Positions 1 through 64,000 of a DNA stretch of 64,000 nt are shown one piece after another. The notes under the pieces were generated by a model. That model was not told where the DNA came from and ran no database searches. It worked only from the letters and a program-made list of their open reading frames with translations. The stretch covers positions 2,369,001-2,433,000 of the forward strand of contig NC_089280.1 of NCBI RefSeq assembly GCF_963678975.1, read 5' to 3'. The translations under genes were made by a program, and so were the position numbers. This stretch comes from Dysidea avara. Its lineage: Eukaryota; Porifera; Demospongiae; Dictyoceratida; Dysideidae. Position 1 is the first letter of the stretch; each line of letters opens with the position of its first letter.

Positions 1-530
1 AGGTAGCAAGTTGGTATCTGCACATAGAAGTGAACGAGTGATGTAATCTAATAGTATTGGGTATAGTTATAAAATTTTCAGAAGCTTAATTATATGTTCC
101 TAACATCACGAGCTTGATCATTCACAATGAATTGTGGGTTTAGTTGAACATTTGTAGCTATCGTGACTTCATCTTTTGTTCAGTGTTTAGTCACGTGTAA
201 CCACATAGCTAGCTATAGTGGAATGTTGTGCCTTCTATCGTATGGCAAGACAACTACTACATGACATGATGCACCACCACAACATGAAATCAGCTGTCTG
301 AAAAATTTTCAACCTAATGAATAGTGACTGCTCTATTAGAGTAATTGCACTTATCAACCCTTTGCTATACTCAGCATGAGTTTAATTCCTACCCATGTGG
401 TATTCTTCTGATGCCAATTCTAGACATTACTATCATGTTACTCATGTATCTGTTACAATCTAATAACTGATTATGATGAGCATATCAACATGATGTGTGG
501 TAGTATATCACATCATGTAACATTACATAG
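1..530. other. Left-edge non-coding stretch
   Basis: No exon was recognised here. It is probably intron of the Tudor gene, or its 5' region. The first exon assigned begins after the acceptor at 529-530. A copy of the dispersed 18-bp motif, in reverse orientation (TGACTGCTCTATTAGAG), lies at 325-341. An ATG at 490 is open into the exon at 531, so a start inside the window cannot be excluded, but the coiled coil appears to begin mid-domain. Confidence 0.5.
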
Positions 531-875
531 CTATGACCAGTCAGTCAGACATGTAGAGGAAATGATGAAGGAATTGAGAGAAGACATCAATGAGAGAGAA
601 AAAGTGAGTGTGCTACTTGTATGTTACTATTTACTGTTGTTGTTTTTTAAGGTGTTAATAGCTGGACTGGGTCAAATTAGGGACCAAAGGACTCAACAGT
701 GTGATCATGTGAGTACACAATGCAACAATTTGATTGATCAGCTTGCAGAGGTCAGCCACGCCCTCAAGGTAATCTGGCTTCACTGAAAATCATTCAGGTG
801 ATGTCTAAAGCTCAAACGTCATTAACTGTTGAAGCTCGACAATTTGCTGAGGAGAGAGACTCCTTATTAGATCAG
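531..875 (+). CDS. Tudor gene: N-terminal coiled-coil exons
   Basis: Three exons (531-603, 652-768, 798-875) encode charged, heptad-like helices (for example HVEEMMKELREDINEREK, then NNLIDQLAEVSHALK). Together they look like a TRIM/RNF17-type coiled coil. Reading 652-768 straight through keeps a coherent helix. The alternative 40-nt intron at 709-748 would shift the frame. Intron 769-797 would be only 29 nt, so one boundary here may be wrong. A RING or B-box, if present, would lie left of the window. Confidence 0.6.
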
Positions 876-3235
876 GTGTGCAATAATTAGGACCATCCAG
901 TTGTTGTCATGGTAATACTGTTATGATATATAGATGTCGCAAGTATTGGACCAGTCAGTTGCCATGACATTACCTGCTACAGATTGTATGTTTTCATTGG
1001 CTAATTCTGTTGCCATTGCAAAACGTCGAATCAGTGACATCCTGGTATTACCTTTGCCAGCAAAACAAGTGCAGCCAGGTAATCCCCACCCCTTAGTGAT
1101 CACATGATCTCATTACATCACAGGAGAGACAGTCTCAGGAATGGTGGTCTCTAAGATGACACCACACGGATTGTTCTGGGTGAGGTTGGGCGGACGAAAC
1201 AGTGAAGGAATATTATCTGTGATCAGTCATTCCATCAAGTATGTTTGATTTGTTGTTGATCCTTAGTTGATCTTTACCCATAGGGTTGATATTGATCACA
1301 ATGTAATCCAGCCAATCACTGATCCTAAGGCTGGTCAGTTTTGTTGTGCCTGCTACTCAGAAGACCATCACTGGCACAGAGCACAACTGACTAATGTTGT
1401 GTCATCATCTTATGTAAGCAGTTATGATGTATTGTTTGTGTGATTTTAATCCATCTTGAGATATTGCTATATAGGAACTCTATTTCAATAGTTGTGCAAG
1501 TGATCTTTGTCTGTTATTTGTTGCACCAAGCTAACTGTCATGTACTGTTGCTCCATATGTATAACAATGTCTTAGTTATCATAACATAGGAGGGGCGTAT
1601 ACTTTGTAAAATTCCAATCACAACCAACTATAACTCTTACTGGAGTATTCATTGTCTGCAGGTGAAGATTTGCTACATTGACTATGGCAACTATCAGGAT
1701 TGTACAGTGTCCCAGTTGAGGAGCCTACCAGACAAATACCTCTACTATCCCCTGCAGGTTAGCTAGCCACACCCCTTAATGGCCAGCCACACCCAATGTT
1801 GTCCATCTGTAGACCATCAGATGTTGTCTAAGTGAAGAGCAAGGGGTTGAGCTCAGCAGAGAGGTGATTGTTGTATAGGAATATTTTGTGTTGTAACACA
1901 AACCTAGTACATATTACTGATGTAGTTAACTTTAAAAGCTATGTGTCTACTGTCCAAGGGTAACAGCAGCAGTTTTCCTACATGGCTACACTATAGTATG
2001 TTCACGTTGAGCTGAATCCTGAAAAACGGCTAAAAATTAAAAGTAGATTTTTTCTCAACAGAGTTAACATTTCGCTTAACCAGATGATTATTGGTAACAG
2101 CAAAGGTGTCAACAACAGACACGTACAGTTTGGCTCCATTACAAGTTCGGGAAAGGGCTGTAATGGACAGTGTATTTATATGGCTTCCACATAGGAAATG
2201 TATTGTGAAAATTTTGATTGGCCGTAAATATTATGTCAAATATTTGAACAAAAAGATTTTGAAATATTTTTAGCGGGTCAAGCAGTACTACAAATGAGCC
2301 AAATTTCAGGATCATGTGTAATTGCATCCATGAGTTATTAAATGTTTTTGAGGGTTCGGTTCAGCTCAACGTGAACATACTATAGTTTGTCGAATTTATT
2401 TATTTAAAACTTTATGGTGTAAACACACCAAGGATATGAAGGTAACAGATAACCAACAGCCACTGTCTACATTACACTACTTATTTACATACATATCTGT
2501 ATAGTTGAGATTACTTACTACTTAGATATGTACATTATAAGTGTTTCAACTTGAGGTGGTAGGTACTGGTGTTGCTGGGGTCATCACATAGGAAGAGCCA
2601 CTAGATCTGTTGATTCTGCCAAATAGCTTACCATTGATGTAAATGTTGTTTCCTTTCAGTTTGACACTTTTCTTGTTGGTCCTTTTCTGAGCTAATTCCC
2701 ATCTAGTTTGTAAATACACTGATTCAATTGCTATTTCCTCTCTGGACAGGTAGGGTTTGATTATGATGTCTTTAGGTGCCAAGGATCTACTAGACAAAAT
2801 TGATGTTACATCAAAAGTATGTAGGAATTTAACTAGTAATGGTCTAGGCTTAGGATTGGTGGCATTAAATTTACCCAGACGATGGAGATCTTGGATGGAT
2901 GATCTAGACAGAGTAGAGTCAACATTAGAAAGAACAGTTAACACAGCATCCAGGTCATGTTTCTGTCTGGTGACCCTGGGAGTTTTGGGCTGAGATTCAT
3001 TGGTTCCGTAAATAACAACACTTAACATTTTATTGGACACGTTGTGGCTTATCACAATAGTAGTATGGTAGTATATGTAACTAACTACCCACTGGTGGTG
3101 TTGGTTGGTTTTGCCCGTTGTGAGCTTTGGATTGGTAACTTGGTCACCATTGTGTTGTCATTATTTTTGTGTAGGCTCGTTGGTTGTTCAATGACAGAAC
3201 CAAGAACAAGGTTGTATATCTTCATATCATATCTG

Positions 3236-3295
<60 letters not shown>

Positions 3296-6200
3296 CGTGT
3301 GTATCGTGTGTATCGTGTGTATCGTGTGTATCGTGTGTATCGTGTGTATCGTGTGTTTCCTAAGCATTCCTGTAGTGTTGTTAATGTACATGTCACTACC
3401 CTTAGCTTCCTCCTGCTAATGGTGACACTCACACACGCTATCTGGTTAGTGTGCAGGAGCAGGAAGGGGGTGGGGATGATATAAGCAACTTGGTGCTCTC
3501 CAAAATGAAGGAAGAGCAAAAACAAGTAATTTCATTGTTCATGTACTGACTGCTATAATGCAAGTGTGTTTGTAGTCACGACATCCCATAATCCACCGAG
3601 ACTATCGGTTAAACCAGCCAAACCCACCACGTGTAGCTACACCCACTTCACAGGAAGCCCCTCCTCCTTCCAAGGCAACATCAGCACTTAATATGGATGC
3701 TCCAGAATTTGTGTTGTCTCAACCTGGAGTTCTCCATATTCCCCATTCCGCATTCCAGACTTTGACGACCAGTATGACAGGAGTTAACGTTACTACCAAT
3801 GTTCCTTCCTCCCTTGCTGGTGTAGAGGACTGTATCACTTCCACCCCTGTCAGGGTGGGCAACAATGTTACTGATGTAAATGATAGGGAGCGTATCAACT
3901 CTACCCCCACTGGAGTGCGGAATAATGTTACTGATACAAGGGATAGGGACAGTGTCACTCCTACTGGGATAGGAAATGATGTCACCTCTACTCATACTGA
4001 AATGGGAGACGATGTTGTTCCAGCCAATAATGTAATAGAAAGTAGTGTCACCATTATCCCCACTGGGGTGGGGAGTGAGAATGTCACAAGTGTTGGCAAT
4101 ATAGTCAGTAAAGATCAAAACAATGAAGCAAGTGCACTTCAGGAAGTGACATCATCAACTGACAATTGCATTGATAATATAGAGGTTACTAGTGGGCATC
4201 AATTAGAAAATGTCTCCACGTCTCAAGATGAATCTACCCATGATCTACTTGTGGGTGTGGCATATGATGTTGATGGCACAGCCCCACCTCTTCTGGAGGC
4301 TCTTGTACCTGGTAACCATAGCAACACTTGTGTCTTATATTTTCATGATTTTGTTAGGAGTGGAGACCGACATCACCATAGTAACTGATTTGAAACCTGA
4401 TGGTACATTTTGGAGCCAACGAGAAGTTGATGATAAAACTGATGAAATCTTTGCAGAACTGATGGATTCCCTCCAGTAAGTGTAAAATGAAATGTTAGAA
4501 TTTTTGTAAGTTTAGTGATTAAAATTAATACTATTGGGATGAACCTGAGCCTGAGCAAGCCCCACGCTAGTGAGAAAGGTGTAAAAATTCCTTATTTGTT
4601 TGTACATTGTCCAACCAGTATGGTTGACAATATCTGGTATGCATGTTACAAGTGTCATATGACCAACAGTACAAGGTTACAAATGTTCATACAGCTATGG
4701 CCTAAAGTGTCACTGTAAGCATGTGACTGCCATGCTGTGTGTGCCGATAGTCAGCTGAATGGACCAACTAGGGGTGAATCATTGTGTAGACATCATAGAG
4801 AACTCCAGACTGCAAAGACGAGCTAATATACTAACTACAGTTTTGCCATAGATAATATCTTACGAAGTAGCTGATCATTTCACTGTCACTTTCAAAGGCA
4901 CAGTACCACTTCAGTGACTTCACACTTTCGTGCTCACCCCACAATGTTCTTAAAAGTAAATTCAGTGGTTGGTTTAGATGGTATCAGGCTTAACCCTTAA
5001 ACCCTTTTTGGAAATGCATGTTTACACATGGGATGGCTTGATCGAAAATTTCACGATGAATCAAGTGAAATTTGTTGCAAGGCGATAGGAGCAACTACCA
5101 TTGAGTTATCAACCATTTTATAAAGGTATGTGTTTCCGAAAAGTTATTTTCATGGCTAGTTTTGGCCTCACCATTTAGCGTTAGGGTAAAACCCTAGGTA
5201 TCATTTTAATCCTTGTTACATCACAAGCAGATTGATGTAAATTGCATAGCTATGCATATTTATTAAGTTTCGGAGTATGCAGGTTTAAGGGTTAAAGTTG
5301 CTATGGTATACAAAATTGACACACTTGGCATACTACATTCTTTGGTAGCTGACTTGGGCATCTCCACACTTTGGCTCCAAACTGAACTCCACTGTTCCCT
5401 ATCTTGAGCTTGAACACAATGATCACTCATCCCCACAGACTTTAGATCACTCTTTATTAGAGCTCGGCGGTATTGAAATTTGAATACACGGTATTAGTAT
5501 CAGGAAAATATCACGGTATATCGGTATATAGTTAGCTTGTTATTGTAACTATTGCATCATTTCTTGGGCCTAGTATATGAAGTGGTATCATCCCCAAAAA
5601 CCAAAATATATAGTTCAGTACAAGTAGGTATGTGTTGTAATGTGACAACCTCAAGAGTTTGTTTAAGGCGTGTCTGTTAAACCATAACAAATTGGATAAT
5701 TAAACACCAGAGGCCGAGTTAAAAGCAATCCTATACCAATATTCATCGATATACTGGTATTTCGATATATCGGTTATCAAACACTGTCACGGTATGATAA
5801 TCGGTTATGATAATTTATCACGATAAACGGTATTAGCGATATATCGCAGAGCACTACTCTTTATAACATCTCTCCATGTCTTCTGGGTCCACTAAATGGA
5901 TGGGAATGAGACAACCAGCTTAAAGAGACAAATCTTGGGGAAGTGGTAATCATGCAGACATCCCGACGATGTTTCAGCTTATTCTCCATGGTTTCATTTT
6001 CACCCTACTGCTCTCTACTGCTGTTGCAATATGTCCCTACCACATCTGCACGTTAGTAATACCCAGTACAATTTTAAGACACCTGTGATGAAAGCAATTT
6101 AGTTTGTTTCTTAATTAAGGGGCTCTACCATAAAGCAGTACAGACAAAACACAAGTGCACTGTCTCTTTGTGGCAATGGATAGATGGGAATCATCAAAAA

Positions 6201-9200
6201 CACCACATCAAATTGCTCCAAATGTCTTTGCAGCACTTGCAATTCTCTTCTCAACATCAACTCCCCACTGTCAGCAATCAACAAGCCAAAGTATGGGAAT
6301 TCACTAACACATTCAATGGTGTTACTGCCTATTTGTTCCATCATCAATAAACTTCTCAACATTAAACTTGCAAGCCACTTAGGGGGCTGGGCGATGTCTT
6401 GGTATTATAATAATACTGTGGTATTCCTACCTGTATCATCTAGATTTCAGTGAAACAATAATATCACGATGTCGATATTATCGTGATTCTCACCAATGAT
6501 AGACATGTTATACTATTGGAGACAAGTGCCTGGTACTTGGAGGTCCAAAATTTATTACAAAAGATCAAGATACTCTAATAGAACAGTCTATCACTCTAAT
6601 ATAACAGTCACCTATAACTGGTAGCTTTTCTCTCCTAACACCATCTGCTGCCTCACGCACGCATACACACACACACCACACATACATTTTCATAGTCTCT
6701 ATTGATGGATGATCAGCTAACATGTTTGGTATTCTCATTAGGTCATTGTGTGCTGAATTAAAATCTAATCACCAGTCTACCTGGGGAACCCCCCAGGTGG
6801 GGTCCCTGTGTGCTGCCCTCTACTCAGTTGATAATGATTGGTACAGAGGCAGAGTGGAGGAGTTAGTCACATCTGATCAAGTGTGTTACTATTATTATAA
6901 TTTGATGATTGTATTGATGTTATGGCCAACGTGTTAACAGTTCTTAGTTAGATATTTGGATTATGGGAATGCTGAGGTTGTCACTGTAACTGATATCGTA
7001 CCACTTGTGGTAAACATGAGGGAATTACCTTTTCAAGTGGGTCATTATTGTTATAAAGATGATGTAGTAATAGTGACACACCCTCAGGCATTTTGCTGTA
7101 GTATTGCATCAGATGATCACACCTCCTTTACTCCAGTGGTATGCGTGATGTAGTGTATAATAATATCTGTGTGTCAGTGTGTGTCTGTCCAGATGTGTGA
7201 TCGATTTGCTGCCATCAGACGAAGTAGGAAGGACGAGTTTCAGGCTAAAATTGTGAGTTAAAAGCTGTTCTCAGATTATACAAGTGCAAGAAAAATTAGG
7301 AATTTTCCATATGAGTAGGGACTGCAGCAATAAAAAGCACTGAAACAAGCCGCTGAGACAAAACACAACTGAATGATTGCATTTTAATCCCTACTTTAAC
7401 CTGCTATGATGTAAGGTTAAAGTAGGGATTAAAATGTAATCATTCAGTTGTGTTTTTGTCTCAGCGGCTTGTTTCGGTGCTTTTTATTGCTGCAGTCCCT
7501 ACTCATATGGAAAGTTCCTAATTTTTTTCTTGCACTTGTTTGTGTACTTTTTTTTGTAAATTTTTATTCAATAACCGTATTTAGTAATTCACCCCCCCCC
7601 CTACAATTCTCAAAATACACAGCTAAACGTAAACGTTCCTAAGGATGCGGATTTTTAACAAACCGCTTTAAACAACACATTACCCACAGAAGTATCTTTT
7701 CAACTGTTGTATAGTGTGTCTTCAGTATTATTTTCCACTAATTCTCTCAACAAAGCCTCAGGGCTGCTCTTACTTTTAGTTCATGTAAGAAGGGGTCATG
7801 CCCACTTTGTAGACGACGAGATACGTGAGCCTATGAGGCCTACTATGATGTTTTTCAGTTGTAGTATGCCTGAAAAGTGCTCTGGGGGAGCTACCCATAG
7901 AGTCTGTAGAGAGGCGCCATGTACAACCGGTTTTTAAACTCGGAAAAGAAACCACCTTCAAGCCAAAGCAAACACACTCTAATCCTTACACGTGTAGTGG
8001 CGATGTTGTACAGGCAGCAGCATATCCCGAGGTGTATCCCAACATTAAAATCACATGCTTGCTACAATTATGCTACACGTTACTCCAATATGTTGGGGCG
8101 CTGTGGTGTGCGTGCTTTGATGGAAGCCGTACCCATGAGAGATGGCCACGACAAAGAAGAATCAAAGATAAAACAGTAAGACAGTAGCACACACGTCATA
8201 GGCATTTAATATTGTGAAAGGTTTTTTCTCCACAAAATTCAAAGTGTTTCCGCCAAAGAAGCAAGGCTGTAGCTGTAGCCAGTTTTCTGCTACGCTTGAC
8301 TGAATGCATCAGTGAGGTAGACAGCTGCAGTGAGGCAGTAGAAAATTCGCTAAAATATATATATACTAGACAGATGCTAAAAGCATTGTGGGGCGAGCCT
8401 GATCTATAGCTAAAAGACTTGTATAGTAGGGATGCAATAATACAGGTAAACACCCTAATTGCTTATTGTCTTTATTGCATTCCACACCATGACCTTCTCG
8501 TAAAGCAACACAGAGAAACGAAGAATAATAAAGAAGAAATTACGTAGTCTCGTCCCAAGCCACCCACGCGCTCGATCTTCGCATGATCGAGCGAGTGGGC
8601 GGCTGGGGACAAGACTAGAAATTACAGCCAAGTGCATGTGATAGCGTTAAAGTTTCATATGTTGCGCACTATGGTTTTACGCACGCATGCGTATGCTTAA
8701 TCAAAGGCCTCGTGGATGTAATAATGGACAGCAAGGACGTCGAAGTGTCAAATCTGGTTCCTTCAACTTCCGCAAATGTTCACGGAGTATTTGTAGGAGC
8801 TCTATCTCCTGTTAAGAGTAGCAGGAACAACACCAAAATGAAATACTTTGAGGGGCAACTGTCGGATGGCTCCAAGACGGTAAGGTTCGTTTCCTTCGAA
8901 CCTAAACTAAGGCAGCAAATTGAAGAAGCGCACGAAAAATGCAGTAGCATTGCTCTAAGAAACTGTGCGGTGAAGAGAAATAGGCAACAAGACTTAGAGG
9001 TGCTAGTTTCTAGCCAGACGAAGATCCACAGTTCACCCAAAAAATTTAAAATTGATGACAAAGTGATTAAGGAATTTGAGGAAGCAAAGTGCAGTGGGAT
9101 TGCAGCATTGGAGGAACTGAATGATGTTGCTGAACACCAGAGTGTTGCAGTCAGTGGAAAAGTGGTTTCTATGTCTCCCATAGAACAAATAAATGTAAAA

Positions 9201-12200
9201 AGCAATGGGAAAGTTTTAAGAAAACGAGACTTTTTATTGGCAGACAGCACAGCGGTTCACAGGTGTGTGGCATGGGAGAGCGACATTGAACTGTTACAGG
9301 AAAAGGACAGCTACCGAATGACCAATGCAACTGTCAGAAGCTTTAATGGAGAAAAGTATCTATCTATAGGACAGCATTGTGAAATAGCAAAGATCAAAGA
9401 TATTGGTGAGGTTGTTGATGACGAATTGCCAGAAGGAAATCCTGGAAGAGCCAAGGTCATTACAGCAGAAATAGTGGCAGTTGTGACAGTCGATAAATAC
9501 AAAAGCTGTCGCAATTGTAACACAAAAATAATTGATTCAGACACACCATTTGCAATGTGTAGCGTAGCAAATGTGGGTCAAAAATGAAATTGAGCAAGTG
9601 TGACGATCGCAGTGTTGCTAATGTCATTTTAGAAGATAAAGATAACAAGGAACACAGGATTATAATCTTTGATGAAGTTCTGGAAATTGTTTCAAGACAT
9701 GGTAGAGATGCTGCTGGTGAATGTGATATTGAAGATCAGCTGCTATCAGCACCTTCTCTCAATTACACAATTAATCAAAAGGACATTGTGTGTTCTATTT
9801 CACAGATCAATTAGGAATTGATGTAGCAGCGACATAGTGTGATTCTCTAATTATAAGAAGCTAGCTATTGACTGTTTGATTTATTCATTTACATAAAAAT
9901 GACTGATCTAAAACTAATAGTAGTACCATATACAGTAAACAGTGGGTTCTTTCATACATCGTGACAGAGAAGAGGGAGTGGCTTCGTTTATCTATTGTGA
10001 TGGTTTTGTCTTGGGAAAGGGAGTGGCTTCATTCATCCAATGTGATAGTTTTGACCTAGGAGAGGAGGTGGCTTCTCTCATACATTGTATCGGAGGAGAG
10101 GGAGTGTCTTCGTTCATCCAATGTGATAGTTTTGACCTAGGAGAGGGGGTGGCTTCTCTCATAAATTGTATCGGAGGAGAGGGAGTGCCTTCGTTCATCC
10201 AATGGGATAGTTTTGACCTAGGAGAGGGGGTGCCTTCTCTCATACATTGTATCGGAGGAGAGGGAGTGCCTTCGTTCATCCAATGTGATAGTTTTGACTT
10301 GGGAGAGGGGGTGGCTTCTCGCATACATTGTAATGGAGGAGGGGGAGTGGCTTCATTGATCAAATGTGATAATTTTGACCTGGGAGAGGGGATGGCTTCT
10401 CTCACACATTGAGACGGAGGAGAGGAAATGGCTTGCACTAAACAGAATATAAAAGGACAATGTTCGTATTACAGAGACATGACAAACCATCTTTGTCTGT
10501 GCAGTAGTCCAAGAGAGGAGAGGGAGTGTCTGTATCCATTCCATAAGGAGAGGGAGTGGCTACATCAATTCCATAAGGAGAGGGAGTGTCTGTATTCATT
10601 CCATAAGGAGAGGGAGTGGCTACATCAATTCCATAAGGAGAGGGAGTGGCTACATCAATTCCATAAGGAGAGGGAGTGGCTGCATCCATTCCATAAGGAG
10701 AGGGAGTGGCTGCATCCATTCCAAAAGGAGAGGGAGTGGCTTGCACTAAACACAATATTAAAGGACAATGTTAATATTGCACAGACATGACAAACCATCT
10801 TTGTCTATGCAGTAGTCCAAGAGAGGAGAGGGAGTGGTTCCATCCATTCCACACGAAAAGGGAGTGGCTGCATCATTTTGAACCACAGAAGTGGCTTCAC
10901 TCATTCCAAACAGAGAGGGAGTGGCTTGGTCCATCCATTGTGATGGTAGAGAGTGAGTTGAATGCTCTTCATACACTAAATGAAGCGTGTACATGTAATT
11001 CATTTAATATGAAAACTAAGCCACATGCAGCATATAATTATGAATGCTATACGTACATACCTTGAGATGGCATTCGACATGTAGGTGTAACTGCAGATGC
11101 CAAGGATGGGAATGTGATTGTTTCTAGCCTTTGAAGTCTTTTCTGTTCATTCTTCCTCTCCTCTGTTCTCCGACTCTTGGATAAATTTCTTAAACGTTGG
11201 AAAGGAAATGGAGGGTTCAAAAGAAGATCCTTGAGTTGTCGAACTCCTGAGATTGCAACAAATTTAAGCCCAGAGCAGAACTCCTTCTTGCCAATGTCAA
11301 CTGTGACTTTGTCCAATGTGAGACCTTGGGCCTTGTGTATGGTGACTGCCCAAGAAAGCTTTAATGGCAGCTGCAAGCGAGAATACTGACTGCCAGCTGC
11401 TGACCATGAACGTCGCAAAGGTGTAATAGGTACAGTGCCATCTGGAAGAGTAGGTCCTGAGTAGTTATCAAACAGTACAGTCACAGCTACAGGTAAATCT
11501 GGTGGTGCACTATCTTCACGATAGCAAATAGTTTGAACACTTCCCATGGCACCATTAACAAGTCCCATGTCAACCCAAAGATTAGCAGATAACATAACAC
11601 GGGCACCTTTAGCTAAACAAACTACAGGATGCAATCCACCAGCATTATCAGGACTGGCCTTTGAGGCATTTGGACCTGTGTGGACAGCTTTGATTGTAGT
11701 AACAGGTTGACCACAGGCATAGAGCTTATTGATGTTGTGCTCCACTACAGCTTCAACAGTTGGGAAAAGATGGAGGGCATTGTTAAAGCTAGATGAATCA
11801 GAAGTGTGAGCAGGTGTTCTTGTCATTAGGTGTCTCCAGTCACTCTCAGTTACTTCACTATTTCTATGCCGTAGGAGGATATTTCTAAATTGAACTTGAC
11901 TGGGGTCATGTCCTGCCTGCCTCATAACCTGCTCAAGAACTACTGCGCGATCAAATGCCTGATAGCAATTGGAGCCAATATCGGAGAGGGAGGAGCTTGC
12001 TGATGTGGTATACAATGGTAGATCCATTACTGGGGGCAACTGACCAAAATCACCAAACAGCAGACAGGAACATCCCCCAAAAGGTTCATTAGAATGTTGG
12101 GGAAACACCTGACGTAGTCGTCTGTCTACCTGTCCAAATAGCTTTCTGCCAACCATTGAGATCTCATTGATAATCATATACTGCATACCCGCCAATGACT

Positions 12201-15200
12201 GCTGTAACCTGTTAAGATGTTCCCCTTCTAGATCCTTGAATTCTGCTCTAGTAGGTAAACACAAAAAGGAGTGAAGAGTATTTCCATCAACATTGTATGC
12301 TGCAACGCCTGTTGGTGCTACAACATGGACCTTGTTGTGGAGAAGTAATCTAAGACAGTGAATTAGATAAGATTTGCCTGTACCAGCGGTACCTGATACT
12401 ATCATACGAATAGGACTAGGATCATTGCTTTCCAAATGATGTTTTATCAAATTATAGGTGGCCAATTGTATTCCTTGAAGGTTAGCAGGATCTGCTGTTG
12501 TAGTAAACTGACGTTCCTGTGCTGATTGACGCTGTGTTGCAATAAATGTAGGTAACTCATCTAGGTTAGTATAAGCTGTGGAGGAGGCTGACCAGACATG
12601 GTCATCATCACAATCAACAGTGCTTTGATAGTTAGGATTGTGCCTACATATTAGCATCCATTCCTCAGCTTCATGGTGTTGGTTAGAAGCAACAAAAAAG
12701 TCCTGCATTACAGAAATTTAATGTGGATAATTGCAATGAAATATTTCTTACCTCATTTGCATCCTGTTCTTCTTGTTCCATGTGCTGTTCAGTCAGCCTT
12801 CTGATATCGTCTTCAAGTGATGGAGGAACATTAGCAGAACTAAGAAAAATGGAGTAAGCTTCTGAGAATCTTTCACAGGCTCCTTTTAACTGGTCAACAC
12901 TGCGGAATGGAACATGCAACATCAATTTCTAGCCGTAGACCTGGCAGCACTATTTTGAGGTTCATCCACATCCAGCAATTAGCCAATTCTGGCCACTGTA
13001 GGTCAGCAGCACTAAGTGTGAAGAAAAGTGTGGGTAGGCCGAGAGTGTCCAGCATTGCTGTAAGACGACTCCTTTGCTTTTGCCAGAACTGTCATGTTCC
13101 ACGAAGAGTGGCACCAAAGTGGAGCACCCGGTTTGACAGAGCTTGATTACTATGCCCAACCATGTCCCTCAACTCATCCACTGAAAGATGACCATCATCA
13201 GGATTTTGGCGAACATAAATCCTGCCATTCTGTAATGCTCGATGTCGCATTTGAGTGTTCAAAGCAAAGTACCTAAAGCGAGGGTGCTTGGCAAAACGCT
13301 GGCCATGGTATAGCATTAAATGTTTGAAATAGTTTCCTATTGTTACCATACGCTGTCGTGGTGCCAAAAAATCTGCTGCACCTGTTGGAAATAGCACAGG
13401 AAATGCACAACAAATGTACCCTTCTGTTGTAAACTCGTTTATAGGGTTTCCTGCTGTTGAGGGCCAATTAGTGTGTTGTGAATTCTGTGGATCCAAAATT
13501 GACTGCTGGATTCTCTGTTGTTCAGTAAGTCCCCTTGTTGTTGTGGGAACAAATGTGGTGTGCAGGTAAGCACTGTGAGGATCATCATCCTGTGATTCCT
13601 GTTCTGGTGGAGTTTCCAGTTGATCTGAGGATATATGTACTGCAAGGAGGTTTGTGAGGTCACTATCATCAGGTAATAATGCCAACGTTTCATGATTAAT
13701 GGTTACATCGTGGTAATAGATGTTGTTTGTAACCAACCACTGTAGCGCTGTAAACACTACTGATCTTGCGGACTCTAAAATCTCTGTGAGATTCTCCTGC
13801 TCCTTCTCTCGTAACTACAATGACATCCAAGGTAGCTGGACACCTTGGCAAGCTGTTAATAAATGATGTGACATCCTGAGGTAAATTAAGAATGTGTCCA
13901 CTGTAGCCATATTGACCACGTGGAAGATGATAAATGGACATAATTGGAAGAACTCTGGATATTAGCATTTCTTCAGCCTGAGACAACCCCTGCATAGAAG
14001 AATTAGGAGTTTACATGATAGTGGGTCATTGATACTGGTGTATAAATGCCTAGGTACCCACTTTAGGATATTCATTTTAACAGCCTAAGGTTGCATATTG
14101 AAGCCATTGGTACAAACTTAATGAATTGAGGCATTGCATCATTGCCGTATATATGCAATCAGCACAATTTTTATCAAAATGACTAAAAAATTGGGTGTAA
14201 TTAATCCTAGTGCACCTTTTTATTTTTTTAACCTAAAGTAAAGAATTTTTTCTCCTAACAGTTATATAATTCTCAACAATGGTTTAGTAAATTACATGAA
14301 ATCTACATAAACTGGACCAGGATCCATATTGTTTTCAGCAAAATATAGTCTAGGGACTTCACTATCACCTTGACAACAGTTGCATACACCTGTTTCATTA
14401 GCTTTGATGGAAGGAAACTGCTCCAAACAAACATTGCATAGTGTGTTCTCTAAGGTTGTTAAGTCTCTATAAAATTCTTGTATCCTCCGAGTTATTTCTG
14501 GGTCATCAACTGCCAGGTTTCTAAATTGAGACGGTAATGAATGATTTGAAATTTGATGTCTCTCCCTTGGATCTTCAAGTGCTGTTTCAGAATGTTCCGC
14601 ATTCATAGCATCACGTCTACGTCTATAATTTTCCCTCCTCCTAGCCAATCTATATGAAAAGTATAATCAATTTTTATTATGTGATGAGCTATATCAAACA
14701 TGTAAGCAAGTCGGGTTTTTGCCTAGTGGGTCACATAAAATCCCATATTCAAAAAAAACAGTATAGTCAGCTTATTACTGACTTATGTTGACATGCAATT
14801 TAGATGGCTATAACACAGCCTCACTTAGTTTATTGAAAGTACTTAATACACAGTTCTTTGATAAACTTAATGTGTTACAAATTAAAGATACATGCATTTA
14901 ACACCCATCAACAGTCCTATTTTTACCCGGCAGCACCTTGCTCCCCTCTGTTCATCAGATTCTGTTCCACGTGTACGCCGATCTTGCTGTCTTCTGGTAA
15001 GCCTTTGGTGTTCATCCACATTCTCGCGTCTAATTCTTTCATATTGTCTTCGCCTAGCCAACCTACAGTAGTATTTTCGAAAGGCACAGGTAGCAAGCTG
15101 CACTTAGTGCATGTACCGGCTATTTGCGTTTACAAACCTTGCTTGTCTTTCGTCCTCGGTTTCTCTCTCGCGCTCCCTTCTTCTTCTTCTGAGCCTTTCT

Positions 15201-18200
15201 TCTCTCTGTTCTGCACTTTCAACACTCGCCATGGTCACATCGCGCCACGTGCAATAAAAGTGACCACAGTGTGGGACTTTCCGTGTTCTTTGCGTAAACG
15301 TTTGGGAACGCAAAAGTCGTACGACGGTCCAATGGACTACTAACAGTGTGGGACTTTCCGTGTTCTTTGCGTAAACGTTTAGGAACGCGACGATCGTACG
15401 GTCGAATAGAGTACTGCAATTGTGGGACTCGCTCAGGCTCGCCCCAATTAAATTTCATAGCACCTTGTCGGAAACATTTCAGGTTGGTCTGAAGACACGT
15501 TTGGGCTTGTTTATACCTGACCAACACTGAAATGGCCATGAAGGATTTCTGAAGATGATTTTGGGTAGATTTTTCTTTGTGGACCACGCCCACACCTTCA
15601 TCATCCCTACTATACAGTACTAGTGTACTGTATAATAGTCAGTGCTGTTATAGATACTAAATGATGGAAATTTTGGAAGGAAAAAAGGGATCACTGAAAA
15701 AAGCCACAAACAAGAAGAGATTGTTGGGGTTGTAATGTAAACCACAAGCCCCTATTTTGATTTGTTAATTGCATTCATTCATCTTTTTGAGATAATTGCA
15801 TAGTTTACTTTACCACCCCAGTGATCCCTTCTTGTTTTGTAGCTTTTTCAGTGACCCCTATTCCCCTTCTGTAGTTTCCATTGTTTCATTCATCTATTTT
15901 GTGCATTTTTTGTTAACCCGTTATATTGTTTAGGATAGCATTCTACTTGTTATTCTTTTTGGTAGCTGTACACAAGAAACTGATCGAATTGCAATTTGTG
16001 TTCACATTGCTTGACTTTAGGAGCTGTCAACTTTAATACATGTTTCTTATTGTCATGCAGATACACGTAACTGTTTTACAGGTTTTTGCAATTGAATTTG
16101 TTGCCTTTGCAATTGAATTCGTCAGTTTTGCAGTTGAATTTGTCGCGTTTGCATTGCAATTCGTCATTAACAAACGACTCCAAGAAACCAACCGTTCATT
16201 AAGAGATGAATTATTTATGCCATGGAGAGTTACACTTGAGACGCTGGAAGGTAATTGGAGCTCGTAGTACGCGAAGTTGATAGCTGTCTGACAAGTTAAT
16301 TAGCTTGCTGGCGAGTGACCACACCCAACGTGAATGACGTAGTAGAGTTTGGAATGTTGCTGGATAGGCTGTAGAAGAAGAATGATTGCCTTATAAAGAG
16401 TCGTTTACTACTGTTGTACTTGAACAAGTTCTTGTAGCAGCTGCTACATCATGTTTTCGTGTTTTCTCCAGCTGCCATTCTTGTTACGGACGAATTTAAC
16501 TGCAAAACCGACGAATTCTATTGCAAAACCGACAAATTCAATTGCAAACAAGACGAATTCAATTGCAAAAAGCGACGAACTCAATTGCAAACGGGATGAA
16601 TTCAATTGCAAAGTCGCCAAATTCAATTGCAAAAATCTGTATTAAAATATCTATAACTGACTGCTCTATTAGAATATTTTAGCCTGCTCATGTACACTGA
16701 TCACGGAACAACAAAATGATCCTGCAAAGTCTTTAACTATTTCCCAGTCCTGGTCTATTCTGAGTTTAACAAAACAAATTTTAACAGCAAATCCAACTCG
16801 TGAGCATGATCTTTTGTGGCATTGCGTGAGTAATGGCATTTAGACAGGTTTATTTTTATTTTCAAATGAAATCAGAATTACTTGGTTAAACACTGCATCT
16901 TCAATGGTAACCGCACTTGAGTGGTGCCATGATCGTTTTCACCAAGAGCTTATGAGCCACCGAAGGTGGCGAAGGAGCATGAAACTTATGCTGCCTGCTG
17001 GGTGCCATCGAAATCCAAATTCATTAGTGATTAGTTTCCATATAAGGAAAGTAAAATCTCATTAGTCGACGCCGTATACTAATTGTGTGCGACACTCGTA
17101 GCAATTTATTCAAAAAAAACGTGATGTAATTTAGACTGTGATGGAACCGAGTTTCATGCTCTTTCGGCGGCTCATAAGCTCCTGTTTTCACACATCGAGC
17201 GGTGGTCAAGTTTGAATAGTCGCTGCATGGATTTTTAAAACACTGCTGCAAGTAAATATGGTATGTCACAGACAAGCACACTGATCCATTAAACAAGTTT
17301 TATCCTGAGATTCTCCTATAAAGTTTTCTATGACTAAAAAAACTAAATTATTATGATTAATATGAATAATACAAGCAGAGCTTACCCTAGCAAAATAAAG
17401 TGGAGTGGTAAAACTGTCAATATGCTACCAACATCGAAATCAATTTGTTAATTATATAACCACATCAAAAAAAATTTTTGAGTAAAGTAGAGCAGTGCTG
17501 CACTGTTCTATTGCTCTCCCTGACAAGGAAAAATGAGTTTGATTAGGGGTCATAGAAGAAACAAGGGAGGTTGCCTAAACTTACAATGTAGCATTTAGTC
17601 CCTATACCCATGACTGAAGTAGGGATTAAATTGTCCTATAGAATATCTTTCCCTTGTTTAACTACTTTTGTTTGATCCCTAATTGAAACTATTATTTCTA
17701 ATTATTACTTGTTTGTTTACTTTTTTATGACTAATGAATCCATACATACTGCATTAGGAAGAATGTTACCAGGCTTATTGTTTTTGTCTGCCCTTACTTA
17801 ACACTTTATTTTTAGCTATGTTCAGCCCATTACACAGCATTACAGACAAAGAACACTATGAGAAGGACCTTTTTAAACCAGGCGCACGTCCACAGCCGGC
17901 CGAAGGCCGGCTGTGGGCATGCGCCTGGTTTACTGAAATTGTTTTCGTAAAAGTGTGTGTGTGTGTGTACCTATCTATCTACCTATCTACCTATGTTTGT
18001 CCGTACGCACGCACGTGAGCAAAATCGTTTAATAACGATAAAAGCAGCTTTTACGTAAGAAGTAAAAGTGAAATGAAGTCTGTATTAAACTTCTGCACAG
18101 GTGAACTTTGCTCTGAGGTGGTTTCTTTTCGGCGGACTGAAATACGGGTGTGGTGACTTTCCTCAGACTACCTTCCCCTTGAGGTTTTCAGGCATTTAGC

Positions 18201-19330
18201 AACTGAAAAACAACGGTGCAGGCCTCGTACACTGCCAGGAATAGCCTATCGCTTCGAGTTGAAAGGGGGCGTATCCCTTACGTACGCGAACAAAAATGAA
18301 GAGCAGCTTTGAGGCTTTGTCGAGAGAATTTGTGGGAAAAAACACGTTAGTCACACTATAAAACAGTTTAGAAGATAGTTTTGTGCGTAATATGTTGGTA
18401 AAAGCGGTTTATTTAACAAACGCTTCCTTAGCAGTGCATAGCAACGTAATTGAACGAATTACGAATATTTCATGAATTACGAAATACGAGAAATAGCTAA
18501 TTATATTATTGCACAACCCAAACTACCCTATTGTAAAGTAGTAATACATAGTTGGTTAATTCATAGTAGTATATACTGTCTATAGTTATTCCAGATGAGT
18601 TAGCTAGCTGCATGGCGCCTGGTTTTTAGAAGTAGCACAACATCAACTTGTTTCAACTAATCCAGTCAGAATGGAAAACTCGACCAATTCGTAGGGAAGC
18701 TATCATGCAATGCTACTACACAAATCAGCACCTTGCACTGTCAGCAAAAATTGATGTGACATAAAGGAAGACGTATGTTCTGTGGTATGTCAAAAGGCAC
18801 TTGTTGGGCTGAAGTGATGTTGAACAGTGAAAATTTCAGATGGCTATAGCAAGTGACATTTGTCTGAAGGCATCACGCAGGCAGAAAAATATCCACTAAA
18901 TAATAGAAAAAAATTGTAGGAAGTGTTGCAGGTCCTTGTTTATACCTATAACCAATACCGCCAAGGTGCCATGAAGGCATGTAAGGTTGGTTTTAAGGTA
19001 ATATTTTTCCAGAAAAGCCCTAATACGTAGTATTATCATACTCTATGATTAGAAATATTGTACGTTGTTGTCACAGTTGATATGGTGTTGTAGTTATCCA
19101 TCAGTAGTGGCAGTATAGTAGAGGTGGAGCTAACAGTAGAACACAATGGATCAGTGATGAACGTCAATGATGATATTTGTTTGTCTGACTTTGTCAGTTC
19201 TGAATCACTGGAGTTCACAAGAAGTAGCAGTCAGGTGAGCTGTATATTGTGTGATATTTAACTATTGACTATTGTATTATATTGTGTGTGTATATGCATC
19301 AAGTGATTGTGTGTGTGTGTGTTGTGTGTG

Positions 19331-19377
<47 letters not shown>

Positions 19378-22156
19378 CAATAGACCCCCACCCAGCTTTA
19401 AATAGTAAGGAGAGTTGTTGATAAGGCAAATTGAAGCTGTAGCTACTAGAGTGGAGCTGCGAGAAACCCGGAGTGTTACAAATGATACAAATATTATGAA
19501 TTATATCAAGAGTTCATAATATATATATACTAAGTGTCCTACTCTCTCATATACCCCTATGGAAGGACGTATCATGAAGTTATGACGTAGCACTTCTGAG
19601 TTAGCCCGCTTTTCTTTGTATAATTAATGATGTTAGTTGAACAATGTATCGGTTGAGCGCTTGCATAACAACGTCACTAGCAACCAAATTAACTCCAGCT
19701 CTAAGCGTTTCTCACCAAACTATAATCATTCCTTGATGGGTTAAGACCGCTTCGTAGGCATTTCTTGCTAGGCCATTCACGAATACAGCTATCCTGAGCG
19801 TCGCGAGTGTGAAATGGTGCTAATGATTCTTGCACTTTTACAGCTGCTCGTACGTCACAAACCACCACATCTTGTCATTACATCATAACTTCACAATACG
19901 CCCTTCTACAGGGGTGTGTCTGGTATCACCAAGGCGATCAACTTTTCCATATATGGTATTTGTCACTTGTAGCAACTGACATGGTCAGAACAAATGGATG
20001 ATTTGGGTAGTCCCGACACACCCCCCAGTGATGGGGTGTTTACACTTCCTAGTAGCATACAACGATCATCAACATCAAGGGAACAATCAAAATCATCATC
20101 AAAATCAAAGAGGTACATATATGTGTAATAGTAAAGTATGGATATTATTGCCCTCAGACCCCCTCAGTGTATTCATGTAGTTACTAGCACTGGGTGGTAT
20201 ACCAGTTACTGTGAATATTAAACACAAATAATACCAGTTTCATTTATTGTGGAATACTGGATACCGTTAGTGAGGGGAAGGTGGTGGATTATTCTCATCA
20301 GTCGCCTCGATGAATATAAGCATACAAGTTGCTTAATTGAAACTGCTGCCTTGGTAACACCTGTCTTGATGGTTAGGTTTTAATTTAACCACTTTGTGAG
20401 GTGAATATTTCTATTCTCTAATACAACAGTCAGTTAGTTTCATCATTGGGTACAATTTCTGGGGAAGTATACCCTCCAAACACTGCACTGTAAATTGTAA
20501 TAATTTATCAAATATTGGGTCAGTAATTGTTAGAGACTAATTATTAGCATTATTGCCATAATCAGAAAATTTTTTTATTGGGCTACATTACTAGCTGTGG
20601 AAGCTGCAATACTGCTAGAGGGCTATAATATGCTTTGAAGTTTGGTTGTTAATGAGGTATTTAAAATCCAATAGATACCCACAAGTACTTATCTAAACTG
20701 GTTAGATACCAGTGATAAAATTTTTTTGTCGTGCTTTGCCGGATTGTGGTCACAGCAGCTATCAAAAATCGATCATAAAGATGATCATATTCATCTAGGA
20801 AGCCTACCAGTGAGTTATTTTAGCTCTAAATTTGACCAAGAAGCCACCATTACTGACAGAGACCAAAGTGCACACATCCTAGTACAATAATCCCCAAGGG
20901 AAAAGATTATTATACCGTATTCATCTGTATTAGGGCTCAAATAAACACTTGGTGCTAAATGAAGGCCAGGGGGTGCTACCTTAATACAAGGGATAGAATG
21001 AGATTACAATAGCTTAATTTGTAGAACAAGACTTACTACAACTAGTGAAACCATGACTGGTCAAAAGTATGTCAACACTGCTGCTACAAGGTTTTTCAGC
21101 TGGTTCACGAGTTGATTAAAATAAATAACCTGAAGTAAATGCCTGGGCGTCTATACCGATAAACATGATAAATACCGTAACTTACTATTTGGTTTATATG
21201 TTTCTCATTCTTCAACTAATGACGTTACCATTTTAATACCTGTATACTCTAACACTAAGTCACTAACTATAGTATAACAGTATCAACATACAGTCAAGTT
21301 CTGTCAGTTCACAAACTAGTCAAATGGTTTCAATTTAAAAGCTATAATTACTTGGGCTCTTCTGGTATGTTGTCATAAAAGGTATTGTTATTCAATTGTT
21401 GTTAGTCTTCCACTCATTCTCCCCATTCACTGTCATTTCTTGTATACCACTAGTGTGGTTTTTGACTCATTTACTCTACTTAACAGCAGTCACAAGGCCA
21501 GTCCAGCTACTCTGAGGAAGGTCAGCTCACATAGCAAGAGACAACTACTACGAAGGCAACACTCTGGTGAAAAGCCCAAGAAGCAGAGATCCTCACAAAA
21601 TAAGGTAACAAATGAAGACAGTGGTATCCTCTTGTCTACTGAGGATTGGGAGGAGATTGAACCATCAGGAGGAGGAGGAGGACTGGGTGGTGATAGTCAG
21701 ATGGTGAGTGTGACTGTAAAATGGGTGGGGCTGGTCCATTCTCTTATTTTAGCTATTGATTAAGGGATTCTCTTCTACTACTAGCAGGGAAGAAGTGAGG
21801 CAGCTGTTAGAACAACATGGTGTGGTGAAGGAGATAGTCATAGAACATGGAAGAGTTTGGGCTGTAAGTTGTACAAGTAGTAGTTGTTAACTTTAATTTG
21901 ATTGGCTGGTATAGACAATGAACAAAGCAGGAGCTAAGATGGTAGAACAAAAACTCACTAAACACATAATCCCGGGCGGTGACTCTAGAGGACTACTAAT
22001 ACAGCAGGTATGTGATATGTGAAGTTGTATGATCTTCATATCACATTCTATCAGACAACACCGGACAAGTGGAAACTACGTGAGTAGTGACATGTGACAA
22101 TCACATGATATGATGTCACGCCTCCTCTAGGGTATAAAGGACACACCAAATATTAA
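531..22156 (+). CDS. Tudor-domain protein with coiled coil, two extended Tudor modules and C-terminal RRM-like domain
   Basis: Gene-level model of 23 exons joined by eye, about 950 codons, 5' end open. Exons: 531-603, 652-768, 798-875, 934-1078, 1124-1238, 1284-1413, 1662-1757, 1813-1863, 3175-3237, 3457-3525, 3576-4311, 4358-4475, 6742-6880, 6941-7036, 7088-7138, 7193-7252, 19124-19234, 19973-20112, 21490-21703, 21753-21863, 21915-22007, 22055-22079, 22131-22156. Phases agree at every junction. Extended Tudor domains bind methylated arginine on Piwi proteins and act in germ granules and the piRNA pathway (family knowledge). Coiled coil plus repeated Tudor resembles RNF17/TDRD4; Tudor plus RRM resembles TDRD10; orthology is unresolved. 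The 11.9 kb intron 7253-19123 is packed with transposon remains. The join across it is the least secure step, although the exon at 19124 supplies exactly the SN-like strand expected after 7252. Confidence 0.75.
934..1863 (+). CDS. Tudor gene: first extended Tudor module
   Basis: Exons 934-1078, 1124-1238, 1284-1413, 1662-1757 and 1813-1863. The core Tudor barrel is clear: residues FCCACYSEDHHWHRAQL (exon at 1284), then VKICYIDYGNYQD (exon at 1662), carrying the hallmark YIDYGN strand. The preceding part, GMVVSKMTPHGLFWVRLGG, matches the first SN-like strand of an extended Tudor. The module continues in exons 3175-3237 and 3457-3525 beyond a 1.3 kb intron that carries a MITE and a retroelement fragment. 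Tudor barrels of this type use an aromatic cage to bind symmetric dimethyl-arginine (family knowledge). Confidence 0.85.
1994..2382. mobile_element. MITE, TA target site, perfect TIRs (family 1, copy 1)
   Basis: Ends TAGTATGTTCACGTTGAGCT and its exact reverse complement (23 bp with the following bases) flank 389 bp inside an intron of the Tudor gene. Both ends abut TA (1992-1993 and 2383-2384). There is no coding capacity. A diverged copy of the same element is at 29077-30076. TA duplication with such ends suggests a Tc1/mariner-like or PIF-like driver; the superfamily is not settled. Confidence 0.85.
2395..3035 (-). pseudogene. Retroelement fragment with LINE ORF1-like peptide
   Basis: The minus strand is open at 2546-3055 and encodes VVIYGTNESQPKTPR, then SSIQDLHRLGKFNATNP, RPLLVKFLHTFDV and KGNNIYINGKLFG. 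This resembles the ORF1-like RNA-binding protein common in non-LTR elements of sponges and cnidarians (recognised from memory of the family). No endonuclease or reverse transcriptase is present. The 3' part (2395-2660) recurs at about 60520-60790, showing it is dispersed. It sits antisense in a Tudor intron. What it does now, if anything, is unknown. Confidence 0.65.
3175..4311 (+). CDS. Tudor gene: end of first module and Ser/Thr/Asn-rich linker
   Basis: Exons 3175-3237 (with NKVVYLHIISE, the closing SN-like strand), 3457-3525 and 3576-4311. The 736-nt exon encodes a low-complexity linker rich in T, S, N, V and D, with loose internal repeats of the type TPTGVRNNVTD, about every 23-25 residues. 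It probably arose by partial tandem duplication and is likely disordered. The donor after 3237 runs directly into a (GT)n microsatellite. The 46-nt intron 4312-4357 separates this exon from the next. Confidence 0.75.
3238..3356. repeat. (TG)n microsatellite followed by 9-bp GTGTGTATC repeat
   Basis: About 27 TG dinucleotides (3238-3292), then about seven copies of a 9-bp unit (3290-3356). The array starts at the GT of the intron donor after exon 3175-3237. Open frames over it on both strands are artefacts of repeat length divisible by three. Confidence 0.95.
4358..7252 (+). CDS. Tudor gene: second extended Tudor module
   Basis: Exons 4358-4475, 6742-6880, 6941-7036, 7088-7138 and 7193-7252. 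The first encodes ETDITIVTDLKPDGTFWSQ, an SN-like strand. An apparent TAA after it is removed by splicing at CCA|GTAAGT (donor 4476), which restores the frame into SLCAELKSNHQ. The core has DNDWYRGRVEEL and then FLVRYLDYGNAEVV, the canonical Tudor signature. The acceptor at 6940 (ACAG) rather than the AG a few bases later keeps this frame. The module is completed by exon 19124-19234, 11.9 kb downstream. Intron 4476-6741 carries a piggyBac-like and a hAT-like MITE. Confidence 0.82.
4994..5291. mobile_element. piggyBac-like MITE (TTAA target site)
   Basis: CCCTTAAACC at 4994-5003 and GGTTTAAGGG at 5282-5291 are perfect inverted ends. Each is flanked by TTAA (4990-4993, 5292-5295). TTAA duplication with CCCTT ends is the piggyBac hallmark (family knowledge). 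The element has no transposase. A partial relative (ACTCTTAAACCC, then GGGAAATGCATGTTTAC) lies at about 33360-33420. Confidence 0.85.
5458..5856. mobile_element. hAT-like MITE, 8-bp TSD CTCTTTAT
   Basis: Left end TAGAGCTCGGCGGTAT and right end, read inward, TAGTGCTCTGCGATAT form imperfect TIRs. CTCTTTAT is duplicated at 5450-5457 and 5857-5864. The interior is rich in GATATATCG-like words. An 8-bp TSD and TAGNGCTCNGCGNTAT ends are typical of hAT elements. It lies in the Tudor intron 4476-6741. Confidence 0.85.
5865..6741. other. Rest of Tudor intron, with possible hAT end and dispersed motifs
   Basis: No exon was seen. GGGCTGGGCGATGTC at 6384-6398 and the GATATTATCGTGATT stretch at 6473-6487 resemble degenerate hAT ends. 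Copies of the dispersed motif lie at 6569-6589 and 6590-6610. A short (CACA)n run is at 6659-6690. Confidence 0.45.
7280..7539. repeat. Fold-back element (AGTAGGGA family), copy a
   Basis: A 260-bp near-perfect palindrome begins ACAAGTGCAAGAAAAATTAG and ends with the reverse complement. It includes AGTAGGGACTGCAG, AATAAAAAGCACTGAAACAAG-like and ATCCCTACTTTAACC segments in both arms. Related fold-backs are at 17545-17720, 27062-27205, 27785-27975 and 39079-39345. It is non-coding and would form a long hairpin if transcribed. Confidence 0.85.
7620..8020 (-). repeat. Fragment of the AAACCAGGCGC repeat family, reverse orientation
   Basis: The segment (ACAAACCGCTTTAAACAACA, then CTCTCAACAAAGCCTCAGGG, then AAAGAAACCACCTTCAAGC) aligns with 38560-38880 and, reversed, with 18100-18440. 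Small open frames here (7707-7937, 7919-8179) are not conserved as protein between copies, so they are not called genes. Confidence 0.7.
8545..8617. mobile_element. 73-bp MITE, TAGTCTCGT ends, 8-9-bp TSD
   Basis: Ends TAGTCTCGTCCCAAGCC and, inverted, TAGTCTTGTCCCCAGCC flank a core hairpin GCTCGATC...GATCGAGC. GAAATTAC is duplicated at 8536-8543 and 8618-8625; the ninth base differs. The ends match those of 26526-26987, which has a clean 9-bp TSD, so this is an extremely short member of the same family. A 9-bp TSD hints at a Mutator-like driver (inference). Confidence 0.75.
8712..9814 (+). pseudogene. OB-fold / RPA70-like single-strand DNA-binding protein, frameshifted
   Basis: Two frames overlap: 8712-9587 (291 codons) and 9584-9814. 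The first begins MDVIMDSKDVEV (8712, or ATG at 8724). It contains two OB-like segments (VHGVFVGALSPVK...YFEGQLSDGSKTVRFVSF; VAVSGKVVSMSPIEQINVK...LLADSTAVHRCVAWE) and half of a zinc ribbon, CRNCNTKI. The second half of the ribbon falls in the other frame. A tandem duplication of GTAGC (9559-9563, 9564-9568) causes the break; removing one unit would give C-x2-C in frame. Such intronless multi-copy OB-fold proteins are common in sponge and cnidarian genomes, and Helitrons are known to carry RPA-like genes. This gene runs toward the Helitron remnant from the opposite strand, so membership in that element is only possible. Confidence 0.72.
9960..10420. repeat. 81-bp minisatellite, about 5.5 copies
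   Basis: The unit alternates GGAGAGGGAGTGNCTTC...GATAGTTTTGACCTAGG with GAGAGGGGGTGGCTTCTCTC...TTGTATC. GGAGTG recurs at 10101, 10182 and 10263, fixing the period at 81 bp. As 81 is 27 codons, both strands stay open (9942-10412 plus, 9992-10438 minus). That explains the long low-complexity frames without invoking a gene. Confidence 0.9.
10513..10743. repeat. 30-bp minisatellite, about 7.5 copies
   Basis: The unit is GGAGAGGGAGTGGCTACATC plus AATTCCATAA. It shares GGAGAGGGAGTGGCT with the 81-bp array. The flanking segment (AAAGGACAATGTT...AAACCATCTTTGTCT) occurs at 10450-10520 and again at 10760-10830, so a larger unit of about 310 bp was also duplicated. Open frames on both strands are again due to a period divisible by three. 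Confidence 0.9.
11047..12702 (-). pseudogene. Helitron PIF1-type helicase domain
   Basis: The open frame is 553 codons. Motifs in order: Walker A SGTAGTGKSYL; VVAPTGVAAYNV; IINEISMVGRK, where the usual Walker B D-E is N-E; LLFGDFGQLPPV; VMLSANLWVDMGLVNGAMG; and WAVTIHKAQGLTLDKV, then FVAISGVRQLKDLLL, where the usual arginine of SRVR is glycine. The Asp-to-Asn change and the lost arginine would probably abolish ATPase activity (inference from SF1B helicases). The acceptor at 12703-12704 joins it to the exon ending at 12753. Confidence 0.88.
12753..13757 (-). pseudogene. Helitron_like_N domain and helicase-proximal exon
   Basis: The minus frame 13757-13092 encodes NEFTTEGYICCAFPVLFPTG, then RMVTIGNYFKHLMLYHGQRF and RVLHFGATLRGT, the Helitron_like_N signature. 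TGA then interrupts before QFWQKQRSRLTAMLDTLGLP...FFTLSAADLQWPELA. After DLQWPELA an intact Helitron continues into the HUH Rep nuclease. Here only about 12 codons follow before the sequence jumps to MLHVPFRSVDQLKGACE (12925), which normally lies after Rep. The Rep core is therefore deleted. The plus-strand frame 12907-13146 is a shadow. Confidence 0.82.
15241..15420 (-). promoter_or_regulatory. Duplicated 77-bp block upstream of the Helitron gene, with two GGGACTTTCC sites
   Basis: GTGTGGGACTTTCCGTGTTC followed by TTTGCGTAAACGTTT and GGAACGC occurs at 15270-15313 and 15347-15388, offset 77 bp, directly upstream of the Helitron start codon. GGGACTTTCC (15273-15282, 15350-15359) is the textbook kappaB sequence; a third, diverged start (GTGGGACTCG) is at about 15423. 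Promoter function is inference. Confidence 0.5.
15455..15605 (-). repeat. Dispersed repeat, relative of 37000-37150
   Basis: Read on the minus strand, this contains CACAAAGAAAAATCTACCC, CCTTCATGGCCATTTCAGTG and AAGCCCAAACGTGTCTTC. The same order (CCATGACGACGATG, then AAGCCCAAACAAGCTTTCAG, then ACCTGAAACGCTTTC) appears at 37050-37135 and weakly at 53140-53200. It is a SINE-like or non-autonomous family; its ends could not be fixed. Confidence 0.5.
15606..16035. other. Non-coding, short internal inverted segment
   Basis: No gene was seen. GGGATCACTGAAAAAAGC (15688-15705) and, inverted, the GCTTTTTCAGTGACCCC at 15842-15858 form an arm pair about 150 bp apart, suggesting a small palindromic repeat. 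Confidence 0.5.
16083..16640. repeat. Inverted arrays of an 18-bp AATTGAATTYGTCNNTTTGC repeat
   Basis: Five copies of (TTTGCA)ATTGAATTYGTC lie at 16083-16167. Eight copies in reverse complement (GACGAATTCAATTGCAAA) lie at 16488-16640. The arrays thus flank about 320 bp as subterminal inverted repeats. Reading frames through them (FAIEFV repeats) are repeat artefacts. A dispersed 18-bp motif copy follows at 16658-16680. Confidence 0.85.
16681..17540. other. Non-coding region with a palindromic repeat
   Basis: No exon was recognised. AAGAGCTTATGAGCCACCGAA...GGAGCATGAAACT (16942-16986) is repeated inverted as AGTTTCATGCTCTTTCGGCGGCTCATAAGCTC at 17151-17182, with outer matches to 16915 and 17205. 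It is probably a MITE of about 300 bp. Confidence 0.55.
17545..17720. repeat. Fold-back element (AGTAGGGA family), copy b
   Basis: Palindromic with centre near 17615: ATTTAGTCCCTATACCCATG and AAGTAGGGATTAAATTGTC face each other. It is followed by TTTTTAGCTATGTTCAGCCC at 17809, the same juxtaposition seen, diverged, after the fold-back at 27785-27975. Confidence 0.65.
17875..18626 (+). repeat. AAACCAGGCGC repeat element, copy A
   Basis: Starts with a strong hairpin (17875-17931: AAACCAGGCGCACG..., core CAGCCGGCC/GGCCGGCTG) and ends GCGCCTGGTTT at 18616-18626, giving terminal inverted AAACCAGGCGC. A (TG)n and CTAT-rich tract follows the hairpin. An inverted copy is at 38350-39072 and a diverged copy at 49019-49950. 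Family class is unknown; no protein is conserved between copies. Confidence 0.75.
19124..22156 (+). CDS. Tudor gene: SN-like strand, Ser-rich linker and C-terminal RRM-like domain
   Basis: Exons 19124-19234 (VELTVEHNGSVMNVND, expected SN-like strand), 19973-20112 and 21490-21703 (Ser/Lys/Gly-rich linker, with DSGILLSTEDWEEIEP), 21753-21863 and 21915-22007 (RRM-like: LLIKGFSSTTSREEV, then QHGVVKEIVIEHGRVWA, then NKAGAKMVEQKL), 22055-22079 and 22131-22156, stop at 22154-22156. The RRM order beta-alpha-beta-beta-alpha is visible, but aromatic RNP residues are weak, so RNA binding is inference. If 7252 and 19124 do not join, this is a separate RRM gene. The acceptor at 19972 is preferred to the AG at 19988 because only it keeps phase 0. 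Confidence 0.65.
19290..19380. repeat. (TG)n microsatellite
   Basis: Interrupted GTGTGT tract of about 80 bp in the Tudor intron between exons 19124-19234 and 19973-20112. Confidence 0.95.
19549..19917. repeat. Palindromic MITE-like element
   Basis: ATACCCCTATGGAAGGACGT...GAAGTTATGACG (19551-19588) is mirrored by CATCATAACTTCACAATACG...AGGGGTGT (19880-19917). Inner segments GTGGAGCTGCGAGAAACC (outside, 19452) and CCAGCTCTAAGCGTTTCTC also pair, so the true limits may be wider. CAAGAGTTCATAATATATAT at 19508-19527 recurs at 47212-47231. Confidence 0.6.
20113..21489. other. Tudor-gene intron with TACCGTATT repeat
   Basis: Non-coding. TACCGTATTCATCTGTATTA at 20911 and, inverted, TACGGTATTTATC ending near 21180 may bound a MITE of about 270 bp; TSDs were not clear. 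TACCGTATT ends also occur at 35254 and 35728. A dispersed motif copy is at 20413-20432. Confidence 0.5.
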
Positions 22157-23159
22157 CATCATGATAACAACACAATTTGTATGATTTACAGTTTATCGTC
22201 ACAATCTAATGATGTAATGGTGTGCACTATTAGGAATCTATTCCGGTGCAGCCTCCAGGAACTGTAGTGCAACTTGTATTCCGTTCAATGGGGTGACAGG
22301 ACTGACTAGCTTGTTGTCACCTGTGGGGAGGGTGGGACATAACACTCATTCTACAGATCGGTGAACTGTACCACTCTACAATTGGGTTCCTGTAATGTAG
22401 AATTACGTCCAGTTAAGTTGTCATTAAAAGGCGGGCCAGTAGTCGTACTTTAATAGAACAGTATGATCTTACATTTGTGTACTATACAGCTAAGGAGGCA
22501 TTTCTATAGTTATTCAGATATGTGTAGTATTCTGAAGAGCTACGTACCTACCTAATGTAACCTAGAATCTTGGCTTGGATCACATGACATCTATTATGCA
22601 TGGTTCTTTGAATTAAAGTGGCATAAGGATGAATGAAGTACAGAACTATACAGTAACGTACTGGTGTACATAACTTTTTATAGTGTTTAGTGGTGCAACT
22701 TGCTACTAGAAATTTGCCCCTGCTATTCAGCCATCAGTGATACAAAAAAAATCCTTAATGAGGTAAGAAAATTAATGGTGAGTGGGCAGAGATTAGGAAC
22801 TAATAGTTAAGTTATTTGACCAAACATGTGATAATGAAAATTTTAGAGCAGTCTTGAAATATCTTGTGGATGCATGGTGAGATATAACCTGCGAATTATA
22901 TTACCTGGTCTTAATGCTGTAGCTAGCTAATGCTCTTGAGTGATAGCTAGCTAGTTGGTGCATATCACAAATAATATGCAATATAGTTTAATATTTTAAA
23001 CTACTGTAGACTAGCTAAACAACCATTAGTACTCGTACTACCTAAGCCAACTGGCAGCTACATGCATAAGGTATAACTATACTTGACCACATATTATTCA
23101 CTCTTGCTAATAACAAAAAGGACCTAAATATGGGCTTCTGTCACCTCAGCAACTGGACG

Positions 23160-23400
23160 GGTGCCACAAATACACATCATGTAAGCTCCTTGTACAGGCT
23201 TTGCCTCCAGTACCTAACCGGTAAAGCAGATATATAAAAACAATAAAACAGATCTCAGACAAAGAGAAGCTCAATTTACATCTCACCCATCCCATCACTA
23301 CAAAAGAAACACTTAAGAGGATGGCCAATCTTATAAAACTGAGTGGAGCCATCACCCATTCCACCAGTGGTGGTGGTGAAACTTAAGTAATAAACAAGGC
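23160..23400 (-). pseudogene. Frameshifted fragment of a transposon-associated protein C-terminus
   Basis: On the minus strand, one frame reads TTTTGGMGDGSTQFYKI and an overlapping frame reads FIRLAILLSV...VMGWVRCKLSFSLSE. The order GGMG, FYKRLA, WxRCxLSFSL is a motif string I recognise from repetitive ORFs of cnidarian and sponge genomes. Parent element class is not certain. At least one frameshift separates the two parts. Confidence 0.5.
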
Positions 23401-23996
23401 ATTCTCTACTTCATGCATGAACTTGTTAGTATCATGTTTTTCTTCTTTCTTCCCTATCATGATGTTGATATGCAGAATGGAGAGGTTGATTTGAGGGTGC
23501 ACTGGGTTAAAAATTCTGACATCAAAGTATATATGATCTCAAATCTTTCTCCTGAAAAACCATTGGCTGCAATGTCAAGCCTTGCATTGTCATCATGGTT
23601 AGCAGTTTATATTGAAGGATCTCACCAGAAAGAAGCCAAAGGTGGAGTTCTGTGACAACAATGTTACAGACCTCAAAAAGAAGGTTGGAAGTTACATCCT
23701 GTATTTCATTATGTCTCAAAGAAGAAAACCCATGTACCCATTCAACAAGACAGAACCTGTTTTATGGTAAGAGTGACCACAAGGATGGTATAGCCAATGA
23801 TAACAAAGTGCATCATGAAAAGCAGTTTATTAAGCACAAATTAAATTGAGACTTCAGACAGCCAATTGGATGTACCCTAGCTTCTCCTGCACTGATTAAT
23901 TTATTATTATTACTGAGCAGTCAGCCCTGCTGGTGTGTTCAGATTTGCCTAAACACATAGCTAGTCCAGTTCTAAAAATGTCACTTCAATGAGATC

Positions 23997-24346
23997 CATA
24001 GGCGGCGGAAAGGGTGGGGGGCAGGGGGCTAAAGTACCCCCCCCCCCCCCCCCCCCCTCGGTCTGCTGAGGGGGGGCTTACTCAGAATGATATCACACCG
24101 AAATTATCTTTCTTGGAGTGGGGCTGAAAACCGTGATAAAGATCGAGATACTCTAATAGAGCAGTCACTCTAATAAAGTAGTCAGTGTGTAGCGAGCTAT
24201 GAAAGGATTTTTATGTAGTTTATCAGCTAGAAATGGTAGCTGGTGAGGTGGAAAGCTCTTGTCAGTTGGTTGTGACCTTTTTTTTTATAGAAATAAGTCT
24301 GGGTCAGCCCAGCCCCCCCTCATATCAACTACTTCCTCCGCCACTG
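23997..24346. mobile_element. hAT-like MITE, 8-bp TSD ATGAGATC
   Basis: Left end CATAGGCGGCGGAAAG and, inverted, right end CAGTGGCGGAGGAAG. ATGAGATC is duplicated at 23989-23996 and 24347-24354. CAGTGGCGGA ends with an 8-bp TSD are a common hAT pattern. The interior has a poly-C run (about 24038-24058) and a double copy of the dispersed motif (24147-24185). Confidence 0.85.
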
Positions 24347-24832
24347 ATGAGATCTACTGGAGGAAGTTCATCTAATAATATTGCAGTTGCTCTTGATAGT
24401 GCCTAGAACATAACTGAAACTGTATGTGGTCTATATTTTATACAGTCACCAAGTTGACTGATGTACTTGAGAGATAATCAAACCAACCAGACAATGTACT
24501 ACCACAGAGCAGGAATGCTGCTGGGATGCAAGGCAAGGAAAACACTCACAACAGCTTGGATCAGTCACTCTCAACATCACCAAGGACTGTTCGAAAAACA
24601 GATGTAGTAGGTGTACCCTTGCCATGGTGAATCATAACCGGGCACATTTGTGAAGCATCTCACAGCAACAGATTCTCAACGTTTTTGTACCAATTACATC
24701 ACGTTCGCTCACCATTAGGGGTCCGAAGCTAGGGGTTTTCGATCGACGTGATTTGGAATCTTACAATTGATTCCCTGCATGTGATCCGTCCTTAAGTAAC
24801 CGTCGCCCACCTCTCCTTGTAGAGTTCAATAC

Positions 24833-25847
24833 ATGGCTGCTAGAGTTGCCACTGACCTTACTCTCTATGATGTGAATCCCACTGGAAAGGAAATTGGTCG
24901 CGGTGCTTATGGGAGAGTGTTTGAGGTCGACTATCAAGGAACGCTGTGCGCCGCCAAGGAGGTACACTCGATCTTGTTGGAATGGTCTCAAGGTGAAGCA
25001 CTTCGTAAGATCACAACCGACTTTCTTAATGAGTGTCACATTTGGAGTACCATTCGTCACCCGTACGTCGTTCAGTTTTTAGGTAATGTATTGAACCTGT
25101 CATGTGACCACACTAGCTATTTATATAGGAGTGTACTATCCCACACGTGAACAGTACAGATTACCTGTTATGGTTATGGAAAAAATGCAACACAGCCTGA
25201 GGGGCCTGGTGGAGAACTACATTAACATACCGTTGAATGTTAAATTATCCATATTGGATGAAGTGTGCCTCGGTCTAAGGTACCTCCATAGTAGGAATCC
25301 TCCAATCGTACACCGTGACCTCACCCCAAATAACATATTACTGGGAAGTCGTCTTGAAGCTAAGATCACTGACCTGGGTGTTGCTAAAGTGATGCAGACT
25401 GACAGTAACATGACAATGACTAAAATCCCAGGAACACCAGATTTCATGCCCCCTGAATCCATTACTCAGAAGCCAGTTTATGGTCCAGCTTTGGATGTAT
25501 TTTCCTTTGGAGGGGTGGCCCTTAATGTTATTACTCAACAGTGGCCTACGCCAACTGACCGGGAACAGTTCAATAGTGTTACTGACAGATGGGAAGTGGT
25601 ATCAGAGGTGACAAGACGTCAGGGATATCTCAACATGTTTGCTGGAGGAGCTACAGACTTAGTACCACTAGTGACATCATGTTTGAGTGACAACTCCCAG
25701 AGACGTCCTTCAGTGATGCAGGTGTCCATGGAAATCAATAGGGTAAAAGATGTGTGTAGTCATCAGACTGGTCATGATGGAATGAGTCCCATTGTATGGT
25801 GGGCTGAGGTATCTAGTCAGTCATCATCTCAACATCAACAACAACAG
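24833..25847 (+). CDS. Kinase 1: kinase-domain exons
   Basis: ATG at 24833. Gly loop GRGAYGRV (residues 22-29), ATP lysine in CAAKEVH (K42), HRDLTPNN (catalytic Asp 147, Asn 152), DLG in place of DFG (165-167), PPE in place of APE, and DVFSFGG. The essential K, D, N and D are present, so activity is plausible despite DLG. The family looks tyrosine-kinase-like (TKL). It ends in a Gln-rich stretch before donor CAG|GTTTGT. The intron at 25083 falls between Leu and Gly of QFLG, a position not interrupted in kinases 2 and 3. Confidence 0.88.
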
Positions 25848-28800
25848 GTTTGTTACGATTACATGTAATGTGCATGGTTGATGCTAAAATGAGAGAAATG
25901 TGTCAGTGTGCGTCTTCTCTTTAGGATAATAAATTTAGTTTAATAAGTAAGCCATGTGGTATCAGCAATTGCAGAAAAGGGTTGACTCTTTATTGGCTCA
26001 AAACAACAGACCCATTCAAATATCACATGCCCAACAATCAGCCTTATCCGAAATTTTGTCACAAACATAAAATGGCCGCTGTAGTGTGGGGACGTTCGTA
26101 AAATTTGTATGGGCGACTATGGGAAGAAAATTTTGAACGGCGATATCTCAGCTAAGATGGAAGATATCGAGCTCTAACCAGCAGGTATGGTTATAAATTA
26201 GCTTAAGAATAGGAATCTAGCGTTGTTTTGAAAATCAGCCGAAAATTGCTTTTATGCACTTATTGTAATGCCTTATAGCCATACCTGCTAGTTAGAGTTC
26301 GATATCTTCCTTCTTGGCTGAGATATTGCCGTTCAAAAATTTTTTTCCCATAGTCACCCATACAAATTTTACGAATGTCCCCACACTACAGCGGCCATTT
26401 TTATGTCTGTGACGTACTTTCGGATAAAGCTCATTGCCTTAATGTCATGTCAAGATTCTTAGCTGTCTGCAAGCATGTGATACAACAACATAGATCACAC
26501 AAATATACCCTAGTATGTTGACTACTAGTCTCGTACCCAGCCAGACTCGCGCTAATGCGCAAACACTGTCTGGTGACAATGCTCGAGTTTCTTGGGCCCG
26601 GAAGTGCTATCCAGCCAAAATATTGGCTGGCCAATCAGAATCGAGGAGTTGCATAATCGCATGAATGTATTGGAAGTTGATGAAAAAGCAGACTGTTTAA
26701 AGCCGACCTTATAAAACTCAAGAGTGGTGACTTGACCTTATCACCAGTAATGAAACACTCCTCTACTAACAAGAGGTTACGTCTAGAAATCGCCCTTTTG
26801 TGAGTTTTACTTTATTCCTAGCCGTTTTCGAATGGTTTTTCACCGTTGTTAAGCAATTACGCAACTCCTCGAATCTGATTGGCCAGCCAATATTTTGACT
26901 GGATTGCACTTCTGGGCCCAAGAAACTCGAGCATTGTCACCAGACGGTGTTTGCACATTAGCACAAGCCCGGCTGGGCATGAGACTAGTTGACTACAGGC
27001 ACAAGCCTATATTATTAATTTGAAAATGAAGAAGAGATCCAAGCAATAACAAGTGTATGAATTATGATATTCCAACATATTTTGGTGGAAAATCCCTACT
27101 ATAGCACAATTATTTCATTTAATGCCAAAGTAGGGACTTTCCCACTGAACTATGTTGTAATAACATCATTCATAATTCTTGTTTCACGACTTTTTATTGC
27201 CCTGTTTCATTTCATAATTTTTTAAATAAACCAGTTTGTTTTAGCTTTTTTGTTATGCATAACATATACAGTAGCTATGATATACATGTGTATAGGTACT
27301 ATTAGAATATGGTACAAGGTTAGGTTAACTGTTAGAATATGGTACAAGGTTAGGTTAACTGTTAGAATATGGTACAAGGTTAGGTTAACTGTTAGAATAT
27401 GGTACAAGGTTAGGTTAACTGCTTTGTTGGGGTAGTAGAGTGTGTCTCTGGCCTAAATGAGAATATTTCAATGTGCGATTATTTACCACTGCTTATAAGA
27501 ATTGGTTGAAAATTGGTTTGTATATATAAATATAGGTTAACAACATAGCTGAACTTTTTTTTCTTAAATTTGCGGTGACAGCTACAGGGCCATGCCCATT
27601 GGTTGCAAGGAGAAAACCTACCTGATGTAAGGGTTGAAATACTCTAATATAACAATCATCAAGTATTTTAAATGCTCAAAAAATGTTGATGTTGTCCAGG
27701 GACTTCTGCTTTACCAATGAAAGTCAGCTGTTTTGTTCACATAAATTATTAAAGTTGCTTAGTATTAAAAGTTCAATTCACAAAAATAGGAATTTTAAGG
27801 ATGAAAGAAATAAAAAGTAGTACAACAAGGAAGGTCTCTTACAACTGAGGATATACTAGTGAACATTTAATCTCTACTTCAGTTTAATAATACTATTATA
27901 GATTAAATGTTCACTATTATCTGCAAGTGTAAGTGACCTTACTTGTTTCACTACTTATTATGTCTGTGATCCCTGACTGAGTTTCATTTTTCATTGATTT
28001 GTTGTTTACGTAATTATGGCTGTGAACGAATGCATACCATATCAAAAGAAGGAATGATGCCATACTTAATATTTTCATCTGACCATGTGCCCTAACCATC
28101 ATTACTGAGAAATGAAGTGACAATTATGTTTAATTTTCAGCTATGTTCAGCACATTATACAGCATACAAACGAAGAACATTATGAGAAACACCTCTGTAA
28201 TCAGTACGTAAGAAAATTACGGATGGTTTCCATTTTAAAAACATAGCAAATCGAAACCTTTTGGTATCAGCGAGAACATTAAGGGAGCATAAAGGTAAGT
28301 CCATGATGCGTAAAATGTGGTATGCCAAGATGTTTAATGGTGAAAATGCACCTTAGCTGTTGTCAAGTTATGCTCGTCTGAAGACATCAGGCAGGCAGTT
28401 AGCCATTTAGAAAATTAATTCTGTAGCAACTTATTGGAAGTGTTTTGGCCACTCTGACCACACTTTAAGGTTAGACTCTAGTCACTCTACCTAACCACTA
28501 CTGCCAAGGCACCATGGAGGCTGGTTTTGGTCAATTTTTTTTGAGAAAGGGCAAACTTCCATGATCCCTAGTTTACAGTACTATGGTACTGGTTTACCAA
28601 TGGCTGCTTTAACACATTCTCTGTGTGTTGTACTAAAAGTTCAGCCCTCAAAAATGTGCACTGTATTAGTGATCCATATACATAGAGGAAGTTTCAATGG
28701 ACGGAACTTTTACAGATTTTGTGTTTGTCAACCACAAAAGTTTCCATATTAGCTATACCTATGATGAGTATACATATCTTTAGTCATCTGTAGAGCCACC

Positions 28801-31800
28801 CCCATTTATATAAGGTCTGTAGCAACAGTCTGTAGGTATGTACAATGCCTTGCCATTGCTGTATATATATGCTTACATGGAGCCATGCCCACTGTACTAA
28901 TCTATATAATTCTTGTACGCCAACACACACATTTTTCAAGCACTGTCCTGTCATTCTAGGTTGGATTCCAATTGCATTGGTACCATGTTAATCTATGATT
29001 GAAGGCGATTTTTTTGATCTGGATTTGGTGGCGATCCATTAAACTACAGAAACACCCCTTCAATCTGGCATTGCTATAGTATACAAGTTGAGCTGCATCC
29101 TGAAAAACAGCTAAAAATGAAAAGTGGATTTTTTTTCTCAAGAAAATTACCATTTCAGCCAACCAGATGATTAGTGGCAGTGGTGTCAACAACAGACATG
29201 TAGGTTTGGCTCCAGAACAAATTCGTAAAGAGGTTAATACTACATTTTTATGGCTTTCTTGTATGAAATGTATGGTGAAAATTTTGATTGACTGTAAATA
29301 TTGTGTCGGACATTTGAACTAGAGATGTACCGATCTACCCATCTAGTATTGGATTGGTACCAATCTCAACAGTTTGAGCGAAATTGGTAGAATGGATTTT
29401 CTGTTGAAGCCACCGATTCATGATACCAATCTTTCTAATCACCATTTCTCTAGCATACTAGACTTCTTCTATCATTTCTCTACTCCATTTACGAAATAAG
29501 TTAAATTATAGTGCCATTTTCCCATTGAAACTATGAGAAGCCATACAAATATGTGTAAGTTAACAGTTTTAATTATTGAAACTTACCCTTGAACTTACCA
29601 TAGGTCCTTGGCTGAATAGTGTTGCACCATATCAAATAGACTAAACTATTTGAAAATCTACTACAACAGCCTACAAATCATTCCAGGCAAGTCTTGGGAA
29701 GAGCATGCATTATAATATTCGTGGCTGCTGATTGTCTGGGTGGTGTAATTGAAACCAAACCACCATTGGTATTGACTCCAGTAACAATGCTGTTATCATC
29801 ATTTAGGTAAAAATTGACCAATTAAAAACTGTACAAGATCATTCATCATATTAGATAACTAATGTCAGATTGGTACAATATCGGTAGATCAATAATATAT
29901 TTCCTAGATTGGATTGGTATTGGTAAAGCTCAGAAAAGTTGAATTGGTACATCTCTAATTTGAACGAAAAGATTTTGCAGCGGATCAAGCTGTGCTACAA
30001 ATGAGCCAAATTTCAAGGTTGTGTGTAATTGGATCCATGAGTTAGTAAATGTTTTAGAGGATTTGTGTACATACTATAACAGAAGAAGTGCCTTTGTTAG
30101 ATTGTGCCCTGTAGTTGCCAGACTGAGGAAAAGTAAAATTCAAGGACATAAGATTTTCAAACACAAACTCCTCCTAGGTATCATTCCAAACTCACTCGAT
30201 GTACCTCCTGTATATGGTGGTTTTGTGCCTATCCTTACAGGCTAACCTTGAGTTTGGGAACAATTAAGCTCACAGACTAGTATTCTGATACACACAGTAT
30301 TCTAGGAGTAATCACATCATTACATGCCAACAAAGACATGATTTGGCATAGCAACGGTATTTGATGTGCATGCATAGTTTCTTCAATGGTGTGTTGCACA
30401 CTAACATCTATAACATCATGCGTTGGTGACCTGGCACATAAACAAAGAGTGACTGATGTCGTAGTTTTGATAACATTGGTTGGCCTTGTGCACTGAAATC
30501 TGCCTGAACATCTGTGCAGTACCCATGAAGATGACATATCAAGACTTATGTGTTATAGTTACAGGTTCTTTAAAATGCAGAGATCTACATGTCTGAACAT
30601 CTACAAAATCTTTATAAAGTGGCGTATGAAGATGTGCCCTGTTATAAAGTTATAGGCTCTTAAAATGCCACATACACAAATGGCAGACAAATGCCACAAT
30701 TGGGATGTACTCTATTTCATTTGGATGATGATGTTGCATGAACTAACATAATAAAGTGTCTGAGTGTGATATGAGGCTTGCTGGGCAAGCTGATTTGTGG
30801 GCATAAGTTTCCATCACCAATGGTTGGTACATCAAATGTAAGTATATTCACACAACAGCACATAACAATGGTCTTAGTGTCAAGCGAATTTTGCGTGGGT
30901 ACAGTTAGTCAATCATTAATTGTGTGTATAATCTAGCTTTGTACGTAGATTGTATTAGTACGTAGTCTGTACCTTGCAACAGTCCAGCTTTTTTCATAAA
31001 CCTGCCCACTTATCAGGAATTTGACTATTTTACGTAAATGGCTAAGTGCATTTAGCAGCACCACCATAATTTGCTATATTATAACCTTGAGTTAACTATA
31101 TTATAACTAACGTTGTAGACTAACCTTGAGTTAACTATATTATAACTAACGTTGTAGACTAACCTTGAGTTAACTATATTATAACTAACGTTGTAGACTA
31201 ACCTTGAGTTAACTATATTATAACTAACGTTGTAGACTAACCTTGAGTTAACTATATTATAACTAACGTTGTAGACTAACCTTGAGTTAGTTAGTTGGCT
31301 TGCTACCGTGAAAGTTCCACCCATCAAAAGCATTTCCTGTATTACAAAAGTATTAATAAATAGTCAAATAGAACATGCAATACAATTGTATCTTCTTCCT
31401 TCCATAGTCATCTTTGCATTGGTTAATAAGAAATTTAAGTAAAAACAAGCTCTAAAGCCAACTGTGGGACAAAAAGACCCATGATAGTGTGCTGTGTGGC
31501 AAAGAAAGCAAGTATGCCATGCCTTGAGTATGGTATATATTGGCAGAGAAAAAGGGAACAGCATTTCATACATGCATAGCTCCATGGCACCTTCTCCAAA
31601 GCACACAGTTTTTTGCATTGTAAGCCACACAGTAAGCTTGATTGAATTGCACCAGCCGTTTAAGAGAAATATGTGTTCAATGTTTTGATTTAATTTCTTT
31701 GTTGTTTTTTCTTAAGCCATAGGGGGCTACTGGGGTTTTCATACACTTTACAAAAATTGCTATATGAAATGCAATTGTGTAACTTGATTGCTTCAATCTT

Positions 31801-34800
31801 TGGCACAAATGAAGAGCGTATAAAGGTGAATATATGTATCAAGTTTGCTGAATCTGATAAATATCCGAGAAGTTATGAGCATTTATTAATGTTCAAAAGA
31901 TTAAACTTCTGTCATGGCTACAGGGTATTGGGAATAACTTGAAAAATTGGTGTGTACATAGGCTGATCATCGTAGCAGTGCCTTTAAATAGCAATAAAGT
32001 TGCAAAGTTATAAAACAAAACCAAAGAAGTGTAAAATCTTGGTGCTCTAATAGAGCAGTTACTGTGGGATAAAAAAATACACAAAAAATGTCGAGAAAAA
32101 AAGTTCAAACCGTACCTAACACCCGCATCCTTAACCGAATAGTACACTAAGTGGCGTATCTACTGTAGCTCTAGCTGTTACTCTGGTCACCGGTCGAATA
32201 ATTATTTTTGTGGGTGCTGTAAGGACTTCAGGAAGAAACCGTTCCACTGTTCTGCATTGCTCTTTCATCCCACACTCATGCTCTGGCTATAAAGGTACGT
32301 ACTTTAAACCATAAGTTAGACACTGCAACCAACAGGAACTAAGCGATTTAGTATCCCCTTAGGCCCTCAGTAGCACCCTCACTGCACTTGGGACTCTACA
32401 GCCTAGGGCCATTGGAGTTACTAAATCCAGAGATAGAGGGGTGCTCCGTGCCCCCCTATTATCCCTGCTACATCTCTTAGTTCCCTTGGTCTTGGTGTCT
32501 AACTATTATATAATGGCTGTGTGCATTCTTAAAATTTAGTAGCATTAACACCATTTCTTTGCTGCCATCTTTGATTTCACAACTTTTTTGTCCAGGATTT
32601 TGAGGGCTACAACCCCTTTTTACAGCTTGGCTGTTTTGCATGGATAACTTTACAGGCAGTATTGGATACATCACTCAGAATGATGTTAAAACACTGATGT
32701 ATTTAGTTTAAAACAACTCCTCTGTGACTTTTTTAATGGTTTAAATGCTTTATACATGGGAACAGTATTGCCAAATTATGGAGTTAAATTGGATGACCAA
32801 AGCAATCCATTATTGGATGATAATTGCTTTAGTACAGATTGTTCCTAAGGCCATTCCTTGTTTCCCATCACCTTGAGAACAATCAGGTAGTGAGGGTGGG
32901 CATTTATTATTATTAATAAATGTCATTATTTTAGTGAGCCTTCAAAGTGACAATATACTGTCCACTAGTGAATTGGTTTCAAGCAACAAGATAGATGTTT
33001 CAAAGGATTGTGGTTTTTCATAAGTGCAACAAAGCAGTTTTCAAGAAATTTAGTAACAAAATAACACTTTTAGATGAGTTTTAATGCCTCCCAGGAAATA
33101 AATAATGGGTGTGATTGCTGTAGTAGGATAGTTGAGTGTTATAATTATTAGAGTTGCTGACTGCTCTATTACAGTATCTCGATGTTGAGCACAGAAATAA
33201 TTTGTTTCTAAATCTTACTAATGTGTAGGGTATAAAGTGGCATGTGGGCAGGTGACAGGAAATTAGGAATTAACAGATGTTGGCCTAATTTGAATGGCTA
33301 TAGAATGATTCAATTATTAATCCAGCACAGAATATTCAAACTTAGATGACCGGAACCTTTACTCTTAAACCCACAGAGAACTTTTGGGAAATGCATGTTT
33401 ACATAATATGGGCACGCTTGGTGACGGTAACTTAATTTTAATAAATAATTTAGTTTAAACATCAACCACCTATACATTCCAAATATTTAAGACACAACAA
33501 AATTATTTGAGACACTGTTTGTACTCGCTACATTGTTACTGTACAGGTTACTTCACTGATTACTCAACTGGAGGAGATGACAATGAGATGTGGAGAGTTG
33601 AGGAGAGAAGTTGATGTTGTCAAGGCTGAAAATGATGGCCTCCAGATAGTGAATAATAGCCTCAGTGTGGAGAATAATGGCCTCAAGGTGGAGAATAATG
33701 GCCTCAAGGTGGAGAATAATGGCCTCATGGTGGAGGTTAATGGCCTCAAGGTGGAAAATAATGACCTCATGGTGGAAGTTGATGGCCTCAAGGTGGAGAA
33801 TAATCGCCTCAAGGTGGAGAATAATCGCCTTATGGTGGAGGTTGATGGCCTCAAGGTGGAGAATAATGGCCTCAAGGTGGTGAATAATGGCCTTAAGGTG
33901 GAGGATAATGGCCTCAAAGTGGAGATTAATGGCCTCAGGGTAGAAAATAATAGTCTTAAGGAGGAGAATGCACGGTTACAGGCTGAGAATCAGGTCAGTA
34001 GACACAGTAAAGGTTATACACAGATACTTTATATATATATACCACTAGAATTGGCAATCACACTTGAGCTAAAATATGCCAAGTATTGCCCCATTCGTGT
34101 GGTATGTACTTCTCTATGAAGATGTCCTAGCATTATGACTATGTACTGTATAAGACACACAGAAGTGTGTTGTGCGACTAAGACCACACCGTGAGAATAT
34201 TTACAGGAAGAAAGAAAATGTGATTTTCATTCTGAGCACACGTAGCTCCATGGTCCCTTCTTGAATTGAAATTATTAATTTCTTTTCTACTACAATGCCC
34301 TCCACCTTCAGCACCCCTCATACCATTTGAGCAAGACTGCCTAATGCAATCGTGAAATACAAGCCCATAAAGTGTGACTTTATTTCTTCATTTTTTCTTC
34401 GTTTAGGGGGATCAGGGCATAGATTACTCTTTTCGCATACTTACAAAAACCATTATAGAATGCAAATGCGTAGCTTGACTTTGGTGCACTTTAAGAGCAT
34501 ACTGTTGACAGCAGCAAAATTGCGTACCAAGTTTGGTGCAAATACGATTAATAACCTAGAGCTATGGATGATCATTTGTATTTAATAAAAAGGCTGAATT
34601 TTGTCATGCCTACAGGGTAAACCACTTATGGGAATAATTTAAAAATCGGTATGCTTATAGGTTAACGATTATAGCATAAATCATTTGTGGTTTAAAAGAA
34701 AATCACATTGACAGCTATAGAGTTACAAAGCAAATATGTCATGGGGTTGAGATAACAGTCACCATGCACGGGATGAAAAAGATTCATAAAGAATGTCAAA

Positions 34801-37800
34801 ATAAAAGTTTAGCAGCATTTGAACCAGGGAGACCTTCCCAAATCCTTAACCACTGAGCCACTGCTGATCTTGGCTGTTCACTGCATTTAATTTCTACATT
34901 ATAAATGAAATTTCTAGCTAAAATCTACTTAATAGTAAAAAGTTTATAATTTCATGAATCTACCAAATGGAAAATCTAGATTGTTCTAGAGCATTTTATG
35001 TGTTCTATTAGACTATTAGAAAAGTAATAAAATAAACTTTGCAATACAATACTATTGTAACTTCTCTAGTATTCCATTAAATCAAAGCTAATTATAGCTA
35101 TTTGGTACTTTTTGGCAGGGTTATACACGATTAAGACCTACTCACGGCAATCATTATCATCATCATACATATCATAATAAGTGCTAAAATAGTAGCAAAA
35201 TTTGTGACAACAAGCTAGAAATTGTATTCTAGCATAAAAGGTGTTCTAGCATATACCGTATTGACTCAGTTTGTGCCACACCCTCGAATAGTACCTCTTG
35301 TTTCTGAAAATAATTTTAATTGTACCACACCCTCGAATAGTACCGCACTATACTTTTGTAATTACTCTTCACTAGTGCTCTCATACCTTTAGTATTGATC
35401 TCAATCTCGATTTAAGGAAGGCATTGTCCTGGTAAAACTTAAACGGCTGTCACATAATTGAAATTCCAGTTATTAGTTGGTAAATTTACCACGTAGTACG
35501 GGTTGTGCTACAAGGACTTCAGTGGAAGAAAGGTCTTGCATAGAAGAAGAAAGTAGTAACGTGTTGTGATTGTTTTATAAAACTAGAATGTAGAATAGCC
35601 ATAGTAGTGGTAGGTTTAAAATGCTTCTAGCACACCCTTGAATAATACCACAGTGTGGCACTATTTGATGGGTATTTTTGGACAAAAAATTATCGTACCG
35701 ATGGGGCACAAATCGGGTAAATACGGTACTCTAATAGAACAGTCACAACAAAATAAAAATTCTAATAGACAGACAGTACAATGGTGTCAGAGTAGGTGTG
35801 ATCAGTGAGGCCAGAGCCTCACCACTTTTTGGCTGAAATAAAGAAAAACTTTCAAACTTGATGAACCCAAAACTAAACTTAGTGAACATGCAATACTTAG
35901 CATTTGTTAAACAGCAACAACTGATAGAAACAATACTTATCTAACCTGTCTTTAACCCAGAACAGCTTCATGTCTACTTCCTTCATATTAAATACCTCTA
36001 AAGGTAATTACCGTTTTATTTAGTTTTGGCTCTGTTTTTCTTTGTAGCTACTTTGAAAACTTTTATATGTGACTGAATTTTGGAAAATCACCCTTATGGG
36101 CGCATTTGACACATTAAATATTTAGTTCTGAAACACAACATTATAAGTTAAATTCCTACCCAACTAAGGGTAGAATAAACCATAGATACCCTGAATTACA
36201 AGAAAAGTTTTAGAAATACTTGAAAAGTGCTTTCTGCTATTAACAGCACCATGCTAGTTTCAAAAATTCTAATTGTTTCAGACGTGACCATAAGGGTGAT
36301 TTTCCAAAATTTGGTCACATATCTTAATCGTTTAAGATTTAAACAGTATTATGGAGGTGCTTGTCCAGTGTTTACTTCTTCAGGTAGCTAGCACCTTGCA
36401 TGACACATGCAGTATTAGCTACAACCCAAATTCCCTCCAAAATAGCATTTCAAAATGTGAGATTTTCAAGGGGGGGCATGTACCCAGACCCTTCTACACT
36501 AGCTGCCTTTGGACTGAGCCTTACCACTTTCTCTTACTCTGATGCCCCTGAATAGTACAATCATGCATACTAAACTTGGAAGGAATTTACTTTGTTATAA
36601 AACGCTATTGTAAATAAACAAATAAAGGAATTACAGTACAACTTTATATTATAGCCATGAACCAGCAAATTATAGAGCAACAGGGCCTGAAATTATGTTT
36701 TGAAAATGATCTGACAAATCCTGCTATTTGGTCAAACATACTCAATAGTACTGTACAAAACTCTCTAAAAGTGTTCAGACATTAGCCAAAAATGGTCAGA
36801 AAATGGCTGATGTCTGACCATAATTTCAGGCTCTGGAGCAATTATTAGTATTATTGCATAGATCCTTTGGCTTTGATATTGGATCTGTATAGGTGGTTAT
36901 CTGTATTGGTAGAGCACTAGTTTGTCTTCCATCATATAGCCATTGAAGCTGTCTGTGCATCATACAGTACGATAGTAACTGTATAGTAGGGACCACAAAG
37001 GAGTAGGCGTGGCCTACAAAATAATATCACCCAAAAACCAGCCTCAATTTTCCATGACGACGATGAGGCAGCATCGGTTAGGTAAAACTAAGCCCAAACA
37101 AGCTTTCAGATCGACCTGAAACGCTTTCAACAAGTTGCTACAGAATTTAAAAAAAAAAAATTATTCAATGGAATTTCCTACTGACTGAGTAAGTAACTGA
37201 CTGATGCCTTCAGACAAGCGTAACTCGATAACGGCTATGGCAAGGGGGTGTCACTCAGGCTCTTGCTGTAGGTCGATCTGCGATCGCAGTCAAACTCTAA
37301 GTCAACGGTCAAGGCCACAAAATAGCTCTTACAGTGGGTCAAGGGTCAAGACAATACAGAAGGTTCGAAACCCACAATCGAAAACTATACGTAGCTAATT
37401 ATCAAGTTTACGGAATTATACGTAACTCACAAGAAGTAAGGATCTCCAAGAAGATGTTTTAAAGCTCCAACAGGCATTTCGCCTTTACTACAATGATCTT
37501 TCTCTCCCAGCTGCTGGCAGTACACACTAAGAAAATATTATACTAGGTTACAAGCGCAGGTGCATATAGAAAAATAGAGAAATAAGTGAAGGTCAAAATT
37601 TCAACGAGAAACGCTCAAGTCACAGGTCAAAGACGATAAACGTTGCAAGTCAAGGGTCAAGGTGAAATTTTCCCCGGTCAAGACTTTGACCGTGGTCGCA
37701 GATCTACCTACAGTGTGAGCCAACGTGACACCCCCTTGTAAGGCTACGGGCTTGATTTTTTCACTGTTCGACGTCGCTTCAGCCCGACAGGCACCCTTTG

Positions 37801-40800
37801 GCATACCACAGTACGTACAATACATTCTTCATGGACTTACCAGTGTCCTCCTTTGTGTCCCATTCATCTTTGCTGACAGCAAAAGGTGTTGATTTGGTGG
37901 TAGCACGTGATGGCTTCCCTTCGTAACGGAAATCGTCCGTATTTTTCATCGTGGCTATTTTGATTGCAGAGGTGCTTTTCGAACAGTTATTGATTCATAC
38001 TGCTGTGTAACGGGTTGAACATAGCCGACAGTGAAGTGTAATGGATACTTCACTTTTCAGACGATAATTAATATAATTGGGGCGTTCGGCACTCCTTCTT
38101 TCTTTTTGTATGCGTGAATTGTAGAGGTGCTTTTCGAATAGTTCTTGATTCGAAAAGCTGTGTAGCGGGTTGAACATAGCTGACAACGAAGCATAATGGA
38201 TACTTCACTTTTCAGACGATAATTGATATAGCTGGGGCACGCGGTACCATTTCAGATGTGGTATGCATGAGTTCACCAATCATAATAAATTATTTACAAA
38301 AAAAAGTTAAAAAACAAGTACACGAAACAAGTTGATGTGCTATTTCTAAAAACCAGGTGTCATGCAGCTAGTTAACTCATCCGGAATTGACTATAGACGG
38401 TATATGCTACTATGAATTAACCAACTATGTATTACTATTTTACAATAGGGTAGTTTTGAGTTGTGCAATAATATTATTAGCTAACTTGTATTTTGAAATT
38501 CATGAAAATTTTGTAATTCGTTTAATTACGTTGCTATGCACTGCTAAGGAAGCGTTTGTTAAACAAACCGCTTTTACCAACACATTATGCATAGAAGTAT
38601 CTTCTAAACTGTTTTATAGTGTGACTAACGTGTTTTTCCCCTCAAATTCTCTCGACAAAGCCTCAAAGCTGCTCTTCATTTTCGTTTGCGTACGTAAGGG
38701 ATACGCCCCCTTTCAGCTCAAAGCGATAGGCTATTCCTGGTAGTGTATGAGACATGTACCATTGTTTTTCAGTTGTTAAACGCCTGAAAACCTCAAGGGA
38801 AGGCAGTCTGAGGAAAGTCACCACACCCGTATTTCAGTCCACCAAAAAGAAACCACCTCAGAGCAAAGTTCACCTGTGCAGAAGTTTAATACAGGCTTCA
38901 TTTTGCTTTTACTTCTTACATAAAAGCTGCTTTTACCATTATTTAACTATTTTGCTCGTGTGGGTGCATACGGACAAACATAGGTAGACAGGTACACACA
39001 CACACTTTTACGAAAACAATTGCAGTAAACCAGGTGCACGCCCACAGCTGGCCTTCAGCCACGCCTGGTTTAAAAATTTGGAATTTTCAACTAGAGTAGG
39101 GACCATAGTACATCGATAAAAAGTACTGAAACAAGTTGGAGTAGTCCGTGATATTAAACCACCTTAAAACAATAAGAAGTGTTATATCCCTACTGTGCAT
39201 ATCGTATCATGAGCACAGTAGGGATATAACAATTCTTATTATTTTACTGTGATTTAATATCATGGACTACTCCAACTTGTTTCAGTACTTTTTATCGATG
39301 TACTATGGTCCCTACTCTAGTTGAAAATCTCAAAATTTTTTGTGTACTTGTAAGAAGATAATTTGCATTAAAACAAGCCTAAAAGGTTGGCTTTGGGTAT
39401 TTAACATACAAAGTGAAATCCACATATAGAATCATTTTTTTTTCTTTTTGAGTAATAAGGAGGTTGGCAACAAAGTCTAAACTTTGGAAAAAACCAAACA
39501 ACGGAATCCCAACTAACTATTTACAAAGGTGTATTACAATCCAAAGAAATATTTTGTACAGTTTACTTATAGTAATCCATTCCACAGCTGTTTTTTTTTG
39601 TGATATATCTCATTTTGCTGTTGTGCATGAGTATCTAGTCCACCATGCCACATCTGGGATAAAGACTTTACCTGTCTCCATCAATGTACGTATAACACTT
39701 TCTTTATTATCAAATAATAGTTTTAACAATGATTTAACTCACCTGATACATGCACTATTACATAACAAACATGCTGGAAAGGATCCGGGTATCCCAGAAA
39801 CGGGACCTCTATTGGCGTGTCCACTTCAGTACTAGCGCATCTTGCTATGAAACATGTTTTACAAGTTATAAAAGTTTTTTCTATGGGTGAGTTATGATGT
39901 CATGCCACCATATGGTGGCAGTGGCCATTAATGGGCTAAACTTGAAGTCTTATGTATTTGAATAGTACATCAAATTCGTGACCGAATTTTGGAAAATCGT
40001 CAATATACGCACAATAGTACTTTTGTAATAAAACACATTTAAAAACTATGGGTCTGAAATAATTTACTTATCACCTCACTGGTGGGCGAATTAAGCCTCC
40101 AATGGATAAATCCTAAGCATCACCATGTTCGCCTGTTCATAGGGAGTACAAAAATTTTTGCTTCATCTCTATACACAAAAGGACTTCAAAGTTACAGACG
40201 TTTGTTTACATTGCAGTGACGAAAGAATTTACCGACGATCGTTTTTCAGTGAATTAATCTTCCTTCTCGAACACAGAAGCATGTCTGGGGCAAAAACTAT
40301 ACCTAGGTGGATGCACAAATACATGGCGAACACAATGAGCAAAGATTCAATTCCGTACACCATTGTATCAGTAAGTTATGATGGTTTATGTAAGCGCCTG
40401 TAGATTCTTTTCTCGATAGCTTCTGTACATATCAATTTATTTGTTCGTCCGGCTGTCTAGTGCTGTATTTCCAACCCTGCTTAACTTAGGAAGCTGAAAC
40501 TTAGCTAGTCCATTCCTCTGTCCCTGTAGAAAACAAAGAACAAATAAAATGCATTTTGAAAATTGTGCGGATATCAACGGTTTTCTATAATTAGGTCACA
40601 TTTAATGTCAATGAACAGTACACCATTGTTCCCAAATAACAGATTTAAATTATATTTATTTACAGCATCAACCAAATCCCCAATTTCCTCCATAACACAA
40701 TATAAAATTTAATTTTGTCCATCATGTGTTGTTTTGTGTAGCAAACTACATTGATAGCTGATCAGAGGAGCAGTTTACCACCTCCTGTTCATCGTCAGTC

Positions 40801-43800
40801 TAAACAACGTGTGATCTCTGACAAGTCAAGGGTGAGTACATCATTGCTATAGTTGTAACATGTATCCTTTATGCAAGAGTGTATTGTATGTACCGAGTGA
40901 TCAACTGAGCAAACATTCTGCAAGATTCTATTTTGCTATAAATGACCCTCTTAGCAAAACCCATGTAGTTTGAACAAGCATACTTTTAATATAAAAAATA
41001 ATCTTTTAAAGAATCATGGACATGAAATTATGCATGGTGCAAAGAAACAATGCACAAGTTCTAATTGACCCAATACTCAGAGAAGCAAGTCACAAATCGA
41101 TTAAACCTATACACCATCTTATTTGCCTGCACATGGACAGTTCAGGTTGTTTCTGTAGCCCCAATGGTATTCATTTAAAATGCCTTCATATGTACCTGTA
41201 TACACACATGAATACAAGGCTAAAACTATATTTGGTGGATTTGTCAACATATAGTAGTGTTGCACCTATGTTAGGGTCCGCAATCCGAAAAATCAACTTT
41301 TACAAATCGATCCCCCTACCATTGTGGGTTGTTCATTGTAGTATCCCATTGCTAGATCCACCGTGAAACCGGAGGCACGATTGTTGTCTTCACAGAAATA
41401 TCGGCTTTAGTATTTCGTGAGATGCAAAAATTATTTTTTAAATTTCGTGCTCCACACAAAGAACAGGATAGAACTTGCTACTTAGCTAGATATTATCTAG
41501 AGTTAATGTAGTTAAAAAGTATGCACAGTAATAAGCAAATAACTCACTGGGTTCCCAGCACAGGGTTGCTTTCTCTCAAAAAGCAGAAAATGAAACACAA
41601 ATTTTCGAATTCAAACTGCCCTACCAGCCAAGACAAGAAAAGCCAACTCTTCCTCATAGTGATGTGATAAGGTTGGATGCATAGTCTGTCTATGTTGTTA
41701 GTCTGGAAAGGATCTGAGACTTCTCACCATCTGGGTGAAGAACGTCAAAAATTTCGTGCGTCATTTCAAGGGATTCTCTCAATGGTACCAAAGTGCTTTC
41801 CAGTACTTCTGATGACACACTGGTCACTTAATTTTGTTTAGAATGATGATAAATGATGGATCAAAACGTTTGGTAGTAGTAGTAGTTGGTGTTTCTGTGA
41901 TTTCATATGGTGCAATATACCAGCAGCTCACCAGGAGCTCCACCCAGCTCGAATCAAAAATGAAAGATTTTATGCTTTTTTCGGTTTGTTTTTGGATGTT
42001 TTGCAGCATAATGGTGATCTAGTGAAAACTTGAAGCTGCTGTGGAGCGTGATGGGTGAAGTCAAATTTGGACAATTTTGCTGCCTCCCTGGATGCATAGC
42101 TTAGAGCGAAGCGTGGAAGCCATGGATGAAATAATAATTGACAACTGCTACTACCAAACGTTCAGGGACATCTTTTGCCATAGTTTTAGTTTATAATTGA
42201 TGATTGTTGTGGCTGCAGAAGCGCTGGAAATAGCTAGAAAGTGCGACACAATTCTTTGATGCTGCAGAAAAATTTGACGCTCGTCACCCAGATGGTGAGA
42301 AGTCTCAGATCTTTTCCAAACTAACAGCATAGACAGACTATGCACCCAACCGTATAGAAACACTATGAGGAAGAGTTAGCTTCTCTTACCCTGAGTGGTA
42401 GAGCAGTTTGAATTCGAAACTTCGTATCTCTTTGTCTGTTTTTTCAAAGAAAACAACCCTGTGCTGGGCACCCAGCAGATCATTTACTTATTTCTGTGCG
42501 TACTTTTCAACTACAACAACTCTGGATATGATATGGTTAAGTAGCAAATTTCATCCGGTCCTTTGTGTGGAGAACGAAATTTTAAAAATAAATTTTGCAT
42601 CTTGCGAGATACTGAAAACGATATTTCTGTGAAGACAACAATCGTCCCTCCCGTTTCATGGCGGATCAAGCAATGGGATACTACAATGAACATCCCACAA
42701 TGGTAGGGGGATTAATTTGTAGAAGTTGATTTTTCGGATTGCGGACCCTACCTATGTCCAAATTAGCTGATTATTCCGATAGCCAGTACTAAGCACAAGA
42801 ATTTGATGTACACAAACACTTATCATCAAATGACTCATATTTGTGGCATAAGCATTGATGCACAGCTCATTCTAGCCTAAAATGTAAAGTTAAAATTGAT
42901 GTATACCACAAGTAAAGGTTATTCATGGTAACCAGATTTTAAATACTGATATATAGATGAGATAAGTGCACGGCTGCTACTACACAGAAAGCTAAAACAT
43001 CACATGGGCATGGCTTGTAACCATTAACACATGACTTAATTGAAATGCCAAATACGTCCAGCCTCAATTTAAACATGTGGTTTATTTTCAATATAGTTGC
43101 TGTGCAAATCTCAACACAGGAGTGTACTGAATAACTATAGTTAGTAACAAAATTATGAGTAAAAACTTCAAAAAAAGCAACAGAACTTATTATTGTGAAA
43201 ATCACAAACATAGGTTTAATTGATTTGAAACTTGCTTATTTGAGTATTGAGTCAAATCGCGCAGCGAAAGCCACACTTTCGACCAACACACTTAATTGTC
43301 ACTTACCAAAAAAAACTATACAGCACTGCAACTTTAAATGCATAAAACGTAACAGAAACTGCTTGGGTATTGACACGTCTGCTATTTAAGTGAAATTACA
43401 TTGTGCCAGTTTGAATACCTGATTGAAATGTGCTGGAGAACTTTCATTGGGTATTTGCTGTTGCTATGGATATTCATTGTTGTTATGGTAAACACAAGGA
43501 AATTTCATTGGTTACTTTTTTCCCCGTGTTTCTATAGTTTACATTTTATAGTTGTAACATGGACAAGAGTGATTTGCCTGATATGTATGCCCAAAGCCCG
43601 AGGGCTGCAGGCGTACATATCAGGCAAATCATGAGTGCCCATTTTACAACTAATATGTAACACTTACATTCAGGCTAATAGCCTTGATGCCAATACGAGT
43701 GTAACCAGTGGATTCGTTTTATATGCATGCCTGGAATATTCGATTATGGTTGGGCAGCAAGTAACAGTGTAACTACGATTGTTATAATAGTCCTACAGAC

Positions 43801-45839
43801 ATTACGGAAAAGTCGAGTAGGGCAAATTTCAGGGAATTTACAAGTGTTTTAATGCTTTTGTGTTGTTTAAAGAATAATCACAACATATACTAAAGACCTA
43901 TAAGGGTAAGCTTAGCTATAGAGTGGTTAACTCATGTCATCTGTAATGTAGGTGTATCCACATTCAAGAACATGCCGAAATGCTTGTGAATGCACTTTAA
44001 GACTAGTTCTCACCTTTAAGTAACATTTTTCAACTTGTAGAATGGCAAGGATACTGCAATGCCTTCATTTGAGTACTTCTTGTGGCAGCAATTCAATTTG
44101 TGGTAATCATCATGCAAGCATTAATTTTTGTATGCAAAAATTTCTTGCACCAAAATTTGTATTAAAGATTGAACTACTCTAATAGAACAGTCATTCACGT
44201 AAATCATACGAAAAATTTTTTACAATGAAAATTTTTATCATGAAAAATTTTTGCACAAAAATAAAGCAAATTATGGTATTTCCACAAATGATTTCATTCT
44301 GAGCTTGTATAAAACAAACAGAGGGCTACCTCATCCACATCAAGGCCATGCTTGCTTTGATGAAAGTGGCTTGCTCTTTTAGAAGTGCAACCACTTTCCC
44401 AGGATAAATTTCAATGTACACCAGTGTACATTTAGATGTCTCCCTATAAAGAGGTATACATGGCAAATGTATCCTCTGGAATTCCTTTGATCTGAGGTGT
44501 CACAGTGTTACATATAGTGTTACCTTACAAAACTTCATTATGACTTTACCAAGTTAATGAGACATAATATAGTCTTAGTTGGTTATCATTCGAATCCTTG
44601 GATCTGTGCTATTTAGATAACCTCAGGATGTTGTGTAATCACTTTCTTTAAGCTATGCCCTTGGTGATACATAACACCCTTTGGATCTGTAAAATAGTGC
44701 AAATCCTCATATTTGACCAGTAGCCGTTACTCGTCAGTAATGTATTACCATGGTTTTATGTATCATATATAAATACTGTAATAAGGTACAAGCTATCAAA
44801 CTAGGGTATCTGGAAAGGCTATAAGACTGACTGGGTCACAAATATGTTTACTAGTCATCTAATCAAACAATTATATATAACAACATGTTGTATACTAATT
44901 TGTTTTTAGGAACAACTGATCCAGTCCCTCACACCTGACCTATTTAGTGGAGCAGTAAAGATCACGTGGCAAGAAGGAGACCCTGCACCAGTTTGTCATG
45001 CTAACCACACAGCTGTGTTTTGTGATGGGAAGGTCTACATTGGAGGAGGCTATGAGGGTAGTAAGAAAGCGGTGTTTGGAACAGGATTCTATAGGATAGA
45101 TGTATACAATCTTGGTAACAACTCATGGAGTCCTTCTCCTATCAGCACCCCTTTTTGTGACTTTGCAATGACCACCCTCAACAACCAGTTGATCACTGCT
45201 GGAGGAAAGGATAGCAGCGGTAAAGTAACTAACAAAACACTCTTAATGGATGACAGTCAGCTAAAACAGTACACCAGGATGATTACACCAAGGTATTATG
45301 GCACGGCTGCTGGTCATCAGGGTACACTGATAGTAGCTGGTGGTAAAGATGACAAGTACAGAACATTAGCCACTACTGAACTGTTTGACAGTATCACTGG
45401 ACAGTGCTACACTACTAGCAATTTACCACTACCACACTACTTACTACACTCAGTTATAGCAGACAACATACTGTACCTAGTGGGAGGACATGATCAAGAT
45501 GGGAGCTCTTCCCCAACAGTATTTACTGCTCCATTAGACACTTTGCCTAGTCACCAGTTGAGGTGGGTTTCCCAACATAATACTCCATGTAGCAGTTCAG
45601 CTCCTGTCAGTATACAAGGTAGACACGTGCTAACAATAGGTGGAATGCGCACTAACAACGTTTACAGGTTTAACAAGGTTAGTCGCAGCTGGGGAGTCAT
45701 AGAACATATGCCATCACCAAGAAGTAGACCAGCGGCAGCTAGTGTGACTGATAACAAAATAGTTGTAGTAGGAGGATATAGTATAGGACAGAAACAGTAT
45801 ACTAATACTGTATGGATTGGCTTATGTGAACCACAATAA
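24833..45839 (+). CDS. TKL-like protein kinase / long coiled coil / Kelch-repeat protein
   Basis: Gene model from exons 24833-25082, 25129-25847, 33547-33993, 40742-40831 and 44910-45839: about 811 codons, stop at 45837-45839. Intron 25083-25128 is 46 nt; the other three are 4-8 kb. All junctions after the kinase are phase 0, so each module is a symmetric exon. The N-terminus is a kinase, the middle a 17-heptad coiled coil and the C-terminus a Kelch beta-propeller. Paralogs at 61137 (kinase-Kelch) and 57053 (kinase only) support the kinase-to-Kelch join. Further small exons may be missed in the introns. Kelch propellers usually bind protein partners, so the kinase is likely targeted by its propeller and dimerised by its coil (inference). 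Cellular location is unknown; no signal peptide or membrane segment is evident. Confidence 0.72.
26041..26430. repeat. Palindromic MITE-like element, TTATCCGAAA ends
   Basis: CCTTATCCGAAATTTTGTCA at 26042 and, inverted, the end at 26429 pair through AAAATGGCCGCTGTAGTGTG, GGACGTTCGTAAAATTTGTA and GCGATATCTCAGC. Arms are about 150 bp and the loop about 90 bp. A TSD was not clear. It is in the kinase 1 intron. Confidence 0.75.
26526..26987. mobile_element. MITE with long TIRs, TAGTCTCGT ends, 9-bp TSD GTTGACTAC
   Basis: Ends TAGTCTCGTACCCAGCC and, inverted, TAGTCTCATGCCCAGCC. Arms of about 140 bp include ACAATGCTCGAGTTTCTTGG. GTTGACTAC is duplicated at 26517-26525 and 26988-26996. A 9-bp TSD with long TIRs is typical of Mutator-like elements. 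Same end sequence as the 73-bp element at 8545-8617. Confidence 0.85.
27062..27205. repeat. Fold-back element (AGTAGGGA family), copy c
   Basis: Palindrome with ATTATGATATTCCAACATAT and its diverged inverse around 27120, including AAATCCCTACTATAGCAC and AAAGTAGGGACTTTCC. Ends with TTGTTTCACGACTTTTTATT, as in copies a and e. Confidence 0.6.
27302..27421. repeat. 30-bp tandem repeat, four copies
   Basis: Four near-identical units TTAGAATATGGTACAAGGTT plus AGGTTAACTG, in the kinase 1 intron. Open frames on both strands follow from the period of 30. Confidence 0.95.
27785..27975. repeat. Fold-back element (AGTAGGGA family), copy d
   Basis: GTGAACATTTAATCTCTACT and ATTAAATGTTCACTATTATC face each other around 27890, with AATAAAAAGTAGTACAACAAG outside. 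Followed at 28140 by AGCTATGTTCAGCACATTAT, matching 17815. Confidence 0.6.
28138..28540 (+). repeat. Diverged relative of the CTATGTTCAGCCC repeat
   Basis: Starts CAGCTATGTTCAGCACATTA, resembling 17814 and, inverted, 38000-38030 and 38160-38185. The later part (GACATCAGGCAGGCAG, ACTGCCAAGGCACCATGG) resembles 18865-18985 in the same order. A composite dispersed repeat; limits approximate. Confidence 0.55.
29077..30076. mobile_element. MITE, TA target site (family 1, copy 2), carrying a nested hAT insertion
   Basis: Left end TAGTATACAAGTTGAGCTGC and right end GTGTACATACTA, TA outside each (29075-29076, 30077-30078). The interior aligns with 1994-2382 (CCTGAAAAACAGCTAAAAAT; ATGAGCCAAATTTCA). 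It is split by the element at 29320-29957. The alignment with copy 1 resumes exactly after the insertion's target duplication. Confidence 0.8.
29320..29957. mobile_element. hAT-like MITE nested in another MITE, 8-bp TSD ATTTGAAC
   Basis: Perfect ends TAGAGATGTACC and GGTACATCTCTA, with ATTTGAAC duplicated at 29312-29319 and 29958-29965. The uninterrupted copy at 2241-2248 has one ATTTGAAC, so the empty site is visible. TAGAGATGTACCGAT ends are a familiar hAT type. No transposase. Confidence 0.92.
31083..31290. repeat. 39-bp tandem repeat, about 5.3 copies
   Basis: Unit ACCTTGAGTTAACTATATTA plus TAACTAACGTTGTAGACTA; copies start at 31084, 31123, 31162, 31201, 31240 and 31279 (partial). Almost no variation between copies suggests recent expansion. 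No spacers, so not CRISPR. Confidence 0.95.
31540..32158 (-). mobile_element. tRNA-headed SINE-like element, copy 1
   Basis: On the minus strand, the head at 32158-32100 reads CGGTTAAGGATGCGGG...GGTACGGTTTGAAC, which matches the tRNA-like head at 34873 (GGTTAAGG, B-box GGTTTGAAC). The body (CCCATAAGT-like, then CCTGTAGCCATGACAG, then CCATGGAGCTATGCATG) parallels 34230-34800. A dispersed motif sits just after the head (32042-32061). Confidence 0.65.
32315..32503. repeat. Palindromic MITE-like element, GTTAGACAC ends
   Basis: GTTAGACACTGCAACCAACA and, inverted, GTTAGACACCAAGACCAAGG, with further pairing of AGGAACTAAG. 189 bp; TSD not identified. In a kinase 1 intron. Confidence 0.7.
33547..33993 (+). 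CDS. Kinase 1: heptad-repeat coiled-coil exon (21-bp minisatellite)
   Basis: A 149-codon phase 0-0 exon. From 33631 to 33987 it is 17 consecutive heptads of the type N-N-G-L-K-V-E, encoded by a 21-bp repeat AATAATGGCCTCAAGGTGGA(G). Taking Leu as position d, d is Leu in 17 of 17 heptads and a is Asn in 12 of 17, with Lys frequent at e and Glu at g. This predicts an uninterrupted parallel coiled coil of about 120 residues. Flanks MRCGELRREVDVVKAE and LKEENARLQAENQ are normal coiled coil. Linkage to the kinase is by phase and strand only. Confidence 0.8.
34165..34873 (-). mobile_element. tRNA-headed SINE-like element, copy 2
   Basis: Minus strand from 34873: CAGCAGTGGCTCAGTGGTTA, with an A-box-like TGGCTCAGTGG (34850-34860) and B-box-like GGTTCAAATGC (34815-34825) spaced as in tRNA. 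The body extends at least to 34230 and aligns with 31540-32020. RNA polymerase III heads of this kind define tRNA-derived SINEs (family knowledge). The body is long for a SINE; the tail end was not found. Confidence 0.7.
35254..35728. repeat. MITE-like element with TACCGTATT ends
   Basis: TACCGTATTGACTCAGTTTG at the left and, inverted, TACCGTATTTACCCGATTTG at the right; inner CACACCCTCGAATAGTACC segments are repeated in direct and inverted form. TSD unclear. A dispersed motif copy abuts the right end (35726-35746). Confidence 0.6.
36068..36319. mobile_element. MITE, TGTGACYG/AATTTTGG ends, TA target site
   Basis: TGTGACTGAATTTTGGAAAA and, inverted, TGTGACCAAATTTTGGAAAA; arms pair to CACCCTTATGG. 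TA is at 36066-36067 and 36320-36321. A single arm of the same kind (GTGACCGAATTTTGG) is at 39979-39993. Confidence 0.85.
37000..38245. repeat. Composite of dispersed repeats in kinase 1 intron
   Basis: 37000-37150 is a relative of 15455-15605. AAGGGGGTGTCACTCAGGCTC...GTAGGTCGATCTGCGATCGCAG (37241-37289) pairs inverted with 37696-37737, bounding a palindrome of about 500 bp rich in TCAAGGGTCAAGG words. 37971 and 38126 begin two tandem copies (155 bp apart) of GGTGCTTTTCGAA...GGGTTGAACATAGC. No gene. Confidence 0.55.
38340..39072 (-). repeat. AAACCAGGCGC repeat element, copy B (inverted)
   Basis: Reverse complement of 17875-18660: TTTCTAAAAACCAGGTGTCA at the left, CCCACAGCTGGCCTTCAGCC and GCCTGGTTT at 39040-39072. 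Shared internal blocks include TCTCGACAAAGCCTCAAAGC and AAGGGATACGCCCCCTTTC. The open frame 38387-38743 is not conserved in copy A. Confidence 0.75.
39079..39345. repeat. Fold-back element (AGTAGGGA family), copy e
   Basis: Nearly perfect 260-bp palindrome: GGAATTTTCAACTAGAGTAG at the left and its inverse at the right, with AATAAAAAGTACTGAAACAA-like and TTGGAGTAGTCC in each arm. It abuts the AAACCAGGCGC element B, as copy b lies beside element A. Confidence 0.85.
39460..40741. other. Intron, no secure exon
   Basis: Open frames 39464-39835 and 40158-40403 lack recognisable domains. 40410-40610 (TATCAATTTATTTGTTCGTC...CTCTGTCCCTGTAGAAAACAAAG) is related to 51285-51400 and 52800-52920, so it is a fragment of the TGTGACCGGCT element family. 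Confidence 0.5.
40742..40831 (+). CDS. Kinase 1: short linker exon
   Basis: Acceptor GTGTAG|CAA and donor AGG|GTGAGT bound a 90-nt phase 0-0 exon encoding QTTLIADQRSSLPPPVHRQ and more basic residues. No domain. It fits between the coiled-coil and Kelch exons by phase, strand and position; being short, it could be a chance open segment. Confidence 0.5.
41272..42750. mobile_element. 1.5-kb fold-back element, TAGGGTCCGC ends, 7-bp TSD CCTATGT
   Basis: TAGGGTCCGCAATCCGAAAA and its inverse bound 1479 bp. CCTATGT is duplicated at 41265-41271 and 42751-42757. Homology between arms extends far inward: CGTGCTCCACACAAAG; CTCATAGTG; CTTCTCACCATCTGGGTGA; GTTTGGTAGTAGTAG with CTACTACCAAAC. Almost the whole element is one giant hairpin. 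No transposase. Confidence 0.85.
43573..43631. repeat. Hairpin GATTTGCCTGATATGTATGC
   Basis: GATTTGCCTGATATGTATGC pairs with GCGTACATATCAGGCAAATC across AAAGCCCGAGGGCTGCAG. The right half recurs at 50749-50800 (GAGGGCTGCAG, CATACATATCAGGCAAA), so it is a dispersed palindrome. Confidence 0.75.
44910..45839 (+). CDS. Kinase 1: Kelch-propeller exon
   Basis: Acceptor TTTTTAG|GAA at 44909. 309 codons to the TAA at 45837-45839. Six Kelch-type GG motifs: VYIGGGYEG, LITAGGKD, LIVAGGKDD, LYLVGGHDQ, VLTIGGMR and IVVVGGYS, each followed by a W or Y-containing strand. It starts LIQSLTPDLFSGAVKITWQE, homologous to VPDLLSGSVNIKWKE of the paralog at 63067. The frame is intact. Confidence 0.9.
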   Translation, partial: EQLIQSLTPDLFSGAVKITWQEGDPAPVCHANHTAVFCDGKVYIGGGYEGSKKAVFGTGFYRIDVYNLGNNSWSPSPISTPFCDFAMTTLNNQLITAGGKDSSGKVTNKTLLMDDSQLKQYTRMITPRYYGTAAGHQGTLIVAGGKDDKYRTLATTELFDSITGQCYTTSNLPLPHYLLHSVIADNILYLVGGHDQDGSSSPTVFTAPLDTLPSHQLRWVSQHNTPCSSSAPVSIQGRHVLTIGGMRTNNVYRFNKVSRSWGVIEHMPSPRSRPAAASVTDNKIVVVGGYSIGQKQYTNTVWIGLCEPQ

Positions 45840-46417
45840 CTGTACATTACATAATATTATGTTATGATTGAACCTTCTTATTAATATATTTTGTGTAGTA
45901 AACAATCATTAAATAACTGTATACAATGTATTCATGACAATTATTGCGTTAAAGACATTATATAAACACTAGTTTGATGAACTCAGTTGGCTTCTTTCTA
46001 CAATTGACACTGTAAGTATAATTGTAACATGCATGCTTAAGTATGTGAATATATGAACATAGCTCTCAAGTATTCCCCAAGAATCAGATACTTGATCAGA
46101 TGCTCTCAGATTATTAACTCATTCCTTGTTTCTTACAAGACACCATCAAGAGTTTTTTTTCCCAGGGCTAGATGGACTGCCCTTGCCACCACCACCAGCA
46201 CTAGCTATTGAAGTGCTGGACAGCTGGAAAAACCAGCATTCACTCAAGGCCGTCAGAATCAAGGCGACCCTTGGAGCAGGCCAGATTGACACAAGATGGT
46301 ATAGGATGTCGAGATGAAGACCGATGACCCCGTAAATACATCACAGCAGATCTTATCAAGGAAAAGCACAACCTACATCGCAACCAAAACAAAATGTTAA
46401 ATTTTAGAGCTAATAAT
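45840..46417. other. Kinase 1 3' flank
   Basis: AT-rich, AATATATT and AATAAC words after the stop. A possible polyadenylation region; no exact AATAAA was identified in the first 60 bases. The open frame 46126-46317 has no recognised domain. Confidence 0.4.
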
Positions 46418-47056
46418 TAGGCACCAGCCTATTATGCTTTTAATGTTGCCTATTATGCTATGCTACAGTGCTCAAATTTTTGCCTATTATACTCAAAATT
46501 TTTGCCACAGTTCCAATGTTTTGTTACTTTCTATGGATAGTAATAAGCTTTGGCTTATGAACAACTGGTTAAATGTAAAAAGTGCTTGTTGCATACATTA
46601 AGAATTTGGCTGCATTGTAAACTATAATAACAGTCGTGTCAGCTAATTACTTAATGCCATATAAGTGGCATCAACTGTCTTATTATTGTACGTCAACACT
46701 GCTTGAAGGTTCTTAGTTTACTAATTTGTTAAGATGCCTTACTGTAGTTATACTGATAGTAAAGTGTCAGTAAACTTAAGTATATGGAACATAATTATTT
46801 TACTAAGTTTTAAACTCTCAGTAAAACATCAGTGAATGCGGGTTTACTGAAAAACTACTGAAATACCAAACAATTAACTGTTCCATATACTGGGGATATA
46901 CCACTGTAGTAAACTAAGAAACTTCAAGCAGTGCAACCTTATTCTGTGGCACGCATTTTTGCTTACAGTATGACAATAATTATGCTAGCATTGTACTTGA
47001 TGCTTTCAGGTACCTATTATGCTCAAAATTATGCCGGCATAATAGGCTGGTGCCTA
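46418..47056. mobile_element. hAT-like MITE, TAGGCACCAGCC ends, 8-bp TSD CTAATAAT
   Basis: TAGGCACCAGCCTATTATGC and its inverse (16 bp exact), CTAATAAT at 46410-46417 and 47057-47064. Multiple CCTATTATGC words occur near each end. Inside, ACTGCTTGAAGGTTCTTAGT (46699-46718) pairs with its inverse near 46930, a second nested palindrome. Confidence 0.9.
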
Positions 47057-47207
47057 CTAATAATAATAGTATAGCTCTTGATATATACTATATATTATTC
47101 CCTAGTACTTAGAGGAAATATAATTATGCTACACCAGCTGCAGAGAACAAGCTAAATGTATGTCAGCTCTATAATTGTATTAATTATCATGAAATTATTT
47201 AGCCCTA

Positions 47208-47256
47208 CCAAGAGTTCATAATATATATATTTAGGTATATATTATGAACTCTTGGC
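47208..47256. repeat. Short palindrome CCAAGAGTTCATAATATATA
   Basis: CCAAGAGTTCATAATATATA and its inverse around TTTAGG. The left half recurs at 19508-19527. Confidence 0.8.
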
Positions 47257-47899
47257 CCTACTGATAGTTAATTATCATATTATATTAGTACTGAAGGTTA
47301 TACCCACCTTGCATGCATAGGTAAAGCAACTGTTAGTCCACTTTAGATTTGGAAACTAGTCAGCTAGAACTGCTATAGATATACTGGCTTTACCACAACA
47401 TAGTAAGACAAGCATACTTCTATTTGCTAACTCTTCATCATTGATGTCAGAATGGCTCATTCAGTCACGTGAGCAGATCGTATAGATGTCTAATACATTC
47501 AGTTTTCTACATGATGATATTGTCTTATCTCATGATCAAGTTCTCAACTAAATGTATGAGATCAAGCTGAGTATGCAAAAAATTGAATTTTAAAGTTGTA
47601 TGTGTGGAAAAGGTTAAATTATGGTCACAATTTCCATAAAAGGATCTTGGGATCTCATTTGTATAAGACGTCAGGCTTTTATATTCCTATTCTTTCACAT
47701 GGTAATATCTTATTCCCATCATGAATTTTCAATTTTTTTTCAGCTAGCTTGTATCTGAATAGTACGTTGACTTCAACTGCTCACAGTTAACTGGTTTCCG
47801 GAAACCATACTGTTACCACCATACAGTAGACAAATTATATTAAACATTCACCAAAGATATATATTCATTCTTCAAGTTCAATTACACAACACTAGTAAA

Positions 47900-48301
47900 T
47901 CACTTCTTATTCCAGGGTAACTTCTCCAAGTCCACATTTCCACCACACAACACAACTCCAATATTGTTCACTTGTGGATACTTCCTCTTCACCTCATCTC
48001 CCTTGTACAGTAGAGCAGCTACAGGTACAGCAGCCGACGGTTCAATGATCAACTTCATCCTCTCCCACACCATCCTCATTGCACTAACTATCTGTTCCTC
48101 ACTAACAGTGATCACATGATCCAGGTAGTGTTGTAACACCGTCCAGCATTTATCCCCCAGACTGACCCTGACACCATCTGCGATGGTTAATTTATCTGGT
48201 GTTGACTTGTTGGGGGTGAGTTTCCCTGCAGCTAGCGACCGAGCACAGTCATCAGCTAGTTCCGGTTCTGCTGCTATCACCTTGATCCCTGGTCTACTAG
48301 A
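47900..48301 (-). CDS. SRR: SRR exon 4
   Basis: 133 codons plus stop (TGA, 47900-47902), acceptor TATAG|TCT. Carries VIAAEPELADDC, TIADGV and GGNVDLEKLPWNKK. Confidence 0.93.
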   Translation of the reverse strand, partial: SSRPGIKVIAAEPELADDCARSLAAGKLTPNKSTPDKLTIADGVRVSLGDKCWTVLQHYLDHVITVSEEQIVSAMRMVWERMKLIIEPSAAVPVAALLYKGDEVKRKYPQVNNIGVVLCGGNVDLEKLPWNKK

Positions 48302-51300
48302 CTATAAACAGCATTGCATGTAAACGTGAGTACCACTTTAAAGGCACACAATAGCAAGTTGTATAATATGGCCAAGGCAGTGGTCAAGTGTGCATTACAC
48401 AAAAACAAATCTATGTACATAATAGCATATCCAATAATCATGTTGCATGTTAACCACCATGAAGTATGTGTTTTACCTCTTTCTGCATATCAACCGAACG
48501 TGCTGCATATTAATTATCATAATTTTGGCATCTACTAGTCTAGAGCAGATGCCAGAGTTATGATAGTTAGTATGCAGAAAGTTCCAGATTGATTAATGCA
48601 AACAGTAGGTAGGTCAGTTTACACAGCCTTTCAGATCATACGGTAACAGATAATAAATAAGTAAATGCATAGACATACATGTGCACAGTTGATATTTCTG
48701 CTCTAAAAGACACTCGGTACTAAAATACTCTAATTGAACAGTCAGTATTCTGAAACCAGTTTGCTTTACACACAAAAGTTACATAACACAGCAATGCAAT
48801 ATCAAGTCTTATTTCTGGGAACACCGCACTATAAATTTTCATCAACAACATTAGTATCCCTGGCTCCTGTGCATGCACCCAACAATTTCTCATTCAACCA
48901 TTCTAATCCAAGTACAATGACACTGAATACTTCTATGTCAGTGCATGTACAAAACTGTTCAGATAAGTGAATTTGTTCAGATACATGAAGCTTTATTGAT
49001 TGGAAAGCTTGCTGTAGGCATGCGGCTGGTTTCCTGAAGTTGCTTTTGCAAAAACGTGTGTGTAGTGTGTGTGTGTGTGTGTGTAGTGTGCGTGCGTGTG
49101 TGTGTAGTGTGTGTGTGTGTAGTGTGTGTGTGTGTAGTGTAGTGTGTGTGTGTGTGTGTGTAGTGTGTGTGTGTAATGTGTGTGTAGTGTGTGTGTAGTG
49201 TGTGTGCGTGTGTGTGTGCGTGTGTGTGTGTGCATGTGTGTGTGTGTGTGTGCGTGTGTGACCATCAAAGGTTAAGCAAAAACCTGTACTAAACTCCTGC
49301 ACAGGTAAGCTTTGGTTCTGAGGTGGCTTGAAGGTTTGAAATATGGGCATAGCGAATCCCTAAAGACTTAGTGAGTGACCTATCCATTGAAGTGTTTAAC
49401 AACTGAAAAATAATGTAGTAGGCCTCACAGGTTACCAGGAACAGTGAAAGTCCTGTGAATGAAAATAAAGAAGAGATGTCACAGAATTCATGTAAGAAAA
49501 GTGTAGAAACACTTCTGTTCATAATTTGTAGTTTATAATGGTTTATTTGAGTTATGCTTCTTTAGCAGTGCATATAGCAATGTAATTAATGAATTACACA
49601 CAATAATTGGTGAATTACAGTTTGATGAAATAATTTGATATAACTGTTGTATTACGACAACCATAGTCGGTATGCGTGCCTGAATCGTCCATGCTAAATG
49701 TATGGGATATTTTTAAAGCCTCATAACTCACTTGTTCTTGTCCATATCAAAGAGCTTTTTCGATTAACAGTTCTGGCATATAAAGGGCTTCACAGTACTA
49801 CTAAATGTTTTGGGCAGCTGGCCCATGTAACAAGAGTTATTAACAAGAAACGAGGGCTCAGGCTCAGGTGAACGTGAACAGACTATAAGTAGCTAAATGA
49901 GATTAATTCCCTTGAGAAAGTATTAACTAGATTTTAGAAGTAGCACATCAACTTGACTAAATATTCTAATAGAACAGTCACTGCTGTCCTTTGGATGATC
50001 AAGTGTACTCTTGCTTCACTAACTAATAGTTGTGTCAACTGTAGTAAACTAGTAAAATAATTGTAAATGTAACCTTTCACATCTCACATCAAAGGAGCCG
50101 CCCGGGCTACATTTTGTATGTAGCCCAGCTAACTAGGCTACATACGAAATGTAGACCAGGCTACAACTGGGCAGTGAATATATAAATGCTGATGCTGAAA
50201 TCGATTGTGGGGATCGATTAATACTTATGTGATTAGGATGTACGATTTGGATTTCGCCATGAAAACCACTCAGACAGAGAACGTTTTGTTATCCTCACCA
50301 TCCTAAGAGTTGAAAAACGTTGGGATAAGGCGAGAACTAGCTGCTGTACCTTATTCACCAATTGTTTCTGCACATCTTCCAATATGGACACGCCCCATCA
50401 CGAAGCTACCACTCTCCACGGAGTAACCACTCTACAAGCAAGCTTACCTATCTAGGCCTTTAGTGAACTCCTTCACTATTTCATAAACGATTCAATAGCA
50501 CTGATTGAAACATTAAACTCGTGTAACTGAAATTCTCCGTGATATCTCTAGGATATCTCTAGGATACCTCCGTTCATCGTAACCGAACATAACCAGAATG
50601 TACTAGCTACTGACCCATAATCGAAAATATTAGGTATGCATATATAATGCATCCAGTGGCTGCACTCGTATTGGCTTGGGTGATTGATCACCCTGTACAG
50701 GCTATCAGCTTAATAAGTGTTACGTTACATAATAGCTGTAACACGGCGTTCGAGGGCTGCAGACTCGAGGGCAGTCGGGCATACATATCAGGCAAAGCCC
50801 TTATGCTCGTGTTACAACTATTACTTGTGGCTGTGGGCACAATTCATCCGCATTACTTTTCCTGCATTTAACACATCACATATGTGACCGGCTAAGCAAA
50901 ACCCTTGGAAAATTGTATAGAATAAAAGTACATGTGTTACATAAACAATACATGCAGGTTTTAATCACTTCAGTACGCACCGAAACAAAGCTGAAATCAA
51001 TAAAAGCTGCAATCATTGAATTAGCCCATTCATGGAGAGTTAGAAAATCTTTTCATACAGCATAGGACTTGTGAGTTATGAGCGCTTGTTTATGGTAGAT
51101 AAAAAAAATCAGTTCTTTTGAAGATTAGCTTTCTTCCTTGTCCACTCAAAAGAGCACGGGGAAAGCACTAGACCTTAATGGATTAGCCAGTTCATACAGT
51201 AGTAAATAGATTCAGCCAAGTCCCATCTTTGTAGCTTATTTCAGTTGTGAGTTTTATAATAAGCCCCTGCCATATTGTTGTATACATATCAAATTTATTG

Positions 51301-54300
51301 CTGATTGAGCTGTCTAGCACTATAACTCCAAGACTAAAAAGGACAACACTTTGGCTGTCCACTCCTTTGTTACTATAGATAATAGAGAAGCAATAAAATG
51401 GAATTTGAAGAATATGTGAAAATGGTCGGGTTTTGCTCAGCCGGTCACATAGACATATACAGCTGATCTAATGCTAACAAAATTACACACCTTAGCAGCT
51501 ACACACACTCCACTGATCATTCCTCCACCACCCACTGCAGCTATGATGCAGTCTAGATCCTTCACCTGTAACGGAACAACCAGTATACTTGACATAGTTA
51601 CAAGTACTGTCTACTTATTTGGTCATTTGGGGGTAGAGTCAAAACTGGCTAGAACATCCCAGTGGGCCTTGTTCATAATATCTTTACTAAACTAAATGCC
51701 CAGCAAACACAAACGCAATCTGTGGGGTAGGTAGAATTTGAGGACAACAGGAACAGAAAGTGGGAACAAGAATGACCCATGGAAATGCCTGGTAAAGGTC
51801 ATTATGCAATATACAGGTTGAATTTACAGCACAACATTTCTTTGTAGCACTGTTTGGATCCTTTCACTTAATGATCTAAATACTCTAATAGAACAGGAAG
51901 GTCCTTAGCTGCATGGCAGGATAGTGCTACTTTCTTGACTGCTCTAATTAGAGTATTTTAATGCAAGTGACTGCTCTATTAGAGTGTTTCAATCATTTTA
52001 GCGGAAGGGTCCAAACAATGCTGCAATGAATCATTGTGCTGTAAAATCCAACCTGTATATTATATGATGACCTTTATCAGACAATTTCTGTTGGTTGTTC
52101 CTGTTCCCACTTTCCATCTTGTTCCCATTTTCTTAGAATTCTACTTACCCGCATTGTGTTTCTAATTTTTGTTATTGTTATGCAAATTAGTGGGCAGATA
52201 AGGATACGGCACATTTATGGCTGGGCTAGAAAAGTGTTCTATTCCCTTGTACAAGGGGATGATTATTGCAATATCAAGCCACGTAAGCACAGCAACTCTT
52301 GGGTAAGTAGAAGAATTTTAGGGAAATAGGCAATGGAAGTGGAAGTGGGAACAGAACAACAAACAGAAAATTCCTGAATATATACAGGTTGAATTTTACA
52401 CCAAAATGCTAAAAGATCAAAACACTCTAATAGAGCAGTCACTGCACAAAAATACTCTAATATATAGAGCAGTTAAGAATTATGAGTGAAACTGGAAGAA
52501 AAATTCTATTTTCATATAAAAATGCTTAGAAATAAATTGGGTAAAACTATACACATGCTACATAATAAATTTACGCACATTTTAATTGCTTTGGTATGAT
52601 GCATTGAAAATGAATAAAACCAATACACTATTGGATTCGCCTGTTAATGGAGAGTAAGAACATTTTTTTTCCGTATTTGTACAGCAAACGATATGCAATA
52701 GAATTACAGTTTACTGTTGTCGTTTCTTTGTTTGAATGGCCATCTTCTTTGCCCACTTGGAGGAGTACAGGAAAAGCACAACATCTTGATGGATTTGCCA
52801 GTTCATGGTGTATTTATTGCTATTGCAACTGTCTATCGCTACAACTCCAAGACTATTCATCATAAAAGGCTGAAACTTTGGCTGACAACTCCTTTGTTAG
52901 TATAGATTACAGAGAAGCAATAAATGGGATTCAAGAAACATGTGAAAATGAACAGGTTTTGCTCATTCCAAAAATTCAACTAGTAAAAAACAGGTTGCAA
53001 AGTATTCTAGTCAACTAACAGTACTGCATATAAGTTTGGGAAGTTGTACCTACATCTTCAATTGAAGTCATGTGGTGGCAGTAGCTGCAATATTAGGTTA
53101 GCAGTATTGGTTAGACATAACATAGCCTAAAAGTACTTTCACAGCAAACCCAAACACTTTCAACAAGTTGTATGGAGTTTTTATTTAACAGAATTTTCTA
53201 CTAACTGACTAACCACTAACACATTCAGTATAGCTAATGTTATGGGCTTGATTTCTGGACCGGGATTTAAAACTCCTAAATTTGTCCTGGTACTTGTCAT
53301 ATGTTTATTCTCTTCCTGAGGCTGTAGCTTCTCAATTCTATATACTGTCAGTTACCTACAGAATACTTTGTAAATTTCTTCAAGTTTAATAGTAGAATCT
53401 TTCATATGTGTATGGAGCAGCTTTCTAGCTTAGTGTATAAAATCTATACTAACTAGTCCATCAAATTTCACAGGCCTTCAATTGCCTTTTTGCAGGAAGG
53501 TACCTTATAGGATAATCACAATTCTTGACTATTAAAGCACTTTAGCACAGAATGACTGCTCTATTAGAATGTTTAGATCATGTTGATGGAAAAATCCAGC
53601 AATACATGCATTGTGCTGTAAAATCAAGAGGCGTGTCAATATGGAAATTTATCAATATTTTGATCAACAGTATATTTATATTGGTTACAGAATTGTATTT
53701 TGTAGCATTGGGTTGCATTTCAACATAAGTAGCATAGACCAATAAATGTAAGAAAAGCTATAACGGGTACTAAAACCTTTTGGCAAAACGAAAAAACAAA
53801 GACTATAATGAAAAATGGTGGCAATGAAAAAGGTCTCTGCAAAGAAAAACACTGTCAGTAGCTGAACCCTTAATATCATGTACAAGTTTGTATTTCACTG
53901 CTTCAAGCTATATACTCACAGTACAACAAAGTTAACCATAAGAAACAATGGGTAGTCATCATATAGCGCTTAAGTGAAACATCTGCTGAAAGTCAACTTT
54001 TTATCATTATTCGTACGATATTACTGATATCACAATACTGGTACTGATATTGATATTAACATCAGTGCACCTCGATACAGTAAATCCAGCCCATAAACAA
54101 CAATATGATGACCTTTACCAGGCACTTTCCATTCCCATTCCTCCTTGTCCATAACATCACTATAGACAATATACTACAGACTGTGTGCCTAATTTGGGCT
54201 GTTGCTAAAGTGCTCAGATAAAAGCAACACCCAAACTAATACGGGAAGGGCGTTCACACAATTGAAAAGTGTATAAACCAAACAGCCATTCATTTACTCT

Positions 54301-55539
54301 TTAATGTATAAGCAGAGCTTTGTTCAGTTACTCTAATAGAACATACACTGTTGACAAAATACTGTAATAGAACAGCAATAGGATAACTGACGTCTCACAT
54401 TTGGATCATCAACTATCCACCAAATTGTATTGCCAACACACATTGCTCAAGTCACTAAGCAAAACAAACTGTGAGCAAGACAGACAACTACTACCAATGG
54501 AATAATTACCTTTATCTTAAGTAAGCGGATTTACGAAAAAGCATCTTATCACACATTGTAGATGCCAGCAAACAGCAGTTAAATCCTTCTACTGATTAAG
54601 TTATTCATATAGCCAAACATATACTGTATAACTGGATGTATGGAAACTTTCAGACAATTGCAAGCAGTGAGTGATATAAAGTTGTAAATTTTCAAAAAAT
54701 GGGTCAGTATAAAGAGTGCTTTTACACAAATTGTGTCAAAAACAAACTGTCACATTATCAGCAGTAAAGTGTTGAACACTGCACAAATAGCAATCACAAT
54801 TGTTAGATGTTTGGGTTGCTAGCTGCCTGCTTGAGACCCAGCTAACAAAGTAACAATGATACAAACTCGCGGGTAGCAAAAGTAGACATGGATACATGAT
54901 AAAGGAGGACAAACACAAAAGGACAAGCCATTGCTTTTTTCGTCCACAAATATTTTTTTATAGTGATGCAACACTTGGTACCTACTTGTTCCAGCATCTC
55001 TAATGCCAGCGTCCCCTGTCCAGCCATGATGTCAAAGTCATTGGCAGGTGATACAAACACTCCGTTGAGCCGTTGGACGACCCTTGCAGCTGCCTCTTGT
55101 CGTGACTTGTCAGCCGGCTCACACTCGGTGATGTCAGCACCATAACCATGTACCGCCTCCTTCTTGATCCTTGTCGTGATGTTTGGCATGACGATGTGTG
55201 CCTTGAGGCCTTTGATCTTGGCGGCAAGGGCTAATGCTTGTGCATGATTTCCACTACTATGGGTCACCACCGTATCATGAGTATTGCCCAGTAATGTGAC
55301 TGCATTTAGTGCACCACGTATCTGCATGACGCTTAGTTACTTCACAACTACACGTTATTGTTTCACCTGACCTTAAATGATCCAGTTTTTTGTAGGTTTT
55401 CACACTTGAAGAACAACTTGAACCCTGAAAGTTGGTCCAAATAACTACATGTTAGCACGGGCGTTCGGTGTACAAACCCTTCTACTCGATTACGCGCAGC
55501 TAAAATAGACTCTAGGCTCAGCGGTATCTTCGCACTCAT
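47900..55539 (-). CDS. SRR: Serine racemase (PLP-dependent, fold type II)
   Basis: Four exons on the minus strand: 55539-55372, 55321-54986, 51565-51491 and 48301-47900, all joining in phase 0, giving 326 residues (human about 340). It interconverts L- and D-serine and can eliminate water to pyruvate; cytosolic (family knowledge). Visible motifs: TGSFK with the PLP lysine as residue 56; THSSGNHAQAL with the re-face serine; GGGGMISG, the phosphate-binding tetraglycine loop; VWERMKLIIEPSAA; and GGNVDLEKLPW at the C-terminus, characteristic of SRR. There is no ACT domain, arguing against threonine dehydratase. Start ATG at 55539 yields MSAKIPLSLESILAARNRV, aligned with the family start. The two large introns hold repeats only. 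It shares a 64-bp divergent promoter with TP53RK. Confidence 0.93.
49019..49950 (+). repeat. AAACCAGGCGC repeat element, copy C, with (TG)n expansion
   Basis: GGCATGCGGCTGGTTTCCTG at 49018, then a TG/TAGTG tract to 49260, then ACTAAACTCCTGCACAGGTA and GGTTTATTTGAGTTATGCTTC (compare 18408) and AGAAGTAGCACATCAACTTG at the end. The left hairpin is lost. TG-tract frames (HTHTHT) are artefacts. Confidence 0.7.
50883..51449. mobile_element. TA-flanked element, TGTGACCGGCTAAGC ends
   Basis: TGTGACCGGCTAAGCAAAAC and, inverted, TGTGACCGGCTGAGCAAAAC; TA at 50881-50882 and 51450-51451. 567 bp. A second full-length-like relative without clear ends is at about 52490-52980 and a fragment at 40410-40610. 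Confidence 0.85.
51491..51565 (-). CDS. SRR: SRR exon 3
   Basis: 25 codons, acceptor TTACAG|GTG, donor AAG|GTGTGT. VKDLDCIIAAVGGGGMISGV: the PLP-phosphate loop. Confidence 0.92.
51566..54985. other. SRR intron 2
   Basis: Repeat mosaic: palindrome 51728-52143, TGTGACCGGCT-family relative 52490-52980, half elements at 53540-53625 and 54070-54150. Dispersed motif copies at 52421-52440, 52451-52474, 53553-53577, 54327-54346 and 54357-54376. No exon was recognised. Confidence 0.6.
51728..52143. repeat. Palindromic element containing dispersed-motif copies
   Basis: GAATTTGAGGACAACAGGAA, AGAAAGTGGGAACAAGA and GGTCATTATGCAATATACAG in the left arm are mirrored to 52143. Three motif copies (51880-51898, 51938-51960, 51968-51990) lie between the arms. 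Parts recur at 52300-52440, 53540-53625 and 54070-54150. Confidence 0.75.
54986..55321 (-). CDS. SRR: SRR exon 2
   Basis: 112 codons, acceptor GCAG|ATACGT, donor CAA|GTAGGT. Carries IRGALNAV, HSSGNHAQA and SPANDFDIMAGQGT. Confidence 0.92.
55372..55539 (-). CDS. SRR: SRR exon 1
   Basis: 56 codons, ATG at 55539 to AAG|GTCAGG at 55372; ends exactly at the PLP lysine of TGSFK. The open segment is under 60 codons and easily missed. Confidence 0.92.
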
Positions 55540-55603
55540 TCCCTAAACACGCCTACCAAAACAAATATTTTCGAGTGTGGGTTTTAGCTTTTACAAGAAA
55601 GGA
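55540..55603. promoter_or_regulatory. 64-bp bidirectional interval between SRR and TP53RK start codons
   Basis: Only 64 bases separate the two ATGs. The interval has CACGCC and AAATATTTT words but no TATA box at a fixed position for either gene. Both transcripts must start inside it or within the other gene's first exon. Confidence 0.7.
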
Positions 55604-56254
55604 ATGGCTGCTCGTGAATTGCTGTACCAAGGAGCTGAGGCGAGAGTGTACAACTGCACATTTTTAGGGAAGTCGTGTATCCTTAAGGAGCGTTTCACGA
55701 AGAAGTACCGAGTGGCGGAGTTGGACCAGAAAATCACACAACAGCGCATTAATCAAGAAGTGCGCACAATGGCGAGATGTCGTAGACACGGAATAGCCTG
55801 CCCTGCAGTGTATCACGTGGACAACGAGACAAAAAGCATCTACATGGAACACGTGAGTGGTGGTAAAACTGTCAGGGATTTCATTCGCGCCAGTCAACAA
55901 GAAAACAAAGAGTTTAACAACTTGGCACCAAAAATTGGAGCAGTGTTAGCAGCAATGCACGACTGTGATGTAATCCATGGGGACCTGACCACTTCCAACA
56001 TGATTTATGACCAGTCTGCTGACAAACTGACTTTGATAGACTTTGGACTTAGCTCAGTGTCAACTCTGACTGAAGATAAGGGAGTTGACTTGTACGTGTT
56101 AGAACGAGCAATTCTCAGCAGCCATCCTAACACTGAAGATTTCTTCCAGCTGGTGTTGACAGAGTATCAGAGGAGCTCAGCTAAAGCATCCTCCATTATT
56201 AGTAAACTAGACGAAGTGAGGTTAAGGGGACGCAAGCGTACTATGGTAGGGTAG
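55604..56254 (+). CDS. TP53RK: TP53-regulating kinase / Bud32, KEOPS subunit
   Basis: Intronless, 216 codons from ATG 55604. An upstream in-frame GTG at 55577 is not a likely start. Motifs: YQGAEARVY, replacing the Gly loop as in Bud32; CILKERFTKKYR; LAAMHDCDVIHGDLTTSNMI with the HGDLTTSN catalytic loop; LIDFGLSS; KGVDLYVLERAILSSHP; and the C-terminal RLRGRKRTMVG tail. Bud32/PRPK works as an ATPase in KEOPS for t6A modification of tRNA (family knowledge). Slightly shorter than human (253), mainly at the N-terminus. Head to head with SRR. Confidence 0.96.
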   Translation: MAARELLYQGAEARVYNCTFLGKSCILKERFTKKYRVAELDQKITQQRINQEVRTMARCRRHGIACPAVYHVDNETKSIYMEHVSGGKTVRDFIRASQQENKEFNNLAPKIGAVLAAMHDCDVIHGDLTTSNMIYDQSADKLTLIDFGLSSVSTLTEDKGVDLYVLERAILSSHPNTEDFFQLVLTEYQRSSAKASSIISKLDEVRLRGRKRTMVG

Positions 56255-57052
56255 GATTGTTGTGTCATTTATTGTATGTATAAAACTTTATAAATTTTAC
56301 TAATATTTATGAGCAACCTGGACTAGTTGCAGCAGCATACTCAATCTTCTGAGCCCTGGGCATCATCATCCTTTCATATCTTGTGTTTTGATTCTGTGCT
56401 TTATGGCCTTGACTTCGGACACTCTGAGTCCCGGCTCTCAATTTCCTTCATAAGATTAAAAACTGCATACATGATGTCTATTCCCAGGCAGCCAAGGTGT
56501 ATAGTGAAGCCCTCCACCACGTCCACTTCTAAAATCCTGTCCTTACTTCTCCAGGTAACTTGATCTGCTCACTCGCTAGTAGTGTTCACTGCAAGGTTTG
56601 AAGTTGTGAAGACTTTTATTTTTGCTGTCAAAAGTTGTGCTTTCAATGATCAACAGTGGGGGTGTCATGTAGTAGAGGAAGATCTACAAAAGTCTTGACT
56701 GACCAGAATTTCACCTTAGACCTGTGACTTAGAACCTTTGACTTGTGACTTCATGATGCATTTACTGATTGACTTAGCACAAATTTACTTGACTAACAGT
56801 ACGTCACAGGTCAATGAATGTCTGGTGTGCAGTGACCCCTCTTGCTCAACCCATTCATTGTATTAAAAGTTATCCCAATCTTGTTGTAAAGTAGATCATC
56901 GAATCATGTTGCATAGCTGTCTGACCTTCAGTGCTGTCTTAAACATAAAATTGATTTCCCGGGGCCCGCGCTAATAAGGAAGTCGTATGATCCATAGTTC
57001 AAAGTGCAATCATAATATTTTGGCGAGCGAAAACCGAGGCGGTAACTTCGAG
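56255..57052. other. Intergenic between TP53RK and kinase 2
   Basis: TATAAAACTTTATAAATTTT after the TP53RK stop may be its 3' end. 56640-56830 contains TGACTTGTGACTT words and GGGGGTGTCATG, reminiscent of the 37200-37740 palindrome. No exon was recognised; the small frame 56327-56563 has no known domain. Confidence 0.5.
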
Positions 57053-58027
57053 ATGTCTGCTTCAGCGGAAGGGATACACCACTTGAAGATCCCTACCTCT
57101 GATGTGAAGCCTACTGACAATGTGCTAGGCTATGGCTCGTACGGGAAAGTTTTCGAAGTTGAATACAACGGAAAATTATGTGCTGGTAAAGAAGTTCACC
57201 CGTACATGATCGAACATGCCAACAAAGAAGAAAGAGCGAAAGTCAAAGGAATTTTTCTGCGTGACTGTGAAGTCTGGAGCGCATTACGTCATCCCAACTT
57301 AGTCCAGTTCTTGGGAATTTACTATCCTTCAAGTGACGAGTCCGGATTGCCTGTTATGGTGATGGAGAAGATGCAAGAGACTATGACATCACTGGTAGAG
57401 AAACGTGACAACATCCCATTAATGGTGAAGCTATCAATACTACACGATGTGTCTCAAGGGCTTAGCTACCTTCACAGTTGCAACCCTGCAATCGTACACC
57501 GTGACTTGTCTTCTAGTAAGATCCTACTGACCTCTGATCTTGATGCAAAGATTACCGATTATGGTTTGGCAAAAGCAACAATGATTGAAATCAGCAAGAC
57601 AATCACTAAAAGTCTAAATGCTACTGCTTTTCTACCTCCTGAAGCACTCGGCACCAACCTGATGAAATATGGACCACCAATAGACGTATTCTCTTTTGGC
57701 GGAATGATCCTCCACATCAGCAGTCGACAGTGGCCTGTACCTAAGGCCAGTAAAACTGGTATGAATGCTGGAGGACGATTAGTACTGTCCGAGGTTGACC
57801 GACGTCAGCAATACTTAGACATGATGGTTGGAGCCTCAAGTGATTTAAAACCATTAGCGATATCATGTTTGGCAGATGATCCAGAGAAACGACCAGCTGC
57901 AATAGAAATCTCTGAAGTGCTAAAGAAGATGAAGGAAGATTGCAGGAAGAAGACCGATCATGATGGGATGGATGCTGTTGCATGGTTGGCCGAGATCAAG
58001 CCACCTTCACTATCAAATGAGTCATAG
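57053..58027 (+). CDS. Kinase 2: intronless TKL-like kinase paralog without Kelch, degenerate catalytic loop
   Basis: 324 codons from MSASAEG (57053); an upstream in-frame ATG at 56987 would add 22 residues. GYGSYGKV loop, ATP lysine in CAGKEVH and HRDLSSSK present, but the Asn after HRD (HRDxxxxN) is Lys. DYG replaces DFG and PPE replaces APE. Metal binding by the Asn would be lost, so low activity or a pseudokinase role is likely (inference). The end LSNES plus stop occupies the place where the paralog at 61137 has its splice donor; no Kelch exon follows before 61137. Clearly a tandem duplicate of kinase 3 (both have PTSDVK, LSILHDVS, TDYGLAKATM). Confidence 0.9.
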   Translation: MSASAEGIHHLKIPTSDVKPTDNVLGYGSYGKVFEVEYNGKLCAGKEVHPYMIEHANKEERAKVKGIFLRDCEVWSALRHPNLVQFLGIYYPSSDESGLPVMVMEKMQETMTSLVEKRDNIPLMVKLSILHDVSQGLSYLHSCNPAIVHRDLSSSKILLTSDLDAKITDYGLAKATMIEISKTITKSLNATAFLPPEALGTNLMKYGPPIDVFSFGGMILHISSRQWPVPKASKTGMNAGGRLVLSEVDRRQQYLDMMVGASSDLKPLAISCLADDPEKRPAAIEISEVLKKMKEDCRKKTDHDGMDAVAWLAEIKPPSLSNES

Positions 58028-61000
58028 GAAAGTGCCATTGTTAGGAGACTGTAGTAAGTATGATAATCTATAAGTGGTACTAAATGACTGATTGTTATTT
58101 AGAATTTTAAAGTATACATGATTGTGTAAATATCCAGAAGGGTTGGGGGGGGGAGGGGGTTGTAATTTGGGACCACTGCAGGAAAGATTTCATGGTTGCA
58201 CAATAATATTTTGTGCTAGCTATTGTGTAAGGGAAAGATCAGAACATTTCCAAACCGTTTACTCTTGAATCTGTACAAAATTTGGTCTAGTCTTGTAAAA
58301 CTTCCTATTCCTAAAGTGGTAGAGCTTATTGATATTTATACTTTGCCTGGGCAATCATTGACAGGTATATATTGCCTGGACAACAGGTCAGTTAAGACTT
58401 GTCCTCAGAGGTTGGTCTTAACTTGTGTCGATATAAAGTTGACGGGTTAGCTATGGAGTCATTTTGCTTCTGTCAAAAGTTTTTGTTTCTAAATGACAGT
58501 TTGTATAATACATTGGAGTACTCCTTTGATGTTATGATAACAGTCCACGATAGTGATGATACTCCATCACTTAGGTACTAGACCTCACACATTTAGTAGT
58601 GACGAGTGACATCAATTACCTCATTATTCCCAAAGGCAAATGATAAGTGTGGGATGGATGGTTTTCATTCAAATAAATTTGATGATTTGACCAATCAATA
58701 ACCGATCACTAATTCTATGGAATTATCACGATGTTTAAATACCTTATTTTGTACTGTAAAACTGTTTTCGCTTTGTATTATTGTCACCGGTGTGCTTAGA
58801 AAAGATCAAGCAACTCCTAATTTGTACACTTTAATGGTATACCAGTATGATGATTAGAGCAATGTGACTTAATGTTATGTCATAGACACAGCTGTAACAA
58901 GCTGCTCTTACATGGTAAAAATCATATAATACATCATGGGTCCATAATATGACGTTACTACATAAGCTACAATGTATTTACTCATAGCATGCTTCCCCCC
59001 CATTCAAGTTACAGTCATAACCAATGAAATCCGATGCTTTTAATTTAAATGGTATGCATCATTATAATCAGAAACAGTAACAGGTACATACTTTGTTTTA
59101 ATGATACAAGCCACATCTCTGATCTGCATTGGAAAAATTGTCTTTAATTTTTTGCCACTAAGGCCACTTCAACTAAATCTTTTTGTTTCTCGGGCCTCGA
59201 CCCTATATTTTTCAGCACACAATAGTTATGTAAATCACGTCATCACCTTGCAAAGAGTGATAACGCCATGAACGAGTTGCAAATTTACCTGTAAGCTCTC
59301 AAAAAGTAAGTAACACTCAATATCTCACTATATAGTTGCCTACTCACAAGTGATACAGCAACCGTAACGTAGCTTAGCCACTGTTTGACTCGCAAAATCA
59401 CTATTCAGCTAGCAAAATTGAAATTTAATTTTACCGACCTTTATTTGGCTGAATTTTCCCGAGAAACATAAGGTTTAGTAAAAAATGGCCTAAAGGTGAA
59501 AAAAAATAGTTGTGTTGACATGGAAGCATGTGCATGTATTACATTGCAATCACATGCATGTATCCACTAGATGTATATCAATAGTAGTGCTTTGTGCATT
59601 TGTGGATAGCTGTGGTCTGTAGTTCACATTCACGAGAAAAAGTTATAACAGTGACAAGTGAAAACACCTTCTCTCACCATTGTATAGCTAGTTTGCACTA
59701 TAAGATTCACTTTTTATGTAACATGTTCACGGCTGATAACTTGAAAATGATATAAATTTATAGCCTATAGTAACCTTCTCAACAGTGATAGTATGCAGAT
59801 AAGGAAGTCAGATGCTTGTGTATTAAAAATGACCATTTTAATAATCATCTGAATGCTTATTAGAATAAGTGACTACTTGATTACTGTGAGTGTCTCAATC
59901 TTGACACACACTCTCTTGCTCTTTATTGAAGAGCAGCCTTTCAGCAGTGAGCTCCATGCAGTGACAGGAAACTCAAGTCATTCTTACAGAGACCCTCATA
60001 CAATTCGTCAAAAGTCTGTACTGTATACAACGCACAGTAGAGCAAAAAACAGCTTTTTATAGACTCCACAACCACAATTAATAATAATATTATACCAAAT
60101 TTGGGATAACGATTGCAAGATGTCCTGTGTCAGTTCCTATGATGTTACAAGTCATGTGGTACATGATTTAATGTGACTAGAGGTGTAAACCATTACTAGG
60201 GATTCGATTACTGTATTTTCATCAGCGGGGGGATCTATCTGTCCTTCCTCCACTTCGCTAGCCTCTAGTGTGCATTAGCTGTGTTGCACTGGTTGGGGAC
60301 ATATTGTGTTACACTGGTCTCCAGCTGTCCTAACATAACTTTGTAGGTAGATATACGTCTTTTCTGTTGATGCTGGAAATAATCTCTCAAGCCGCTGACT
60401 TATAATCTATGCTACAACAAAGCCGGTACAATCTCTTCTTCGGCAGCCAAGAATATTTCAAATTCCTTTAGCTTCATGACTGTCACTGTGATCATAGTCT
60501 AGTGTAGTTTAGATGTACATCACAGTTATTTATTAAAAAGCTTTATGGTATAAACACACCAAGGGGTCTGCAGGTAACAGATACCAACAGCCATTATCTA
60601 CATTACACTACTTATTTACATGCATACGTACAGTTGCAACTACTTACTACTTAGATATGTACATTATATAAGTGTTTCAAGTTGAGGTGGATAGCTACCA
60701 GTGTTGCTGGGGTCATCACATAGGAAGACTGAGCTGTTGATTCTGCCAAATAGTATATTATGATGTAGTTAAATGTTGATTCCTTTCAGTTCCTACATGT
60801 CTTCCTTTAATATATACCGGTAAAAGGTAGTAGCTTGTTTTAGAAGTGCAGCTCCCCCGGTTAGTCTCGCCTGCCGCCAGCTTGTATATTATTTTCTTTT
60901 GTTGTTAATTTTGGTGCAGCAAGCAAAAAAGAGTACAGGCTGGCTGGCAACTCTAACGTCAGTAACATGCACTGCTGACAGATCTACATAATCACAGATT

Positions 61001-61136
61001 ATATTCTATAACCTATGATCTAATCAAGAGTGGGTAGCAGCTATGTATCACCAAATATGGTTAAATCATGTTAACATTTTATTCTTGTGGTTTAGTCATC
61101 TTTAATTTAATTAGAGCCCTGTGTCTGGCAGACATA
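58028..61136. other. Intergenic between kinases 2 and 3
   Basis: No exon was recognised and no Kelch remnant was seen. It contains a retroelement-tail copy at about 60520-60790 and a half TAGTCTCG end at 60861-60955 (TTAGTCTCGCCTGCCGCCAG, then TACAGGCTGGCTGGC). A G-rich run is at 58144-58160. Confidence 0.5.
60520..60790 (-). repeat. Copy of the retroelement 3' part seen at 2395-2660
   Basis: GGTATAAACACACCAAGGGG, ACTACTTATTTACATGCATA, CAGTGTTGCTGGGGTCATCA and TGTTGATTCTGCCAAATAG follow the same order as in 2410-2640. The coding part (ORF1-like) is not present beyond 60790. Confidence 0.8.
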
Positions 61137-64000
61137 ATGGCGTTACCTGAAGCAAACCGAAACATCACGATTCCTACTTCAGATGTGAAGCAAACAGACA
61201 AATTATTAGGTCGAGGCTCGTACGGAAAAGTGTTCGAAATTGAGTACGATGGAAAATTATGCGCCGCTAAAGAAGTTCACCCTTGGATGAGCGATTTTGC
61301 TAGCAAAGAAGAAAGGGCTAAATTAAAGGAAGAATTTTTAAGTGATTGTCTCGTCTGGAGTGCATTATGCCATCCAAACCTTGTCCAATTCCTGGGAATT
61401 TACTATCCTTTAAGTGACGAGTCCGGACTGCCTGTTATGGTGATGGAGAAGATGCAGGAGACTTTGACATTGCTCATAGTGAAACATAACAACATCCCAT
61501 TGCTGGTGAAGCTGTCAATATTACACGATGTGTCTGAAGGGCTTAGCTACCTTCACAGTCGCAATCCTCCGATTGTTCACCGTGACCTGTCTTCCAATAA
61601 GATCATGTTGACCTCTAGTCTTGAAGCAAAGGTCACAGATTATGGCTTGGCAAAAGCGACAATGATAGACATCAGCAAAACAATGACAAAAAGTTTAAGA
61701 GCTACAGCATTTCTCCCTCCTGAGGCACTCCGTGACAACGCAATTAAACTCGGACCACCAGTAGACATATTTTGTTTTGCTGGAATAATCCTCCACATAA
61801 CCAGCCGACAGTGGCCAACTCCAACAGCTGATACAATTGATCCTAATGAAGAAGGACTGTCTGAAGTGGGCCGACGTCAACAGTACCTAGACCTGATGAC
61901 TGGAGATGAGGTGGATATAAAACCATTGGCCATTTCGTGTTTGTCAAATAATTCAGAAAAACGACTGTCAGCAACAGAAATATCTGAAGAGATCAAAAAG
62001 ATGAAGGAAGCGTGCAGCAAAAAGATCACTCATGATGGTAAAGACCCCATCTCATGGTTGACAGAGATAAAGGAAGCTTCTAGAGAAGCAACAGACCTAC
62101 AATTAAAAGTGAGTTAGTACTAGTATTACAATGTAGTCTTGCGAGAGTGTGAGCAATTCTAAAACTCGCTAGTTTAAGGGCGTGGCACCCGTTTTGCTTG
62201 TGACTATTCATCCAAAATGACTACTCACGAGTGAAACAGATGCCATACCATTTAATTAACAAGTTTATTAATTGCTTGTATTCTTGCAAGACGATGTTGC
62301 ATTAGAGCGGTACTGTACATGATTCAGTTTTTTATTGCTAAGTGTGGTATACATTTGTGACTGGGTCTGGGAAAACTGATCTTATCGCCCATGACAGCAG
62401 ATTGATTTTTCACCAAGGACACACAGCTACATGAATAAACTATCAAATCAAGACTTGAGTAGTCTACTTTTGGTAATTGCTTTTCCCAATATTCGTATGA
62501 GCAGTCTGGGGCCTAATGAAGCCTTAGGATGGTTATATATGGCTGTACAGCTCCATGGTTTTGAATAAAGACCTGTGTTATGAATGTCTTTCATTTTAGC
62601 CAGTTTTGAGACCTGAATGGCCCATAACTTGATCTAATCCATCCCTATGCCTTCCTCTTTAAACAATCTCTTTCCCTCCTTCCGGGCTCCAGCCTCCCAT
62701 GACCTTTTGGAACTCGTCTGGTACAGTCAACATTGAGTAAAAAACTATCTAAAATAGTGGAAAACTTAAGTGTTGATTATTTGTACAGTGGATGCTCTTG
62801 AAGGTAAGAAATTGGTATAAAACATGTGTACACGTAGCTTCAACCCTTGGTGAGCTACAACACACTGCATACCATTTCTCAATAGACGATAGGACCAGTT
62901 TTCCAGATCAGGTCACATTTATTGATTGAATAGTCACACTGTAATATTTGTTTAATATTGAATTAGTGGGAAACATTCATGGTTGAAACCAAAACCACAA
63001 TTATGTAAAACATTTTCACTGTGGAACTGTGCATAATATAAAAGTATTATTGTTTTTGTTTCTTAGAATCAACTGGTTCTGAAGGAACCAACCGTGCCTG
63101 ACTTGTTAAGTGGTTCAGTAAACATCAAATGGAAAGAAGGAGCCCCTGCACCAGTGTTTTCAGTATTCCACACAACAGTCTGGTATAATGGTGCGGTTTA
63201 CATTGGAGGTGGGACTGGAGGTACTGGTACAAGCCATCATCTTGACGGTGGTTGCAGAATTGACGTTTACCATCCAACTACTAACAAGTGGGATGAGCCT
63301 ATTACTACTCCACAGGGATTTTTTGGATTGACTGTCCTAGCAAATAAGCTGCTGATTGTTGGTGGATTTTCTACAGCTACTGATAAGCCCACAAAGAAGG
63401 TTCTTGTCCTACAAGATGGAGAATGGAAAGAGTACACAGAGATGTCCACCAAGAGATACTGTGCTGTAGCTGTCACCCACCAAACAACAATGATTGTGAT
63501 GGGTGGTAAAAACAAGCAAGAGAAACTATGCAGTATTGTTGAACTACTAGATGACTCTACTGGTCAATGGTTTCAGTGTAATGACCTGCCTTACCCTTGT
63601 GCACAGCTGCAGTCAGTCATCCTAGGGGATACTCTTTACATATTAGGTGGAGAAATTGAACCGCCACCAGATGCTGAAGAGGTGCAACATTCTACTGCTG
63701 TGCATGCTGCTTCTCTAACCACGCTATCTAACCGTCAGCTTAAATGGCAACACCTTTCAGATGTTCCACGTCGTTGTTCATCAGCTGTTGTGTTCAATAA
63801 CAAGTACTTGCTGGCTGTGGGAGGGGAAGCATCTACTGACACAGTGGCTGTTCTGATGAGTGAGGAAGGTCCATCTGGACTATGGAAGTCTATTGGTTCT
63901 CTACCAACAGCACAGACTTTCCCAGCTGTTGTTGGTGTCAACAACCAGGTGATCACCATTGGAGGGATTGAAGAATCCAGTTCAATGCCATCCAGATATG
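61137..64000 (+). CDS. Kinase 3: TKL-like kinase / Kelch protein, 3' end beyond window
   Basis: Exon 61137-62108 (324 codons, phase 0 donor AAA|GTGAGT) and exon 63067 to beyond 64000 (acceptor TTCTTAG|AAT, phase 0). Start MALPEANRNITIPTSDVK; an upstream ATG at 61068 would add a hydrophobic stretch but lacks a counterpart in paralogs. Gly loop GRGSYGKV, lysine in CAAKEVH, HRDLSSNK (Asn shifted by one, Lys in the canonical place), DYG for DFG. The Kelch part has VYIGGGTGG, LIVGGFS, MGGKNK, LYILGGE, LAVGGEAS and ITIGGIEE. There is no coiled-coil exon in the 958-bp intron. Likely same role as kinase 1 but with altered catalysis (inference). Confidence 0.9.

Follow-up and report, generated by a model that had tools for sequence, protein, structure and literature searches.

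What does a minisatellite do inside a protein-coding exon when each of its units encodes exactly one heptad, and to what kind of gene does such an exon belong? The question is raised by positions 33631–33987 of a 64,000-nucleotide stretch of the genome of the sponge Dysidea avara (the window, C9:2369001–2433000), which an earlier note had read as seventeen in-frame 21-bp heptad units with leucine throughout at position d and an asparagine ladder at position a. That reading is confirmed: the interval is 357 bp, or 17 × 21 bp, in a single open frame, and Tandem Repeats Finder reports a period of 21 bp at 33620–33969 (16.7 copies, 79% matches, score 420). We reproduced both residue counts, with Leu at d in 17/17 heptads and Asn at a in 12/17 (the others being three Val, one Asp and one Ile), and the frequent Lys at e and Glu at g that the note had described were counted at 10/17 and 15/17. 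The note had not remarked on Val at f (14/17) or Gly at c (11/17), which are unfavourable for a helix and unusual in a dimeric zipper. Four further heptads precede the array in unchanged register, so that the exon around it, at 33547–33993, holds 149 residues, comprising 21 heptads in one register plus two residues, in phase 0-0. Across these 21 heptads, Leu occupies d in 19, while a is Asn in 12, Val, Ile, Leu or Cys in eight, and Asp in one. With d hydrophobic and a mostly hydrophobic or Asn, the translated exon has the heptad pattern of a predicted coiled coil or leucine zipper.

33547–33993, plus strand: exon 3, predicted coiled coil (149 aa, phase 0-0)
33631–33987, plus strand: coding minisatellite of 17 × 21 bp, with units NNGLKVE and VDGLKVE (Tandem Repeats Finder and translation)

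An unbroken run of Leu within one tandem array is weak evidence by itself because most of it reflects copying, and we therefore rejected the 17/17 count as proof of selection. Open frames on the reverse strand over the array were also rejected as genes, being by-products of the 21-bp period. Other short arrays occur in the window: a 39-bp tandem repeat at 31082–31289 (100% matches over 5.3 copies), lying some 2.3 kb before the coil exon, a 30-bp array at 27298–27421 (98% matches), and 81-bp and 30-bp arrays at 10014–10434 and 10516–10741 with open frames on both strands.

The coil exon has good splice sites (...TTACTGTACAG/GTTACT and AATCAG/GTCAGTAG) and lies between the following exons of a predicted gene.

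24833–25082, plus strand: exon 1, start of the kinase domain with glycine loop and AAK lysine (ATG at 24833; donor AG/GTAATG, phase 1; limits read from the sequence)
25129–25847, plus strand: exon 2, remaining kinase domain with HRDLTPNN, DLG and PPE (donor CAG/GTTTGT, phase 0)
40742–40831, plus strand: exon 4, 30-aa linker (phase 0-0; a match in 3/3 fetched intervals between coiled coil and Kelch)
44910–45839, plus strand: exon 5, predicted six-bladed Kelch propeller (ends at the stop codon)

Phases are compatible across exons 1–5, and the predicted protein amounts by arithmetic to 811 aa. Pfam matches the kinase exons to PK_Tyr_Ser-Thr and Pkinase, and the kinase presumably belongs to the TKL group. 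In the 20 genes that we compared, HRDLTPNN is present in 19 (g8199 has HCD) and both DLG and PPE in all 20; the AAK β3 lysine was read in the window's exon 1 only. This set of HRD, DFG-like, APE-like and β3-lysine motifs is that of a predicted active kinase. No signal peptide is apparent by eye at the predicted start, and Pfam recognised no BTB or BACK domain when the frames of the kinase, the coil and the Kelch exon were scanned. Two other groups of enzyme-like frames lie nearby: a small kinase open frame at 55547–56254 (plus strand; Pkinase, RIO and Kdo matches), which we take to resemble Bud32/PRPK, and minus-strand frames at 47900–48301 and 54842–55336 that by eye look like fragments of a PLP-dependent enzyme, a serine/threonine dehydratase or serine racemase. 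A PIF1-like helicase (Pfam) with adjacent open frames occupies 11047–14666 on the minus strand, an element presumably of the Helitron type.

The gene model is predicted from sequence and the introns on either side of the coil exon are 7.7 kb and 6.7 kb long, which would leave room for the exon to be unexpressed or to form part of another gene. To place the exon comparatively, we searched the window's own assembly (550.8 Mb, 108 contigs), obtaining at least 84 matches to the coil exon, at least 150 to the kinase exon (the best 150 scored of 926 candidates) and at least 128 to the Kelch exon. Placed on the map by hand, with overlaps merged and weak or scattered matches omitted, these gave 37 coil, 40 kinase and 42 Kelch places, which we divided into loci at each kinase or at gaps of more than 80 kb. 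Among the matches listed, 23 loci carry kinase, coil and Kelch in this order on one strand, 15 of them within the first 2.6 Mb of C9; partial or decayed colinear loci include C9:8943, C10:22608354, C9:1607149 and C5:1623103. The linker exon was found in all three coil–Kelch intervals examined, in two with 83% amino acid identity over 24 aa and in the third with 58% and a stop within the match. These 23 loci reject a stray open reading frame and uphold the earlier placement of the exon within a single gene, between its kinase and Kelch parts. Together with the matching phases and the conserved linker exon, they are strong comparative evidence that the exon and its neighbours form one predicted gene, and they make a separate or silent exon very improbable.

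Sequence comparison indicates a family of some two dozen closely related paralogues, most of them in tandem. Among the matches listed, 20 of the 24 full-length kinases with at least 75% identity have both a coil and a Kelch exon downstream. The kinases at C9:1544470 and C9:8199279 have Kelch downstream and a coil-like exon upstream only, that at C1:19727342 has Kelch and no listed coil, and that at C5:2346471 has neither. The two upstream coil exons (L027 and L033), in which no donor was found, are possibly relics or parts of rearranged genes. Paralogous coil exons have the VTSL start and splice sites in common. Two coil exons are listed at several loci, for instance with the kinases C9:783712 and C9:1259813, and in L017, L018, L023 and L024 we see two paralogous genes, each with serial coiled-coil exons, related by segmental duplication and with very different repeat numbers. 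Several kinase–Kelch genes have Kelch directly downstream, with the coil absent among the matches listed, and the coiled-coil exon marks the subclade nearest to the window's gene. One kinase–Kelch gene of the coil-free kind lies at the end of the window, and no coiled-coil exon was recognised between its kinase and the Kelch exon at 63067.

61065–62108, plus strand: paralogous single-exon kinase open frame (donor AAA/GTGAGT at its end)
63067–64000, plus strand: Kelch exon after that kinase (continues beyond the window end)

Stops occur within the exons of two of the 20 genes, in the kinase of g382 and in the Kelch of C5_2082. A search of viral contigs gave 16 pattern matches and no relative. 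Among the open-licence titles listed, none concerned a kinase–Kelch family of sponges, and a search on Kelch selection yielded no paper.

The second claim of the earlier note, that copy-number change would lengthen the coil by whole heptads without breaking the frame, could be followed between paralogues. A clean exon start was present at 29 of the 37 fetched coil loci; omitting L046 (40 aa) and adding the window again gave 29, and the 26 with a donor were measured. Exon lengths range from 61 to 278 aa, spanning about 9 to 40 heptads, and leave a remainder of 5 on division by seven in 19/26. The window's exon leaves 2 because it is without three codons that its relatives carry after the last ENQ, L018 and L024 leave 4 through a one-codon deletion common to both, L031, L032 and L042 leave 2, and L044 leaves 1. 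The introns flanking L018 and L024 are 98.0% identical, and the exons encode 200 and 67 aa, a difference of 19 heptads; for L017 and L023 the flanks are 97.9% and 96.8% identical, and the exons of 173 and 278 aa differ by 15 heptads. Differences of this size between near-identical flanks demonstrate that the length of the in-frame array evolves far faster than its surroundings. The idea of a spacer whose length varies by whole heptads is thus borne out between paralogues, and the tandem 21-bp units, changing in copy number among them, constitute a coding minisatellite.

Rapid change of this kind also suits another account, the main rival for this exon, in which it is a passive linker: a freely slipping coding minisatellite whose length is functionally meaningless, with only the coil ends and the two domains mattering. 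The flanks change far more slowly than copy number, the VVNN blocks in L017, L018 and L023 resemble plain amplification, and some relatives, such as the window's second kinase–Kelch gene, are without the coil exon. Set against these, frame and heptad register are retained in 19 of the 26 measured copies, and the array is under constraint at certain positions. We counted 230 array heptads from 23 exons by position only (omitting L031, L042 and L044) and found pN/pS lowest at g (0.17), followed by e (0.24), c (0.27), f (0.40) and d (0.65). The heptads are thus constrained at c, e and g, with weaker constraint at d and f. The mild value at d favours the passive linker, and those at e and g count against it. 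Values above 1 at a (2.60) and b (2.04) reflect the presence of two unit types, and unit pairs are not independent. An alternative set of 214 units chosen by residue pattern (also without L031, L042 and L044) gave lower values (0.17 at d, 0.12 at f and 0.12 at g) that are biased by the selection rule; replacing it with the position-only count weakened the case for constraint at d and f. On balance, we regard a passive linker as a serious possibility that falls somewhat short of even, and it is compatible with our main reading of the remaining gene.

The same count shows that the asparagine ladder is ordinary within the family. Leu is at d in 213/230 heptads, and at a Asn is the commonest residue (119), with Val at 100. 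The two unit types, NNG/NSG and VDG, are intermingled and in places form higher-order VVNN blocks. In three diverged paralogues, Leu is retained at d in 36/41 heptads; among their units with Leu at d, a is mostly Asn, Val or Ile, while c and f are variable, with Val at f in 10/32. Because c and f vary there, we read Gly at c and Val at f as traits of an amplified founder unit.

Whether such units are helical at all is a fair question, as glycine at c, valine at f and asparagine at both a and b are poor helix formers. AlphaFold2, run on the exon alone as a single sequence, placed helices at residues 2–32 and 135–147 and short strands in the repeat, the latter with a pLDDT of about 40. The mean helix cost, computed from residue propensities, is 0.52 for the repeat, compared with 0.43 and 0.37 for the ends. 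These results could describe a non-helical repeat, an elastic linker, beta-rich or disordered, that is built of NNG/VDG turns and LKV(E)V strands and bounded by helical ends; the spacing of L and V by two, the N-G and D-G turns and the retention of Gly at c (pN/pS 0.27) would fit such an arrangement. The confidence of the strand model is low, however, the register runs on into the helical ends in most paralogues, and the diverged paralogues, variable at c and f, hold to Leu at d and for the most part to N, V or I at a. The sequence matches of the exon are to coiled-coil families and to the streptococcal M6 rod, although they are low-complexity matches. We therefore consider a non-helical repeat unlikely, and judge from its sequence that the exon likely forms a coiled coil.

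M proteins vary in size through repeat number. The M6 rod is the best natural PDB match (E 1.7e-4, behind a designed filament) and likewise has tandem LxxENxxL-type heptads, but the likeness is convergent and low in complexity, M6 being an extracellular bacterial protein with no domain in common with the sponge gene. M proteins are described in PMC10400905 as parallel dimeric coiled coils.

The earlier note had further proposed that so long an asparagine ladder would allow the strands to slide free of register, which our results do not support. Asn alternates with Val at a, and shifting the window exon against itself by 1–8 heptads produces 6–9 polar/apolar mismatches in the core; sliding is further disfavoured because the non-repeat ends add to the mismatch. 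L023, which has a period of four heptads, gives 7/36 mismatches when shifted by four. Compared crosswise, 13 exons have 1–13 mismatches at a, and some pairs of paralogues could mix their coils.

The diversified pocket of the Kelch domain, overlooked by the earlier note, is the strongest signal at the locus. The window's Kelch exon contains six GG motifs and matches Pfam Kelch_1 (E 1.4e-25), and its model is a six-bladed propeller with a mean pLDDT of 76.9 and a pTM of 0.81. Foldseek matches to this model include KLHL20, KLHL17 and Keap1, with 14–22% identity to the listed solved structures. We accordingly model 44910–45839 as a six-bladed Kelch beta-propeller.

Selection was assessed in 20 genes or in 13 close genes without the window's own (the fetched L055 and L090 were unused). 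Over 180 pairs from the 20 genes, the kinase has a median dN/dS of 0.25 and Kelch one of 0.73, and the window's gene against the 19 others gives 0.19–0.28 and 0.45–0.67, respectively. At short distances the difference is larger: Kelch dN/dS exceeds 1 in 16 of the 17 listed pairs with kinase dS below 0.12. Pairs had been formed by kinase closeness (Kelch omega 1.77) and were replaced by pairs from the Kelch tree because the two trees conflict. Eight such pairs, in which g308–g382 and g783–g2313 are not strict sisters, give an NG86 ratio of 1.48 for Kelch (N 262.4, S 52.6, p 0.011), with one pair below 1 (0.73), and eight kinase pairs give 0.28. One-ratio codon models of the 20 genes return an omega of 1.01 for Kelch and 0.31 for the kinase.

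Site-class models, fitted with our own script and of a kind that recombination inflates, strongly favour a positively selected class in Kelch: for the 13 close genes, M2a against M1a gives a 2dlnL of 470.9, with 9.5% of codons at an omega of 25.8 and 24 sites above 0.95. For the kinase of the same genes, 2dlnL is 6.0 (p 0.05), and none of its sites exceeds 0.95. With all 20 genes, the Kelch value is 446.2 (9.6% of codons at an omega of 9.4, 25 sites), and the inclusion of the window's own gene in this test strengthens the claim of selection. Kelch pN (4.7%) also exceeds the divergence of the noncoding flanks (29/1553, or 1.9%). The Kelch exons appear to be under strong diversifying selection and the kinase is constrained, with the reservation that recombination may inflate the site tests.

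The variable positions have a regular placement on the propeller. Averaged over the six blades of the 13 genes, variability peaks at offsets −17, −16, 0 and +4 to +6, counted from the residue that follows GG, and offsets −4 to −1 show no change (mean N per pair 0.00). Keap1 offers a comparison, with Arg380, Asn382 and Gln530 taken by us to be among its Nrf2-site residues. By a contact list drawn mostly from PMC6891428, the Keap1 residues lining this site fall at offsets −17, −16, 0 and +5, and once at +2; our contact set comprises the first four, with the single +2 omitted and Ser602 placed by inference at −17 of the next blade. The threshold defining 25 hypervariable sites and a wider 42-position set were chosen after seeing the data; on this footing, 15/25 sites fall within the 24 contact positions (p 2.6e-13) and 21/25 within the wider set. 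For the model-supported sites, the contact positions hold 14/24 in the 13 genes and 15/25 in the 20 genes, and the wider set holds 20/24 and 21/25. In the window's Kelch, the residues that are both hypervariable and in the wider pocket are 31, 32, 48, 52, 53, 100, 104, 129, 130, 146, 150, 152, 177, 178, 194, 200, 229, 246, 290, 295 and 296.

The pairwise omega is 2.77 in the 24 ring positions and 0.91 outside the 42, with another estimate of 0.97 outside the ring, and the 13 paralogues compared have 13 distinct pockets. At the predicted ligand-site positions, dN exceeds dS among paralogues, uncorrected for recombination, as in a putative recognition family. Variable pocket offsets are also present in the Kelch exons of kinase–Kelch genes without a coil among the matches listed (L091–L110); in these 20 exons, entropy is highest at −17 and 0 (2.29 and 2.33), followed by +1 (2.23), against a mean of 1.26.

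The Kelch signal might instead stem from gene conversion from diverged donors or from relaxed constraint, rather than from selection for new binding. The kinase and Kelch trees reject each other in the AU test (p 1.6e-5 and 4e-10), a conflict implying exchange of exons or gene ends among the paralogues. Synonymous differences are likewise raised at and beside the pocket codons: four-fold sites, though few, differ at 0.046 in pocket codons and 0.060 in adjacent ones, compared with 0.010, and pS is 0.126 in the ring compared with 0.030. This elevation could come from short-tract exchange or from a mutation hotspot, and the omega near 1 outside the ring is what relaxation would give. Neither process readily explains why offsets −4 to −1, just before the pocket position, are unchanged, why changes in ring codons favour positions 1 and 2 (0.34 and 0.35) over position 3 (0.21), why the variable sites coincide with the Keap1 contacts, or why amino acid change exceeds noncoding divergence. 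Gene conversion may well spread Kelch variants, but as a replacement for selection on binding we think this account distinctly unlikely, even more so than a non-helical repeat.

Taken as a whole, the sequence comparisons make it probable, in our judgement, that the locus belongs to a tandem family encoding cytosolic sensor kinases, in which a conserved kinase is combined with a dimerising coil, whose length varies, and with a Kelch pocket that has diversified. Each paralogue's Kelch pocket would bind its own peptides or other ligands. The exon would form an in-register parallel dimeric coiled coil, with Leu at d, Asn or Val at a, Lys at e and Glu at g; this coil would hold two kinases together and fix how far they lie from the propellers, and ligand binding or clustering would then switch kinase activity. 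Coil length would drift quickly by slippage or unequal exchange of the 21-bp unit, a drift that may be tolerated because its steps are whole heptads.

Known systems resemble this arrangement in part. The Kelch domains of Keap1 and the KLHL proteins, which are Cul3 adaptors, have the same six-bladed fold, and the variable offsets −17, −16, 0 and +5 are those of the Keap1 contacts. Unlike them, the sponge Kelch is fused to a protein kinase and its pocket is diversified among recent paralogues; the BTB-BACK-Kelch layout and ETGE-binding residues of a Keap1 orthologue are not found, the kinase standing in place of BTB and BACK. Restriction factors of the TRIM5alpha type have a catalytic N-terminus, a dimerising coiled coil and a C-terminal recognition domain with positively selected loops. 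The predicted sponge protein resembles such factors in layout only, with a kinase for RING/B-box and Kelch for PRY-SPRY, and is not one of them. By analogy, the family could be a repertoire for the recognition of microbes or self.

More tentatively, and with somewhat less confidence than we give the passive linker, we suggest a germline repertoire of intracellular sensor kinases in which a Keap1-like pocket is both selected and exchanged, while a coil length set by the minisatellite and an Asn/Val core favour self-pairing over cross-pairing. If so, an animal would have assembled a recognition system out of kinase and Kelch components in place of NLR, TIR or SPRY ones; its diversified cytosolic receptors would have arisen by kinase–Kelch fusion, and the pocket residues would pinpoint where to seek their ligands. 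The paralogues also provide a natural series of predicted rods, about 9 to 40 heptads long, with which one could test how kinase signalling depends on the length of the spacer, and the pocket map makes what these kinases sense directly testable.
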